DNA from: Gammaproteobacteria bacterium
Lineage (GTDB): Bacteria > Pseudomonadota > Gammaproteobacteria > Steroidobacterales > Steroidobacteraceae
DNA length: 64,000 nt
Reading direction: 5' to 3'
Assembly (NCBI GenBank): GCA_027459765.1
Contig: DAIDHD010000083.1
Span: 62,001-126,000 of the forward strand
A model generated the notes under the pieces. That model saw only the letters and a list, made by a program, of their open reading frames with translations. It was not told the origin of the DNA and made no database searches. Position numbers and translations under genes: made by a program. This document shows positions 1 through 64,000 of the stretch, in pieces (position 1 is the stretch's first letter; each line of letters opens with the position of its first letter).

Positions 1-88
1 CGTGCCCTCTCCCGGGGAGGTGGCGTCGCGACGCGCTGCATCGATTCGTGGCGTTCGCGGATCGGCCATCGTCCCCGGGTTTCGATAT

Positions 89-436
89 CTACTTCGCAGT
101 GGCAGCCATCTTGTGATGCTCGGCCGCCAGCGCCCGACTCTCGGCCGCCGCCGCCTTCAAATCCTTGGTCAGCGCATCGCAGTGCCTGCTCTGCAGGGCA
201 ATGGCGGGCTTTCCCGCGGTGCGATAGGCATTCGCCATGGTGTGGTGCCAGTCCGCCTTCGCGTCGAGACCGGCGGCCTGATCATCGAACGCCTTGGCAA
301 TCGCCTCGTGATCGGCAGCGCTGCTTGCCGCAGTGATCTGCGCAGCGGTCACCGGGGGCGCAGTGCCCGCGAACGCGACGCTCATCAAACCGACGGCGAG
401 CACGAGGCTGCCGAGAAGTGCTGTGGAACGATTCAT
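89..436 (-). CDS. Small secreted protein of the cnrYXH-copper locus, copy 1 (115 aa, unknown function)
   Basis: This is a 115-aa protein with an N-terminal signal peptide (hydrophobic stretch about residues 6-22, likely cleavage after AFA), so it is probably periplasmic. The mature part is Ala-rich and helical, with repeated His (DHE, WHHTM, EHHKM) and one Cys (RHCDAL), which could bind metal. I do not recognise the family. It lies downstream of the sigma-factor gene on the same strand, and a close paralogue sits in the same place in copy 2 (30817-31164). The conserved position suggests it belongs to the sigma regulon or metal-sensing module. That role is inference. Confidence 0.75.
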   Translation of the reverse strand: MNRSTALLGSLVLAVGLMSVAFAGTAPPVTAAQITAASSAADHEAIAKAFDDQAAGLDAKADWHHTMANAYRTAGKPAIALQSRHCDALTKDLKAAAAESRALAAEHHKMAATAK

Positions 437-584
437 GTAAGTGCTCCTGATCGAAAAGTCTGAGTGTTCGCAGCGTTTTGTCCATCGCTACGGTTCAGCA
501 GGAGTACGTGCGCGAAGCGTCAATCACTCCGCCGATGCGCGGACCGGGGCTAAGGAAATATACGTAGATGACGCGAGTCGCGCG

Positions 585-1160
585 TCAGCTCTCCGCGTGC
601 TGCAGAAGCTCCAGCAGCTTCCTGCGTGCGCGATGGACGCGCAGCTCGACCGCCTTGGTCGTCAGTCCAAGCTGTGCTGCCGCATCGCGATGGCTCATGC
701 CCTGCAAGGCGGTCAGCACCAGAGGTTCCTTGAGCCGCGGCGGCAGTGTGGCGATGGCGCGATCAAGCGCAGCCAGGCGCACGTCGCTGCCATCGTGGGT
801 CTCGCGGTCGGTGTCGGGAAGTTCGACAGCAGCAGAATCAGGGTCGGAAAGTCCAAACCAATGCATGAGTTTTCGCCGAACGGCATGGCGACGCGAGACG
901 TCGCGGCACTTGTTGAGCAGGATGGTGCGGATCCAGGGGCCGAAGGCCTGGCTGGCATCGAAGCGTGATAGCGATAGCCAGGCCGCTACGAATGTGTCCT
1001 GGACGATATCGTAGGCGTCATCGCTCTGGCCAACATAGCGACGCGCGATGCGGTAAAGCGTTGCCTTATGCAGAGTGACGAGAGCCTCGAAAGCGGCGCG
1101 ATCACCGTTCCTTGCGGCGCTGGCAAGATGCGCATCGTCGTGCGCTTCGAAATCGCTCAC
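585..1160 (-). CDS. cnrH: ECF RNA polymerase sigma factor, CnrH-like
   Basis: This 191-aa ECF sigma factor has region 2 around residues 25-95 (SDDAYDIVQDTFVAAW) and region 4 around residues 130-185 (HRDAAAQLGLTTKAVELRVH helix-turn-helix). The length matches Cupriavidus CnrH. It starts with GTG, and the start overlaps the stop of the upstream cnrX-like gene by 4 bp (GTGA), so the two are translationally coupled. The order Y-X-H, with matching sizes of 94, 144 and 191 aa, is that of cnrYXH. By analogy it would be released by the anti-sigma CnrY-like protein on metal sensing. Here the adjacent divergent operon is copper-related rather than nickel/cobalt efflux. Confidence 0.9.
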   Translation of the reverse strand: MSDFEAHDDAHLASAARNGDRAAFEALVTLHKATLYRIARRYVGQSDDAYDIVQDTFVAAWLSLSRFDASQAFGPWIRTILLNKCRDVSRRHAVRRKLMHWFGLSDPDSAAVELPDTDRETHDGSDVRLAALDRAIATLPPRLKEPLVLTALQGMSHRDAAAQLGLTTKAVELRVHRARRKLLELLQHAES

Positions 1161-1591
1161 GGCGCATCCGCGTTGAGTACCCTGACGACGGAACGGTCGA
1201 AGATCGTGGCCTGTGCCGGGGTCAGCACCTCACGCATGCTGAGCACGTGTGCGGTTGTCGCTTCCTGCAGCTGCCGCATCGCCTGATGGAAGTGTCCGAT
1301 GGCCTGTTCGGCCGCAGGACTCATGCGGTGGTCGGTGACGATTGCCTGTGCCAGGTCGTGGTTGGCGAGGCGCATTTCCGCCTCCAACGCTTTGCGTTGG
1401 ACCGCGAAGGACGCCTCTAGTGCCTCGATCCTTGTCTCCTGCTCCTTGGACAGGGCAAGGTCGTGGTGAAGCACACGATCGAGGCCCAAGTTGCTGTCTG
1501 CTCCGCCCTGCCCGAGGCGAACCCCGAGCCATCCGCCCAGCACGGCGAGGAGAAAGGTGAGTGGGATCAGGCCAAGGGCCGCGCGTTTCAT
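1157..1591 (-). CDS. cnrX: Periplasmic metal sensor, CnrX-like
   Basis: This 144-aa protein has an N-terminal membrane anchor (about residues 4-25, LIPLTFLLAVLGGW) followed by a helical periplasmic domain of the CnrX/ZraP fold class. Candidate ligands are His-His near residue 44 (VLHHDLAL), Glu in the next helix, and a C-terminal HFHQAM element comparable to the His/Met ligands of CnrX. The ATG at 1591 was chosen because it gives a proper membrane anchor and overlaps the cnrY-like stop (ATGA). The longer ORF-track start lacks support. It probably binds the inducing metal and relays it to the anti-sigma factor. Metal specificity cannot be read from the sequence. Confidence 0.82.
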   Translation of the reverse strand: MKRAALGLIPLTFLLAVLGGWLGVRLGQGGADSNLGLDRVLHHDLALSKEQETRIEALEASFAVQRKALEAEMRLANHDLAQAIVTDHRMSPAAEQAIGHFHQAMRQLQEATTAHVLSMREVLTPAQATIFDRSVVRVLNADAP

Positions 1592-1872
1592 CGCGCGTCG
1601 CCGACCAGGAGTGTCGAGGCCGCGAGTCGGGTGTAGGGCGCCAGGGCGCTGGCAGACCCATGCACCTCGTGCGAGGCGGCCCACTGGTGCCCAAAGGCCA
1701 AACTGGAAACAGTTCCAATGGCCAGTATTGCGATCTGAGCAGCAAACGCACCGGCGTAAGTGCGACGCTCAGCCGTCCGGGCCTCGACGTCCCGCCATAT
1801 GGCCGACTCCAGTCCGGTCAGCGATCGGTCCAGGGGCGCCCTGGCCAGCCGATCCAGGTCATCTTCCAACAT
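1588..1872 (-). CDS. cnrY: Membrane anti-sigma factor, CnrY-like
   Basis: This 94-aa protein has a short cytoplasmic N-terminus (MLEDDLDRLARAPLDRSLTG), one transmembrane helix at about residues 44-65 (AQIAILAIGTVSSLAF) and a short periplasmic tail. Size, topology and first place in a Y-X-H operon match CnrY, which binds the sigma factor through its N-terminal helix. Sequence similarity to known CnrY is hard to judge by eye, so the call leans on gene order. The paralogue at 32316-32600 has the same length. It is the first gene of the leftward operon and faces the copper operon across a 119-bp gap. Confidence 0.75.
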   Translation of the reverse strand: MLEDDLDRLARAPLDRSLTGLESAIWRDVEARTAERRTYAGAFAAQIAILAIGTVSSLAFGHQWAASHEVHGSASALAPYTRLAASTLLVGDAR

Positions 1873-1902
1873 AAGAACAATCCTTTGCCGGTCAACTGGT
1901 CT

Positions 1903-1961
1903 AGGTACGCGCTGATTCTACCGCCCCCTCATCCGAGGGGTACGGGGTCCCGCCGCGTACC
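1903..1961. promoter_or_regulatory. Palindrome-rich divergent promoter region between cnrY and tolC, copy 1
   Basis: The gap holds CCCCTC-N4-GAGGGG (1925-1940), and GGTACG at 1939 facing CGTACC at 1956, with a further GGTACG at 1903. The same elements in the same order occur at 32631-32688 in copy 2 while nearby bases vary. They are likely recognition elements for the ECF sigma factor or an accessory regulator serving both directions. No -10/-35 consensus was assigned. Confidence 0.55.
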
Positions 1962-1991
1962 CACCCGGAAGTCATCGGAATCGGTGAGGAA

Positions 1992-3422
1992 ATGCCTTTT
2001 AGAAGTGCTATTGGATTGGCGGCGATCATGGCCACCCTGCTGTCCGGGTGCGCCACGCCTCGCGCGGCACAGATGATCCCCGAGGCGCGGAGTCTCTATG
2101 CGGCGCGCACGGCCCTGCCAACGTCCCCGACGGAGAGCCTCAAGGGCGCCAGCAACGGCTTGACCGGGCGGCTGAGGCGTCCAGTAGACGGCGACGCCGC
2201 GGTTCAGATCGCGCTTGTGAACAACCCCCGGGTTGCCGCCATCTACGCCCGCCTGGGATTTGCGGAGGCCGATCTCTACGATGCCGCGCGGCTCTCCAAT
2301 CCGGTCCTTGGGTACACGCGACTGACCAGCGGATCCGAAGCCAGCAAAGTCGACTGGAGCCTGTCACAAAATTTCACCGAGCTCCTGTTCCTTCGGTATC
2401 GACAGGCAGGCGCAGAGAGCCAGGCGCTGCTGGCCAAGCAGCAGGTCGCGCGCGAGCTGCTCGACCTCGAAGCCGAAGTCCGGGCGGCGGATGTGCGCTA
2501 TATCGGGAGCCGCACGAGTGCCGAAATGCGTGAGCGAGTTGCTCAGGCCACGCGAGTGTCGGCCACCTATGCGCAGCAGCTATTTGACGCCGGGAACATC
2601 AGCGCGCTGCAACTGGCCAGAATGCAGGAAGCCGCAACGTTAGCCGCCAATAGCGAACTGCGCGCCAACGCGATCGCGACGAGCGACCGCAATACGCTGC
2701 TCACCGTGATGGGACTGACCACTGATGCCAAGGTCGATCTCGTGGGTGAATATCCGTTACCAGTGAAGGTTGATCTCCAGGCGGCCGAACTCAGCACCTG
2801 GGCTGCTGGCAATAGGCTGGATCTCTTGAGTGCCCGGGAGGCGCTGCGGTTCGCAACCATTGCGCAATCGCACGCCCGACGCTGGCGATGGTTTGGCGAT
2901 ACCTCGATCGGCATCGCGCGAGAAAGAGATGGTGCGGTCGGTCCCGTGCCCGCCGAAACGCTGACGGGTCCCACCGCGAGCATCGCACTGCCGATCTTCA
3001 ATCAAGGTCGAGGCACCGTGAGCCGTGCGCAAGCTGCGGTTCAGCAACTGAACGCCAACGTGCGTTCACTCGAAGTGTCCATCGCCAACGAGGTACCGAG
3101 CCGTATTGCCGCTCTGGAGGCCGCACAACAGTCCGTGGCGCTGTACCGGGACCAAGTCCTCCCAACGCAGAAACGCATTGTCGAGGAGAGCCAGAAGCAG
3201 CAGAACTACATGTTGATCGGCACCTTCGAATTGCTTGCGGCGAAGCAACACCAGATTGAAGGATACGAGGCTTACATCGACGCGCTTCGGGATTACTGGC
3301 TTGCCCACGTCGACCTTCTGCGCGCCACAGGTGGTCGATTCCCGGGATGGGTGAGCGGCCCGGACGGTCAGGTCGCTGAGCCGCTGGTATTCAACGCGAC
3401 CGCCGCCGGAGATCGTCCATGA
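1992..3422 (+). CDS. TolC-family outer-membrane efflux lipoprotein, copy 1
   Basis: This 476-aa protein has a lipoprotein signal with lipobox LLSGC (Cys20), followed by outer membrane efflux protein repeats. The conserved element VDWSLSQNFTELLF lies near residue 117. The second repeat contains NRLDLLSAREALRF and a GRGTVSRAQAAV segment typical of the TolC coiled coil. It resembles CnrC/CzcC-like channels. It is the first gene of the rightward operon, and its stop overlaps the multicopper oxidase start (ATGA). No periplasmic adaptor or RND pump follows, so its partner pump must be elsewhere or it acts differently, for example in place of PcoB/CopB. Paralogues are at 32725 and 51439. Confidence 0.88.
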   Translation: MPFRSAIGLAAIMATLLSGCATPRAAQMIPEARSLYAARTALPTSPTESLKGASNGLTGRLRRPVDGDAAVQIALVNNPRVAAIYARLGFAEADLYDAARLSNPVLGYTRLTSGSEASKVDWSLSQNFTELLFLRYRQAGAESQALLAKQQVARELLDLEAEVRAADVRYIGSRTSAEMRERVAQATRVSATYAQQLFDAGNISALQLARMQEAATLAANSELRANAIATSDRNTLLTVMGLTTDAKVDLVGEYPLPVKVDLQAAELSTWAAGNRLDLLSAREALRFATIAQSHARRWRWFGDTSIGIARERDGAVGPVPAETLTGPTASIALPIFNQGRGTVSRAQAAVQQLNANVRSLEVSIANEVPSRIAALEAAQQSVALYRDQVLPTQKRIVEESQKQQNYMLIGTFELLAAKQHQIEGYEAYIDALRDYWLAHVDLLRATGGRFPGWVSGPDGQVAEPLVFNATAAGDRP

Positions 3423-4723
3423 CCGTGTCCCGTCGCTCGTTGATCACTGCAGCCGGGGCTGCTGCGCTGGGTGCGACTGTGCGCGCGGCATCGGCGCCTG
3501 CGATTCCCAATGTCACAAATGCGGGCCAGCCATCGCGCCACGCCCACCAGCGAGTGAAGACGCTGAATGGCTGGACACTGCCGTACAAACTGGTCGGGGG
3601 CGTCAAGGAATTTCACCTCGTCGCCGAAGAAGTCGATCACGAGTTCGCACCGGGGTGCAAGGCCAAGTGCTGGGGCTACAACGGTGGCACGCCGGGACCG
3701 ACCATCGAGGCCACGGAAGGCGAACGCGTGCGAATTCTCGTCACCAACCGATTGCCCGAGCCTACCTCGATTCATTGGCACGGCATCCTTCTGCCCTCAG
3801 GCATGGACGGTGTCAGCGGTCTCTCGCAGCCCTCGATCGGACCGGGCGAGACGTTTGCCTACGAGTTCACGCTACGTCAGCATGGTACCCACATGTACCA
3901 CCCGCACGCCGATGAGATGGTGCAGATAGCCGTCGGCATGATGGGACTGTTCGTCATTCACCCGGCGGCGGGCGAATCGGTCCCGATCGACCGAGATTTC
4001 GCCTTCCTGCTGCACAATTGGTCGCTGCATCCGGGCACGTTCCGGCCCGATCCCTCGATCATGCTGGATTTCGATCTGTGGACCTTCAACAGCAAGGTGT
4101 TCCCGGCGATCGAACCGCTTGTTGTGCGTGCCGGAGAGCGCGTGCGGATCCGGATCGGCAATGTGTCGATGTACAACCACCCCATTCATCTGCACGGTCA
4201 CGAGTTCGATGTCACGGGTGGTGATGGCGGCCGATGGTCGCGCGATCGTTGGCGCAAGGAGGTCACCGAGATCGTCGGGGTTGGGCAGATGCGCGATCTC
4301 GAGTTTGTCGCCGCGCCCGGGGACTGGGCGCTGCACTGTCACATGTCGCATCACACGATGAATGCGATGGGCCACGGAATACCCAATGTCCTCGGTGCGC
4401 GCATTGCGGATTCGGACGCCAACCTCGAGTCGCTTCTACCCGGCATGATGAACATGGGCGCCAACGGCATGTCAGAGCACCAGGCGCATGTCGAGGCAAT
4501 GAGCTTGCCCGGACCGGCCAATACGCTGCCGATGATGGGTGGCGAAGGTCCATATGGGGCATTGGAAATGGGTGGCATGTTCACAGTCGTCAAGGCCCGC
4601 CACGGTTTGACCGCGGATGACTTTCGCGACCCAGGCTGGTACGCGGCGCCGGAAGGAACGGTCGCCCGGATGATCAGCGAAGATCCGGATTTCGGGGCGC
4701 CGGTGCGGCGGCCCCGCTCGTGA
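3419..4723 (+). CDS. Tat-exported multicopper oxidase, copy 1
   Basis: This 434-aa protein has a twin-arginine signal (MTVSRRSLITAAGAAALGA). All four copper-binding motifs of multicopper oxidases are visible: IHWHG (~residue 119), HMYHPHADEM (~159), HPIHLHGHEF (~257) and HCHMSHHTMNAMGH (~304). Trinuclear and type-1 copper sites therefore look intact. A Met-rich C-terminal segment (GMMNMGANGM, MMGG) resembles copper-handling loops of CueO/CopA. It is shorter than the usual ~500-aa three-domain enzymes. It probably oxidises Cu(I) in the periplasm. It is coupled to tolC upstream and followed by copC and copD. Confidence 0.9.
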   Translation: MTVSRRSLITAAGAAALGATVRAASAPAIPNVTNAGQPSRHAHQRVKTLNGWTLPYKLVGGVKEFHLVAEEVDHEFAPGCKAKCWGYNGGTPGPTIEATEGERVRILVTNRLPEPTSIHWHGILLPSGMDGVSGLSQPSIGPGETFAYEFTLRQHGTHMYHPHADEMVQIAVGMMGLFVIHPAAGESVPIDRDFAFLLHNWSLHPGTFRPDPSIMLDFDLWTFNSKVFPAIEPLVVRAGERVRIRIGNVSMYNHPIHLHGHEFDVTGGDGGRWSRDRWRKEVTEIVGVGQMRDLEFVAAPGDWALHCHMSHHTMNAMGHGIPNVLGARIADSDANLESLLPGMMNMGANGMSEHQAHVEAMSLPGPANTLPMMGGEGPYGALEMGGMFTVVKARHGLTADDFRDPGWYAAPEGTVARMISEDPDFGAPVRRPRS

Positions 4724-4762
4724 TCAATGTCAGTACGCTAGCAATTTAATCAGGAGAAATCG

Positions 4763-5119
4763 ATGAAGACCTTTGTCCCGCTCACGGTGCTGCTGCTCGG
4801 ACTGGTGGTATCCGGGGTTGCGAGTGCGCACGCGCACCTGCATTCGTCGGTTCCCGCAAATCACAGTACCGTAGCCGCGGCGCCCAAGCAGATTGCACTT
4901 GAATTCAATGAACCTGTGCAATTGACCGCCTTGACCGTCCAGAAGGGAGATGGTCCGGCCACGAAACTCGGGCCCCTTGCTGACGCTCCTGCCAAGTCGT
5001 ACTCGCTTACTTTGCCGGCGCTCGAGGCCGGAAGCTACATCGTCAAGTGGCGAGCGGTCAGCGACGACGGGCACGTCATGGCGGACAAGGTGCTCTTCAC
5101 CGTCGGACCAGCCAAGTAA
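4763..5119 (+). CDS. copC: Periplasmic copper-binding protein CopC, copy 1
   Basis: This 118-aa protein has a signal peptide of about 23 residues ending in SAHA. The mature N-terminal His (HAHLHSS) and the C-terminal DDGHVM motif are the Cu(II)-binding His/Asp positions of the CopC beta-barrel family. The family partners with CopD in copper uptake or handling. An ideal ribosome binding site (AGGAGA) lies 7-8 bases before the ATG. A 39-base gap separates it from the multicopper oxidase and 48 bases from copD, all on one strand. Copies 2 (35497) and 3 (54233) have the same length. Confidence 0.92.
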   Translation: MKTFVPLTVLLLGLVVSGVASAHAHLHSSVPANHSTVAAAPKQIALEFNEPVQLTALTVQKGDGPATKLGPLADAPAKSYSLTLPALEAGSYIVKWRAVSDDGHVMADKVLFTVGPAK

Positions 5120-5167
5120 CCAACGAGTGGCGCATCTGCGCCGCCGGTCGCCTACGCAGGCAACACC

Positions 5168-6040
5168 GTGGATATCGACACGCTCGCAGTCCTCACCAAG
5201 GCGTTGGCCTATGGCGCGCTCTTGCTCGGCGCGGGCGGCGCATTGTTTCTCGCGCTGTTCGGGACTCGCCTGAACGCATCGACCGAGGCCGTTCGAAGCG
5301 CAGCGATGATGGCGAGCGGCGTCGGTGCGGTGGCGGTTCTGGTCTGCTATCTGCTGGAAGCGGGCCGAATGGCAGGCGAGATTGCCGGGGTGATGGACCA
5401 CGCGATGCAGCGTCGTCTCATCCACCTGCCGCTCGCCGCCGCCACGTCAGCGCGGCTCCTGGGTGCCACGCTGCTCATCGCGGGAATAGCACCGCGAGAC
5501 GGTGAGGCGAAGATACTCGCAGTGATCGGGGCCACGCTGGTCACTGCGTCCTTTCTGCTCGTGGGGCACTCTGTGACTCATGAGCCGCGCTGGCTCATTG
5601 TATTGCTCTTGGAAGTGCATTTGCTTGTGGCCGCCTTCTGGATCGGCTCGATTATTCCGCTGATCCTGGTGGCGCGGAGGGAAGCACCTGCGGTCGCGTA
5701 CCAGGTCGTGGAACGATTCTCGGCGCTGGCGGTTGTGCTGGTTCCGACGATGGCCGTTGCCGGACTGGTCATGGGCTGGATGTTGATCGGCGGGCACTAC
5801 TCCATTCGAGACGCCTATACAGCCTCACTGACTGGAAAGTTCGGGCTGCTAGTTTTGGCGCTGGGTCTTGCGGCACTGAATCGGGCGCGGCTGGGTCCGG
5901 CATTGGTTGCAGGGACGGACTCGGCAGTGCGGCGCTTCTCGCTAAGCCTGTCGATTGAGCTTTTCATTCTGCTCGGCGTCGTCGCACTGACGGCAACGTT
6001 GACGAGTCTGTTCTCTCCACCGATGGTAGGCATGTCATGA
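5168..6040 (+). CDS. copD: Copper resistance membrane protein CopD, copy 1
   Basis: This 290-aa integral membrane protein has about eight hydrophobic helices and conserved CopD elements (LLVGHSVTHEPRWLI, HLLVAAFWIGSIIPL with a His in the helix). It starts at GTG 5168. CopD proteins are inner-membrane partners of CopC, thought to move copper across the membrane. The stop overlaps the start of the following 148-aa gene (ATGA), showing translational coupling. Confidence 0.9.
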   Translation: MDIDTLAVLTKALAYGALLLGAGGALFLALFGTRLNASTEAVRSAAMMASGVGAVAVLVCYLLEAGRMAGEIAGVMDHAMQRRLIHLPLAAATSARLLGATLLIAGIAPRDGEAKILAVIGATLVTASFLLVGHSVTHEPRWLIVLLLEVHLLVAAFWIGSIIPLILVARREAPAVAYQVVERFSALAVVLVPTMAVAGLVMGWMLIGGHYSIRDAYTASLTGKFGLLVLALGLAALNRARLGPALVAGTDSAVRRFSLSLSIELFILLGVVALTATLTSLFSPPMVGMS

Positions 6041-6483
6041 ACCAGCCCCTGGATGGTGATCGTGAATCGCCTTCGCACCCTGCGCCGCGTCCGAAGCCGC
6101 CGGCGTTTGGGCAGGATTGCACCGTTGGCGATCGGCTGCGGCTCCGATGTCTGAGAAAGGCCATAGGCGAATACTTCTACGCGCGGCGGGGAGCTCGGCA
6201 ACTGATAGCTCTTCGGCGCCAGCTGTTGCAGAGTAGCCCCGGCTTGAGTCCGCGGGCCGTCATGGCGCGAGTCGCCATGTTGTGGTGCGGGGTTTCACAG
6301 CAGGAAGCAGATGTTCTCCTCCAGCGAGCACAGGAGTCCTTTGGCGAATGGCCGAGCCACCATGACATCACGTTCCGGAACTTCGCGGTCTACCTGCTCG
6401 TGACCAAGTACCTGCGAACCCGGTGTGCGACTGGCACGCAACTCGATTTGCAGCGCATCGTTGCGAAGTGGATCCCGACCTGA
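6037..6483 (+). CDS. Conserved 148-aa protein of the cnrYXH-copper locus, copy 1 (unknown function)
   Basis: This soluble, basic protein has no signal peptide or membrane segment. The visible conserved core, shared with the paralogue at 36772, includes FGxDCTVGD, LRCLRKAIGEYF, ESFGEWPSHH and YLRTRCATGT, with three conserved Cys. I do not recognise a domain. Overlap with copD (ATGA) implies co-expression in stoichiometric amounts. A cytoplasmic role next to CopD (copper acceptor, regulator) is possible but is inference. The gene is absent from the third copper operon. Confidence 0.75.
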   Translation: MNQPLDGDRESPSHPAPRPKPPAFGQDCTVGDRLRLRCLRKAIGEYFYARRGARQLIALRRQLLQSSPGLSPRAVMARVAMLWCGVSQQEADVLLQRAQESFGEWPSHHDITFRNFAVYLLVTKYLRTRCATGTQLDLQRIVAKWIPT

Positions 6484-6598
6484 AGGGATCGGGTCGCATC
6501 GGATCTCCAAGGCACCCGCGCAGATGTACCGCCAAACCGGAGCCCGGCAATTCGAGTAATCGTATCTGCTGGATCGCCGTGCAGAGCCCGGTTTCTAT

Positions 6599-6715
6599 TG
6601 CCAAATCTACTGCCAAATCCGGGGGTCCGGGGGGATTGGAGGGGACAAAAATACGAAGGAATTCCGTAAGTTATTGATTTCTAGAATGCGTCTTCGAATC
6701 CCTCTCTCTCCGCCA
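6599..6715. repeat. att-like direct repeat 1: island right arm plus tRNA-Ser 3' end
   Basis: The repeat begins with a tandem TGCCAAATC-type arm motif, then GGGGGTC and a GAATTCnGTAAGTTATTGATT block, and ends with TTCGAATCCCTCTCTCTCCGCCA. That end matches a tRNA-Ser T-arm/acceptor 3' half with encoded CCA. No 5' tRNA half is present, so this is an att fragment and not a functional tRNA. Sister copies lie at 45056-45175 and 48121-48245. Confidence 0.85.
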
Positions 6716-8088
6716 GTTTTCTCCCGCCCCTTCAATGACTTGGCCGCTGGCCCACCCCGCTTAGTGGCAAATCCAGTGGCAAATCGGATATCCGTTGCCT
6801 GCGGCGACGGCGGAAATTTCATTTCGAATGGACGCGCGATCGGCCGAGTGATTTGAAGGCTGCCCGCCCACGCTCGGCTCCTCTTCAAAGGCCGCTCCGA
6901 ATTGATCGCCGCCCGGATCCGCTCGACATCGGATTCGAGCGCGCCGCCCGCCCACGCTGCATAGAAGCGCAGCATCGTCGAGATGCTGTGGCCATGCTGC
7001 CGAGCGACCCAGAGGGCGCTGCGGCCAATCATCAGGTCCCAGCTCACGGACGTGTGCCGGGCCACGTACGGGCGGCGATATCGGATCTTCGTCAGCCGGC
7101 GCAGTGTCCGCTGCCAGCGCATGCCGAGGTACTGAAGATTGCAGATTGGCTGGCCGTCGGCCTTGAAGAACAAGAAGTCGTGGTCAATCACGCCTGCTCG
7201 CACGAGCCCATCTCGAAACGCAAGGTGCCGCCGGAGCACGCCGATCGCTCGCGGGCTCAAGACGATGCGGCGGTCGTCGCCGGTCTTGGTGCAGTCCTTG
7301 TCGATGCCGTTGACCCGGGCTTTCGTGACATCGAGCGTGCCGCGGATCGCATCGTAGTCGCTGACACGCAGCGCGATCTCTTCTGAGGGTCGGAGGCCTG
7401 TGAAGAACCGGAACTCATCGTAGTTCGCCTGGGCGTCGCCCCAGTCCTTGCGAATCGCCGCAACCAGAGTCTCGGCTTCGTCGAGCGCGAACGGGTCAAC
7501 GATCGGTCGATCCTTGCCCTGAATGCGCGCTCCTTTGAGCTCCCGCGTCGGGTCGTGTCTGTCGGGATGATTTCGGTACCCGAACTTGAACGCTCGCCTC
7601 AGGACGCTGACGGCGTTGTTGTAAGTTTTCTTTCCCCACGGCGGTGTGTCAGCGATCCGCACGAGCTCGGAATAACTCACATCGAGGAAGCGCCGCGCCC
7701 CAACTGCCCGCCGCCAAACGTGGTCCAGCGTCCGTCGATAGGTCGTCAGAGTCACCGGCGCCAGGTCGTGGCGCGCGACGCGCGCCAGGCAGTGCGCCAG
7801 GTACTCGTCGAACACCTGCTCGCACGTCCGCGCAGATCCTTCGCGTGGCGTGCGATTCAGGTGGCGGTAGTCGGGGAACTCCTCCGCAAATAAGAATGTG
7901 CCGGCAGCGATTCGCGCCTTGATACCGAGGAGATGCTGCCGTGCGCGGCGCAGATTGGTTGGTGTCGGAACCCAGGGTAAGGTGGGGCGATATCGAACGC
8001 CCTTGAAACCAAATGTGAATTGAATTCGGCTCTGACCGGCGGGGATGACACCACCGGATAGCGATCTTCGGCCCATGCTGTGCCTCAC
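6607..8088 (-). CDS. Tyrosine site-specific integrase of the 38-kb island
   Basis: This 493-aa phage-type integrase has an N-terminal arm-binding/SAM-like region and a C-terminal catalytic domain. Visible catalytic elements are the first Arg (TGLRPSEE, about residue 230), RHTSVSW (His/Arg), QHGH and the Tyr in STMLRFYA. It reads toward the adjacent att site, the usual arrangement for tRNA-targeting islands. The C-terminal ~36 residues are encoded across the att core and into the neighbouring island's right arm. The related integrase at 45202 stops short of its att, so this tail may not be needed for function. Confidence 0.9.
   Translation of the reverse strand: MRHSMGRRSLSGGVIPAGQSRIQFTFGFKGVRYRPTLPWVPTPTNLRRARQHLLGIKARIAAGTFLFAEEFPDYRHLNRTPREGSARTCEQVFDEYLAHCLARVARHDLAPVTLTTYRRTLDHVWRRAVGARRFLDVSYSELVRIADTPPWGKKTYNNAVSVLRRAFKFGYRNHPDRHDPTRELKGARIQGKDRPIVDPFALDEAETLVAAIRKDWGDAQANYDEFRFFTGLRPSEEIALRVSDYDAIRGTLDVTKARVNGIDKDCTKTGDDRRIVLSPRAIGVLRRHLAFRDGLVRAGVIDHDFLFFKADGQPICNLQYLGMRWQRTLRRLTKIRYRRPYVARHTSVSWDLMIGRSALWVARQHGHSISTMLRFYAAWAGGALESDVERIRAAINSERPLKRSRAWAGSLQITRPIARPFEMKFPPSPQATDIRFATGFATKRGGPAAKSLKGREKTGGERGIRRRILEINNLRNSFVFLSPPIPPDPRIWQ
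6765..6785. repeat. Tandem arm-type repeats at island left end
   Basis: Two copies of TGGCAAATC spaced 12 bases apart lie inside the integrase C-terminal coding region. They resemble the TGCCAAATC pair in the right arms of the att repeats, and a related pair sits at about 45226-45244. They are likely arm-binding sites for the integrase. Confidence 0.5.
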
Positions 8089-8164
8089 GCGGAATGTGAG
8101 CGGGAAACACTACCCGGAATACTTCAGTGGAGAGCGGATGCGACACGGCTGCGGGTCGGCCCGA

Positions 8165-8416
8165 TCAGTCGTGTGCCCGGTTTTGTGCGATCTTCGATAA
8201 GCCGTAAAGCGCGATTCCCATCCAGACGACGTTGATGGCCGCGGAGGGATATGCCCCGTTCCAACCGCTGTTGATGACGAATCCTGCGCCCGACAGGACA
8301 TTCAGCCACTGGTAGATCTTGGATTTCGACGTTACGTGTCCGGTATTCAGAAGCACCTACGCCGTCAGCATCATCACGGCGGCCGCCCAACCTACCACTT
8401 CAACAGCGATGCGCAT
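8165..8416 (-). pseudogene. CBU_0592-family small membrane protein with in-frame stop
   Basis: Reading leftward from ATG 8416 gives MRIAVEVVGWAAAVMMLTA, then TAG, then VLLNTGHVTSKSKIYQWLN and a second hydrophobic stretch ending near AQNRAHD. Both halves are in one frame and together make the roughly 83-residue, two-to-three-helix layout of CBU_0592-type membrane proteins. In these a Tyr before LLNTG is common, so a Tyr codon (TAC/TAT) to TAG change is likely. The ORF track shows only the downstream part. It is either a recent nonsense mutation or a sequencing error. Confidence 0.6.
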
Positions 8417-8531
8417 GGCGTCCTCCAATGACCGCTAAAAAAAGTTTCGACCGTGATGGTAATGAAAGCGATACAGGCAAGCGAACGCGCGTGCGCCAAT
8501 GGCCCGCTCTCGAAACGTCCGGCCGTCGCCT

Positions 8532-10340
8532 TCAGGTGGAGGCGACTACCCGTGGTGCTACGGTCGCCGCACTATTCGTAATAGCGGCTGGGTGGACGAG
8601 CTCCAGCAGCCGGTCAACGCCGACCGGTTCGCTCATTAGCAGCGGTACGAGCGCGTACCGGCTCGCGTGACGAGTTGCGACGGCATCGATTTCCGAGAGC
8701 TCATTGCGCGCACGCTGGCGCAGCAGGGCGGACTTCGGGTTCGCCGCTGCGACCGAATTGTTGATGATCCAGGCCCACGGTTCGATCCCCGCGCGCCGCA
8801 GGTCTGCCTGCAGTCCCGCGGCCTCCAACACGGGGGTCGTCTCTGCGAGAGAGACCAGCAGGACCTTGGTGCGTTTCGGGTCCTGCAACTGCATCATGGG
8901 TGTCACGAAGTGCGCGTGGTTCCGGCTCATCTGCCGGGCGACTTCACGGTGGTACGCGCCGGCGGCATCGAGCAGCAGCAGGGTGTGGCCCGTCGGAGCC
9001 GTATCCATGACGACGAACTTCGAGCTCGCCTCGCGAATGACGCGCGAGAACGCACCGAATACCGCGATCTCCTCGGTGCATGGAGAGCGCAGATCCTCTT
9101 CCAATAGTGCCCGTCCCGCGGCGTCGAGCTCAGCGCCCTTGGCGGCCAGCACCTGCTGCCGGTACCGCTCCGTCTCGACGTGCGGGTCGATGCGGCTCAC
9201 GGTCTGGTGTTCGAGCGTGCCGCTGAGGGTATCTTCCAGATGCGCGGCCGGGTCCGAGGTTGTGAGGTGAACGGTCAGTCCGCGGTGGGCCAGCTCGACT
9301 GCGACGGCGGCCGCGAGGGTGGTCTTTCCGACGCCGCCTTTGCCCATCAGCATGACGAGACCGTGGCCCTCGGCCGCAATGCCATCGATGAGCGCCGACA
9401 ACGGGGCAGGGGCCGGCGCCTGGAATACGTTCTCGTCCATGGCCCCGGATGTGGTGTCGACTGTGAGCAGGTGTCGCAGCGCATCAAAACCAACGAGGTT
9501 GAAGCCCTTCAGTGGAATCACGTCCTGCGGCAGCGCTCGAAGGGCTGTCGGGACGGCGGCAAGGGCGGCCTGCTCGCGGTCCCAGATCGCGGCGGCCAAG
9601 GGATCGCCAGCCGTCTCCGCGCGGGGCAGGACGCCGTTGATGACCAGAAAATGCTGCGACAGCCCGATGTCAGCGAGTTCCGTGTGGGTGCGGGCGGCCT
9701 CCCTCAGCGTGGCCAACTGGGGACGTGCGACCAGGACCAGGCGGGTGCGCGCCGGGTCGGCGAGCGCGTCGACCGCCGATTTGTATTGCTCGCGCTGCTT
9801 TTCAAGCCCGGCGAGCGGACCCAGGCACGACGCGTCGCCCTTTCCGGCCTCCAGAAACCCGGTCCAGGCGCCCGGCAATTGCAGCAACCGGATCGTGTGC
9901 CCGGTGGGGGCGGTGTCGAAGATTACGTGATCGTACCCGGCCGTCAGTTCGCCGTCCGTGAGCAGCGCCGTGAACTCATCGAACGCCGCGATCTCCGTCG
10001 TGCAGGCACCCGAGAGTTGCTCCTCGATACCCTTGACCACGCTGTCCGGCAGGACGCCTCGGACGGGGCCGACAATCCGGTCCCGGTAGGCCTGCGCGGC
10101 GGCCTGGGGGTCGATTTCCAGCGTCCACAGTCGCTCCACCGCCGGAATGGCGGTGACCCGATTGCCGATGGTCACACCAAAGACCTGGCCCACATTGGAG
10201 GCGGGATCGGTACTGACGAGCAGAACCCGGCGCCCGGCCGCTGCAAGGTGAATGGAGGTTGCGCAGGCAATGGAGGTCTTCCCGACACCGCCCTTGCCGG
10301 TAAAGAACAGGAACCGCGGCGGTTGGTCGAGGAACCTCAC
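8532..10340 (-). CDS. arsA: Arsenite-stimulated ATPase ArsA
   Basis: This 602-aa protein is made of two homologous ATPase halves, each with a deviant Walker A (GKGGVGKT, about residues 15-22 and 333-340) and a DTAPTGHT motif. Cys112 (GACTTE), Cys172 (SCLGPL) and a C-terminal-half Cys (SPCTEE) match the three As(III)-binding cysteines of ArsA. The GTG at 10340 was chosen because VRFLDQPPRFLFF aligns with the family start and lies 10 bases after arsD. The ORF-track extension is unlikely. It energises arsenite export by the membrane pump, with ArsD as chaperone. It is the last gene of the ars operon. Confidence 0.93.
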   Translation of the reverse strand: MRFLDQPPRFLFFTGKGGVGKTSIACATSIHLAAAGRRVLLVSTDPASNVGQVFGVTIGNRVTAIPAVERLWTLEIDPQAAAQAYRDRIVGPVRGVLPDSVVKGIEEQLSGACTTEIAAFDEFTALLTDGELTAGYDHVIFDTAPTGHTIRLLQLPGAWTGFLEAGKGDASCLGPLAGLEKQREQYKSAVDALADPARTRLVLVARPQLATLREAARTHTELADIGLSQHFLVINGVLPRAETAGDPLAAAIWDREQAALAAVPTALRALPQDVIPLKGFNLVGFDALRHLLTVDTTSGAMDENVFQAPAPAPLSALIDGIAAEGHGLVMLMGKGGVGKTTLAAAVAVELAHRGLTVHLTTSDPAAHLEDTLSGTLEHQTVSRIDPHVETERYRQQVLAAKGAELDAAGRALLEEDLRSPCTEEIAVFGAFSRVIREASSKFVVMDTAPTGHTLLLLDAAGAYHREVARQMSRNHAHFVTPMMQLQDPKRTKVLLVSLAETTPVLEAAGLQADLRRAGIEPWAWIINNSVAAANPKSALLRQRARNELSEIDAVATRHASRYALVPLLMSEPVGVDRLLELVHPAAITNSAATVAPRVVAST

Positions 10341-10350
10341 GCGCCTTGGC

Positions 10351-10710
10351 TCAGCAGCGACCGCCGCCACAGCAACCGGATGCCTTCTTCGGCACCTCCG
10401 CCGGCGCAGCAATCCCCGCCCAGCGTCCGAGCTCCGTGCGGTTCGGGTAGCGGCCGGCGAGTGCGACCTGCCCATCCACGAGGATCAAGGGCAGAGCCTC
10501 TTCGCCCGAGCGCTCGAGGAAGGCCTTCACCGGCGGCATCTGGGCGAAGACGAGTGGCTGCTGGGCCAGGTTGAAGCGCTCAATCGTGGCGCCCTGCTCC
10601 TTCGCCCAGGCGGCGTCCGCGGAAAAGTTGACGAGCGCCTGGTCGACGTCGGTGCCGCATACACCTGTGCTGCAGCACAGGGCCGGATCAAACACTTGGA
10701 TGGTGGTCAT
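10351..10710 (-). CDS. arsD: Arsenic metallochaperone ArsD
   Basis: This 119-aa protein contains the ArsD cysteine triad Cys12-Cys13-Cys18 (CCSTGVCG) used to pass As(III) to ArsA, and an additional C-terminal CCGGGRC cluster. It lies between arsC and arsA in the same orientation, as in arsRDABC-type operons. The 101-base gap to arsC could hold a secondary signal, but none is evident. Confidence 0.92.
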   Translation of the reverse strand: MTTIQVFDPALCCSTGVCGTDVDQALVNFSADAAWAKEQGATIERFNLAQQPLVFAQMPPVKAFLERSGEEALPLILVDGQVALAGRYPNRTELGRWAGIAAPAEVPKKASGCCGGGRC

Positions 10711-10811
10711 CTGGCATCTCCTAATCGAATTCGTTGGCCTCGGCCGTCGCCGATGAGGCCTGCCTCGACCCTACTCGCGAGCGCAAGCCGCGGCCATCCG
10801 TGGAACTCAGC

Positions 10812-11243
10812 TCAGCGCACGCGTTCGCCATGGGCGGCAATCACGACTTCGCCGCCTTCCTTCGCAAACGGCGCCTTCTGCGGCACCGGCAGAATATCCA
10901 GCACCGCCTCGGAAGGCCGGCACAGCTTCACGCCCCAGGGGGTCACGACAATCGGGCGGTTGATCAGGATCGGGTGCGCGAGCATGCAGTCGATCAGCTG
11001 CGCGTCGGTCCAGTGAGTAGCGCCAAGATCTAGTTCCGCGAACGGCGTTCCCTTCTCGCGCAGCAGGGCGCGTGCCGGGATACTCATCCGGGCAATCAGG
11101 GATTCCAGCGTGGATCGGTCCGGCGGGGTCTTCAGATACTCGATCACTGTCGGCTCGATGCCCGCATTGCGGATCAGCGCCAGCGTGTTGCGGGACGTTC
11201 CGCAAGCCGGGTTGTGATAGATCGTGACTGAAGGGCCGCTCAC
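10812..11243 (-). CDS. arsC: Arsenate reductase, glutaredoxin-dependent ArsC
   Basis: This 143-aa ArsC/Spx-fold protein has the catalytic Cys in TIYHNPACGTSRN (residue ~12) and the downstream RPIVVTPWGVKLCRPSE element carrying the conserved Arg residues. It reduces As(V) to As(III) with glutathione/glutaredoxin. The GTG at 11243 overlaps the acr3 stop (GTGA), which favours it over the longer ORF-track start. It is the third arsenate reductase of the operon and mechanistically distinct from the two phosphatase-like ones upstream. Confidence 0.92.
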   Translation of the reverse strand: MSGPSVTIYHNPACGTSRNTLALIRNAGIEPTVIEYLKTPPDRSTLESLIARMSIPARALLREKGTPFAELDLGATHWTDAQLIDCMLAHPILINRPIVVTPWGVKLCRPSEAVLDILPVPQKAPFAKEGGEVVIAAHGERVR

Positions 11244-12340
11244 GAGGGCCTCCCGCCGGTGCCCGATCCCTGCATGCCAAGCTCGTACCAACCCTTGCTG
11301 CGGTTCACGATCCGGACGACCAGCAGCATGACCGGCACTTCAATGAGTACGCCCACGACCGTGGCGAGTGCCGCGCCGGACTCGAATCCGAACAGGCTGA
11401 TCGCGGCAGCGACGGCCAGCTCGAAGAAATTGCTCGCGCCAATCAAGGCGGACGGGCAGGCGACGCTGTGGGATTCGCCGAGGCGTCGGTTGAGCCAGTA
11501 CGCGAGTGCCGAGTTGAAGAACACCTGAATGAGGATCGGCACCGCGAGCATCGCGATGATCAGGGGCTGCTTGATGATGGCCTCGCCCTGGAAAGCGAAC
11601 AGAAGGACCAGCGTCGCGAGCAGCGCCGTGATCGACCACGGCCCGATTGCAGACAAAGCGCGGTCAAAACCCGCCTGCCCGCCTTGAGCCAGCAGCGCTT
11701 TGCGCAGCAGCTGCGCGATTACTACCGGGATCACGAGGTAAAGCAGCACAGACGTGAGCAGCGTGTCCCACGGGACAGTGATCGACGAGAGTCCGAGGAG
11801 GAGCGCCACGATCGGCGCGAACGCGAACACCATGATCGTGTCGTTGAGCGCGACCTGGGTGAGCGTGAAGAGCGGATGCCCGTTCGTGAGCCGGCTCCAC
11901 ACGAACACCATGGCGGTGCAGGGCGCTGCGGCCAGCAGGATGAGACCTGCGATGTAGCTATCAAGCTGGTCGGCCGGCAGGTATCCGGCGAACACATGCC
12001 GGACGAAGATCCAGCCCAGCAAGGCCATCGAGAACGGCTTGACCGCCCAGTTCACGAACAGCGTGACGCCGATGCCGCGCCAATGCTGCTTGACCTGATG
12101 CAGGGCGCCGAAATCGATCTTCAGCAGCATCGGAATGATCATCACCCAGATCAGGAGGCCCACTGGGATATTGACCTTCGCGATCTCCATATGGCCGATC
12201 GCATGGAACGGTCCCGGCAGCCACTGGCCAAGGCCAATGCCGACGATGATGCAGAGAAATACCCACACGGTCAGGTAGCGCTCGAAGACGCTCATGGGGG
12301 CAGGAGCCGCAAGGGGAGCGGCGAGGGTGGTGGTGTTCAT
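11240..12340 (-). CDS. acr3: Arsenite efflux permease ACR3
   Basis: This 366-aa membrane protein has about ten helices. The family signature around LAAAPCTAMVFVWSRLTNG contains the Cys essential for arsenite transport, and LNDTIMVFAFAP follows. It extrudes As(III) across the inner membrane, with ArsA/ArsD possibly coupling ATP hydrolysis. It is translationally coupled to the following arsC and lies 3 bases after the upstream reductase gene. Confidence 0.94.
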   Translation of the reverse strand: MNTTTLAAPLAAPAPMSVFERYLTVWVFLCIIVGIGLGQWLPGPFHAIGHMEIAKVNIPVGLLIWVMIIPMLLKIDFGALHQVKQHWRGIGVTLFVNWAVKPFSMALLGWIFVRHVFAGYLPADQLDSYIAGLILLAAAPCTAMVFVWSRLTNGHPLFTLTQVALNDTIMVFAFAPIVALLLGLSSITVPWDTLLTSVLLYLVIPVVIAQLLRKALLAQGGQAGFDRALSAIGPWSITALLATLVLLFAFQGEAIIKQPLIIAMLAVPILIQVFFNSALAYWLNRRLGESHSVACPSALIGASNFFELAVAAAISLFGFESGAALATVVGVLIEVPVMLLVVRIVNRSKGWYELGMQGSGTGGRPS

Positions 12341-12343
12341 CGG

Positions 12344-12850
12344 TCAGCTCTTGCCTATCTCGGTGAGCGCGGCGTTCAGCGCTTGCGGGGTCATGGAGTC
12401 GAGCGGCAGCGCGAGCAGTTGCAGCATGCGGTAGCCGATGGCCTGGCGGGTCAGCTCGAACGCCCGCCGTTTGCCGGCATCGCCGCCCTCGGCGTTGGAC
12501 GGATCGGGGTAGCCCCAATGCACCTTGACGGGCTGCTTCCCGGGGCCGCCAAAGAACACGGGACAGGTTTCGGCCGCGGCGCTGTCGCACACCGTGATGA
12601 CGATCGACAGGGGAGGCGCCCCGTCACCCCTGAACTCGTCCCAGCTCTTGCTGCGGTAGGCGTGGGTGTCGATGCCGGCGCTCTGCAATGCTTCAATCGC
12701 GAAGGCGTTGATACGCCCGCTCGGGGCGCTGCCGGCGCTGTGGGCCTGGACATCCTTACCGAGCTTGCGGGCGAGGTGGTTGAGCATCCCTTCGCTGAGA
12801 ACGCTTCGGGCCGAGTTATGGGTGCATAGGATCAAGGCATGGGTCGTCAT
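12344..12850 (-). CDS. arsC: Arsenate reductase, low-molecular-weight phosphatase type (second)
   Basis: This 168-aa LMW-PTP-fold protein has the P-loop CTHNSARS (Cys10) and the conserved YRSKSWDEF and VITVCDSAAAETCPVF stretches, with the additional Cys residues of the arsenate-reducing subgroup. It would reduce As(V) using thioredoxin or a related thiol. It follows a paralogue (12854-13348) by 3 bases. Confidence 0.9.
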   Translation of the reverse strand: MTTHALILCTHNSARSVLSEGMLNHLARKLGKDVQAHSAGSAPSGRINAFAIEALQSAGIDTHAYRSKSWDEFRGDGAPPLSIVITVCDSAAAETCPVFFGGPGKQPVKVHWGYPDPSNAEGGDAGKRRAFELTRQAIGYRMLQLLALPLDSMTPQALNAALTEIGKS

Positions 12851-12853
12851 GGT

Positions 12854-13348
12854 TCAGCGGGTTCCGATATCGCGTACTTCGCGCTGGATCGCCATGCGAT
12901 CCAGGCTCGTCAGAGGCAGGGCAAGGAAGAGTTGAATGCGGCGACGCATGTGAACCATCGTTTCGAGAAATGCCGACTCCTGCGCGAACGCGTTACCTTG
13001 GACCGCTGCAGGATCCGGCATGCCCCAGTGCGCGGTGATGGGCTGCCCTGGCCATGCCGGGCACACTTCACCGGCGGCCTTGTCGCAGACGGTAAAGACG
13101 AAGTCGAACCCAGGACTGTTTGGCTGCCCGAACTCATCCCAGCTCTTGCTGCGGAAGCCCGAGACGTCGATGTCGTTCTTGCCGAGCACATGGAGGGCGA
13201 GGGGATGCACTTCGCCCTTCGGGTGGCTACCAGCGGAGTAGGCCTTGAAGCGCCCTTTGCCGAGCTGGTTCATCAGGCCTTCGGCGATGATCGATCGCGC
13301 GGAATTTCCCGTGCAGATGAACAGCACGTTGTACATCTTCCCGTCCAT
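12854..13348 (-). CDS. arsC: Arsenate reductase, low-molecular-weight phosphatase type (first)
   Basis: This 164-aa protein begins MDGKMYNVLFICTGNSARS with P-loop CTGNSARS, and continues with FRSKSWDEF and FTVCDKAAGEVCPAWPG. The ATG at 13348 was chosen over the 276-aa ORF because the upstream residues are low-complexity and overlap arsI. It is related to, but clearly diverged from, the next gene, so this is not a fresh tandem duplication. Confidence 0.9.
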   Translation of the reverse strand: MDGKMYNVLFICTGNSARSIIAEGLMNQLGKGRFKAYSAGSHPKGEVHPLALHVLGKNDIDVSGFRSKSWDEFGQPNSPGFDFVFTVCDKAAGEVCPAWPGQPITAHWGMPDPAAVQGNAFAQESAFLETMVHMRRRIQLFLALPLTSLDRMAIQREVRDIGTR

Positions 13349-13355
13349 GGTGACC

Positions 13356-13880
13356 TCAGCAGCAGGAGGAGCCGGCGGTATTGACGGGAATCCCGATCGG
13401 CTTGCCGCGTGAGGCGGGCGTGCAGCACCGCCCTTGCTCGGTCGGCGCTTTCGGGGCGGACTCGGCGGGCGAGCAGCAGGGGCTGGCCGCCGTGGCAACT
13501 TGGGATTCGCTGAAGGTCGGGATATTCCCAAGGGTGTGGAACTGCTCCCACGCGATGCCCTGCGGGTCGGTGACCCAGTACTTTTCGCTGCGGGCGTAGC
13601 AGCAGGTCGTCTCGCCTTCATCGAGCAGTGCCATGTCCGCGGATTCGGCACGCGCCTTGAGGACCGCGAGTTCCTGCGGATCATCCGTCTGGAAACCCAG
13701 ATGGTCGATGCCTGGCTGGGCGGCGCGCGTGGAGATCGCGAAGTTCAGGCGCGGATCCTCCAGCATCCACTTGGCGTAGTCGCTCTCGACGCGGACCGGA
13801 TCGGCGGCGAACAGCTTTGAATAGAAGCCGATGCTCTTGTCGAGGTCGGCAACGTGCAGGTGAACATGGAATCGTTTCAC
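13356..13880 (-). CDS. arsI: ArsI/CadI-type glyoxalase-fold protein (probable C-As lyase)
   Basis: This 174-aa vicinal-oxygen-chelate protein has His residues in FHVHLHV, His60 (IDHLGF) and Glu112 (WEQFH) as likely Fe(II) ligands. The adjacent Cys93-Cys94 (TTCCYARS) is the organoarsenical-binding pair of ArsI, which cleaves the carbon-arsenic bond of trivalent organoarsenicals. The C-terminal tail is Cys-rich (SPCCSP, RCCTP, SSCC). It is the second gene of the ars operon, directly after arsR. Confidence 0.85.
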   Translation of the reverse strand: MKRFHVHLHVADLDKSIGFYSKLFAADPVRVESDYAKWMLEDPRLNFAISTRAAQPGIDHLGFQTDDPQELAVLKARAESADMALLDEGETTCCYARSEKYWVTDPQGIAWEQFHTLGNIPTFSESQVATAASPCCSPAESAPKAPTEQGRCCTPASRGKPIGIPVNTAGSSCC

Positions 13881-13894
13881 GGCGATGGCTCCAA

Positions 13895-14221
13895 TTAGCA
13901 GGTAGCCCGGCGTTTCCGGACGGACGGTATGCAGGCCTGACCCTGGCAGCAGTGATCGGTGAGGTAGCCGAGCAGCGCATTCATATGCGCGAGGGCGGGT
14001 CGGTAATGCAGGTTCCGGCCCTGCCGCTCGACGGTGATGAGATCCGCATGAACCAACTCCTTTAGGTGAAAGGAGAGGGTCGTTGCCGGGATGTCGAGGG
14101 CGGCGGCGAGGGCGCTGGGAGTCATGCCGGTGGGCCCGGCGCCCACGAGCGTGCGAAAGACTCTCAGGCGCGCTTCCTGTGCGAGGGCGGCCAGGGCGGA
14201 GACGGCAGCATTCTCATTCAT
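13895..14221 (-). CDS. arsR: ArsR-family repressor of the ars operon
   Basis: This 108-aa winged-helix regulator has the DNA-reading helix in IPATTLSFHLKELVHADL. Cysteines sit near the C-terminus (HCCQGQAC, ATC) rather than in the classic ELCVCDL site, so it belongs to a group with a C-terminal As(III)-binding site. It is the first gene of a leftward eight-gene operon (arsR-arsI-arsC-arsC-acr3-arsC-arsD-arsA), and its start codon lies in its own operator. Confidence 0.9.
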   Translation of the reverse strand: MNENAAVSALAALAQEARLRVFRTLVGAGPTGMTPSALAAALDIPATTLSFHLKELVHADLITVERQGRNLHYRPALAHMNALLGYLTDHCCQGQACIPSVRKRRATC

Positions 14222-14243
14222 AGTTCCAAGATTATAGAACTAT
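14220..14243. promoter_or_regulatory. arsR: ArsR operator dyad
   Basis: ATAGTTC-N10-GAACTAT is a perfect 7-bp inverted repeat at the arsR start. It is AT-rich within a GC-rich region and also contains a TATAAT-like element on the leftward strand, so repressor binding would block transcription of the operon. Assignment to ArsR rests on position and symmetry. Confidence 0.7.
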
Positions 14244-14365
14244 AGATCAAAGTCAATCGTTGCTAGTTCTCAACCGCGAAAGGGAGTCCGGGACGTGGAT
14301 CCAGGGTGGATCTGGCGGCCGATCCCGCCGTGGATGGCGCTGCGGTCCGCCGACTGCTAGCTTTT

Positions 14366-14752
14366 TTAGACGCTGTCGATCACCCGCTGCAGGCGGGCGC
14401 GCACCTCGTCGGCCACGCTGGTCAGTCGGGTATTGCCGACCCTGCCCATCGATGCCACGGGATCGACGGCGGCCACCTCGACTTGGCCGGGCCCTTGTTC
14501 GCGGACGATGACATTGCACGGCAACAGGACACCCAACTTGTTCTCGAGTTGCAGGGCCTGGTGCGCGAAGGTCGGATTGCAGGCTCCGAGGATCCGGTAG
14601 CTGGGCATGTCGGCGCCGATCTTGGCCTTGAGGGTCGCCCGCACGTCGATATCGGTCAGGACGCCAAAGCCTTCCTGTTTCAATGCGACGGTGACCCGCT
14701 GGATCACAGCGTCGAAATCCTGCGTTACCGTCTTGGCAAGATAGTAGGACAT
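14366..14752 (-). CDS. DUF302 domain protein
   Basis: This 128-aa protein begins MSYYLAKTVTQDFDAVIQRV and contains the DUF302 core (GFGVLTDIDVRATLKAKIG, YRILGACNPTFAHQAL, LPCNVIVRE). It has no signal peptide. DUF302 proteins are common near sulfur and metal genes but have no settled biochemical role. The gene lies 22 bases after the IS-split cytochrome gene and is probably its operon partner, under the MerR-type promoter at 16915-16945. Confidence 0.85.
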   Translation of the reverse strand: MSYYLAKTVTQDFDAVIQRVTVALKQEGFGVLTDIDVRATLKAKIGADMPSYRILGACNPTFAHQALQLENKLGVLLPCNVIVREQGPGQVEVAAVDPVASMGRVGNTRLTSVADEVRARLQRVIDSV

Positions 14753-15490
14753 CACAGGCCTCCGGTTGCGCGACTCAATGCGCCGCGGCCGCATGCTTTC
14801 CGAGGTAGTCGGTGATCGCGTCGAGTTCCGCAGCGCTTGGCGTCTTCAGGTCCGGCATGGCGCTGCCCGACAGATCGTGAATGTGATCGCGCATGCGCGA
14901 GGTGACCGCGTTCCACTCGCTGTTGCTGTGTAAGGCGGGCGAGGGCGCGGCGTGGCACTGTGAGCAGTACTTGGTCACCAGCTGCGCGCCAGCGGACTGT
15001 GAGTCCGGCAACGTGGCCGCCGCGTTGGGCGCCCACATCCAGCCCATGCCGCGCATGGACTGCATACCGCGGTACAGGGTTTCGTAGTGGTCCCGGATCA
15101 GTGCCTGCCGCTTCGCCGGATCCTTCTCCGCGGCAATCGCGGTCATCTGCTGGTGCATCTGCTGCATCATGCCCTGCATCTGGCGTCGATATTGATCCGA
15201 TGGCATGCCCGAGGGCATGCCCCACCAGCCCTGGCCAGAGCCCATCATTCCAGGCCCCATCATTCCCGGGCCCATGTGTCCCATGCCCATCATGCCGTGG
15301 CCCATCCAGCCGTGTTCCATCCAGCCGCGACCTGCAGTGCCACGCGAACCCATCATGTCGGACCCCATCATGTTCGGGTCCATCATCATCCAGTCGACGT
15401 TTCCGTTCGCTGCCATGCCGGGCAACATGCGGGTGCTGCGCATGTGTTCCAGCATCATTGACCAGTGTCGCTGCATGGCCTGCTGCCTAG

Positions 15491-16668
15491 GGAAGCTCTG
15501 CACAGGTGGTCATAGGTAACCGATAATGCGTGCAGCATGCATTAGCGGCGAGGTTGGGGCGATGAAGCAGATGACGTTTGCCTCGGCGGCCTGGCAGAAC
15601 AAGGGCAAGGTGACGCGCCGGGAGCGATTTCTGGGGGAGATGGACGCGGTGGTTCCCTGGTCGCGGATCGAGGCTCTGATCGAGCCGCACTACCCGAAGG
15701 CAGGGAACGGCACGCAGCCGATGCCAATGCAACGGATGCTGCGCATCTACTTCATGCAGCAGTGGTTCAACCTCTCGGATCCAGCGGCTGAGGATGCCCT
15801 GTATGACTCGGAGTCGATGCGCCGCTTTGCCGGGATCGAGCTCACGGAGGATACGGTCCCCGATGAGACGACGATCCTGCGCTTTCGCCACCTGCTCGAG
15901 GAGCATCGGCTGACCGAGCAGATCTTTGCCCTGGTGCGCGGGCTGCTCGAACAGAAGCGCCTGCTGGTGAAGTCCGGGACGATCGTGGATGCCACGATTA
16001 TCGATGCGCCGCCCTCGACCAAGAACGAGGCGAAGGCGCGCGACCCGGAGATGAAGCAGGGCAAGAAGAACTCGCGGGAGTGGCGCTTTGGGATGAAGGC
16101 GCACGTCGGGACGGATACCAACGGGCTGGTGCACACGCTGGTGACCACTGATGCGGCCGCCTCGGAGATCAAGCAACTCCCGAAGCTGCTGCATGGGGCC
16201 GAGCGGGAGTTGTACGGGGATCAGGCCTACTGGAGCGAGATGCATCGCGTGGCCGCCAAAGCCCACGGGGTGCGCTATCGGGTCAACCGCCGGCCGGCCA
16301 ACCGGGAGCGCCCGCTGACGCAGCATCAGCGCCGGCTCAACCGCCTGCGCTCGGCCACCCGAGCGCGCGGCGAGCACGCTTTCCACGTCATCAAGAACCT
16401 CTGGGGCTTCACGAAGGTGCGCTACCGCGGGCTGGCCAAGAACACGGCGCGCCTGTTCACGATGTTCGCACTGGCGAACCTGTACATGGTCAGGCGACGA
16501 CTCTTGCCACTGCAGGAGACGTGTCGGTGCTGATAGGACGAAGACAGCCGAGGGAGACCAAATCGATGGGAAATCCCTCAGGAACCCCACTTCCCGGCTC
16601 TTACTCATGATCCTGACGCTCTCAATCTTCATATTTTCGGCTCGCACACTGACCTGTGCAGAGCTTCC
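15491..16668 (+). mobile_element. IS5-family insertion sequence (1,178 bp)
   Basis: Perfect 17-bp terminal inverted repeats (GGAAGCTCTGCACAGGT) flank a single transposase gene. A 4-bp target duplication CTAG (15487-15490 and 16669-16672) fits the YTAR target of the IS5 subgroup. It is inserted within the Met-rich cytochrome gene and appears intact. Confidence 0.95.
15562..16533 (+). CDS. IS5-family DDE transposase
   Basis: This 323-aa transposase has an N-terminal DUF772-like region (MKQMTFASAAWQNKGKVTRR; MLRIYFMQQWFNLSDPAAED) and a catalytic DDE domain with Asp in VDATIIDAP, Asp in LYGDQAYWSE and Glu in ARGEHAFHVIKNLWGF. The ATG at 15562 was preferred to the upstream ORF-track start because it matches the family N-terminus. 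It lies inside intact terminal repeats. Confidence 0.93.
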   Translation: MKQMTFASAAWQNKGKVTRRERFLGEMDAVVPWSRIEALIEPHYPKAGNGTQPMPMQRMLRIYFMQQWFNLSDPAAEDALYDSESMRRFAGIELTEDTVPDETTILRFRHLLEEHRLTEQIFALVRGLLEQKRLLVKSGTIVDATIIDAPPSTKNEAKARDPEMKQGKKNSREWRFGMKAHVGTDTNGLVHTLVTTDAAASEIKQLPKLLHGAERELYGDQAYWSEMHRVAAKAHGVRYRVNRRPANRERPLTQHQRRLNRLRSATRARGEHAFHVIKNLWGFTKVRYRGLAKNTARLFTMFALANLYMVRRRLLPLQETCRC

Positions 16669-16914
16669 CTAGTGGCAGCGTCCGGCGCATTTTGAACCTG
16701 CGCCAGCTGCTGGCTGAGCTCATCGGTCTGCTGCTGCAACTGGGCCGTCGTCGGTGGCTCGGTTGCGCCGGGGGCCGCGGCGTCTGCCAGCGAGTACAGG
16801 CACAGCGCGAGCGCACAGAGCGCCAAGCGCGCCGGATGAACAGTTGGAAGTTCGGTGTTCAGCATGATGGCGCCCTCCATCGAAGCGAGACGATTCGTGT
16901 CGCTCGTCGGATTG

Positions 16915-16945
16915 AACATAGTCCCCGTAGCGGCTACAGGGTCAA
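16915..16945 (-). promoter_or_regulatory. MerR-type promoter/operator of the cytochrome gene
   Basis: On the leftward strand, TTGACC and TATGTT are separated by 19 bp containing the dyad CTGTAGCCGCTACGGG. The long 19-bp spacer and central dyad are the hallmark of MerR-activated promoters. The dyad arms match those at 24723-24753 (CTGTAG...CTACAGG), so the MerR-family protein encoded at 24757 is the likely activator of both. Confidence 0.8.
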
Positions 16946-17040
16946 GTGAGGGGTTCCACCTAAGAACGCGCAGTGCCTGAGTGGACCGGGATTGCATTGA
17001 GGCGCCACGTCAGATTGACGCGCCGCAATAGCTGAGTGAA

Positions 17041-19191
17041 TTACGGCGAACGGGCGTCGGACGGATCCGGCGCAGCGCGCAGCAAGCGCAGTCCGTTGGC
17101 CACCACCAGGAGGCTCGCACCCATGTCGGCAAAGACGGCCATCCACATCGTTGCCCCGGCAAACAGTGCGAGGCCCAGGAACACCGCTTTGACACCGAGA
17201 GCCAGGGTGATGTTCTGGACGAGCACCGCCTGGGTGCGTCTGGACAGGCGAATGAGCTCAGGGATGCGGCGCAGGTCGTCGTTCATCACGACGACGTCCG
17301 CGGCCTCGACGGCGGCGTCGGTACCGGCGGCCCCCATGGCAATGCCGATGTCGGCGCGTACGAGCGCCGGTGCGTCGTTGATGCCATCTCCAACCATAGC
17401 GACCACACCGCTTTGCGCCTTGAGGTCACCAATGGCCTGGAGCTTGTCGGCGGGCAGCAGGCTCCCGCGCGCCTCATCCACGCCGGCTTCATGCGCGATG
17501 CTGTCGGCCGTGCGCTGGTTGTCTCCGGTCAGCATGACCGTGCGGATACCAAGGTCGTGCAGGGCGACGATTGCTTCGCGCGAGCTGGGCTTGATCGCGT
17601 CGGCCACCGCAAAGAGGCCAAGCACGGACTGAGTGGTGGCCAGCAGCGTGGTGGTGCGCCCCCGCTCCTCGTGTGCACGGAGTTTGGATTCCAGCGCATC
17701 GCTGCACAGGTTCATCTCCTCGATCAGCCGGTGATTGCCGAGCACGAGCGCCTGTTCGCCGACCGTGCCTTCGATGCCGCGGCCGGGCAGTGCTCTGAAG
17801 TTGGCGACCGGTTGCGGGCCGCCCGCGAGGCCGCTCGCGATGGCGCGCGCGACCGGATGGTCGGACCGAGCCGCAAGGCTCGCCGCGTCGCGCGCGACGT
17901 CCTTGGGCGCTCCGTTCAGGACCTCGACATCTAGCAATCTCGGCTTACCCTCGGTGAGGGTACCCGTCTTGTCGAGTGCGACGACGCGGATGCGCCGGGC
18001 GGATTCCAGGTACGCACCGCCCTTGATGAGAATGCCGCGTCGAGCGGCGCTGGCTAAGGCGCTCACGACGGCGACCGGCGTCGAGATGACGAGCGCACAA
18101 GGGCAGCCGATGACGAGCAATACCAGTGCCTTGTAGAGCGACTGCATCCAGGTCCAGCCGAGCAGCCATGGACACAGCACGGCAACCGCGAGAGCCACCA
18201 GTAGGACGGCGGGCGTGTACAGGGCGGCGAACCTGTCGACGAAGCGTTGGGTCGGAGCGCGCGAGCCCTGGGCCGATTCCACGGCCTGGATGATTCGCGC
18301 CAGGGTGGTGTTGCCAGCGGTCGCCGTGACCTGGAATTCCAGTTCGCCGGTCTGGTTGATGGTGCCCGCGAATACCGGATCGCCAGCGGCCTTGTCGACG
18401 GGGATGCTCTCGCCGGTGACGGGCGCCTGGTTCACGGCACTCGTGCCCTGGGTGATGAGGCCATCGAGCGCGATGCGTGCACCGGGGCGTACCCGCACGG
18501 TGGCTCCGATCGTCACGGCGGTGGCAAGCAGCTCCGCCCAGGTTCCATCGGGCTGGCGGACCTCGGCCCGCTGCGGGGCCAGGTCGAGCAGGCCGCGAAT
18601 GGCGTTGCGCGCCCGATCGAGCGATCGCGCCTCGATCAGTTCCGCGATCGCGTACAGCGCCATCACCATCGCGGCCTCCGGCCACTGACCGATGAGGAAG
18701 GCGCCGGTCACGGCCACGCTCATCAGGGCGTTGATCGTCGGCCGGGCATGGCGTAGCGCTGATATCCCCTTGCGATAAGTCTCAAACCCCGCGAGTACAA
18801 TCGCAGTGGCCGCTAGCGCCATGACCACAACCCGAGTAGGCAGTGCATTGCCGGCTAGAAGTGAGGCCAATTCCGCCGCGGCAGCGAGAACCAGCGCGAC
18901 GACCGGGCGGACCAGTGCAGAACCGCCGAGCGTTCCGGGCGCGTGTTCGGTCGCTGGCTGGCTTTCAGCGGGCTGTGGATCGAAGCCCGCAGCCCGAATG
19001 GCGGATGCCACGGCGGCCATGTCGGCGGCGGGCGCCGTGACAGTAAGGGTCCGTGCGGCCAACTGGAATCGCAGGCTCTCGATGCCGTGCATGCCCTCCA
19101 GCGCATGGCGGATCTCGGCCTCTTCCGAGGCGCAATCCATGTTCGCGATGCGAAACGTGGTAACCGTCGGTTGAGTCGACGCGACGCTCAC
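17041..19191 (-). CDS. cadA: Cd/Zn/Pb-exporting P1B-type ATPase
   Basis: This 716-aa pump has an N-terminal HMA domain with MDCASEE (Cys20, CxxEE type seen in divalent Zn/Cd/Pb pumps), the transport motif CPC in VIGCPCALV, phosphorylation site [13 protein letters not shown] and GDGINDAPAL. The CPC motif together with the acidic HMA motif supports Zn(II)/Cd(II)/Pb(II) rather than Cu(I). It lies 12 bases after czcA and is probably the last gene of czcCBA-cadA. Confidence 0.92.
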   Translation of the reverse strand: MSVASTQPTVTTFRIANMDCASEEAEIRHALEGMHGIESLRFQLAARTLTVTAPAADMAAVASAIRAAGFDPQPAESQPATEHAPGTLGGSALVRPVVALVLAAAAELASLLAGNALPTRVVVMALAATAIVLAGFETYRKGISALRHARPTINALMSVAVTGAFLIGQWPEAAMVMALYAIAELIEARSLDRARNAIRGLLDLAPQRAEVRQPDGTWAELLATAVTIGATVRVRPGARIALDGLITQGTSAVNQAPVTGESIPVDKAAGDPVFAGTINQTGELEFQVTATAGNTTLARIIQAVESAQGSRAPTQRFVDRFAALYTPAVLLVALAVAVLCPWLLGWTWMQSLYKALVLLVIGCPCALVISTPVAVVSALASAARRGILIKGGAYLESARRIRVVALDKTGTLTEGKPRLLDVEVLNGAPKDVARDAASLAARSDHPVARAIASGLAGGPQPVANFRALPGRGIEGTVGEQALVLGNHRLIEEMNLCSDALESKLRAHEERGRTTTLLATTQSVLGLFAVADAIKPSSREAIVALHDLGIRTVMLTGDNQRTADSIAHEAGVDEARGSLLPADKLQAIGDLKAQSGVVAMVGDGINDAPALVRADIGIAMGAAGTDAAVEAADVVVMNDDLRRIPELIRLSRRTQAVLVQNITLALGVKAVFLGLALFAGATMWMAVFADMGASLLVVANGLRLLRAAPDPSDARSP

Positions 19192-19203
19192 AACCGGATT
19201 TCT

Positions 19204-23320
<4,117 letters not shown>

Positions 23321-23324
<4 letters not shown>

Positions 23325-24694
23325 GGAACGGCGTCCTTGAGAGGGGTGGCGACGACGATGGGTTCACCGGTGAGGCGCTGGATCTCGATGAGCGCCCGCT
23401 GCGCCTCGATCGCCGCTGCAAGTTGGCTCTTGAGCGCAGTGATGGTGTCGTCTTGCACCTGTGCCCATTCGAGGTAGCTCAGCGCGCCCGCCCGATAGGC
23501 GCGTTCGGCAGCGGCCTCCGCACGTGCGAGTTGCGGCAGGAGCTCGTCGCGGTAGCCTTGCAGTTCGGCCTTGTCGGCGACGTACTGTCCATGGGCCTGC
23601 GCGAGCGTTGCATAGAGCGCAAAGTCGCTCGACTCGCGCTCCAGTGCGAGAGCCTGCACTTCATTCTCTGCGGCGCGCACCTGGGGCTCTGCCCGGCGCG
23701 TGCTGCCCAGCGGAATGCTCACGCCGGCGAGCAGGCCCCACGAGGAGAAGTCCTGCAGACGCTGGACGCCAACCTCCCACGTCACGTCCGGGGAGCGGGC
23801 GCTGCGCGCCAGTTGCAGCCTGGCTTCCCGGATGCGCGTCTCATCGGCAAAGCGCCGCATGTCCGGCGTGCGGTCCAGCAGCCCCGCCAGATCCGCGAAG
23901 TCCGCGACGTCAGGCAAGGAGAGGGCATTACCTGTTACACGGACGGCCGTGCCACTGCGTTCGTTCCACAGGATCGCGAGCCGTCGGTAAGCGGCCGCCA
24001 CGCCGTATGTCGAACGAGTGCGATCGAGCTTCGCCCGCGACAGAAGCGCCTCGGCGGTCAGCTGGGCGGACTCGGGTGATGCGCCGGCCGCAAAGCGTTT
24101 CGCGGCGGCGGCCACGGTTCGCTCGCGCTGGGCGACGTCACGCTCCGCAATGTCGACGGCGACCTGCGCGGCGACGACGTCCAGGTAACGGCGAGCCACT
24201 TCGGCGAGCAGGTCCAGGCGTTTTGCCTCGCGCGTGGTCGCAAGGGCATCCAGCTGGCTGCCGGCCAGCGCTTGGCGCGCTTCGCGTTTGCCGCCGCGCT
24301 CGAGCACCGAGGCCAGCGTGAGGGCGATCTCGGCGTTCCGGAGGCCGGTGGTTTCGTTCGTACCAAGGGCGTTCTGGAATCGCAGGCCGGCCGTGAGCGG
24401 CGGGCGTTGTGCGGCGATGTCCGCATCGGCTCGCAGCGTCAGTTCCTCGTATTCGAAAATCTTGAGGTCGGGATGCTTGTCGAGGGTTCGCCCCATCGCC
24501 TGGTCCAGGGTCAGGCCAGTCGCTGCGGCGTTGGCGTCCGCGGCTGCCGCGGGCGAGCTGGGCGTCGGCGGGGCTGCCTCGGAGTCGGCCGCATACCCGG
24601 CGCTCGCCCATCCAACGAGCAGCGCCATCGCGAGTCCCCACGGCCGCCAGGGGGCTGCGCGGTGGGTTGGAAGAGGGGGGTGGCAGGTACTCAC
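23321..24694 (-). CDS. czcC: CzcC-type outer-membrane efflux channel
   Basis: This TolC-family protein (about 457 aa) has a signal peptide ending GWASAGYA and two OEP repeats (LTLASVLERGGKREARQAL; AYRAGALSYLEWAQVQDD). The ORF-track start at 24742 lies inside the MerR-type promoter and upstream of the expected transcript start, so it is excluded. GTG 24694, just after AAGG, gives a reasonable signal peptide, and ATG 24628 is the alternative. It is the first gene of czcCBA-cadA, divergent from a merR-family gene. Confidence 0.85.
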
Positions 24695-24722
24695 GGCCTT
24701 GAATTCGCTCGCAAATTGGCAG

Positions 24723-24753
24723 AATGTAAAGCCTGTAGTCACTACAGGGTCAA
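24723..24753 (-). promoter_or_regulatory. MerR-type promoter/operator of czcCBA-cadA
   Basis: On the leftward strand, TTGACC and TACATT are separated by 19 bp that include the near-perfect dyad CCTGTAGTGACTACAGG. The adjacent divergent gene at 24757 encodes a MerR-family activator, which should bind here. The same dyad occurs before the Met-rich cytochrome gene. Confidence 0.88.
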
Positions 24754-24756
24754 GCC

Positions 24757-25149
24757 ATGAAGATCAGCGAAGCGGCGGCCGCCAGCGGCTGTCATCTGGA
24801 GACCATCCGCTATTACGAGCGAATAGGCCTGCTGCCGAAGAATGTGCGCAGGAAAAACGGGTATCGCGAGTACACGGATGAAGACATCCAGAGAATGCGC
24901 TTCGTGACCCGTGGTCGGGACCTTGGGTTCAGCCTGGACGACATCCGCAGCCTGCTGCGTCTGAATTTCGATTCACGATTGTCCTGCGCCGAGGCGGATC
25001 GCGTTGCTCGGCGGCATCTGGCCGACGTGCAGGCGCGCATCGCGGAGCTCGGTCGCGTGGCTCAGGAATTGGAGCGCACGATCGAAGGCTGCTCAGGTGG
25101 ATCCACTGGTCACTGCAAGATCATCGGTACCTTGCGAGGTGCCGCGTAA
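24757..25149 (+). CDS. MerR-family regulator, CadR/PbrR/ZntR-like
   Basis: This 130-aa activator has an N-terminal winged helix-turn-helix (MKISEAAAASGCHLETIRYYERIGLL), a coiled-coil dimer helix and metal-site cysteines in LSCAEAD and the C-terminal EGCSGGSTGHCKII loop. The pattern fits the divalent Cd/Zn/Pb branch (ZntR, CadR, PbrR). It is divergent from czcC and its ATG lies 3 bases beyond the -35 box of the target promoter. Confidence 0.9.
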   Translation: MKISEAAAASGCHLETIRYYERIGLLPKNVRRKNGYREYTDEDIQRMRFVTRGRDLGFSLDDIRSLLRLNFDSRLSCAEADRVARRHLADVQARIAELGRVAQELERTIEGCSGGSTGHCKIIGTLRGAA

Positions 25150-25675
25150 GATCGTCGGTCAATGCGAGATTCAGGATCGCGAGCTCGATCTCTTAGATCA
25201 CAGCGCGCGAACTTGTCGACGTCGCTCTCCGGTCCGCACGTCTCCTTATGACGCCGGCTCGCCTTGGTGGGCGAGCCTTGTAGTACCCCCATGATGACAG
25301 CGAATTCTCGTCATACCTTGTCGTGATCCCGAACAGTGGTGCAGGGCAGGGACAAGTGCTGGTTCCGCGCGCAAAGAGATGAAGTCAAAAACTTGCGGGG
25401 ATAGACGTTTCGGCACACGGCATGCAACTGTGCGTCGAGGCGTTCAGAAGGCGTCCGACGAAGATTCCGTCCTGGACTTAGGAGCAGTGGGCGCGGATTC
25501 GGAAGAAATCAATCCGATGTGCCTCTGAATGAGGCTAGCCGGCGTCGCTATCGGGCATCAATTTGGCTCACGAACGGCGTTGATCCTTCCCTCGAGCGGA
25601 TCGTGCGGCGTCAATGGTAAATGGATGAGCCCCAATTGCAGGTTGATGAAACGTGACGTCAGACTACCTCTGTCC
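25150..25675. other. Gene-poor 526-bp interval
   Basis: I see no convincing reading frame, RNA gene or strong hairpin here. The small ORFs in the track have no recognisable features. Composition is slightly lower in GC than the flanks, consistent with a decayed remnant or recombination junction between the czc/cad and Cu-ATPase modules. Confidence 0.5.
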
Positions 25676-28057
25676 CTAGAGGCGCGCTGCCCGCAGTCGA
25701 AGCGCATTTCCGATCACCGACACTGAGCTCAGCGACATGGCGGCTGCGGCGATGATCGGGCTCAGCAGCAGCCCAAACGCTGGGTACAGTGCACCCGCGG
25801 CTACGGGGATGCCGAGCACGTTGTAGACGAAGGCCAGGACCAGGTTCTGGCGAATGTTGCGCATCGTCGCGCGGCTTAAGGTACGGGCCCGAGCGATGCC
25901 GGCCAAGTCTCCCTTGACCAGCGTGACACCCGCGCTGTGCATGGCGACGTCTGTGCCTGTTCCCATGGCGATGCCGATATCCGCTTCGGCCAGCGCAGGA
26001 GCATCGTTGACGCCATCGCCGGCCATGGCCACCACGCGGCCCATCGCCCGGAGCTTTCGGACCACGGCGTGCTTCTGGTCCGGCAGGACCTCCGCCTCGA
26101 CTTCGCCGATGCCCAAGCGCCGGGCGACCGCCTCGGCCGTGACGCGATTGTCTCCGGTCAGCATAACGATCTGTACGCCGTCCTTGGTGAGACTCGCAAG
26201 CGCAGCGCTTGTGGAGGCTTTGATTGGATCCGCAACGGCGATCAATCCAGCGGCCCTGCCGTCGATCGCGACGAACATAACCGTCGCGCCTTCCGCGCGC
26301 AGCTTGTCCGCTTCCGGCTCCAGGTGAGTCGAGTCGATCCCAGTGTCCGCAAGGAGTGTGCGGTTGCCAATGGCGATTAGGCGGCCAGTGATACTTCCAC
26401 GAACGCCCTTGCCGGTGACGGAGGAGAAGTCAGTGACTGCGCGTATCTCGAGGCCGCGGGACCGGGCGCTCGCGACGATGGCCGCAGCGAGCGGGTGCTC
26501 GCTCGCCTGTTCCAGGCTCGATCCAAGTTGCAGGACAGTAGTCTCATCGAACCCCACTGTCGCTTGCACTGCGACGACTTGCGGTTTGCCTTCAGTCAGG
26601 GTTCCGGTCTTGTCGACCACGAGCGTGTCGATTTTCTCGAATCGCTCGAGCGCTTCGGCATTCTTGATCAGGACGCCCGCGGTCGCGCCCTTGCCGACGC
26701 CGACCATGATGGACATCGGCGTGGCCAACCCGAGCGCGCACGGACAGGCGATGATGAGCACGGACACCGCTGCGACGATGGCATGGGCCAGGGCCGGGGC
26801 GGGTCCCCAAATGAGCCAAGCAACGAAAGCCAGCGCGGCAATGGCGATGACCGCCGGGACAAACCAGCTTGACACGAGATCCGCCAGCCGCTGAATCGGT
26901 GCGCGGCTGCGCTGTGCCTCGGCAACCATTTGTACGATTCGAGCAAGCATGGTCTCAGTGCCGACCTTGTCGGCCCGAATTACGAGGCTTCCCACACCGT
27001 TGAGCGTGCCGCCGATCACACGGGAGCCGGGCGCCTTCTCGTTGGGCATGGATTCCCCGGTGACCATGGATTCATCGACGGCGCTCGCGCCTTCGAGGAC
27101 GGTGCCATCGACCGGAACGGACTCCCCGGGGCGCACCCGCAGCCGTTCTCCCACCTGGACCGCATCAACGGAGATCTCCTCATCGTGTTTTCCCTCGCGT
27201 ATGCGGCGTGCCGTCTTGGGTGCGAGGTTAAGCAAGGCCCGGATGGCGCCACCGGTCTGCTCGCGGGCGCGCAATTCCAGAACCTGGCCGAGCAATACCA
27301 GCACCGTGATCACCGCACCGGCCTCGAAATACGCCGAAATCAAGCCGTGGGCGTTGCGCAAATCCTGTGGGAAAAGCCATGGCACGAAGGCTGCCGCAAG
27401 ACTGTAGAGATAGGCGGCACCGACCCCGAGCGCGATGAGGCTGAACATGTTGAGCGACTTGTGTCGTACGGAGTCCACCGCCCGCACAAAGAAGGGCCAG
27501 CCCGCCCACAGGATGACTGGGGAGGCCAGCACACACTGCAGCCATTGTGACCACAGCGGCGGAATCCTCTCGAGGAGCGGCACGCCCGCGATGTGCGCGC
27601 CCATCTCCAGGATCACGACCGGGAGCGATAGCGCCACGCCAAACCACATGCGTCGCGTCATGTCCACGAGCTCAGCGGTGGGTCCGCCATCGGCCGTGAC
27701 TTTCAGCGGTTCAAGTGCCATGCCACAAATGGGACAGCTTCCTGGGCCCGCCTGTCGGATCTGCGGGTGCATCGGACAGGTGTAGATCGTCTCCGCCTCC
27801 GCCGGGGGCGCCGTGGTTCCCTTCTGTTGCAGGTAGGTGCCCGGCGAAGCCGCGAACTTCTTCTGGCAGTGCTCGCTACAGAAGTTGTAGCGTCGTCCAT
27901 CATGTTCGGCGGCGAACCTGGCCGACGCCGGGTCGACGCTCATCCCGCATACGGGATCGACAACCGCTGAGGCGCCGTGATCGTGCGCACGACCACCGAC
28001 ATGTCCTTGCGCCTGGGCTTGGGGAGGGTTTGGCCTGGAGCTGGAGCAGCTGTTCAC
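25676..28057 (-). CDS. copA: Cu(I)/Ag(I)-exporting P1B-type ATPase with YHS and heavy-metal-binding N-terminus
   Basis: This protein of about 793 aa has an N-terminal YHS domain ([24 protein letters not shown]) and then a zinc-ribbon-like heavy-metal-binding domain ([22 protein letters not shown]), in place of the usual CxxC HMA domain. The ATPase core has [26 protein letters not shown] and [13 protein letters not shown] plus this N-terminus is typical of Cu/Ag pumps such as SilP/CopA variants. GTG 28057 has an AGGG Shine-Dalgarno sequence, and ATG 28075 is the alternative. The ORF-track start overlaps the promoter. Confidence 0.9.
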
Positions 28058-28094
28058 GGGAATTGCCCTGCACATTGCGTGTCGATGGGGAGAA

Positions 28095-28125
28095 TCGTAA
28101 GCTCCGTACCTAGGTACGGAGTCAA
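28095..28125 (-). promoter_or_regulatory. mer-type promoter/operator of the Cu-ATPase gene
   Basis: The leftward TTGACT and TTACGA are spaced by 19 bp containing the perfect palindrome CTCCGTACCTAGGTACGGAG. The palindrome is essentially that of mercury-type MerR operators and is shared with the mer promoter at 44597-44627. It lies between the ATPase gene and a divergent merR-family gene. Confidence 0.85.
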
Positions 28126-28128
28126 GCG

Positions 28129-28599
28129 TTGATTCGCAAAGCAGCATCTTGCGCCGCGCAAGCACCTCACGGAGGGGTTGGGAAGTCGCTCGGTTTGACC
28201 ATTGGGCGGCTTGCCGAAGCGGCCGCTGTGAGCGTCGAGACGATCCGCTACTACCAGCGGCGTCGGCTTCTGCCCATCCCGACCGCCGCGGGCGTCCGGC
28301 GATATCCGATGGAGGTGCTCCGTCGCGTCCAATTCATCCGGCGATCGCAGTCGCTCGGGTTCTCGCTCGATGAGATCCGCGAGTTGATGCGACTCGAGGA
28401 CGGCGGATCGCGCAGGGCGGTGCGGCGAATCGCCGAAGCCCGCCTGGCCACTGTCCGTGACAAGCTTGCGGCGCTGCAAAAGATGGAGCATGTCCTGGCG
28501 CACCTCGTGGCCGAGTGCGAATCCTCTGGCGCGCAGCTGCCGTGCCCCATCATCGGTGCGCTGGCGGCTGAGCCCGAAGGGGATCGCGTCGATCCCTAG
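28129..28599 (+). CDS. MerR-family regulator next to Cu-ATPase
   Basis: This protein of up to 156 aa has the MerR DNA-binding segment ([23 protein letters not shown]) and a C-terminal metal loop [15 protein letters not shown] with two Cys nine residues apart, as in MerR Cys117/Cys126. The position of MerR Cys82 (LEDGTHC) reads LEDGGSR here, so the third Hg ligand is missing. The TTG start (28129) is uncertain; the N-terminal ~22 residues may not be translated. It likely controls the divergent ATPase gene through the palindrome at 28095-28125. Confidence 0.82.
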
Positions 28600-28615
28600 C
28601 ATCATCGAACCCGCC

Positions 28616-29281
28616 CTACCGGCCCGGCTGGGGCGCGGTACTCTCTTCGGCCAGGTTGGGCAACCAGCGCGGCGTGCGGGCCGCGTAAGTCCGATAGGCC
28701 TCGCCAAACTCCCGTTCCGCATCGGCCTCCTCGGTGTGCGCGAGGTGTACATACATCCACACCAACAGGGGGAACATGACGAGCGTGAGGATCGTTGGCC
28801 ACTGCAGCAAGAAGCCGAACATGATGGCAATGAACCCCACGTACTGGGGGTGGCGAATCCGGGCATAAACACCCGTCGTCGCGAGCTTGTGGGCACGCTG
28901 GGCGGCGTAGAGGATGTGCCAGGCCGCGGACAGCAGTATGAAGCCGCCGAAGATCAGCAGGTTGCTCAGTATGTGCAACACGCCGAAATGCGGATTGCCT
29001 TGCTGGCCCGTAAGCGTCCACCACAGATGCCCCGCGTCGTGCGACAAGGGATCCAATCCCGGAAAGCGGCGCTGCAGATACCCCGACAGCAGATACATGG
29101 TGAGCGGAATACCATACATCTCGGTAAACAACGCGACGATGAAGGCGCTGAACCCACCAAACGACCGCCAATCACGTGGCGACCTGGGCTTGGTAAAGCT
29201 ATACGCAAAGATCACGAACACCGCCGAGTTGATGATCACCAGCGACCACAGACCATATGCCGACATGCTCTCGTGATTCAT
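28616..29281 (-). CDS. Isoprenylcysteine carboxyl methyltransferase/PEMT-family membrane protein
   Basis: This 221-aa protein has about five membrane helices and the C-terminal ICMT/PEMT signature (LATTGVYARIRHPQYVGF ... EEADAEREFGEAYRTYAARTP), which binds S-adenosylmethionine in this family. The substrate is unknown. Such genes are often found in copper clusters. It is the last gene of a five-gene operon, and its start overlaps the DUF2933 stop (ATGA). Confidence 0.85.
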   Translation of the reverse strand: MNHESMSAYGLWSLVIINSAVFVIFAYSFTKPRSPRDWRSFGGFSAFIVALFTEMYGIPLTMYLLSGYLQRRFPGLDPLSHDAGHLWWTLTGQQGNPHFGVLHILSNLLIFGGFILLSAAWHILYAAQRAHKLATTGVYARIRHPQYVGFIAIMFGFLLQWPTILTLVMFPLLVWMYVHLAHTEEADAEREFGEAYRTYAARTPRWLPNLAEESTAPQPGR

Positions 29282-29514
29282 GGCTTTGACTCCGGCGTGG
29301 TCGACGAATGCTTGGAGTGGTCCTCGCCGCCACTATGACCGTGATGCATGAAAAGGTGCATCAGCGGGCAAGCCGCCAGCAGCAGGTACGGCAGGGCGCC
29401 CAACACGTGCGCGGTATGCTCGGTGATCAGGAAGAACCCAATCACGATCAAGAAGCCCAGTAGCACAATGCCCGAGCGACTGCGCCAGAAGCTCGACGTG
29501 GAGGGAGTGATCAT
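29278..29514 (-). CDS. DUF2933 small membrane protein
   Basis: This 78-aa protein has one or two hydrophobic helices (IVLLGFLIVIGFFLITEHTAHVLG; ALPYLLLAACPLMHLFMHH) and a His-rich tail (MHHGHSGGEDHSKH), matching DUF2933 proteins of metal-resistance clusters. The ATG at 29514 overlaps the upstream gene by 4 bp. The ORF-track extension is spurious. The His/Met-rich tail suggests metal binding at the membrane. Confidence 0.85.
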   Translation of the reverse strand: MITPSTSSFWRSRSGIVLLGFLIVIGFFLITEHTAHVLGALPYLLLAACPLMHLFMHHGHSGGEDHSKHSSTTPESKP

Positions 29515-29849
29515 GTGCGCTCTCCCTCGAGCCGCGTAGCGAAGAAGTTGTACAGCGGCCCGAAAATCAACGCGACATACCAGCCCCAGGCGAGGCTTTC
29601 CACGACACCCAGGAAGAAGCGCGACCAGCTGTCGAAAGCAAAGCCCGGCAGAAAGATCGACAGCGCGCCGTGTGCAATCGGCAGCGACCAGCTGAAGCTT
29701 CTCTCCAGATAGAATCCGAGCACGCACAGTAGGTACGAAATCAGAAAGAAGGCGCTCAGACTGAGTCCGAATGCGGCGACCGGGATGCCGTGTGGGTGCG
29801 CTCGATGACCCACGCCCATGTGGGGCGAGTCGATACTAACAACAGCCAT
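29511..29849 (-). CDS. DUF5676 family membrane protein
   Basis: This 112-aa protein has a His-rich N-terminus (SPHMGVGHRAHPHG) and two to three helices ending in WYVALIFGPLYNFFATR, the recognisable DUF5676 signature. Function is unknown. It overlaps both neighbours (14 bp with YHS, 4 bp with DUF2933), indicating tight co-translation. Confidence 0.85.
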   Translation of the reverse strand: MAVVSIDSPHMGVGHRAHPHGIPVAAFGLSLSAFFLISYLLCVLGFYLERSFSWSLPIAHGALSIFLPGFAFDSWSRFFLGVVESLAWGWYVALIFGPLYNFFATRLEGERT

Positions 29850-30189
29850 GGCGATGCTCCTTGCTCGGCGGGGCCGTCCCTGATGACGAGACGTATTGCG
29901 TTGGCGCGGCTTCGAACTTCTCGCGACACGCCGACGAGCAGAAGTAATAGGTTCTTTGCTGATAGACCGCCGACTTCGCAGTGGCGGCCGTCACCTCCAT
30001 GCCGCAGACGGGGTCGCGCAGCGCTTCGGCGGACGGCGCGGAACCCCCGGCGGAGTGGTCCGGGCCTCCGGGCGCGGCTTGGGTCGAACGGTGCCTGTGA
30101 CCCATCACGTGTGCGCCGCATCCAAAGCGCATCATGAGGGCGAAGAGCCCTGCCCAACCTAGAAAATAGAATATGGACTGCCAGTTCAT
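29836..30189 (-). CDS. YHS-domain membrane-anchored protein
   Basis: This 117-aa protein has an N-terminal helix (SIFYFLGWAGLFALMMRFGCG), a His-rich linker and a YHS domain (RDPVCGMEVTAATAKS ... YYFCSSACREKFEAAP) with the metal-binding Cys pairs. It ends in HRHGCC. YHS domains of this kind bind copper or silver and accompany Cu-ATPases. It is the second gene of the operon, 13 bases after the Met-rich gene. Confidence 0.88.
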   Translation of the reverse strand: MNWQSIFYFLGWAGLFALMMRFGCGAHVMGHRHRSTQAAPGGPDHSAGGSAPSAEALRDPVCGMEVTAATAKSAVYQQRTYYFCSSACREKFEAAPTQYVSSSGTAPPSKEHRHGCC

Positions 30190-30202
30190 GATGGCCGCCC
30201 TC

Positions 30203-30667
30203 CTAAGGTTTCGGTGCCGTAGCCTTCGGCACCGTGGGGTGAGAGTGTTCCGACGCGGCGTCAGGCGCGCCGGACATCATGTTCTCCTTCATCGATTCAC
30301 GATCCATCATCATCTGCATCATCATGGTCATCATCTGCATGTGCTGATGCATCGCGTCCTGCGACATGCCAGTCTGCGCGTGGCCATGGTCCATGTGTTG
30401 CATCGCGGTCATGCCTTCCTGCATGGCCTGCATGTGTTCGGCCATCAGTGCGTTACGCTCGGCGGACGTCTTCGCCGCCATCATCTTCTCGTGCATGCGC
30501 TGCATGTGCTGCATCGCGGAAACCGAGTCCGCGGCCGGGGCAGGCGTCGCGGCGCCCGAGTGTTCGTGGTCATGGGCGGCCGGTTCCTCCGCTTGTACGG
30601 CGGCGATGGAAAGCGGGCCGAGAAGGGCTGCGGAGGCAATGATCAGGGCGCGGGTCGTGCGGTTCAT
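30203..30667 (-). CDS. Met/His-rich periplasmic protein
   Basis: This 154-aa protein has a signal peptide (cleavage after AAVQA), then a His-rich stretch (HDHEHSG) and extended Met/Gln/His-rich helices (MQHMQRMHEKM, MQMMTMMMQMMM). It probably binds Cu(I)/Ag(I) through Met thioethers. ATG 30667 follows GAGG at good spacing and was preferred over ATG 30682. It is the first gene of a leftward five-gene operon. No MerR-type promoter is visible before it. Confidence 0.82.
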   Translation of the reverse strand: MNRTTRALIIASAALLGPLSIAAVQAEEPAAHDHEHSGAATPAPAADSVSAMQHMQRMHEKMMAAKTSAERNALMAEHMQAMQEGMTAMQHMDHGHAQTGMSQDAMHQHMQMMTMMMQMMMDRESMKENMMSGAPDAASEHSHPTVPKATAPKP

Positions 30668-30816
30668 TGTCGTGATCCTCATGGCGTACGTAATGGGTTG
30701 CTGACGGATGCAGTACGCGGGAGCAGGGCGTCCCCCTCTCGCGGAGTTTGGCGTCCACGACCACGGGCCACCTCGCCATGCGTCGATGAAGCGCCGAACT
30801 CCCCTTGCCACGGTGG

Positions 30817-31164
30817 CTACTTCGCTGCAGCCGCCATCTTGTGGTGCTCTGCCGCCAACGCCCGGCTTTCGGCAGCGGCCGCGTTCAAATCTTTGGTCAG
30901 CGCATCGCAGTGCTTGCTCTGCATCGTTATGGCAGGCTTTCCCGCAGTGCGATAAGCGTTTGCCAGACTCTTGTCTGTTTCGGCCTTGGCCGCGAGGTCG
31001 GTGGCTTGCTCATCGAATGCCTTGGCGATGGCTTCGTGATCGGCCGCAGTGCTGGCCGAAGCGATCTGGGCAGCTGTCACCGGCGGCGTCGTGCCCGCGG
31101 AGGCGGCGCCCACCAGGCCGATGGCGAGTGCCAGGGTAGTGAGTAGCACGATTGAACGGTTCAT
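30817..31164 (-). CDS. Small secreted protein of the cnrYXH-copper locus, copy 2 (115 aa, unknown function)
   Basis: This is the paralogue of 89-436, with the same length, signal peptide layout and helical Ala-rich mature part. It shares TPPVTAAQI, DHEAIAKAFD, NAYRTAGKPAI, HCDALTKDL and AEHHKM. ATG 31164 replaces the longer ORF-track start because it gives the signal peptide. Conservation of the His and Cys residues between copies supports a functional role, possibly metal binding. The family is not recognised. Confidence 0.78.
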   Translation of the reverse strand: MNRSIVLLTTLALAIGLVGAASAGTTPPVTAAQIASASTAADHEAIAKAFDEQATDLAAKAETDKSLANAYRTAGKPAITMQSKHCDALTKDLNAAAAESRALAAEHHKMAAAAK

Positions 31165-31312
31165 GTGAATTACTCCTTGTCGAAAGTTCGAAGTGTTCGC
31201 GGCGTTGACTGCATCGCTGCGATTCAACAGGAGTACGCGCAAGGAGAGTTCAGCACTCTGCCGAGACAAGGGAAAAGGCTCAGGGGATATACGTAGACGG
31301 CAGGCGGCCGCC

Positions 31313-31888
31313 TCAGGGGCCAGACTGCTGCAGCAGCTCTTGCAGCTTCTTGCGCGCACGGTGCACGCGCAGTTCGACGGCTTTTGTGGTCAGTCCGAGC
31401 TGGCTCGCCGCATCTCGATGGCTGAGCCCCTGCAATGCCGTCAGGACCAGCGGCTCTTTGAGCCGTGCCGGGAGTTGGGCGATGGCGCGGTCAAGGGCCG
31501 CCAGTCGTGCCTCCCCGTCATCGACCTCCGGGCCATCGGTGCCCGGCGAATCCGCGTCGGCGGAATCGGACTCCTCGAGGCCAAACCACTGCATAATCTT
31601 TCGCCGGACGGCATGGCGACGCGTGAAGTCGCGGCACTTGTTCAACAGGATCGTGCGGATCCATGGACCAAAGGGCTGCCGGGCATCGTAGCGCGACAGC
31701 GACAGCCACGCCGACACGAAACTCTCCTGGACAAGATCGTAGGCATCATCGCTTTGGCCGACGTAGCGACGAGCGATCCGGTACAGCGTCGCCTTATGCA
31801 GCGCAACGAGTGCCTCGAAAGCGCCGCGGTCACCGTTCCGGGCGGCGCTGGCGAGTTGCGCATCGTCGTGCGCATCGAGCGCGCTCAC
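31313..31888 (-). CDS. cnrH: ECF RNA polymerase sigma factor, CnrH-like, copy 2
   Basis: This 191-aa paralogue of the factor at 585-1160 has a near-identical region 2 (SDDAYDLVQESFVSAW) and region 4 (HRDAASQLGLTTKAVELRVH). The linker between domains is the most variable part. It starts at GTG, overlapping the cnrX-like stop (GTGA). Similar DNA-binding regions and matching palindromes suggest the two sigma factors can act on both loci. Confidence 0.9.
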   Translation of the reverse strand: MSALDAHDDAQLASAARNGDRGAFEALVALHKATLYRIARRYVGQSDDAYDLVQESFVSAWLSLSRYDARQPFGPWIRTILLNKCRDFTRRHAVRRKIMQWFGLEESDSADADSPGTDGPEVDDGEARLAALDRAIAQLPARLKEPLVLTALQGLSHRDAASQLGLTTKAVELRVHRARKKLQELLQQSGP

Positions 31889-32319
31889 GATGCATCCGCG
31901 TTCAATACCCTGACGACGGAGCGGTCGAAAATGGCGGCCTGCGCAGGTGTCAGCACCTCGCGCATGCTGAGCACGTGCGCGGTGGTCGCTTCCTGAAGCT
32001 GACGCATGGCCTGATGAAAGTGCGCAATGGCCTGCTCGGCCGCCGGACTCATGCGGTGATCGGTGACGATCGCCTGCGCCAGGTCGTGGTTTGCGAGGCG
32101 CATCTCCGCTTCCAAGGCCTTGCGCCGAGCGGCGAAGTTGGCTTCAAGCGCTTCGATCTTCGCTTCCTGATCCCTCGACAGGGCGAGGTCATGGTGAAGG
32201 ACCCGATCGAGCCCGAGGTTCGTGTCTGCCTCACGCTGCCCGAGGCGCACACCGAGCCAACCGCCGAGTAGTGCAACGAGGAAGGTGAGGGCAATCAGTC
32301 CGGCGGCAGCGCGCCTCAT
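31885..32319 (-). CDS. cnrX: Periplasmic metal sensor, CnrX-like, copy 2
   Basis: This 144-aa anchored periplasmic helical protein retains VLHHDLALS, NHDLAQAIVTDHRMSP and HFHQAMRQLQEATTAHVLS from copy 1, so candidate His/Met ligands are conserved. Variation is concentrated in the first helix pair. Start (ATG 32319) and coupling to the cnrY-like gene are as in copy 1. Confidence 0.82.
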   Translation of the reverse strand: MRRAAAGLIALTFLVALLGGWLGVRLGQREADTNLGLDRVLHHDLALSRDQEAKIEALEANFAARRKALEAEMRLANHDLAQAIVTDHRMSPAAEQAIAHFHQAMRQLQEATTAHVLSMREVLTPAQAAIFDRSVVRVLNADAS

Positions 32320-32600
32320 CGCCGGTCGCCTACCAGGAGCGTCGAGGCGGCGAGGCGCGTGTAAGGGGCCAGAGCGCTGGTGGACACACGCGATTCGCGC
32401 GAGGCGGCCCACTGGTGACCGACGGCGAGGCTGGCAACTGTGCCGATCGCCAGGATCGCAATCTGGGCGGCAAACGTGCTGGCATAACTTCGTCGATCAG
32501 CCATCCGGGTTTCGACCCCCTGCCAAATGGCCGATTCCAGCCCGGTCAGCGAGCGGTCCAGAGGGGCCCGAGCCAGCCGGTCCAGATCTTCCTGCAACAT
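32316..32600 (-). CDS. cnrY: Membrane anti-sigma factor, CnrY-like, copy 2
   Basis: This 94-aa paralogue of 1588-1872 has an identical N-terminal core (DLDRLARAPLDRSLTGLESAIW), presumed sigma-binding, and a single transmembrane helix (AQIAILAIGTVASLAVG). The ATG at 32600 was chosen by homology. The ORF-track extension covers the promoter region. The near-identity of the presumed sigma-binding segment predicts cross-inhibition between copies. Confidence 0.76.
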   Translation of the reverse strand: MLQEDLDRLARAPLDRSLTGLESAIWQGVETRMADRRSYASTFAAQIAILAIGTVASLAVGHQWAASRESRVSTSALAPYTRLAASTLLVGDRR

Positions 32601-32630
32601 AAGAAATTCCCTTTGCCGGTCTATCGGATA

Positions 32631-32688
32631 GGTACGCGCCAATTCTACCGCCCCCTCATCTGAGGGGTACGGGGCAGTGCCGCGTACC
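32631..32688. promoter_or_regulatory. Palindrome-rich divergent promoter region, copy 2
   Basis: It contains GGTACG (32631), CCCCTC-N4-GAGGGG (32652-32667), GGTACG (32666) and CGTACC (32683), in the same order and spacing class as copy 1. The flanking blocks TTCTACCGCCCCCTCATC and CCGGAAGTCATCGGAATC are also retained. The retention between diverged copies marks this as functional control DNA. Confidence 0.55.
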
Positions 32689-32724
32689 CTCCCGGAAGTC
32701 ATCGGAATCGGTGAGGAAAGGGCT

Positions 32725-34149
32725 TTGAAGGGTTCCATCGGGCTGATTCTCGTCATGGCCGCTCTGCTGGCAGGGTGCGCGACCCCGCGCGCTTCGGAGC
32801 TGGCACCTCAGGCGCAAGGGTTGTACGCCGCGCGTACCTCCCTGGCGGGCGCACCGCCTACCGAACCGCAAGGGAGCGAGAATGTCCTGGCAACGTTGCT
32901 GACGCGCCCCGTGGACGGGGATGCGGCTGTCCAGATCGCTCTGATGAACAATCCCCGGGTGATCGCGCTTTACAGTCGCATCGGTTTCGCGGAAGCGGAT
33001 CTCTACGACGCGGCCAGGCTATCCAATCCGGTCTTGGGGTACACACGACTCACCGGGGGTTCGGGGGCCGGTAAGGTCGACTGGAGCCTGTCGCAGAATT
33101 TCACGGAGTTGTTGTTCCTGCGGTATCGCCGAGCGGGCGCAGAGAGCCAGGCGCTCCTCGCCAAGCAACAGGTTGCGCGCGAACTGCTCGATCTGGAAGC
33201 CGCGGTTCGCGCGGCGGACGTCCGATTCATTGGCAGCCGCACGATCGCCGCCCTACGCGAGCGCGTGGCGCAGACTACGCAGGTGTCGGCGACGTATGCG
33301 CAGCAGCTCTTTGATGCCGGAAACATCAGTGCGCTGCAACTCGCCAGAATGAAGGAGGCCGCATTACTGGCCGCCGGCAACGCAGTGCGTGCCAGAGCGA
33401 TCGAGAACGTCGACCGCAGTGCGTTGCTCACTACGATGGGCCTGAAGACCGAGACGTCTGTCCCCCTCGTCGGCGACTACGAATTGCCCGTGCCCATCGA
33501 ACTCAATGCAGAGGACATGAGCCGCAGGGCGGCCGGCAATCGGTTGGATTTACTGAGCGCTCGTGAGGCCCTTCGCTTCGCAGTCGTTGCTCAAACGCAC
33601 GCCCGGCGCTGGCGCTGGCTCGGAGATACCTCCATTGGCATTGCCCGGGAAACCGATGGTGCAATCGGACCTGTCCCAGCCGAGACGCTCACGGGCCCCA
33701 GTGCCAGCATTGCGTTGCCGATCTTCAATCAGGGGCGAGGTACGGCGACGCGTGCCCAGTCCGCCGTCGCGCAGCTCAGCGCCAACGTCCGGGCGCTCGA
33801 ACTGTCGATCGCCAATGAGGTGCCAAGCCGGATCGCAACGCTCGACGCGGCCCAGAAGTCCGTGGCCTTGTATCGCGAGCAGGTGCTACCAACCCAGAAG
33901 GTGATCGTCGAAGAGAGTCAGAAGCAGCAGAACTACATGCTGATCGGCACCTTTGAGTTGCTGGCGGCCAAACAGCACCAGGTCGAGGGCTACGAGGCCT
34001 ATATCGATGCGCTGCGGGACTATTGGCTCGCCCGCATCGAACTCGTGCAGGCCACCGGCGGCCGTTTCCCGGAGCTCACCACGAAGCCCGGAGGGCAGAT
34101 GATCGAGCCGCTCGCGTACAACACCCCTGCGTTAGGAGCGCGCCCATGA
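32725..34149 (+). CDS. TolC-family outer-membrane efflux lipoprotein, copy 2
   Basis: This protein of about 474 aa has lipobox LLAGC and OEP repeats closely matching copy 1 (VDWSLSQNFTELLFLRYR, NRLDLLSAREALRFAV, KQQNYMLIGTFELLAAKQH). No ATG fits. The TTG at 32725, preceded by GAGGAAAGG, aligns with the ATG start of copy 1, and the ORF-track GTG at 32677 lies inside the palindromes. The stop overlaps the multicopper oxidase start. Confidence 0.85.
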   Translation: MKGSIGLILVMAALLAGCATPRASELAPQAQGLYAARTSLAGAPPTEPQGSENVLATLLTRPVDGDAAVQIALMNNPRVIALYSRIGFAEADLYDAARLSNPVLGYTRLTGGSGAGKVDWSLSQNFTELLFLRYRRAGAESQALLAKQQVARELLDLEAAVRAADVRFIGSRTIAALRERVAQTTQVSATYAQQLFDAGNISALQLARMKEAALLAAGNAVRARAIENVDRSALLTTMGLKTETSVPLVGDYELPVPIELNAEDMSRRAAGNRLDLLSAREALRFAVVAQTHARRWRWLGDTSIGIARETDGAIGPVPAETLTGPSASIALPIFNQGRGTATRAQSAVAQLSANVRALELSIANEVPSRIATLDAAQKSVALYREQVLPTQKVIVEESQKQQNYMLIGTFELLAAKQHQVEGYEAYIDALRDYWLARIELVQATGGRFPELTTKPGGQMIEPLAYNTPALGARP

Positions 34150-35450
34150 CCGTGTCCCGTCGTTCCCTGATCACCGGCGCGGGGGCGGCGGCGCTCGGTG
34201 CGACCGTGCGGGCGGCCTCCGCGGCAGCGCCTGGTGGCGGTTCGCCCTATCGACCTGCGGGCGCTCATGGACGCCAGTCCGTGAAGACACTGAACGGGTG
34301 GACCCTCCCGTACAAGAGCATCGACGGCGTGAAGGAGTTCCATCTAGTTGCCGAAGAGGTCGATCACGAATTTGCGCCGGGCTGCAAGGCCAAATGCTGG
34401 GGCTACAACGGCAGTACCCCCGGACCGACCATCGAAGCGATGCAAGGCGATCGGGTGCGCATTATCGTTACCAACCGATTGCCCGAGCCGACATCGATCC
34501 ATTGGCACGGGATCCTCCTCCCTTCGGGCATGGACGGCGTGAGTGGTCTGACGCAGCCCGCGATCGGACCGGGCGAGACCTTCGCCTATGAATTCACGCT
34601 GCGGCAGCATGGCACACACATGTATCACCCGCATGCGGATGAGATGGTGCAGATGGCCGTTGGGATGATGGGCCTGTTCATCATCCACCCGGCAGCGGGA
34701 GAGCCCCTGCCGATCGACCGGGATTTCGCGTTCCTGCTGCACAATTGGGCGCTGCATCCCGGGACGTTCCGGCCTGATCCCTCGATTATGCTGGATTTTG
34801 ATCTGTGGACCTTCAACAGCAAAGTTTTCCCGGCCATCGAGCCGTTGGTCGTGCGTGCCGGAGAGCGCGTGAGGATACGGATCGGCAATGTATCGATGTA
34901 CAACCACCCGATCCATCTGCACGGTCACGAATTTGAAGTCACGGGCGGAGACGGCGGCCGATGGCCGCGCGAACGGTGGCGGAAGGAAGTCACCGAGATC
35001 GTCGGGGTGGGACAGATGCGCGACCTCGAATTCGTGGCCGAACCCGGGGACTGGGCGCTGCATTGTCACATGTCGCATCACACGATGAACGCGATGGGCC
35101 ACGGCATTCCCAATGCACTCGGTGCGCGGATCGCGAATTCCGATGCCGACCTTGAGGCGCTCCTGCCCGGCATGATGAACATGGGCGCGAACGGCATGTC
35201 CGAACACCAAGAGCATGTCGAGGCCATGAATTTGCCGGGACCGGCCAACACCCTCCCGATGATGGGAGGAACTGGACCCTACGGCGCCCTGGAGATGGGC
35301 GGCATGTTCACCGTCGTCAAGGTACGTGAAGGCTTGGCGGCGGCCGACTTCCGCGATCCGGGTTGGTACGCGGCGCCGGAAGGAACGGTTGCCCGCATGA
35401 TCAGCGAGGATCCGGACTTCGGAGCGCCGGTCCGGCGACCGCGCTCATGA
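34146..35450 (+). CDS. Tat-exported multicopper oxidase, copy 2
   Basis: This 434-aa enzyme has Tat signal MTVSRRSLITGAGAAALG and all copper motifs (IHWHG, HMYHPHADEM, HPIHLHGHEF, HCHMSHHTMNAMGH). The Met-rich C-terminal region is conserved with copy 1. The ATG at 34146 overlaps the tolC stop. Most differences from copy 1 fall in the linker after the signal peptide. Confidence 0.9.
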   Translation: MTVSRRSLITGAGAAALGATVRAASAAAPGGGSPYRPAGAHGRQSVKTLNGWTLPYKSIDGVKEFHLVAEEVDHEFAPGCKAKCWGYNGSTPGPTIEAMQGDRVRIIVTNRLPEPTSIHWHGILLPSGMDGVSGLTQPAIGPGETFAYEFTLRQHGTHMYHPHADEMVQMAVGMMGLFIIHPAAGEPLPIDRDFAFLLHNWALHPGTFRPDPSIMLDFDLWTFNSKVFPAIEPLVVRAGERVRIRIGNVSMYNHPIHLHGHEFEVTGGDGGRWPRERWRKEVTEIVGVGQMRDLEFVAEPGDWALHCHMSHHTMNAMGHGIPNALGARIANSDADLEALLPGMMNMGANGMSEHQEHVEAMNLPGPANTLPMMGGTGPYGALEMGGMFTVVKVREGLAAADFRDPGWYAAPEGTVARMISEDPDFGAPVRRPRS

Positions 35451-35496
35451 TCGAGTTCATTCCGTCGTTTGCTTGATATTCAACCAGGAGAGTTTG

Positions 35497-35853
35497 ATGA
35501 AGAAGCTTGTCCCACTGATGGCGCTGCTGGTCGGTGTGGTTTCGTCGGGCGCCGCGAGTGCGCATGCCCATCTGCATTCATCGATGCCGGCCAACCACAG
35601 CACCGTAGCCGAGGCGCCAAAGCAGATCGCGCTCGAATTCAACGAGCCGGTGCAGTTGACGGCCGTTTCCGTCCAAAAGGGTGATGGTCCCGCAACCAAG
35701 CTCGGTCCGCTGGCGGACGCGCCGGCCAAGACGTTCTCGCTCTCGCTTCCGACGCTCGAGACCGGTAACTACATCATCAAATGGCGGGCGGTGAGCGACG
35801 ACGGACACGTCATGGCTGACAAGGTTCTCTTTACAGTCGGGGCGGGAAAGTAG
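35497..35853 (+). CDS. copC: Periplasmic copper-binding protein CopC, copy 2
   Basis: This 118-aa CopC has a signal peptide, N-terminal HAHLHSS and C-terminal DDGHVMAD ligands. The ATG at 35497 follows CAGGAG and matches copy 1. The ORF-track start eight codons upstream lacks support. Confidence 0.92.
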   Translation: MKKLVPLMALLVGVVSSGAASAHAHLHSSMPANHSTVAEAPKQIALEFNEPVQLTAVSVQKGDGPATKLGPLADAPAKTFSLSLPTLETGNYIIKWRAVSDDGHVMADKVLFTVGAGK

Positions 35854-35902
35854 GGCTCAGGCGGCGCTGGTGCGCCGCCGGCCCACCGCGCTCACCATAC
35901 CC

Positions 35903-36775
35903 ATGGATGTCGACACACTGGCAATTGTGGTCAAGGCAGTGGCCTACGCCGCGCTGCTGCAAGGGGCAGGCGTCGCCTTTTTTCTGGCCGCTTTCGGCAG
36001 TCGGCTTCGCGCATCAACCGAGGCCATTCGACGGTTTGGCGTCATCGTCATTGGCGTCGCATTGGCGACGGTGTTGGCCTGTTACCTGCTTGAAGCGGGG
36101 CGCATGATGGGCGAAGTCGCGGGCGTCGCGGACTTCGCGACGCAGCGTCGTCTCGCGCGTTTGCCACTGGCCGCTGCCACATCACTGCGGCTCATGGGGG
36201 GTGCGCTTCTCCTGGTGGGCTTGGTGTGGAAAGCGGGCGAAGCAGCAGTGTTGGGCGTGAGCGGAGCGATCGTGATCGCGGGGTCGTTCCTGCTCGTAGG
36301 ACATTCGATATCTCACGAACCGCGTTGGGCGATCGTGGCCTTGCTGCAGATCCACTTGCTCGTGGCGGCTTTCTGGGTGGGCTCGATAGTCCCGCTGATA
36401 TGGGTGGCCCGCCGGGAGACGGCTCCGGTCGCTCATCAGGTCGTCGAGCGATTTTCTGCACTGGCAACGGTGCTGGTCCCGGTCATGGCGATCGCGGGTC
36501 TTGTCATGGCCTGGCTGTTGGTTGGCGGGCGTTTATCGTGGCAAGATCCCTACACGGCGGCGCTCATCGGCAAGGTCGCGCTGCTGGTTGTCGCACTGAC
36601 TCTGGCAGCGCGGAATCGGGCGCGACTGGGCCCGGCATTGATTGAGGGCAGCGGGGTAGCCATCCGTCGATTCTCATTGAGCCTGGCGACTGAGTTGGTC
36701 ATCCTGCTCGGCATCGTGGCGCTGACGGCGACTATGACGAGTCTGTTCTCCCCTCCGATGGTGGGGGCATCATGA
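35903..36775 (+). CDS. copD: Copper resistance membrane protein CopD, copy 2
   Basis: This 290-aa multi-helix protein is equal in length to copy 1 when started at ATG 35903. It retains LLVGHSISHEPRW and HLLVAAFWVGSIVPL. The stop overlaps the next gene (ATGA). It would work with CopC in moving copper between periplasm and membrane. Confidence 0.9.
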   Translation: MDVDTLAIVVKAVAYAALLQGAGVAFFLAAFGSRLRASTEAIRRFGVIVIGVALATVLACYLLEAGRMMGEVAGVADFATQRRLARLPLAAATSLRLMGGALLLVGLVWKAGEAAVLGVSGAIVIAGSFLLVGHSISHEPRWAIVALLQIHLLVAAFWVGSIVPLIWVARRETAPVAHQVVERFSALATVLVPVMAIAGLVMAWLLVGGRLSWQDPYTAALIGKVALLVVALTLAARNRARLGPALIEGSGVAIRRFSLSLATELVILLGIVALTATMTSLFSPPMVGAS

Positions 36776-37218
36776 AAACGGCTCAGTTGACTGGAGGCGA
36801 TCTGTCGCCGGATGCGGAACCTCGCGTCAAACCCCCAGGGTTCGGTAAGGACTGCACCGTTGGCGACAAGTTGCAACTTCGGTGTCTGCGGAAGGCCATT
36901 GGCGAATACTTCTTTGCGCGCAAAGGCGCCCGGGAGATGGTGGCTTTCCGCCGGCAGCTGTTGCGCAGCAACCCGACATTGAGCCGCCAAGCCCTCCTGG
37001 TTCGCGTTGACATGCTGTGGGCGGGCATGTCGGAGGGGGAGTCCAGGGCCCTGCTGCAGCAGGCACAGGAATCTTTTGGCGAGTGGCCGAGCCACCATGA
37101 AATCACGTTCAAGAACTTTGTGGTATTCGTGCTCGTCAGCACGTATCTGCGCACCCGGTGTGCGACCGGTACGCAGCCTGACTTGCAAAGACTGGTAGCG
37201 AAGTGGATTCCGGACTAA
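36772..37218 (+). CDS. Conserved 148-aa protein of the cnrYXH-copper locus, copy 2 (unknown function)
   Basis: This is the paralogue of 6037-6483 with the same length. Conserved elements are FGKDCTVGDKLQLRCLRKAI, GEYFFARKGAREM, QESFGEWPSHHEITF and YLRTRCATGTQ. The variable N-terminal 25 residues contrast with the conserved core, supporting purifying selection on an unknown function. It is coupled to copD. Confidence 0.75.
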   Translation: MKTAQLTGGDLSPDAEPRVKPPGFGKDCTVGDKLQLRCLRKAIGEYFFARKGAREMVAFRRQLLRSNPTLSRQALLVRVDMLWAGMSEGESRALLQQAQESFGEWPSHHEITFKNFVVFVLVSTYLRTRCATGTQPDLQRLVAKWIPD

Positions 37219-37296
37219 TACCGGGCACTGCCGGCACATTAGTCGACACCGATTAGGTGGCGAAATGGAGTAGTCCGAATCCAGGTTCCTCGCTAT

Positions 37297-37791
37297 TTGC
37301 ATGGATATTTGTGTCGCGCTACTCAGTTGCCGCGGGGTGCGCCTGAGTTACACTGGGACTCCGCCGGGTCAGTGTCTCGAGGTATTGAGAGCTTGTTTGG
37401 CCGTGGTCTAAATGCCCTGTTCGTACTGCTGGCGTTGCTCATGGGCACGCCTGTGGCGCTGTGCGCTCCACAGCAGAGCGGCGGCGACTGTTGCCTAGGG
37501 GAGCAACGTGCCCCCTGCAACGTGCCGGACCCGCGGCCTGATTCAGCGCCCGCCGCAAGGGACTGTTGCGTTGCAGCACCGAATGGGCCGGTCGCTTCAG
37601 CGGCTTGGGTGCCCGCGCGTCTTAAACGTGCTCACGCCCTGGTCGGCGGATCGCCGCCGGTATTTGTTTCGCCGTCCCTTCCCTCGATCGCTCACGCTGT
37701 CGAACTCACTGCGCCGGAATCTCCCGACGAGTTTCGTCGCGACTTCGGGTCTCGCGACCTCTATCTGCTGACGCGTCGACTGCGCCTTTAA
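37297..37791 (+). CDS. Hypothetical Cys-containing protein preceding the cus-type operon
   Basis: This ORF has a hydrophobic stretch (LNALFVLLALLMGTPVALC) followed by Cys-containing segments (GGDCCLGEQRAPC, RDCCVAAP) and a C-terminal YLLTRRLRL. It reads like a small exported or anchored protein, possibly a metal-binding leader gene of the RND operon 115 bases downstream. The TTG start in the ORF track is doubtful; GTG 37372 is an alternative giving a better signal sequence. I do not recognise the family. Confidence 0.5.
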   Translation: MHGYLCRATQLPRGAPELHWDSAGSVSRGIESLFGRGLNALFVLLALLMGTPVALCAPQQSGGDCCLGEQRAPCNVPDPRPDSAPAARDCCVAAPNGPVASAAWVPARLKRAHALVGGSPPVFVSPSLPSIAHAVELTAPESPDEFRRDFGSRDLYLLTRRLRL

Positions 37792-37906
37792 GGGCTGCTC
37801 TCCGGCTCTTTCCTGAGCCGGTATTTCCACGTCCACCGCTCGACTCGGCATTGATGCCGGTGTGTTGCCGTGTGGCTCGTTTGGCAATCGCGTTGGAGCA
37901 GATTCG

Positions 37907-39163
37907 ATGAACGTCATTCGATGGATGCCTTGGGTATTGGGCCTGTGGGCAGGTGGTGCTGCCTCGGCAATGGGCGCTGAGCCCCTGACGATCGATGCCG
38001 CCGTGGCTGAGGCGATCCATTCGGCGCCTCAGCTGCAGGCGCGTCTGGCCGCCGTCGACGGCGCCAATGCCGAGGCCATTTCGGCCGGCCGACTGCCGGC
38101 TCCCGAGATCATCGCGGGAATCGACAACCTTCCCGTCAACGGCGCCGACGCGTGGAGCCTGCAGCGCGATTTCATGACGATGCGCAAGGTCGGCGTCATG
38201 CAGTCCTTTGGTAACGCCCAGAGGCGCAGTGCCGAGCGCTCAATGGCCCAGGCTCACGCCGCGTCGGCGACGACGGACGTGGAACAGACCCGGCTAAAGG
38301 TGTCGAAATCCACCGCGCAGGCCTGGATTGCGGTCCTGACGGCCGAACACACCGTGCACGCGCTAGAATCCCTGAAGCCGAACTACGAACTGCAGATCCA
38401 GCTGGCGCGAACGGCACTGGGTGCAAATAGAATCGCGGCCGCGGACGTGCTGGAGGCGCAGTCGAACGCGGCGGAGCTGGAAGACCGATTGCTCGTTGCG
38501 CGCCAGCAAGTCACCGCGGCGCGCGCGGAACTGGCCCGCTGGATCGGTCCCCTGGCGGACGCACCGTTGGCATCACCGCCGATGTTTGACGTGTTGCCGG
38601 CCAGCGCGACCGCACTCCAATCGAGCATTCACCACCATGCAGAGCTGCGCGCACTGGATGCGCGAGTCGAAGAGGCAAAGGCGGCCGCAGACGTCGCGGC
38701 GGCCAGCCGCAGACCCGATTGGAGCGCGGAACTTGCGTACGGCCAGCGGGGGCCGGCGTACTCGAACATGGTGTCGCTGGAAGTGCGGATGAGTCTCCCG
38801 CTGTTTGGCGCGACGCGCGTCGATCCGGTGGTTGCGGCGAGACACGCGACGGTTCGGCAGCTCGAGGAGGATCGCGAGGCGGCCCTGCAAATGCATACCG
38901 CCGAACTGAAGGCGATGCTGGCGGACTGGCAGGCCGGGCGCGATCGGGTGGCGTTGTACGAACAGCAGCGCTTGCCCCTGGCACGTCAGCGCACTGCGGC
39001 GGCGCTCGCCGCGCTGGGCGCAGGGTCGGGAGATTTTCGGGCGACCTTGTCGATGTTGCGCGACGAACAGAACCTTGAACTGTCCTACGCGGACATCCTC
39101 GGGACCTACGGACGCGCCTGGGTCTACCTCAACTACCTCTCTGATCGGAGTGTCGCGCCATGA
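37907..39163 (+). CDS. cusC: CusC-type outer-membrane efflux channel
   Basis: This 418-aa TolC-family protein begins MNVIRWMPWVLGLW with a signal peptide ending GAEP. It has OEP repeats (DFMTMRKVGVMQSFGNAQRR; NMVSLEVRMSLPLFG). The stop overlaps the adaptor start (ATGA). The ATG at 37907 gives the signal peptide, and the ORF-track start is 15 codons upstream. It forms the outer-membrane duct of a Cu/Ag tripartite pump. Confidence 0.88.
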   Translation: MNVIRWMPWVLGLWAGGAASAMGAEPLTIDAAVAEAIHSAPQLQARLAAVDGANAEAISAGRLPAPEIIAGIDNLPVNGADAWSLQRDFMTMRKVGVMQSFGNAQRRSAERSMAQAHAASATTDVEQTRLKVSKSTAQAWIAVLTAEHTVHALESLKPNYELQIQLARTALGANRIAAADVLEAQSNAAELEDRLLVARQQVTAARAELARWIGPLADAPLASPPMFDVLPASATALQSSIHHHAELRALDARVEEAKAAADVAAASRRPDWSAELAYGQRGPAYSNMVSLEVRMSLPLFGATRVDPVVAARHATVRQLEEDREAALQMHTAELKAMLADWQAGRDRVALYEQQRLPLARQRTAAALAALGAGSGDFRATLSMLRDEQNLELSYADILGTYGRAWVYLNYLSDRSVAP

Positions 39164-40473
39164 GCCAGTACAAGAATCGGACCGTAATGGCGGTCGCACT
39201 CGTCGCAGTCCTGGTCGCGGGCATTGCGGTCGGCGTCAGCTGGTCGCGCTGGCGATCACCGCAAGGCGCAGCGGCGGTCGCATCGTCCGCAGCAAGCCAG
39301 CCTGCCGCAGCGGACGGCGCCAAACGCCGGGTGCTCTACTGGCACGATCCGATGAAGCCCGACGTTCGGTTCGACAAACCAGGCAAATCGCCCTTCATGG
39401 ACATGGAGTTGCAACCGGTCTACGCCGATGACGACGCAGGCGGCGAAGCGCCGGCCGTGCGCGTGAGCGCCGGCGCGTCGCAGGCATTGGGCATCAGGGT
39501 GGGAACCGTCGAGCGGGCGGCGCTCGCTCCCGCCATCCACGCGGTCGGGACCGTTGCCTATGATGAAACGGCGCAGGCCGTCGTGCAGCCGCGTGCAGAC
39601 GGCTTTGTGACTCGGCTGCGGGTTCGGGCGCCGCTCGTGCAGGTTCAGAAGGGAGAGGTGCTGGCCGATGTCGACATACCGGCGTGGCGCGAAGCACTGG
39701 CGGAATACCTCGCGTTGCCGCTCGAGTCGGGGCCAGGAGGCGCGGGGCAGGCTTTGCCGCTCCTCCCGCATTCCCCTGAACTGCGGATGGCCCTGCGCCA
39801 GCGACTATCCGTCCTGGGTGTACCAGGTGCCAGCCTTCAACACGCCGAGCAGACCGGCACGGTGCCGGATCATTTCGAGCTGACCGCCCCGGTGACGGGT
39901 GTCGTCACGGAGCTCGGCCTGCGCGAGGGGGCCGCCTTCATGAATGGCACTGTCGTGGCGCGCATCAACCGCACCAACACGGTCTGGGTGGATGCCCAGG
40001 TGCTTGAGACGCAGGCCCGCGCCGTGACACCCGGGGCGCCGGTCCGCATCCAGGCACATGCGCACCTTGGCCGTGTCTTCACCGGCCAAGTTCTGCGGGT
40101 GCTGCCGCAGGTGGACTCGGTCACCCGGACGGTCGGCGTGCGGGTGGCGGTTCTCAATGGCCCAGGTCTCTTAAGCCCCGGCATGTACGTCGACGCCGAC
40201 TTTCCGGCGGTCAAGGCGACCGAGCAGCTGTGGGTGCCCAGCGAGGCGGTCATTGCGACGGGGGAGCGTAGCGTCGTGATCGTGGCACGCCCGGGTGGCG
40301 GGTTCGATGTCGCCACCGTGACCACCGGCATCGAGGTCGGCGGCAAGACGGCGATTCTGAGCGGCTTGACTGCCGGCCAGTCGGTTGTGCTCTCGGGCCA
40401 GTTCCTGATCGACTCGGAGGCGAACCTTAAATCTGCCATCAATCGGCTGAGCGCCGGCGGGGCCAGCCCATGA
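39160..40473 (+). CDS. cusB: CusB-type periplasmic adaptor
   Basis: This 437-aa membrane-fusion protein has an N-terminal anchor ([18 protein letters not shown]) and a heavy-metal-binding domain ([20 protein letters not shown] ... MDMELQPVY) typical of CusB/SilB. It continues with a barrel-sandwich region and a C-terminal barrel. It hands Cu(I)/Ag(I) to the RND permease. It overlaps both neighbours by 4 bp. Confidence 0.92.
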
Positions 40474-43400
40474 TCGCGCGACTCATACGGCGGTCCATCG
40501 ACAACCGCATCCTGATTCTCATTGGGAGCGCGCTGCTCGCGGCCTGGGGGATCTGGGCGATGTCGCGCACGCCGCTCGACGCCCTGCCGGATCTGTCGGA
40601 TGTGGAGGTCATCATCCGCACGACCTTCCCGGGTCAGGCGCCCCAGATCGTCGAAGACCAGGTGACCTACCCGCTGTCGACGACCATGCTGTCGGTTCCG
40701 GGCGCGCGCACCGTGCGCGGGTATTCGATGTTCGGCGATTCCTTTGTGTACGTATTGTTCGCGGACGGGACGGATCCCTACTGGGCACGCTCGCGCGTCC
40801 TCGAGTACCTCAACCAGGTGCAATCGCGATTGCCCGCGCAGGCCCGGGCCTCGCTGGGACCGGATGCGACCGGCGTCGGCTGGGTGTTCGAATACGCCCT
40901 GATCGACCGCACCGGCCACCACGACCTGTCGCAACTGCGCACTTTGCAGGACTGGTTCCTGAAGTACGAGCTTAAGACGGTTCCGGACGTAGCCGAAGTC
41001 GCCTCCCTCGGTGGCATGTTGCGCCAATACCAGATCGTCCTGGATCCGGATCGCCTGCGCGCCTTCAACCTCACGCATGGGCAGGTCGTCGACGCCGTCC
41101 AGAAAGCCAATATGGAAAGCGGCGGTTCGGTGCTCGAGCTCGGTGAGGCGGAATACATGGTTCGCACCTCGGGCTACCTCAAGTCGCTCGAGGATTTCCG
41201 CGCCATTCCGCTCAATGTCAGTGCTGCCGGTGTGGCGGTGACGTTGGGCGATGTCGCGCACGTGCAGGTGGGGCCCGAGATGCGGCGCGGGATCACGGAG
41301 CTTGATGGCGAAGGGGAGGTGGCCGGCGGCGTGATCATCATGCGCAGCGGCAAGAATGCACTCGCCACCATCGAGGCCGTCAAAGCAAAGCTCACCGAGC
41401 TCAAGGGGAGTCTTCCGCCGGGCGTTGAGATCGTGCCGACCTACGATCGCTCGGGGCTCATCGGTCGAGCCGTCGACAACCTGCGAGGAAAGCTCGTCGA
41501 AGAGTTCATCGTCGTGGCGCTCGTCTGTGTATTGTTCCTGTTTCACCTTCGTTCGGCGCTGGTGGCTATTGTCACCCTGCCGCTGGGCATCCTCATGGCG
41601 TTCATCGTCATGTACTACCAAGGCGTGAACGCGAACATCATGTCGCTCGGCGGCATTGCCATCGCGATTGGCGCGATGGTGGACGCCGCGGTGGTGATGA
41701 TTGAAAACGCCCACAAGCACATCGAGACATGGCACGGAACGCATCCCGGGGAACCGCTTGCTGGCGAGGCCCGCTGGCAGGTGATCGCGGACGCGGCGAC
41801 GGAGGTGGGCCCCGCGCTCTTCACGTCATTGCTGATCATCACTTTCTCATTCATTCCGGTGTTCACACTGGAAGCTCAGGAAGGACGGCTGTTCTCGCCG
41901 TTGGCCTTCACAAAGACCTACGCGATGGCCGCTGCCGCCGGTTTGGCGGTGACGCTGGTGCCAGTGCTCATGGGTTACCTCATCCGTGGGCGAATCCCCC
42001 AGGAACACCGCAATCCTTTGAACCGGGCGCTGGTAGCGATCTATCGACCGGCGCTCGGCCGGGCGCTCGACTGGCCGCGGCTGACGGTCGGGGCCGCGGT
42101 GCTCATCGTCGCCCTGAGCGCGTGGCCGTTGGCGCGAATCGGCGCCGAGTTCATGCCACCGCTCGATGAAGGAGACCTCCTGTTCATGCCCTCGGCGCTG
42201 CCGGGGATTTCAGCGGGCAAGGTGGGCGAACTGCTGCAGCGGACGGATCGGTTGATCAAGACCGTACCGGAGGTGGCGAGCGTCTTTGGCAAGGCAGGGC
42301 GTGCCGACACCGCCACCGACCCCGCACCACTCGAGATGTTCGAGACGACCATCCGTTTCAAGCCTCGCACGCAGTGGCGGCCGGGGATGACTCCCGAGAA
42401 GCTCGTCCAGGAGCTCGATCAGGTAGTGCAGGTTCCCGGGCTCGCCAACATCTGGGTCCCGCCGATCCGCAACCGGATCGACATGCTCGCCACGGGGATC
42501 AAGAGTCCGGTGGGCATTAAGGTGTCGGGCCCGGATCTCGGGGAGATTGACCGTCTCGCGCTGCAAGTCGAACAGGCAGTCAGGCGCGTGCCTGGCGTGA
42601 CCTCAGCCTTCGCTGAGCGGTTGCGGGGTGGTCGCTATGTCGATGTGCAGATCGACCGCGCGGCTGCCGCGCGGTACGGGCTCAATATCGCCGATGTGCA
42701 AAGCGTGGTCTCGGCCGCGGTGGGGGGTGACGAGATCGGCGAGACCATCGAGGGCCGGCAGCGTTTTCCGATCAGCGTTCGCTATCCGCGTGAGCTGCGC
42801 GATTCGGTGCCGAAACTGCGCGCGCTACCGATCCTGACAGCCCGCGGCGCCGCCATAACGCTTGGGGATGTGGCAGCGGTTGCGATTGAGGACGGGCCAC
42901 CGATGCTCAAGAGCGAGAACGGGCGCCTGTCTGGGTGGATCTACGTGGATCTGCACGGCCGCGCCCTCAGTGATGCCGTGCATGACATGCAGCAGGTCGT
43001 TGCACGCCAGGTTCAACTGCCGAGTGGCTATGCCTTGGCGTGGTCCGGCCAATTCGAGTATCTGCAGCGGGCCGCGGAGCGCCTGAAAGTGGTGGTGCCG
43101 GCGACGTTGCTGATCATTTTGCTTCTGTTGTATCTCGCGTTTCGGCGACTCGACGATGCGTTGCTGATCATGGCCACGTTGCCAGTGGCGCTGGTCGGGG
43201 GGCTATGGTTGATGGATCTGCTGGGCTACAACCTGTCTGTGGCCGCGGCCGTTGGGTTCATCGCGCTGGCCGGCGTTGCCGCCGAGATCGGGGTTGTCAT
43301 GCTCGTCTACATCAACCAGGCGGCCCGAGAGCGAGCGGTCCGGAGTGCCACCTTGAGTCCGGCAGTCATTCGTGACGCCATCATCGAGGGGGCCGCGCTT

Positions 43401-43601
43401 CGGGTCCGGCCGGTGGCGATGACCGTCGCGGTGATCGTGGCGGGATTGCTGCCGGTAATGTGGGGCACCGGGACGGGGTCGGAGGTCATGCGGCGCATTG
43501 CCGCGCCGATGGTAGGTGGCATGATCAGCGCGACGCTTCTGACCATGTTTGTGCTGCCGGCGGCTTACCTCCTAGTGCATGGCCGGTCGCGCCGATCCTA
43601 A
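40470..43601 (+). CDS. cusA: CusA-type Cu(I)/Ag(I) RND efflux permease
   Basis: This 1043-aa HME-RND transporter has the TM4 motif [20 protein letters not shown], which lacks the DFG of divalent-metal pumps and matches the Cu/Ag class. Methionines such as AEFMPP and MFETTIRF recall the CusA methionine relay. It is the last gene of cusCBA. No dedicated two-component regulator (CusRS) is found in the window. Confidence 0.92.
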
Positions 43602-43725
43602 AGAGAACGCTCGTCGCCGAACGCGAAGTGCATAGGGACTCAGGCTGCCATACTCAAGATCGGCACACAGCAGACGAGCTCCGGCGTCCTGCCGCGCGCC
43701 CGGTGATTCGAATTCATCGCGCGAT

Positions 43726-43956
43726 CTAAGAGTCCTGCGCGTCAATGCCGCAACACGAGTGCTCGCTCTGTTTTGGCGGGCAGACGACCGAGCCATAGGA
43801 ACAGAACACGCAGCAGTCGCCTTTCAGCGGCCGCAGCAGCGTATGGCATGCTTTGCATTCGTAAAAGAACTGACAGGCATCCGTAGGCATGGTCTCGGCC
43901 TGATCGCGCCCGCATTTTGGACAGGTGATCGTCGATTCGAGTATGACGGTGGTCAT
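43726..43956 (-). CDS. GDCCVxC-domain protein of the mer operon
   Basis: This 76-aa cytosolic protein has a zinc-ribbon-like start (ITCPKCGRDQAETMP), a CKACH pair and the family signature GDCCVFCSYGSVVCPP, ending SCCGI. Members accompany mer and other metal genes, and some use selenocysteine. Its job is unknown, but the density of Cys suggests Hg(II) binding or transfer. It overlaps merP by 4 bp. Confidence 0.85.
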   Translation of the reverse strand: MTTVILESTITCPKCGRDQAETMPTDACQFFYECKACHTLLRPLKGDCCVFCSYGSVVCPPKQSEHSCCGIDAQDS

Positions 43957-44234
43957 CGCGGATTAACGGGACTCGAAGGGAACCCGGCATTCGTTGTCGC
44001 GTCAGTAAGCGTGGCAGTTGTCACCCGATCCGGATCGAATGTGACGACCGCGATTTTCCTGTCGAAATCGACAGCCACCTTCTGGACTCCTGGAACGTGT
44101 TCCAGTGCCTTGCGCACGACGATGGGACAAGTGCCGCAGGTCATCTTCTGAACCTGCAGTGTAAGGGTTTGCGGTGGCGCGGCGGACGCGGCGGATGCCA
44201 CCAACGAAGCGATCAGTGCCTGCAAATAGCGCAT
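43953..44234 (-). CDS. merP: Periplasmic mercuric ion-binding protein MerP
   Basis: This 93-aa HMA-fold protein has a signal peptide (LIASLVASAASA) and the Hg-binding motif KMTCGTCPIVVRKAL. MerP binds Hg(II) in the periplasm and delivers it to MerT. It lies between merT and the GDCCVxC gene. Confidence 0.92.
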   Translation of the reverse strand: MRYLQALIASLVASAASAAPPQTLTLQVQKMTCGTCPIVVRKALEHVPGVQKVAVDFDRKIAVVTFDPDRVTTATLTDATTNAGFPSSPVNPR

Positions 44235-44244
44235 GCGGTCTCCT

Positions 44245-44589
44245 TCATCCTATTAGCTGCGGCGCAAACCATGGAAATGCGATCAGGGCCAGCAGCCCGA
44301 CTGTGACGGCCCAGAAAATCACGCGCTGCCGGCGGACGCGCCGCGGATCGGCGCAAGTTTCGCCAGGCTCACATCGTTGGGGAAGCAGGTAGAGCCGCCT
44401 GAACGCCAACGCGAGGAAAATCACAGTCGTAGCAATAAAGATGGGCCGATACGGCTCCAACGCCGTGAGTTGTCCGATCCAAGCTCCGCTCACCCCCAGG
44501 GCCAGAAGCACCAACGGACCTACGCAACAAAGCGATCCCACCACTGCCGCGGCAATGCCAGCCCACAAGTGTTTGCCAATGCTCACCAT
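44245..44589 (-). CDS. merT: Mercuric transport membrane protein MerT
   Basis: This 114-aa protein has three helices. The first carries the vicinal cysteines (VVGSLCCVGPLVLLALGVSG), and a cytoplasmic loop carries CEPGETC. It imports Hg(II) for detoxification. It is the first gene of the leftward mer operon. No merA reductase follows in this window. Confidence 0.92.
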   Translation of the reverse strand: MVSIGKHLWAGIAAAVVGSLCCVGPLVLLALGVSGAWIGQLTALEPYRPIFIATTVIFLALAFRRLYLLPQRCEPGETCADPRRVRRQRVIFWAVTVGLLALIAFPWFAPQLIG

Positions 44590-44596
44590 CGGCGTA

Positions 44597-44627
44597 GGCT
44601 ACACCCTGTACCTAGGTACGGAGTCAA
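44597..44627 (-). promoter_or_regulatory. MerR-controlled mer promoter/operator
   Basis: The leftward TTGACT and a weak -10 (GTAGCC) are separated by 19 bp with the dyad CCGTACCTAGGTAC. The poor -10 differs from classical mer promoters (TAAGGT), which may lower induced expression. The palindrome core is identical to that before the Cu-ATPase gene (28095-28125). Confidence 0.82.
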
Positions 44628-44629
44628 CT

Positions 44630-45031
44630 ATGCAGTCGGCCATCTATACAATTGGCCAACTCGCCAGGGAGGCGGGAGTGGGTGTCGAGACGATTCGCTA
44701 CTACCAGCGACGACGCCTGCTCGCCGTACCCATCAAGCGCGTCCAAGGGTTCCGCTACTATGGTGCGGAGATGCTCGAACGCCTCCGCTTTATTCGTCGC
44801 GCCCAGGCCTTGGGTCTTGCCCTGGAAGACATCCGCCAGCTACTTGGGCTCGATCGTAAGCGGGCGTGCGCGACAACGCGTGCGCTCGCGGCTCAGCGCC
44901 TTGTGGCGGTGGAGGCGAAGCTCAAGGATCTGACCGGTCTGCGCGACGCTCTCAGCGCGATCGTGCAGGAGTGCGATCACGAGGGAGGGTCAAGTTGTCC
45001 CTTGCTGACGCGGTTGGCAATCGATAGATGA
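44630..45031 (+). CDS. merR: Mercury-responsive regulator MerR
   Basis: This 133-aa MerR has the DNA-binding domain ([23 protein letters not shown]) and three Cys at the Hg-ligand positions: RKRACATT for Cys82, and QECDHEGGSSCPLL for the C-terminal pair, here eight residues apart rather than nine. The ATG at 44630 abuts the operator. It is divergent from merT. The last bases before the att repeat belong to this gene, so it is the rightmost cargo of the island. Confidence 0.9.
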   Translation: MQSAIYTIGQLAREAGVGVETIRYYQRRRLLAVPIKRVQGFRYYGAEMLERLRFIRRAQALGLALEDIRQLLGLDRKRACATTRALAAQRLVAVEAKLKDLTGLRDALSAIVQECDHEGGSSCPLLTRLAIDR

Positions 45032-45055
45032 CGCGCAGCGCGATCTGCTGGCTAC

Positions 45056-45175
45056 TGCCAAATCTACTGCCAAATCCGGGGGTCGGAGGGGACGGGAGGG
45101 AACAAAAATACAAATGAATTCAGTAAGTTATTGATTCCTATGATGTGTCCGCTTCGAATCCCTCTCTCTCCGCCA
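45056..45175. repeat. att-like direct repeat 2: island right arm plus tRNA-Ser 3' end
   Basis: It has the same organisation as repeat 1: tandem TGCCAAATC motifs, GAATTCAGTAAGTTATTGATT, and the identical core TTCGAATCCCTCTCTCTCCGCCA. It closes the 38-kb island and abuts the integrase of the 3-kb element. Between repeats 1 and 2 the core is identical and the arms have a few changes. Confidence 0.87.
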
Positions 45176-45201
45176 GTTCTTTCCCGATTGATCTCATGGG
45201 C

Positions 45202-46530
45202 TTACGTACAGGCGCCACGTTCCTGGTGCCAAATCCAGTGCCAGACGCTGAACGCCGCCGGCAGCGGCGTTTCGCTCCGCCCACTGGGCCGCCATCGCTG
45301 CAGGAGTCTCCGGAACCATCCTGAGCGTCGGCTTGGCTCGGTAATGCCAGGAATTCGCATGGAGCGGCGAATCGCCGCCACGTCTGATTCGACGGCGCCA
45401 TCGGCCCACGCGGCGTAGACCTCGAGCATGGTGCGCACGGTGTGGCCGTGCTGCCGCGCCACCCACAGTGGGTTCTTGCCGAGCATGAGGTTCCAGCTCA
45501 CGCAGGAATGGCGCGCGCAGTACGGACGGCGCGGGCGGATGGGCAACCGTGCCAGCGACTTCGTCCAGCGCCGGCCGGGCTCCTTGATTGAGACCAGCGG
45601 TGAGCCATCGTCCGCGAAAAAGATGTACGGATGGCGAATGCGCCCCTCCCGTTCAAATCGTTCACGCAGCGCAAGCTGTCGACGCAGCACCGTCACCGCC
45701 CGCGGGGACAACTCAAAGATTCGGTGCACGCCAGTCTTCGTGGTTGCGCGGTCGACTCCGGCGACGCGTGCCTTGTTGACGCGCAGCGTGCCGCGCCCAG
45801 CATCGAAGTCCGACACCGTGAGCGCGATCTGTTCCGAAGGTCGCAGCCCCGTGAAGAACCGGAACTCGTCGTAGTTGGCCTGGGCCTCGCCCCAGTCTTC
45901 GCGAATCGTGCAGATCAACGTCTCGGCCTCTTCAATGCGAAAGGGATCGGGGCGGATGCGATCCTTGCGCGACATACGACAGCCGCGAAGACCTCGTGCC
46001 GGGTTGATGTGATGCGGGTGGTTGCGGCACGCGAATTCAAATGCCCGGCGCAGTACGCTGATGGCGTTGTTGTAGGTTTTGCGACTGCAGCGGTATGCGT
46101 CGGCCACGCGCGCCAGCGTTACGTAGTCGACACGCAGGAAGGGGACGGTGCCGATCTGCGGCCGCCACAGGGCGTTCAGTACGCGTCGGTAGCCGGAGAC
46201 GGTCGCCCAGGCGAGATCATCGCGCCGGAATCGCGACTCGCAGTGTTCGATAAATTGGTCGAAGATCTGATCGCAGGTGCGCACTTGGGACGGATCGATC
46301 ACCCGGCCTAGGAACCGGTACTCAGGGAACTCCTCCTCGAACAGGAACGTGCCGGCGCGGATGCGTTGGCGGATACCGGAGAGTCGATCGCGAGCCGCGC
46401 GGAGGTTCTGTGCGGTGGGCGACCGCCGGATCGTCGGTCGGTACCGAACGCCGTCGAGCATGAAATCGAACTGGATTCGGTTGTTCTGCTTGGGCCTGAC
46501 GCCCCCGGTACGCGGACCTCGACTGGCCAT
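45202..46530 (-). CDS. Tyrosine site-specific integrase of the mini-island
   Basis: This 442-aa homologue of the integrase at 6607-8088 shares KTYNNAISVLRRAFEF, AQANYDEFRFFTGLRPSEQ, the RHSCVSWNLMLG box, ARQHGHTVRTMLEVYAAWADGA and the overall layout. The catalytic Arg, RHxxxSW, HGH and Tyr are visible. It ends 27 bases before the att core, without the long tail seen in the other copy. It reads toward its att site. Confidence 0.9.
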   Translation of the reverse strand: MASRGPRTGGVRPKQNNRIQFDFMLDGVRYRPTIRRSPTAQNLRAARDRLSGIRQRIRAGTFLFEEEFPEYRFLGRVIDPSQVRTCDQIFDQFIEHCESRFRRDDLAWATVSGYRRVLNALWRPQIGTVPFLRVDYVTLARVADAYRCSRKTYNNAISVLRRAFEFACRNHPHHINPARGLRGCRMSRKDRIRPDPFRIEEAETLICTIREDWGEAQANYDEFRFFTGLRPSEQIALTVSDFDAGRGTLRVNKARVAGVDRATTKTGVHRIFELSPRAVTVLRRQLALRERFEREGRIRHPYIFFADDGSPLVSIKEPGRRWTKSLARLPIRPRRPYCARHSCVSWNLMLGKNPLWVARQHGHTVRTMLEVYAAWADGAVESDVAAIRRSMRIPGITEPSRRSGWFRRLLQRWRPSGRSETPLPAAFSVWHWIWHQERGACT

Positions 46531-46749
46531 CAGACTCTCCTCCCTTCGGGTGGGTTGGGCCTACGGCGATACCTGCGGCGCCGCGCCGATCTGCTGTGGA
46601 ACGGGCCTCGAGTAGCATGGCGCCCCGGGGGCCGGACTCGTGCAGTTCTGACCAAAATGGATAAATAGCTTGCCATGTGTCGCGATCTGGCTCGGCTATT
46701 GTCCATGCGATTACGTGAAACTGGCCCGATTGAACTCGAACCGATAAAA

Positions 46750-46763
46750 GACTATATTTAGTC
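46750..46763. promoter_or_regulatory. Palindrome upstream of the toxin-antitoxin genes
   Basis: GACTA-TATT-TAGTC is a perfect dyad about 24 bases before the antitoxin start, within an AT-rich promoter-like stretch. Antitoxins of the Phd/YefM class autoregulate at such dyads, so this is the likely operator. Confidence 0.5.
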
Positions 46764-46786
46764 CTATCACGACACCCGGAGATCTT

Positions 46787-47065
46787 ATGCGGTATTCAAC
46801 CCAGATCAGGCCGATAAGCTACCTGAAGGCCAACGCCGCCGAGGTGCTGCAGGAACTGGCGGACCAGCGACAGCCGATGGTCATCACCCAGAATGGTGAG
46901 GCTAAGGCTGTTATCCAGGACGTAGCCACCTACGAGCAGACGCAGGAAACGCTGGCGCTATTGAAGATCCTGGCACTGGGTAATCAGCAAGTCTCCCAAG
47001 GCCGTGTCAAGCCGCTCGCCGATGTTGCCAGACGCTTGCGCGCCAGCCCCCAGACGGAGGACTGA
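46787..47065 (+). CDS. Phd/YefM-family antitoxin
   Basis: This 92-aa protein begins MRYSTQIRPISYLKANAAEV and carries the Phd/YefM N-terminal DNA-binding fold (PMVITQNGEAKAVIQDVATYE). The C-terminal tail would wrap the toxin. Its stop overlaps the toxin start by one base. It would neutralise the toxin and repress the operon, and may stabilise the island. Confidence 0.9.
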   Translation: MRYSTQIRPISYLKANAAEVLQELADQRQPMVITQNGEAKAVIQDVATYEQTQETLALLKILALGNQQVSQGRVKPLADVARRLRASPQTED

Positions 47066-47394
47066 TGCGCTTTGAAGTCGTTCTCACCGAGGATGCCGAG
47101 CGCGACCTGGAAGACATCGTCAGCCATATCGCGACGCACGATTCGCCCCGTAGCGCTGATCACGTCCTGAACCGAATACTCGAGATCGCAGAGAGCCTTT
47201 CGGGCGCGCCGGCGCGTGGATCGCAGCCGAAGGAACTGCGTGGGCTGGGCGATCAGGAATACCGGCAGGTTTTCTTCAAGCCTTACCGGCTCATCTATCG
47301 GGTCGTCGAAGAGCGCGTGGTCATCTACCTGATCGCCGATGGTCGACGGGACATGCAATCCTTGTTGGCGCGCCGGCTGCTCGGCGGCGGTTAA
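47065..47394 (+). CDS. RelE/ParE-family toxin
   Basis: This 109-aa protein has the RelE/ParE fold pattern (FEVVLTEDAERDLEDIVSHIA ... PKELRGLGDQEYRQVFFKPYRLIYRVVEERVVIYLIADGRRD). The target (ribosome or gyrase) cannot be told by eye; the YRLIYRV and DGRRDMQSLL ends fit either subgroup. It is paired with the upstream antitoxin. Confidence 0.9.
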   Translation: MRFEVVLTEDAERDLEDIVSHIATHDSPRSADHVLNRILEIAESLSGAPARGSQPKELRGLGDQEYRQVFFKPYRLIYRVVEERVVIYLIADGRRDMQSLLARRLLGGG

Positions 47395-47439
47395 CGCGCC
47401 CGTGGGTTCGCGACGCGCCTTTCCAATGCGCGGATTGCT

Positions 47440-47946
47440 GTGATTGCGCTGTGTTGTTCCCGCGTCGTTCGGAACCGGCTGGGAGTAGCAAGCCGACCGC
47501 CAGACGCGCCCGAGCCTACGTCTCGCCTCGGCAACTGGTATGTGCATCTGGTACGCCTTGGACCTCGGCAGTATGTCCTTGCCACCAGCGAACGATCATT
47601 GCTCACCGTCGTTCTCCCGGCGCGCGAGCTGCGGACTACGATGGAAGGAAATCTGCGGGTCGCAGTCGGGCAGTTATTGTTGGCTCTGAATATTCCACCC
47701 GAAATCGTGAGAAGCGAGGTGGGAGAAATGCAGCCGGTAATCATCGCCCCGGCGACGAACCGGCGAGTACTCGGTTCGATGAACGAATTGGCGTTTCATC
47801 TGGGCGTGCGGCAAGATCAACTCAGCGATCCGGTCGACATGGCTGTGAGCCTGAGCGGCATCCCGTTGTCGGCTGTGGGTTCCAAGAGCCACTACGGTAT
47901 TCCGCGGGACGTCGCACTCGATCTGCTCGTGAATCCCGGACATTGA
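47440..47946 (+). CDS. DUF6933-like protein
   Basis: This 168-aa soluble protein contains LGNWYVHLVRLGPRQYVLATSERSLLTVVLP near its start, the recognisable beginning of DUF6933-type plasmid and island proteins. The GTG start at 47440 is uncertain, and translation might begin nearer NWYVHL. Function is unknown. It lies 45 bases after the toxin gene and may share its transcript. Confidence 0.65.
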   Translation: MIALCCSRVVRNRLGVASRPPDAPEPTSRLGNWYVHLVRLGPRQYVLATSERSLLTVVLPARELRTTMEGNLRVAVGQLLLALNIPPEIVRSEVGEMQPVIIAPATNRRVLGSMNELAFHLGVRQDQLSDPVDMAVSLSGIPLSAVGSKSHYGIPRDVALDLLVNPGH

Positions 47947-48029
47947 GGAACTGCGCACTACGATCGCGGCCGCTAGCTCGCGAGGGTCGGGTTAGACGCT
48001 CGATCGCGGAGATTCCGGAGTGTTACGAA

Positions 48030-48059
48030 ACGTCGGTACTTAAAAACAAGTACCGACGT
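48030..48059. repeat. Perfect 12-bp inverted repeat near the mini-island right end
   Basis: ACGTCGGTACTT - AAAAAC - AAGTACCGACGT forms a perfect 12-bp stem with a 6-base loop. No T-tract follows on either strand, so a simple intrinsic terminator is unlikely. It lies 62 bases before the att arm repeats and could be a protein-binding site or recombination accessory site. Confidence 0.6.
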
Positions 48060-48120
48060 ATTGGAACGGCATTCCCGGCAATCGATTCGCTGATTCGCAG
48101 CAACGACTACGACGCGGGCT

Positions 48121-48245
48121 ACTGCCAAATCTACTGCCAAATCCGGGGGTCGGAGGGGACGGGAGGGGACAAAACCCTAGCGAATTCAGTAAGTTATTGA
48201 TTTGAAAAATGTCTCCGCCGGGTTCGAATCCCTCCCTCTCCGCCA
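48121..48245. repeat. att-like direct repeat 3: outermost right boundary with tRNA-Ser 3' end
   Basis: It carries the tandem TGCCAAATC arms, GAATTCAGTAAGTTATTGATT and the core GGTTCGAATCCCTCCCTCTCCGCCA. The core differs from repeats 1 and 2 by one base (CCCTC versus CTCTC) and includes the GG of the T-arm, so it may be the original chromosomal sequence. No intact tRNA is present. Confidence 0.85.
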
Positions 48246-48548
48246 ATAGTTACTGAAGAGCCTCTCGGCTTCTCAGTGAACGTCGATCCATAGTATTCGT
48301 CGGGGACTGGGAGGGATGACGCCGGAGCGTCCTGACGCGACGGCGGTCCCGAGGTCTGCCGAGGGACGAGCGGCGCAGCCAGCACCATATTTCAGGCTAC
48401 GCTGCATAGCCGCCGAGCGGTCAAATTTGAGAGTGGTTGCGCCGACCGGCGCACACTGCCACTTGCACCGGCTCTGAACCGGGCCGGTGAGGATCGAATT
48501 CAAGGACACCGGCGGTGAACCGCCGGTGTCCTTGCAACTAGCGCTGTC
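48246..48548. other. Non-coding interval with terminator hairpin after the island boundary
   Basis: No credible gene is seen. The perfect 14-bp stem AAGGACACCGGCGG - TGAA - CCGCCGGTGTCCTT (48502-48533) sits 15 bases past the stop of the leftward RRM gene and ends in a short T/A run. It is a likely bidirectional terminator. The rest is unassigned. Confidence 0.6.
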
Positions 48549-48845
48549 TTACCAGCGGCTGTTGGAGCGGAAGCCGCCGCCGCCGCCGGAGCGGCCGCCG
48601 GCCGGCTTGTCCTGCGCCTCATTGACGCGCAGCGAACGGCCGCCCATGGAGTGGCCGTTCAGTGCCCCGATCGCCCGCGAGGCGTCGGACGCCGACATCT
48701 CGACGAAGCCGAAGCCGCGAGGACGGCCGGTGTCGCGATCGTTGGGGAGCGCCACGGACTGCACTTCGCCGTGGGCGCTGAAAAGCGCACGGACGTCGTC
48801 CTCGGTGGCGCTGAACGGGAGGTTACCTACGTAAATCTTAGCCAT
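48549..48845 (-). CDS. RRM-domain RNA-binding protein
   Basis: This 98-aa protein has one RNA recognition motif with RNP2 (KIYVGNLPF) and RNP1 (RGFGFVEM), and a short Gly/Arg-rich tail (GGRSGGGGGFRSNSRW). Such bacterial proteins are often cold-induced RNA chaperones. ATG 48845 was chosen over the TTG five codons upstream. It is followed by a strong terminator hairpin and is probably monocistronic. Confidence 0.93.
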   Translation of the reverse strand: MAKIYVGNLPFSATEDDVRALFSAHGEVQSVALPNDRDTGRPRGFGFVEMSASDASRAIGALNGHSMGGRSLRVNEAQDKPAGGRSGGGGGFRSNSRW

Positions 48846-49138
48846 TTGTGTCGTATCCAAAAAATTAAAGTCTTAGCGAACTCAATCGGCTATTCCGATC
48901 GGGGTACGCGTCAATACACGATTGGCGCCGGCGTGCTGATGGGGTTGTCGTCCCGGCAGCTACCGACCGGTGCGTCGTGTCACCTGATCGAGGTCGATTC
49001 AGCTGCGGACAGTGCGCCAGATGAGGCGCCTGATTCAAACAGAAAGGCAACGATCGCGGCAGAGGATACCACCTGTCGCGCCCGAATGCACGGTAATCCT
49101 AACGACCGCCCGGATGGCCCCGCAGCCCGGGCACGGGT

Positions 49139-50368
49139 TCAGCCGGGTTTGCCGTCGACTCGAGGGCTCAGGAGTATCGGCGCATAGACGGCGATGAACA
49201 GCCCGAACGCAGCGCTCCAGAGCGACGCGGCGAGCACGATCACGGCCGCATACGGCAGCGGCAGACAATGCGGACCGAACACGCGCACGGCCGTTGCCAT
49301 GGCGAGCAGACCGTACGCCCAGACGGTCGGCCGCGCCGCCACGAGCGCTCTGCCCGTGTGCCCGAGCGAGGCCCGTGTCATCACGGCCAGGGTCATGGTC
49401 GCCGCCGCGCCGATCGTCAGCGCGTGCCAGTAGAACTGCGCCCACGACCATCCGCCGAGCAGCGCCAGCGCCTTGAGCGCGAACCCTATGGGTAGCCAGA
49501 GGTATGCCAGGTGCAGCACCCAGACCAGCGGCATGCGTCGCGCCGCGAGCGCACGCCACTGCGTCAGCCGGACGGCCTGAACCGCGGCGACGGCGGCGGC
49601 GACCACGCCCGCCGCTTCGCCATCCGGATGCAGGATGTCGACGCCCACCACCGCGACCATGCCGACCAGCGCCAGAGCGGTCACGCCGGGCCAGGCGCGC
49701 AGTTGCACCGACACGCCCCGCTGCTTCAAGGCAGCGCTGGTGAAGGCGGGAATGATCCGGCCACCGATCAGCGTGACGAGCAGGAGGACGATGTCGATTC
49801 CGACGAAGAGCGAGTGACGCGCTTGCGCGGGGTCGCCGCGCCACATTCCCCAATAGAAGGCGGCGTTCGTGGTCCACAGCGCCACCAGCACGAGCAGCAG
49901 GACGGCATTTCGGTTGCCCTTGTGCACGAGCGGCGGCGCTACGAACGCCGCCAGCGCCGGCAGGAACGCCAGATCGATGGCCGCCACGGCCGGCAGAGGC
50001 CAGAGCGCCGACGTCGCTATGGCAATTCGTGCGAGCAACCAGAGTCCTGCGAGCAGAGCCAGCGGGCGGCCCGCGAAGCCACGCTCTCCGGTCCAATTGG
50101 GCACGGCGGTCAGCATGAACCCGGCCATTGCCGCGGCGAGGAATCCGAACAGCATTTCGTGGCCGTGCCAGAGCGGCGGCGCCCAATCGGTGCCAAGCGG
50201 CAGCACGCCAACGTATGCGGCGGCCCACCAGGGAACGAGCAGCAGCGCGAGCGCGCCGGCGCCGAGGAAGAACGGGCGGAAGCCGTAACCGAACAGCGCA
50301 CCCGGCGTGATCGAAGGTCGGTCGCGCCGATCCTGCGCTGCGTAGTGAGTTGCGTGCTGCGCGTTCAC
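49139..50368 (-). CDS. nnrS: NnrS family membrane protein
   Basis: This protein of about 409 aa has some twelve helices. NnrS signatures are visible: FGYGFRPFFLGAGALAL near the N-terminus, LWHGHEMLFGF, GGRIIPAFTS and FYWHALTIGAAATMTLAVMTRASLGHTG. NnrS binds heme and copper and protects against nitric oxide-derived metabolites. The GTG at 50368 overlaps the DUF3079 stop (GTGA) and was preferred over the ORF-track TTG. Confidence 0.9.
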   Translation of the reverse strand: MNAQHATHYAAQDRRDRPSITPGALFGYGFRPFFLGAGALALLLVPWWAAAYVGVLPLGTDWAPPLWHGHEMLFGFLAAAMAGFMLTAVPNWTGERGFAGRPLALLAGLWLLARIAIATSALWPLPAVAAIDLAFLPALAAFVAPPLVHKGNRNAVLLLVLVALWTTNAAFYWGMWRGDPAQARHSLFVGIDIVLLLVTLIGGRIIPAFTSAALKQRGVSVQLRAWPGVTALALVGMVAVVGVDILHPDGEAAGVVAAAVAAVQAVRLTQWRALAARRMPLVWVLHLAYLWLPIGFALKALALLGGWSWAQFYWHALTIGAAATMTLAVMTRASLGHTGRALVAARPTVWAYGLLAMATAVRVFGPHCLPLPYAAVIVLAASLWSAAFGLFIAVYAPILLSPRVDGKPG

Positions 50369-50592
50369 GTCGACTTTGCGTTGGAACAACCGTCTGGCGA
50401 GGTGCGGCGGGGGTCTTCTCGATCGTCCGCGGGCGGGATCGGTCCGACCTTCATCCAGTCATCGCCCCACCATTCGATGGGGTGTGGAGAGCGTTCCGTG
50501 CCATTGCCACAACGCATGTCGTTCGCGGGGCACAGGTGCTCGCAGCCCCAGCAGATGCGTTCCGGATGTCCCGGATGAGACGGTATACTCAC
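50365..50592 (-). CDS. DUF3079 small protein
   Basis: This protein of about 75 aa contains HPGHPERICWGCEHLCPANDMRCGNGTERSPHP (segments HPERICWGC, CPANDM, CGNGTERSPHP) and WWGDDW, the recognisable DUF3079 pattern of four Cys. It probably binds a metal. The ORF track shows only a longer shadow frame. The GTG start at 50592 is the best available but not certain. It is translationally coupled to nnrS. Confidence 0.75.
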   Translation of the reverse strand: MSIPSHPGHPERICWGCEHLCPANDMRCGNGTERSPHPIEWWGDDWMKVGPIPPADDREDPRRTSPDGCSNAKST

Positions 50593-50685
50593 GTATGGCC
50601 ATTCTGTTGCGCCACGGGCCGGTGTCGTATCCGGAATACTGCGTATGATGCACGGATCCATCGCGGATCGAAGAGAGGGTGTGAG

Positions 50686-51381
50686 ATGAGCGATTCGGCG
50701 TACGACCGGCGCGCATTCGTCAGCGGCGGCCTCGTGGCGGCGGGCCTCGCCGCCGTAGTCGGCAACGCTTCGGCGTCGACGCGGCCGGTGGAGGGCGCGT
50801 GGCGGCCGGCCAGCGAGCCCAACGACGCGTGGCTCGACAAGCCGGGCACGCGCCACAGATTGGTCGTCGACACCTGGACTGCCGCGGCGGCCGAGCAGGC
50901 GTTGGGATACGTCGACACGTTCTACCGCGCCAACGAGAGCGGCTACGGCCTCGCGGCGGACGCGCTCGGCGTGGTCATCGTGCTGCGCCACTTCTCCACG
51001 CCCTTTGGCTATGCCGACAAGGTCTGGGAGAAGTACGGCGGTGCGTTGGCGGAGCTGATCAAACTCTCCGGCCGGGTCGCCATCCGCGCGGCGCAGGTAA
51101 ACCCGCTGCTCGCCAGTGCTCCGTCCGCAGGCAAGCGGGGCGGCGACGAAGAGGATCCTACGCTCACCAGTCTGGCGGCGAAGGGCGTACGTTTCGCGGT
51201 CTGTGCCGCTGCGACCGCCAACCTGGCACAGATTCTCGCCAAGTCCGGCGGCAACGCGGCGGCCATCGAAGCGGAACTGAAGGCCAATCTGGTGCCCGGC
51301 GCGGTGCTGATGGCCTCTGGCGTGGTCGCCGTCAATCGAGCGCAGGAGTACGGCTACGCGTTCATGTCCGTCGTGGCCTGA
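50686..51381 (+). CDS. Tat-signal DsrE-like protein
   Basis: This 231-aa protein starts at ATG 50686, preceded by AGAGAGGGTG. The twin-arginine motif YDRRAFVSGGLVAAGLAAV indicates export of a folded protein. The C-terminal half (KGVRFAVCAAATANLAQIL ... LMASGVVAVNRAQEYGYAFM) has the Cys position and closing helix of DsrE-like sulfurtransferase folds. It lies 57 bases before the third tolC gene and may be its operon partner. The DsrE call is tentative. Confidence 0.65.
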   Translation: MSDSAYDRRAFVSGGLVAAGLAAVVGNASASTRPVEGAWRPASEPNDAWLDKPGTRHRLVVDTWTAAAAEQALGYVDTFYRANESGYGLAADALGVVIVLRHFSTPFGYADKVWEKYGGALAELIKLSGRVAIRAAQVNPLLASAPSAGKRGGDEEDPTLTSLAAKGVRFAVCAAATANLAQILAKSGGNAAAIEAELKANLVPGAVLMASGVVAVNRAQEYGYAFMSVVA

Positions 51382-51438
51382 GGCGCCGCCAAGCCGCCAC
51401 GGGCCCGTTCAATGGGACAGCAACTGTTCGCGGGGGCA

Positions 51439-52896
51439 ATGGACGTGACTTGGTGCAGGCGTCTGATTGCGTTTGCCGTGTTGGGGCTCGCCGGCTGCGC
51501 GACGCCGCCGCTCGAGCGCATGCAAGACGCGGCCGGCGGGCTCTACGGGGCACGATCCGGCGTGCCCGGCGTGACGACGTCGGCAGTGATGGTGTCCGCA
51601 AGTGCGGCCGACGGCGAGACGGATCCGCGTGTGGCCGCGCTGCTCGCCGCACCGCTCACGGCCGACGCGGCCGTGCAGGTGGCGCTGCTGCAGAACCCGC
51701 GCGTCCAGGGCCTCTACGCGGAGCTCGGGATCGCCCGGGCGGACCTGTACGACGCAGTTCACCTGTCGAATCCCGTCCTCGGTTACGTGGGGCTCGGCGG
51801 CGGCGGCGACGGCGGGCGGGTCGACTGGAGCCTGTCGCAGAATTTCACGGAGATCGTCTTCCAAAGGTACCGCAAGCAGGGCGCCGAGAGCCGCGTGCTG
51901 CGCGCCGAGCAACGGGTCGCCGGGGGGCTCCTCGGACTGGAGGCCGACGTCAGGTCCGCGTACGTTCGCTACGTGGGCAGCCGGACGATCGCCGGCCTGC
52001 GCGAGCACATCGCACAAGACACCGGGGTGTCCGCGAATTACGGTCAGCAGCTGTTCGCTGCCGGCAACATCAACCAGTTGCAGCTATCGCGGCTACGGGA
52101 GGCCGCGGATCTCGCGCGCACAGAGGCGCTGCGCGCACGGTCGGCCGAAATCGGCGACCGCAACGCTCTGCTCACCTTGCTGGGCCTGCGCAGCGACGCA
52201 CGGGTGGAGTTCGCCGGCGAGTACGCGTTGCCCGAGGAGCAGACGCCTGTGCTCGAGGAGCTGCAGCGCTGGGCGCTCGACAACCGCCTCGACTTGGCCA
52301 GCGCCCGGGAGGCGCTTCGATTCGCCGAAGTTGCGCGCACGCACGCGCGCCGCTGGCGCTGGCTCGGCGAGTCGAGCATCGGCGTGGCGACGGAGCACGA
52401 CGGGGCCTTCGGTGCCGTGCCGCCGGAGACTCTGGTCGGCCCGAGCGCGAGTCTCGCCCTGCCACTGTTCAACCGAGGCGAGGGATCCGTCGATCGGGCG
52501 CAGGCCGCGGTGCAGGCGCTCGGCGCCGACGTGCGTGCACTGACGCTGTCGATCGAGAACGACGTCGCCACGCGCGTGGCGGAGTTGGCGGCGGCGCGCG
52601 CCGCCTTCGACGTCTATCGCGGCAAACTCGTCCCCGAGCAGCGCGCCATCGTGGCGGAGAGCCGCAGGCAGCAAAACTACATGCTCATCGGCGCCTTCGA
52701 AGTGCTCGCTGCGCAGGCGCATCAGTATGCGGGCTACCAGGCATACATCGAGGCGCTGCGCGACTACTGGACCGCCCGCGTCGATCTCGCACGCGCCACC
52801 GGCGGGCGTTTCCCGGGTTTCGCCGGTCCGGGTGCGTCCGGTGCGCGCGTCGACCCGTTGACCGATCTTGACCCGAGTTTCGGAGCAAAGCCATGA
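51439..52896 (+). CDS. TolC-family outer-membrane efflux lipoprotein, copy 3
   Basis: This protein of about 485 aa is homologous to copies 1 and 2 but clearly diverged. Conserved are VDWSLSQNFTEIVF, NRLDLASAREALRFAEVART, RQQNYMLIGAFEVLAAQ and lipobox GLAGC. ATG 51439 gives a 20-residue lipoprotein signal, and ATG 51412 is the alternative. The stop overlaps the multicopper oxidase start (ATGA), as in the other copies. Confidence 0.88.
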   Translation: MDVTWCRRLIAFAVLGLAGCATPPLERMQDAAGGLYGARSGVPGVTTSAVMVSASAADGETDPRVAALLAAPLTADAAVQVALLQNPRVQGLYAELGIARADLYDAVHLSNPVLGYVGLGGGGDGGRVDWSLSQNFTEIVFQRYRKQGAESRVLRAEQRVAGGLLGLEADVRSAYVRYVGSRTIAGLREHIAQDTGVSANYGQQLFAAGNINQLQLSRLREAADLARTEALRARSAEIGDRNALLTLLGLRSDARVEFAGEYALPEEQTPVLEELQRWALDNRLDLASAREALRFAEVARTHARRWRWLGESSIGVATEHDGAFGAVPPETLVGPSASLALPLFNRGEGSVDRAQAAVQALGADVRALTLSIENDVATRVAELAAARAAFDVYRGKLVPEQRAIVAESRRQQNYMLIGAFEVLAAQAHQYAGYQAYIEALRDYWTARVDLARATGGRFPGFAGPGASGARVDPLTDLDPSFGAKP

Positions 52897-54236
52897 CCGT
52901 TTCACGCCGCTCCTTGTTGCGCGCCGCCGGCACCGCCGCGCTCGGCACCGCCGCGCTCGGCGTCGCCGCCGAAGGCGCGACGGCCGCCGCGACGCCGGAA
53001 ACGGCACTGAGCCCGCCGTTGCGCCGGCGCGCTGCGGCCGGATCGGTGCGGACCCTGAACGGCTGGAGCCTGCCGTTCAGGATGGACGGCGGGGTCAAGG
53101 AGTTTCATCTGGTCGCGGAGGAAGTGGAGCACGAGTTCGCACCGGGCTGCCGGGCCAAGTGCTGGGGTTACAACGGCAGTACGCCCGGGCCCACGCTCGA
53201 GGCCGTGGAGGGGGATCGGGTGCGCGTGCTGGTCACGAACCGCCTGCCTGAACCCACGTCGATACACTGGCACGGCGTGTTGCTGCCGTCGGGAATGGAT
53301 GGTGTCAGCGGCCTCTCGCAGCCGGCCATCGGTCCGGGCGAGACCTTCGCATACGAGTTCACGCTCAGGCAGCACGGCACCCACATGTATCACCCCCACG
53401 CCGACGAGATGACACAGATGGCGGTGGGCATGATGGGCATGTTCATCATCCACCCGGCCGGTCACGAGCACGAACCGATCGACCGGGAATTCGCCTTCCT
53501 GCTGCACAATTGGGCGCTGCGACCCGGAACGTTCCGGCCGGATCCGTCGATCATGCTGGAATTCGACCTGTGGACGTTCAACGGCAAGGTCTTCCCCGCG
53601 ATCGAACCGCTGGTGGTGCGCGCCGGCGAACGGGTGCGTGTGCGCATCGGCAATCTCTCCATGTGGAACCACCCCGTCCACCTGCACGGCCACCAGTTCG
53701 AGGTCACGGGATCGGACGGGGGCCGGTGGCCCAAGGAACGCTGGCGGCGCGAGGTCACCGAGATCGTGGGGGTGGGGCAGACGCGCGACATCGAGTTCGT
53801 GGCGGCGCCGGGCGACTGGGCGTTGCACTGTCACATGTCTCATCACACCATGAACGCCATGGGTCACGGCATTCCGAACGTGCTGGGAGCGAACATCGCG
53901 GCTGCCGACCAGGATCTCGCCGCGCTCCTGCCGGGGATGATGAACATGGGCGCCGACGGCATGTACAAACACGAACAGCACGTCGAGATGATGGGACTTC
54001 AGGGACCGGCGAATACCTTGCCCATGATGGGCGGCCGCGGTCCGTACGGTCCGCTGGGCATGGGCGGCATGTTCACGGTCGTCAAGGCGCGCGCCGGCCT
54101 GGCGGCCGACGACTATCGCGACCCCGGCTGGTACGCCGCACCGGCGCAAACCATGGCGAAGCGCGTCAGCGAGGACCCGGATTTCGGAACTCCCGTGCGC
54201 CGTTCGCCGGCGTCGCCAGCGACGGGGTCGTCATGA
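52893..54236 (+). CDS. Tat-exported multicopper oxidase, copy 3
   Basis: This 447-aa enzyme has Tat signal MTVSRRSLLRAAGTAALG and copper motifs IHWHG, HMYHPHADEM, HPVHLHGHQF and HCHMSHHTMNAMGH. The Met-rich tail (MMNMGADGM, MMGG, MGMGGM) is retained. It is longer than copies 1 and 2 by insertions after the signal and at the C-terminus. It is coupled to tolC upstream and copC downstream. Confidence 0.9.
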   Translation: MTVSRRSLLRAAGTAALGTAALGVAAEGATAAATPETALSPPLRRRAAAGSVRTLNGWSLPFRMDGGVKEFHLVAEEVEHEFAPGCRAKCWGYNGSTPGPTLEAVEGDRVRVLVTNRLPEPTSIHWHGVLLPSGMDGVSGLSQPAIGPGETFAYEFTLRQHGTHMYHPHADEMTQMAVGMMGMFIIHPAGHEHEPIDREFAFLLHNWALRPGTFRPDPSIMLEFDLWTFNGKVFPAIEPLVVRAGERVRVRIGNLSMWNHPVHLHGHQFEVTGSDGGRWPKERWRREVTEIVGVGQTRDIEFVAAPGDWALHCHMSHHTMNAMGHGIPNVLGANIAAADQDLAALLPGMMNMGADGMYKHEQHVEMMGLQGPANTLPMMGGRGPYGPLGMGGMFTVVKARAGLAADDYRDPGWYAAPAQTMAKRVSEDPDFGTPVRRSPASPATGSS

Positions 54237-54589
54237 AGCCGTCGACACTCGCACTCGTCCTCGTCTGCGCCGCATTCAGCGCCAGCGCCGCCGCTCACGC
54301 CCATCTGCATGCCTCGGTGCCTGCCGACCACGCCACCGTGTCGGCGGCGCCGAGGCAGTTGAGCCTCGCGTTCAATGAATCCGTGGTGCTGACCGCGCTG
54401 ACCATCCAGAAGGGCGATTCGGCACCAACCCGGCTCGGACCGCTGGCGGACGCCGGCGCCGCGGAATTCAAATTCGAACTTCCCTCCCTCGACGACGGTA
54501 GCTACGTCGTCAAGTGGCGCGCCATCAGTGCCGATGGGCACATCATGGCCGGAAAATTCACGTTCACGGTCCGATCTGCGGCGCCCTGA
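54233..54589 (+). CDS. copC: Periplasmic copper-binding protein CopC, copy 3
   Basis: This 118-aa CopC has a signal peptide (LALVLVCAAFSASAAAHA), mature HAHLHAS and C-terminal SADGHIMAG. The ATG at 54233 overlaps the multicopper oxidase stop, whereas copies 1 and 2 have a gap here. The ORF-track 359-aa frame is an accidental upstream extension. Confidence 0.92.
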   Translation: MKPSTLALVLVCAAFSASAAAHAHLHASVPADHATVSAAPRQLSLAFNESVVLTALTIQKGDSAPTRLGPLADAGAAEFKFELPSLDDGSYVVKWRAISADGHIMAGKFTFTVRSAAP

Positions 54590-54640
54590 GACGACGTTGC
54601 GCCGGGATCGCGGGGCGTCGCCCGCTTGCGGGAACCTGAC

Positions 54641-55504
54641 ATGACCCTGGACGCGGCATCGATCGCGTTGCAGGCGATCGCATACCTCGCGTTGCTGCAG
54701 GCGGCTGGCGGGGTGATGTACCTCGGGTCCGTGGGCGCACCCATGAGGGCAGGGCGGGAGGCGGTGGTGGCGCTGATCCGGCGTGCGGCGGCGCTCGGCA
54801 TCGCGGCCGCGCTGATGCACGCCGCGTTCGAGGCTGGACGCATGGCCGGAGAATTCGCCGGCATGGCGGACGGCCGCTTGCAGCGGTTGGTGTGGTTCGG
54901 ACCCGCCGGTGAGGCCACCGTTGTGCGTGCCGCGGCGCTGACGATCCTCGCGATGCGCTGGAATCACGGGGCCGCGCGGATCGGGACGGTTCGAACCGCC
55001 GCCGCCGTCCTCGCCGTCCTGTCGCTGTTGACGGTCGGGCACACCGCGACGAATCCGGCACGCGGCGTGCTCGCGCCGCTGCTCGCGCTGCACCTGCTGG
55101 TGGCGGCGTGGTGGTTCGGTTCGCTGTTGCCGCTCGCCTGTGCGGCCCGCCTCGAAATGCCCGACACCGCAGGCCGCTGCGTACACCGATTCTCGGTCGT
55201 GGCCGGTTGGCTGGTGCCGTGCATGGCAGTCGCGGGTCTCGCCTTGGCCTGGCTGCTCACCGGCGGGCGATTCGATGGCACCCAGCCGTACGATCTGGCG
55301 CTGCTCGCCAAGGCGGCCGGCTTCTCCTCGGCGCTGGCGCTCGCGGCGCTCAACCGCTGGCGACTGGCACCCGCGCTCGCGAGCGGGCGGCCGCAGGCGG
55401 TACGCCGGTTCGGTCTCAGCCTGGTAGTGGAGACGGTCCTGCTCGCCGCGGTCGTGGTCGTGACCGCGGCCATGACCAGCCTCTTCTCGCCGGAATCGGC
55501 CTAG
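54641..55504 (+). CDS. copD: Copper resistance membrane protein CopD, copy 3
   Basis: This 287-aa multi-helix protein has the CopD pattern (LTVGHTATNPARGVL, HLLVAAWWFGSLLPLA). The usual HEPRW after the SH motif is replaced, so it is more diverged than the other copper genes of this operon. ATG 54641 was chosen. It is the last gene of the operon: no 148-aa gene follows, and the stop overlaps the convergent arsR-family stop by 4 bp. Confidence 0.87.
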   Translation: MTLDAASIALQAIAYLALLQAAGGVMYLGSVGAPMRAGREAVVALIRRAAALGIAAALMHAAFEAGRMAGEFAGMADGRLQRLVWFGPAGEATVVRAAALTILAMRWNHGAARIGTVRTAAAVLAVLSLLTVGHTATNPARGVLAPLLALHLLVAAWWFGSLLPLACAARLEMPDTAGRCVHRFSVVAGWLVPCMAVAGLALAWLLTGGRFDGTQPYDLALLAKAAGFSSALALAALNRWRLAPALASGRPQAVRRFGLSLVVETVLLAAVVVVTAAMTSLFSPESA

Positions 55505-55944
55505 GGAAGATCGTCCTCGGCGGTGCGGCGCGCGGTCTTGCCGGGCTTGCGTGCCGCCGCCCGTGCGGGCCGCTCCGCCTTCGGGCGAAACGCGCGCAGT
55601 GTTTCCACGTGGTGCTGCAGACGCAGTGCGATCCGATCACAAACCAGATCGCAGAGGTCGTAGACCACCTCGTCCGCGATGCGGTAGTAGGCGGCCGTGC
55701 CCCGTGCGTGGCGGGCCACGAAGCCCAGGCGCGCGAGCACGCCGAGGTGCTTTGAGACGTTCGCCTGGCTGCAGTCGAGCCGCGCCGTCAGCTCGTTCAC
55801 GTTCCGCGGTCCCGAGCGCAGCTCGTTCAGGATCCGCAGGCGCAGCGGCTCCGACAGCGCCTGGAAGTAGGCGGCCACGTGCGGCAGGGCGAGCGGATCG
55901 AGCTGATTCAACTTCTTGCAGAGACGGCGGCCATCGGTGCGCAC
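55501..55944 (-). CDS. ArsR-family regulator divergent from an RND operon
   Basis: This 147-aa winged-helix protein has recognition helix CSQANVSKHLGVL and a later helix VVYDLCDLVCDRI with two Cys four apart. A basic C-terminal tail (RKPGKTARRTAEDD) is unusual. Cys in both the recognition helix region and LCDLVCD recall thiol- or persulfide-sensing members of the family, though metal sensing is equally possible. It starts at GTG 55944, divergent from the RND adaptor gene. Confidence 0.85.
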   Translation of the reverse strand: MRTDGRRLCKKLNQLDPLALPHVAAYFQALSEPLRLRILNELRSGPRNVNELTARLDCSQANVSKHLGVLARLGFVARHARGTAAYYRIADEVVYDLCDLVCDRIALRLQHHVETLRAFRPKAERPARAAARKPGKTARRTAEDDLP

Positions 55945-55961
55945 AGGATAGCATCTCCACC

Positions 55962-55995
55962 TATTGAAACGTCAATAACTATACAGTAATATAGT
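55962..55995. promoter_or_regulatory. Two operator dyads between arsR-family gene and RND operon
   Basis: TATTGA-N4-TCAATA (55962-55977) and ACTATA-N6-TATAGT (55978-55995) lie back to back in a distinctly AT-rich gap. Both are perfect inverted repeats. They are probable binding sites for the ArsR-family protein and overlap likely -10 regions of both directions. Confidence 0.65.
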
Positions 55996-56018
55996 CACAA
56001 AGCATAGGAAAAACCGCG

Positions 56019-57074
56019 ATGCGCAAGCTAGTTCGATGGACTCTTCCCGCTCTGGTCGGTGTGGTCGGTTTGCCCCTGGCGGCCGCGGCTGCGGACCAGC
56101 CCGACACCCTGGTGATCGGGGCCGGATCGGCGCCGCCGAGGCTGGTCGCGCCGGGCCAGGTGGAGGCCGTGCGACAGGCGCAACTCGCGGCGCAGGCCTC
56201 GGGGCGGATCACCGAGGTGTTGGTGCGTAGCGGTGAGATGGTTCGCCAGGGCCAGGTATTGCTGCGCATCGACTCTCCCGCTGCGCAAGCGGCGGCGGCC
56301 GAAGGTGACGCGCAGGCGGGAGCGGCCGCTGCGCAGGCGGCGAGCGCGCGCGCGGATTTCGCCCGCAGCCAGCGCTTGCACGACAAGGGCTACATCAGCG
56401 ATGCCGCCTTCGAACGCGCGCGCGCGCAGCTGCAGGCCGTCGAGGCCCAGGCGGCGGCCTCCGCGGCGCACGCCAAGGCGGCGCGCACGTCGGCGAGTTG
56501 GGAGGCGTTGCGCGCTCCCTACGACGGCCGCGTGACCGCCGTGCGCGTCGCGGCCGGTGATCTGGCCTCGCCGGGCGAACCGCTGGTGAGCGTCTATGCA
56601 CCCGGCGCCATGCGGGTCATCGCCGACGTGCCCACCGACGTCGCGGGCCGTCTGGCGACCGACAGGCCGGTGCAGCTTGCCTACCAGGCGGGGGCTTGCG
56701 CACGCGCACCGACGCAGGTGGACTCCTGGGTGGTGGTGCCCGCCGTCGATCCGCGCAGCCGCAGCGTCGGAGTGCGTGTCGAAATCGCCGCCGCGCCGGA
56801 CTGCCTGCCGGGAACCCTGGTGCAAGTGAGTGTGCCGCTGCGAGGCACGCAGTCGATACTTTTGGTGCCGCCGGCCGCGGTTATTCGACGCGGCGAACTG
56901 CAGGCCGTGTACGTGGTCGGCACGGACGGGCGCGTGTCCTTGCGGCAGATCCGGCTCGGCGAGTCGCGTGCGGACGGAATCGAGGTGCTCGCCGGCCTCG
57001 ACCCCGGCGAACGGATCGTGCGCGACGTCACTCGTCTGCGGGTGCCGGCCGCCGGGCGGGGTGAGCTGCCGTGA
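56019..57074 (+). CDS. RND efflux periplasmic adaptor
   Basis: This 351-aa membrane-fusion protein has a signal peptide ending LAAAAA, a lipoyl half-motif (GRITEVLVRSGEMVRQGQVLL), an Ala-rich coiled-coil hairpin and APYDGRVTAVRVAAGDLASPG. No heavy-metal-binding domain is seen, so substrate type is not indicated. Its stop overlaps the permease start. Confidence 0.9.
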   Translation: MRKLVRWTLPALVGVVGLPLAAAAADQPDTLVIGAGSAPPRLVAPGQVEAVRQAQLAAQASGRITEVLVRSGEMVRQGQVLLRIDSPAAQAAAAEGDAQAGAAAAQAASARADFARSQRLHDKGYISDAAFERARAQLQAVEAQAAASAAHAKAARTSASWEALRAPYDGRVTAVRVAAGDLASPGEPLVSVYAPGAMRVIADVPTDVAGRLATDRPVQLAYQAGACARAPTQVDSWVVVPAVDPRSRSVGVRVEIAAAPDCLPGTLVQVSVPLRGTQSILLVPPAAVIRRGELQAVYVVGTDGRVSLRQIRLGESRADGIEVLAGLDPGERIVRDVTRLRVPAAGRGELP

Positions 57075-60000
57075 CGACGCCCGCCACCGAGCACGGCGCG
57101 CACCTCGGCATCGCCGGGCGCACCGCGCGCGCATTCCAGGATTCGCGTCTGACCCCGCTGCTGGCGCTGGTCGCGCTGCTGCTCGGCGTGTTCGCGGTGC
57201 TGGTGACGCCGCGCGAGGAGGAGCCGCAGATCAACGTCACCATGGCCAACGTGCTCATCCCGTTCCCCGGGGCGTCGGTGCGCGACGTCGAGCAGATGGT
57301 CGCCGGTCCCGCGGAGCAGGTTCTCGGGCAGATGGCGGGACTCGAACACGTCGCCTCGGTGTCACGGCCTGGAATGGCCGTGCTCACGGTGCAGTTCAAG
57401 GTCGGTGTGCCGCGTACCGAGGCGCTGGTGCGCCTGCACGACACCCTGGTCGACAACCGCGACTGGCTCCCGCCGGGCCTCGGCGCGGGTGAGCCCGTCG
57501 TCAAGCCGAAGGGCATCGACGACGTGCCCACCCTCGCCGTGACGCTCTACGATCGCCGCGCCGATGGCAGCGGATACTCGCTGGAACGCGTGGCGCACGC
57601 GATGGAGGCGGAACTCAAGCGCGTCCCCGGCACGCGCGAGGTGACGACGATCGGCGGGCCCGGTCGCGCCATCAACGTCGACCTGGACGCGGCGGCCCTG
57701 CGTGCCTCCGGCGTGACCGTGCAGGAACTCGCGCTCGCGATTCGCTCGGCCAATGCCGGCATGCCCGTCGGCGAGCTCGTCAGCGGCAACGAAAGCGTGC
57801 GGCTCGACGCCGGCGAGTGGTTCCGGGACGCGGCGGATCTCGGCACGCTGGTAGTCGCCGTCCGCGACGGTCGTCCGGTGTACCTGCGCGACCTCGCGAG
57901 GATCAGCGACGGGCCGCCGCAGCCCCAGCGCTATGTCTGGTACGGCACCGCGGGCAAGGACGCAGGCGAGTTCCCGGCCGTCACGGTCGCCGTGACCAAG
58001 AAGCCCGGCGAGAACGCGGTCGAGGTCGCGGCGCGTCTGCGCGAACGCATCGCCAACCTCGAAGAGACCGTGATACCGCAGGGCGTGGGCGTCGCCATCA
58101 GCCGCGACTACGGCGCCACCGCCAACGAAAAGGCGCTGAAGCTCATCGAGAAGCTGCTGTTCGCAACCAGCACCGTCGTGGCACTCGTGTTCTTCACGAT
58201 GGGCAGGCGCGAAGCGCTGATCGTCGGCGTCGCGGTGGCGCTGACGTTGACGGTCACGCTGTTCGCCTCCTGGGCCTGGGGATTCACCCTCAATCGCGTC
58301 AGCCTATTCGCGCTCATATTTTCGATCGGCATCCTGGTCGACGACGCCATCGTCGTGGTGGAGAACGTCCACCGACATCGGCAACTCGAGCCAACCGTGC
58401 CGCTCGCGGCGCTGATCCCGCGGGCCGTGGACGAGGTCGGTGGCCCGACCATTCTCGCGACCTTCACGGTGATCGCGGCGCTGCTGCCGATGGCGTTCGT
58501 CACCGGGCTCATGGGGCCGTACATGGGGCCGATTCCCATCAACGCCTCGATGGGCATGATGATCTCGCTGGCGGTCGCTTTCGTGTTGACCCCGTGGCTG
58601 GCGCTGCGGCTGTTCGCCCGCGCCGGCGGCGCACACGGCGCCGCGCACGGCGGTGGCGGAGCGGCGGCGCGCCTGATGCCGTGGGTGCGGCGGATCTTCG
58701 GCAGGTTCCTCGATCCGCGCGACGGTCGGCGCAACCGGCGCCTGCTCTGGGCCGGCATCGGCGCCCTCATCCTGGCGTCGCTCGCGCTGCCGGCGCTGCG
58801 GCTGGTGGTTCTCAAGATGCTGCCGTTCGACAACAAGTCGGAGTTCCAGGTGGTCGTGGACATGCCTGCCGGGACGCCGCTCGAGCGCACCGCCGCGGCG
58901 TTGCACGCGCTCGGCGCGGTGCTCGCCACGGTACCCGAGGTGCGCGACTACCAGGCGTACGCGGGCACCGCGTCGCCCATCAATTTCAACGGCCTGGTGC
59001 GCCAGTACTATCTGCGCGCCGCTCCGGAGCTCGGCGACATCCAGGTCAACCTCGTCGACAAGAGCCACCGCCACGACCAGAGCCACGCCATCGCCACTCG
59101 CGTCAGGCCGCTGCTGGCGCCGGTGGCGGCGCGTTATGGCGCCGTCGTCAAGGTGGTCGAAGTGCCTCCGGGGCCGCCGGTGCTCGCGCCGATCGTCGCG
59201 GAGGTGTACGGCCCGGACGCCGCGGGACGGGCGCAACTGGCGCGCGAGTTGCGCGGCATCTTTGCGGGCACCGCCGGGGTGGTCGACGTCGACTCGAGCC
59301 TGATCGCAGCGGCGCCCCGCCAGGTTCTCACTGTCGACCGCGCACAGGCGGCGCGGCTGGGTGTGTCCCTCGGCGACGTCGTGGCGACGCTGCGCGCCGG
59401 CCTGGCGGGCACGGACGCGGGGTTCCTGCACGACGGCAGCAAGTATCCGGTGCCGCTGCGGTTGCGGCTGCCGGCGAATACCCAGGGATCGCTGGCGGCG
59501 GTCTCCGCCCTGCGCGTGCGCGCGGGCAACGGCGACGAGGTGCCGCTCGGTTCGCTGCTGCGGATCGAGGACGGCTCGGTGGAGCAGCCGGCCTATCACA
59601 AGGACCTGCTGCCGGTGACCTACGTCGTCGGTGACATGGCAGGCCACATCGACAGCCCTCTGTACGGCATGTTCGCCATGCGTGCGCGGCTCGGTGCGCT
59701 CACCGCCGCCGACGGTGGACCGGTCGCCGAATACTTCATCCACCAGCCGAGCGATCCGTATCGCGGCTACGCCGTGAAGTGGGACGGCGAGTGGCAGGTC
59801 ACCTACGAGACCTTTCGCGACATGGGCGCCGCCTACGCCGTCGGCCTGATCCTGATCTACCTGCTGGTGGTGGCGCAGTTCGGCTCCTACGGCCTGCCGT
59901 TGATCATCATGGCGCCGATACCCCTCACGCTGATCGGCGTGATGCCCGGCCACGCACTGCTCGGCGCGCCGTTCACGGCGACGTCGATGATCGGCATGAT

Positions 60001-60322
60001 CGCGCTCGCCGGCATCATCGTGCGCAATTCGATACTGCTGGTCGACTTCATCCGCCTGCAGACCGGCGCGGGCGTGCCCTTGGCCGACGCCGTGATGGCC
60101 TCCGTGGCGACGCGCGCCCAGCCCATCGCGCTCACTGCGCTCGCCGCCATGCTCGGTGCGCTGTTCATCCTCGACGATCCGATCTTCAACGGGCTCGCGA
60201 TCTCGCTGATCTTCGGGATCCTGGTCTCGACGGTTCTCACTCTGGTAGTGATCCCGCTGTTGTATTTCGCAGTTCACGGGCGTTCGGTTGCGCCCCCGAA
60301 AAATCAAGGAGATGCATCATGA
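57071..60322 (+). CDS. RND efflux permease
   Basis: This 1083-aa transporter has N-terminal TM1, large periplasmic loops and TM4 with FSIGILVDDAIVVVENVHRH, the two Asp of proton-coupled HAE-type pumps rather than the HME pattern. A His/Gly-rich insertion (GGAHGAAHGGGGAAA) follows the sixth helix. Substrates are unknown. Its position next to sulfide and copper genes leaves metals, sulfur compounds or organics open. Confidence 0.92.
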   Translation: MTTPATEHGAHLGIAGRTARAFQDSRLTPLLALVALLLGVFAVLVTPREEEPQINVTMANVLIPFPGASVRDVEQMVAGPAEQVLGQMAGLEHVASVSRPGMAVLTVQFKVGVPRTEALVRLHDTLVDNRDWLPPGLGAGEPVVKPKGIDDVPTLAVTLYDRRADGSGYSLERVAHAMEAELKRVPGTREVTTIGGPGRAINVDLDAAALRASGVTVQELALAIRSANAGMPVGELVSGNESVRLDAGEWFRDAADLGTLVVAVRDGRPVYLRDLARISDGPPQPQRYVWYGTAGKDAGEFPAVTVAVTKKPGENAVEVAARLRERIANLEETVIPQGVGVAISRDYGATANEKALKLIEKLLFATSTVVALVFFTMGRREALIVGVAVALTLTVTLFASWAWGFTLNRVSLFALIFSIGILVDDAIVVVENVHRHRQLEPTVPLAALIPRAVDEVGGPTILATFTVIAALLPMAFVTGLMGPYMGPIPINASMGMMISLAVAFVLTPWLALRLFARAGGAHGAAHGGGGAAARLMPWVRRIFGRFLDPRDGRRNRRLLWAGIGALILASLALPALRLVVLKMLPFDNKSEFQVVVDMPAGTPLERTAAALHALGAVLATVPEVRDYQAYAGTASPINFNGLVRQYYLRAAPELGDIQVNLVDKSHRHDQSHAIATRVRPLLAPVAARYGAVVKVVEVPPGPPVLAPIVAEVYGPDAAGRAQLARELRGIFAGTAGVVDVDSSLIAAAPRQVLTVDRAQAARLGVSLGDVVATLRAGLAGTDAGFLHDGSKYPVPLRLRLPANTQGSLAAVSALRVRAGNGDEVPLGSLLRIEDGSVEQPAYHKDLLPVTYVVGDMAGHIDSPLYGMFAMRARLGALTAADGGPVAEYFIHQPSDPYRGYAVKWDGEWQVTYETFRDMGAAYAVGLILIYLLVVAQFGSYGLPLIIMAPIPLTLIGVMPGHALLGAPFTATSMIGMIALAGIIVRNSILLVDFIRLQTGAGVPLADAVMASVATRAQPIALTALAAMLGALFILDDPIFNGLAISLIFGILVSTVLTLVVIPLLYFAVHGRSVAPPKNQGDAS

Positions 60323-60528
60323 CTTCCTGGCAAATGACTCGTGTGGTGGCGGGTGCGTTCGTGTTGCTGTCGCTCGCGCTGGGCGTCCAGGGAAGTCCGC
60401 TCTACGTGAGCGGCTACTGGCTCTGGTTCACCGCCTTCGTGGGCGTGAACCTGCTGCAGAGCGGTCTCACTCGCTGGTGCCTGATGGAGCGGATCCTGCG
60501 GGCGTTCGGTTTGCGTGAGGGGACTTGA
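60319..60528 (+). CDS. DUF2892 (YgaP-type) small membrane protein
   Basis: This 69-aa protein has two helices (VVAGAFVLLSLALGVQG; YWLWFTAFVGVNLLQSGLT) and the DUF2892 ending RWCLMERILRAFGLRE. YgaP-like transmembrane domains occur with rhodaneses and sulfide oxidation genes. It overlaps the permease stop by 4 bp and follows a GGAG-like site. Confidence 0.85.
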   Translation: MTSWQMTRVVAGAFVLLSLALGVQGSPLYVSGYWLWFTAFVGVNLLQSGLTRWCLMERILRAFGLREGT

Positions 60529-60547
60529 GTCGGCGGAGCCATCCAAC

Positions 60548-63339
<2,792 letters not shown>

Positions 63340-63345
63340 CTGAAA

Positions 63346-63753
63346 TCATAGCCAGAGCAGCGCACCCTCGGGCCGCTTGGTGAGGGCCACGGAGACGATG
63401 TAGCCGAAGGTCAGCAGCGCGAGCGCCCACGCCGCCGCGCGCAAGGCTTTCGGGCGCGGGGCGCGCCCGGGTGCGGTTCGCCGCAGCGCGACCGAACCCA
63501 GGCCTATGTAGACCAGCAGACCGAGGATCTTGGCGCTCACCCAAGGAGACCGCCATGGCGGCAGACGCAGAATCCAGAGCATGCCGAGCGCCGATGCCAG
63601 CAGCAAGGTGTCCACGACGTGCGGCAGGGTGCGTGCGAGCCGATGTCGGATCCAGCGGGCGTCGATGAGATTGCCGATGCCGCGGGCAATGAAGCCGGTG
63701 AGCGACACCGTCACCATGGTGACGTGCAAGGCGCGAAGGGTGGTGTAGTTCAA
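63346..63753 (-). CDS. SirB2-like membrane protein
   Basis: This protein of about 135 aa has four helices and SirB2 features (LRALHVTMVTVSLTGFIARG, PHVVDTLLLASALGMLW, WVSAKILGLLVYIGLGSVAL). The TTG at 63753, preceded by GGGGGAA at good spacing, is the best start; the 209-aa ORF adds an unlikely N-terminus. Function is unknown. It is convergent with the SQR-like gene. Confidence 0.8.
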   Translation of the reverse strand: MNYTTLRALHVTMVTVSLTGFIARGIGNLIDARWIRHRLARTLPHVVDTLLLASALGMLWILRLPPWRSPWVSAKILGLLVYIGLGSVALRRTAPGRAPRPKALRAAAWALALLTFGYIVSVALTKRPEGALLWL

Positions 63754-63850
63754 GAGCGGTGTTCCCCCGAGATGGCGCACGCCGTGCAACCCTGCGTGCG
63801 CGGTGAGATACTCGCACGAGGCCAGCCCGAGCCGCGAGAGGCATCGAGTC

Positions 63851-64000
63851 ATGAGCGATCCCACCGATCCGGATGACGCCGCCGGCGGCAGCGCGCCCTG
63901 CATGTTGCACGACATCGGACCCGACGGCGCTCCGATGGACCGCCAGCAGGCGACCGATGTCGCCCGCTGGCGCAAGGCCGAACGGGAGCGTCTCCTCGCG
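63851..64000 (+). CDS. N-terminal part of a gene cut by the window edge (possibly 5-formyltetrahydrofolate cyclo-ligase)
   Basis: Fifty codons are open from ATG 63851 to the edge. The sequence ends DVARWRKAERERLLA, resembling the start of 5-formyltetrahydrofolate cyclo-ligases (WRKAERERL). It is too short to be sure. It is divergent from the SirB2-like gene and overlaps the long ORF-track frame on the minus strand, supporting the shorter SirB2 start. Confidence 0.4.
   Translation, partial: MSDPTDPDDAAGGSAPCMLHDIGPDGAPMDRQQATDVARWRKAERERLLA

Follow-up and report, generated by a model that had tools for sequence, protein, structure and literature searches.

Metal sensing through an anti-sigma complex has its model in CnrYXH, a system known for nickel and cobalt. 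The targets of cnrYXH (Cupriavidus metallidurans pMOL28) and of nccYXH are of the CnrCBA-CnrT nickel/cobalt efflux type. Copper oxidation and binding, by contrast, are the output of copABCD/pcoABCD, in which a three-domain multicopper oxidase, CopA, stands with CopB, CopC and CopD under a two-component system (CopRS/PcoRS), and of operons on Burkholderia and Caballeronia plasmids, in which TolC, copper oxidase, copper-binding protein, CopC and CopD genes adjoin a divergent heavy-metal two-component system and no YXH. ECF sigma factors are also connected with copper. CorE of Myxococcus xanthus controls copper genes, among them one for a multicopper oxidase (PMC3107203, via PMC10141476). It senses copper through its own Cys-rich C-terminus and works without an anti-sigma. 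The copper-responsive SigAb of Acinetobacter, encoded in the order sigma-AabA-AabB, has a small anti-sigma in the membrane whose model sits on its sigma factor as CnrY does on CnrH; sigAb, relA and an sRNA are under direct control of SigAb, and copper genes are reached only indirectly (PMC12153292).

The locus considered here lies in a window of 64,000 nt, the whole stretch of Steroidobacteraceae DNA that was analysed. There is good reason to regard it, with the mechanism proposed below taken as a whole, as a CnrYXH-family ECF sigma switch linked to copper. Its features are as follows.

89-436, minus strand: secreted helical protein of 115 aa, encoded downstream of H (module 2 has a copy with 75% identity)
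585-1160, minus strand: H, CnrH-like ECF sigma factor, 191 aa (Sigma70_r2/r4)
1157-1591, minus strand: X, CnrX-like membrane-anchored periplasmic metal sensor, 144 aa (Pfam Metal_resist, E 1.7e-16)
1588-1872, minus strand: Y, CnrY-like single-pass anti-sigma candidate, 94 aa (by position, size and one hydrophobic segment)
1906-1930, minus strand: putative sigma-H promoter for Y-X-H, GAGGGGGCGGTAGAATCAGCGCGTA (exact motif; kept in copy 2 and in L015, the nearest relative)
1935-1959, plus strand: putative sigma-H promoter for the OMF operon, GAGGGGTACGGGGTCCCGCCGCGTA (exact motif)
1992-3422, plus strand: OMF, TolC-type outer-membrane lipoprotein, 476 aa (Pfam OEP, E 1.1e-18; lipobox LSGC)
3419-4723, plus strand: MCO, two-domain multicopper oxidase, 434 aa, with a Tat-like N-terminus (Pfam Cu-oxidase_3 and Cu-oxidase_2)
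4763-5119, plus strand: CopC (Pfam CopC, E 2e-23)
5168-6040, plus strand: CopD (Pfam CopD, E 1.4e-14)
6037-6483, plus strand: 148-aa protein of no known family (no Pfam match; NCBIfam match sub-threshold)

Open reading frames and domains confirm the back-to-back layout of the two operons, and the wiring of a CnrYXH-type switch to copper genes that the earlier note had proposed is borne out by the resemblance of H to CnrH, by that of X to CnrX/NccX in profile and fold, and by one motif standing before both halves. Among solved structures, the top match of H is CnrH (4cxf, E 3.5e-28, with the runner-up at 6.9e-18; 39% identity), and its C-terminus, LLELLQHAES, lacks a Cys-rich metal-binding extension of the CorE kind. 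The family profile search with X leads to NccX/CnrX (E 1.5e-29), and the best 15 of 15 fold matches of its structure model are CnrX/NccX. Y ends in LAxSTLLxG, common to it and its relatives, but is too diverged for Pfam CnrY (E 0.0099, 16.6 bits, under the curated cut-off of 25). As in cnrYXH/nccYXH, the order is Y-X-H with overlaps, X sharing 4 nt with Y and 4 nt with H; the sizes, said to match cnrYXH exactly, are similar (94/144/191 vs 95/148/191 aa for pMOL28 CnrY/X/H). Most metal-ligand positions and the type of promoter before Y and the target operon are likewise shared. Four of the five CnrX ligands (H42, H46, E63, H119, M123) are kept in X, which reads D42, H46, E63, H119 and M123; the Asp in place of His at position 42 recurs in the X of the second window copy and of L015.

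The target operon, in contrast to that of cnrYXH/nccYXH, is divergent from the switch and serves copper oxidation and binding: it holds OMF, MCO, CopC, CopD and the 148-aa protein, with no adjacent CnrCBA-type RND efflux or CnrT. The reported absence of an RND permease or adaptor from this operon stands, as none is found there or in the leftward part of the integrative element that was read. The outer-membrane channel and the oxidase, said to be translationally fused, are separate open reading frames with a 4-nt stop/start overlap, ATGA, and the span of 1157-6483 assigned to the whole system begins at X, leaving the sigma gene outside. MCO carries, by reading of the sequence, the copper motifs HWHG, HMYHPH, HPIHLHGH and HCHxxxHxxxxM. 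It scores 188 bits against TIGR01480 copper_res_A (cut-off 479) and, although multicopper oxidase, CopC and CopD as output are shared with copABCD/pcoABCD, the pairing of a two-domain oxidase with a TolC-type OMF under a sigma switch differs from the arrangement there. In output, the operon is of the same type as the Burkholderia/Caballeronia plasmid operons, whose MCO is about 57-59% identical.

The evidence that joins the two halves is a candidate promoter motif, GAGGG-N15-GCGTA. Copies 1 and 2, and L015 as well, carry two divergent sites of it in the Y-OMF interval. The site before OMF has the highest score in the window with a position weight matrix trained without the window. A looser motif matches eight times in the window against 0.48 expected, a number reached by 0 of 100 shuffles, and 5 of the 10 exact matches in the whole genome fall within this island. 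Loci with the copper-type switch (497 kb) contain 73 exact sites at spacer 15, control loci (1,348 kb) just one; at other spacers the former have 7 sites at 16 and 0-2 at each of the rest from 8 to 25. Placement follows the heads of transcription units: the motif precedes Y in 20 of 27 cases (26 of 27 when relaxed), copA in 17 of 23, copC in 14 of 20 and OMF in 3 of 4 (copy 3, which has no switch, being the fourth), and is absent upstream of the inner genes copB (0/23), copD (0/18) and MCO (0/6). In C. metallidurans, cnrY and cnrC have close variants, AAGGG/GAGGG-N16-CCGTA, with spacer 16 and CCGTA in place of spacer 15 and GCGTA, and their placement agrees with start sites mapped 24-25 nt upstream (PMC9045368). 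That H reads GAGGG-N15-GCGTA promoters is strongly implied by these sequence data.

The whole 6.4-kb module is present twice in the window (89-6477 vs 30816-37211, collinear, 76% DNA identity), along with related genes.

30203-30682, minus strand: Met/His-rich periplasmic protein, 159 aa, with 27 Met and 13 His (exact motif at 30714-30738, minus strand)
30817-37218: second full copy, Y-X-H plus output operon, followed by CusCBA
31313-31888, 31885-32316 and 32316-32600, minus strand: H2, X2 and Y2 (78/88/81% identity to set 1)
32633-32657 (minus) and 32662-32686 (plus): putative divergent promoter pair of module 2, within 32633-32686
32677-37218, plus strand: second OMF-MCO-copC-copD-148-aa operon
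37862-43601, plus strand: CusCBA-type RND pump after module 2 (CusA/CzcA family, 1321 bits; CusB family)
51412-55504, plus strand: third OMF-MCO-copC-copD, which lacks Y-X-H as well as the promoter

Each module sits on an integrative element of its own; the two elements are neighbours and have tRNA-3'-end-like repeats at their borders, and ARAGORN finds no tRNA in the window. A recent duplication is rejected, as the 76% DNA identity and the two elements suggest that copies 1 and 2 arrived separately.

In the proposed mechanism, Y would span the inner membrane and hold H at rest; a periplasmic metal ion filling the site of X would change the X-Y complex and free H. H with RNA polymerase would then act at GAGGG-N15-GCGTA, amplifying its own operon and switching on the divergent OMF-MCO-CopC-CopD, as the motif strongly implies; the same holds for the Met/His-rich protein as a member of the regulon. 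Judged by their families, MCO would oxidize periplasmic Cu(I) to Cu(II), CopC would bind copper, its handling at the inner membrane would fall to CopD, and OMF may provide an outer-membrane route, alone or with CusBA parts of the neighbouring pump. In sphingomonads and relatives, this switch and its promoter would also govern copA-copB and copC-copD. The inducer is likely copper, a reading that rests on the target genes.

The search for cnrH homologues near copC/copD that the earlier note had called for bears out the link to copper. From a phylum sample of 399 genomes, 20 X/H loci were fetched: 18 have copA-copB and/or copC-copD next to them and the other two are cnr/ncc-like. BLAST was the sole means of detecting neighbours and may have missed distant ones. 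The motif in the sampled loci stands ahead of Y, copA and copC. The same pairing occurs on sphingomonad and Caulobacter plasmids, and in many alphaproteobacteria the switch accompanies classical copA-copB, so that the finding is broader than the single operon layout first noted. That layout, for which the earlier note knew no described counterpart, is not unique, as L015 and the second window copy have the same divergent switch and OMF-MCO and many genomes pair the switch with copper genes. Since this pairing recurs in many bacteria, the copper-linked branch is probably widespread; no description of it was found in the literature searched.

As regards the output, OMF may act only within a CusCBA-type pump in trans, which would make the operon an RND efflux accessory and not a separate duct. 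This is compatible with a copper-linked switch and is rather unlikely. A CusA-type pump does follow module 2 and also L015, but the CusCBA of the window supplies its own OMF (37862-39163). OMF lies directly upstream of MCO in 77 of 77 testable loci; 20 of these have an RND permease in flanks that reach up to about 10 kb, and the remaining 57 show none in the flanks covered. Most relatives thus lack a pump belonging to the OMF-MCO pair, and copy 2 is followed by CusCBA, so that the pump-less output finds no support as the special part of the system.

The switch might instead be like CnrX in sensing nickel or cobalt (or several divalent metals), with the copper genes as the output of a general metal alarm. 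All five Ni/Co ligand positions (HHEHM) are retained in most copper-linked X proteins, so the ligands give no sign of copper, and the promoter closely resembles those of cnr. In Sphingobium sp. ba1, copA, copB and copC are up at 10 mM nickel (PMC5557971), which would suit a nickel-responsive switch if these genes have it. Against this stand the copper targets of the fetched loci, with no CnrT-like exporter seen beside the copper-linked ones by BLAST, and the Asp at position 42 in the window copies, and nickel/cobalt sensing is considered improbable. A crystal structure of CnrX with copper bound exists (3EPV). That switch and copper operon are mere neighbours on a mobile element, with OMF under CueR, CopRS or a housekeeping promoter, is very hard to credit: in 79 of 80 relatives the OMF-MCO pair has no such switch, on the Burkholderia and Caballeronia plasmids it stands next to a two-component system, and copy 3 lacks both switch and promoter, but the divergent promoter pair is retained in both copies and L015, and the same motif precedes copA and copC far outside the lineage of the window.

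If relatives of CnrYXH mostly run copper genes, a copper regulon with a readable promoter is predicted in sphingomonads and related bacteria, the regulation of copAB/copCD where no CopRS adjoins would be accounted for, and the means by which a single metal site discriminates copper from nickel could be addressed directly. It is conceivable, if doubtful, that CnrYXH-type switches are by number mostly copper systems, with the nickel/cobalt cnr/ncc versions studied so far as an offshoot and with differences in the outer shell or in Y-X adapting the same five-ligand site to copper. In the sigma tree, CnrH falls among copper-linked rows; the tree is unrooted, leaves out six X loci and has a weak fork here (89/83).

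The 148-aa protein has a copy at 36772-37218 (69% identity) and zero BLAST relatives among 80 MCO loci. Weak promoter-like sites at 505-529 and, equivalently, 31234-31258, both on the minus strand, are tied to the copies of the 115-aa gene, whose product is a possible member of the regulon.

The CnrYXH-type switch, comprising genes for a CnrH-like ECF sigma factor (H), a CnrX-like periplasmic sensor (X) and a CnrY-like anti-sigma candidate (Y), is real and related to Cnr. In module 1, it is divergent from genes for a TolC-type outer-membrane lipoprotein (OMF), a two-domain multicopper oxidase (MCO), CopC, CopD and a 148-aa protein.

Genes of the switch and output operon of module 1
585-1160, minus strand, H, Pfam Sigma70_r2/r4
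1157-1591, minus strand, X, Pfam Metal_resist
1588-1872, minus strand, Y, Pfam CnrY (sub-threshold)
1992-3422, plus strand, OMF, Pfam OEP
3419-4723, plus strand, MCO, Pfam Cu-oxidase_3/_2
4763-5119, plus strand, CopC, Pfam CopC
5168-6040, plus strand, CopD, Pfam CopD
6037-6483, plus strand, 148-aa protein, no Pfam match

The genes lie where the earlier note placed them, apart from details that needed correcting. H, X and Y are joined by 4-nt overlaps on the minus strand, and OMF and MCO, previously described as translationally fused, are two separate genes whose stop and start overlap as ATGA. The 148-aa protein, which has no known family, was seen nowhere but at 6037-6483 and 36772-37218, once in each of this genome's two modules. 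Both modules also contain a 115-aa secreted helical protein without known family (p115; 89-436 and 30817-31164), and in each a weak promoter-like site sits at the matching position.

The proposed kinship with CnrYXH is upheld for H by its relatives in the PDB, of which CnrH is the nearest, and for X by profile and modelled fold. A profile built from X relatives, CnrX left out, matches NccX and CnrX with E-values of 1.5e-29 to 8e-24, and the 15 best structure matches of the X model (single-sequence AlphaFold2, pLDDT 76) are all CnrX/NccX, including a copper-bound CnrX crystal structure. Y, the weakest link of the assignment, fits in its position and size, in having a single hydrophobic segment and in its C-terminal LAxSTLLxG.

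Relatives of X occur in 71 plasmid records, for the most part from sphingomonads. In all six plasmid loci opened, a small protein, X and the sigma factor adjoin copper genes, with copA-copB directly after the switch in five and a P-type ATPase and CueR in their place in the sixth, from a Caulobacter plasmid. In the phylum sample, X is present in 17 of 399 genomes; copA-copB and/or copC-copD adjoin the switch in 18 of the 20 loci fetched, and the remaining two look like cnr/ncc. X was found in the class sample only in this genome and as one weak match, and therefore the switch was probably acquired in this lineage. No description of such a switch on copper genes was found in the literature searched, whose scope took in few subscription journals. 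The genes themselves are not new, since plasmid annotations already label parts of the switch "periplasmic heavy metal sensor" and "sigma factor"; their wiring to copper genes apparently is.

An alignment of the gap between Y and OMF in copies 1 and 2 and in L015, the nearest relative with the same divergent layout, with the stretches preceding Y and copA on sphingomonad plasmids gave the putative promoter motif GAGGG-N15-GCGTA, defined by eye on some of the loci and counted on all (L135-L154 were fetched after definition). Of the exact sites in switch-bearing loci (497 kb), 73 have spacer 15 and 7 have spacer 16, and every other spacer accounts for 0-2; MCO loci lacking the switch (1,348 kb) contain one exact site. 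The two sets differ in taxonomy, but the sharp spacer preference and the site positions are independent of that comparison. In the switch-bearing loci, exact sites precede Y, copA, copC and OMF, whereas none precedes copB, copD or MCO. With a window-free matrix, the five exact window sites take the top five scores in the window, the null being broad (mean maximum 12.5, largest 17.7) and the weaker of the five not distinct on score alone; the fifth site precedes the gene of a 159-residue protein that contains 27 Met and 13 His. On pMOL28, AAGGG-N16-CCGTA lies before cnrY and GAGGG-N16-CCGTA before cnrC, positions that agree with the mapped cnrY and cnrC start sites, which lie 24 and 25 nt upstream (PMC9045368). 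In some loci of sphingomonads (L011, L012, L014, L135, L138) the motif also precedes genes for copper P-type ATPases or TonB receptors, hinting at a larger copper regulon.

As to the inducing metal, the target genes point to copper, whereas the sensor residues, as read from the alignment, do not. H42, H46, E63, H119 and M123, the Ni/Co ligands of CnrX, are all retained by 26 of the 30 X proteins in the alignment (including CnrX and two cnr/ncc-like ones); X of both window copies and of L015 has Asp at position 42, and a further protein carries Asp and Ile. In Sphingobium sp. ba1, whose locus may or may not have such a switch, nickel raises copA, copB and copC; the authors remark that no role of these proteins in nickel adaptation had previously been reported (PMC5557971). 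On balance, copper is rather likely to be the inducer.

The earlier note had singled out the pump-less output operon as special. Among 80 MCO relatives, however, OMF lies immediately 5' of MCO in all 77 whose contig extends far enough upstream (open frames overlap in 65), and an RND permease is found in the available flanks of 20 of these, so the output operon is not special. Across these relatives the two-domain copper oxidase is almost invariably paired with a TolC-type protein that has no pump of its own; no account of the pair was found in the literature searched. A two-component system flanks 8 of the 77 loci, and one likewise adjoins an operon of the same type (TolC-copper oxidase-copper-binding protein-CopC-CopD) on Burkholderia and Caballeronia plasmids. 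The switch stands beside OMF-MCO in just one of the 77, L015 (a gammaproteobacterial MAG), where H-X-Y is back to back with the pair and a CusA-type pump follows.

The window is a metal-resistance region with three MCO copies (100, 90 and 79% identity), the second and third of which lie in the following units.

Further copies in the window
30817-37218, module 2, p115-H-X-Y/OMF-MCO-copC-copD-148 aa, repeating the module 1 layout
51412-55504, copy 3, OMF-MCO-copC-copD without the switch

A CusCBA-type pump comes after module 2. A tRNA-3'-end-like repeat occurs at 6693-6715, 45153-45175 and 48223-48245 of the window and at 44158-44180 of the contig, with an integrase-like gene adjoining three of the four; modules 1 and 2 are therefore probably carried on separate, neighbouring integrative elements, and the repeats probably represent an array of such elements carrying metal resistance. 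Left of the window, the module 1 element also encodes a P-type ATPase of the copper type as well as a Met-rich protein, and no RND permease was recognised there (all assigned by eye from sequence). Arsenic resistance genes, named by eye as ArsA, ArsD, ArsC, Acr3-like and a regulator, occupy 8532-14221 of the window, and at 17041-24742 a Zn/Cd-type P-type ATPase adjoins a CzcCBA-type RND pump.
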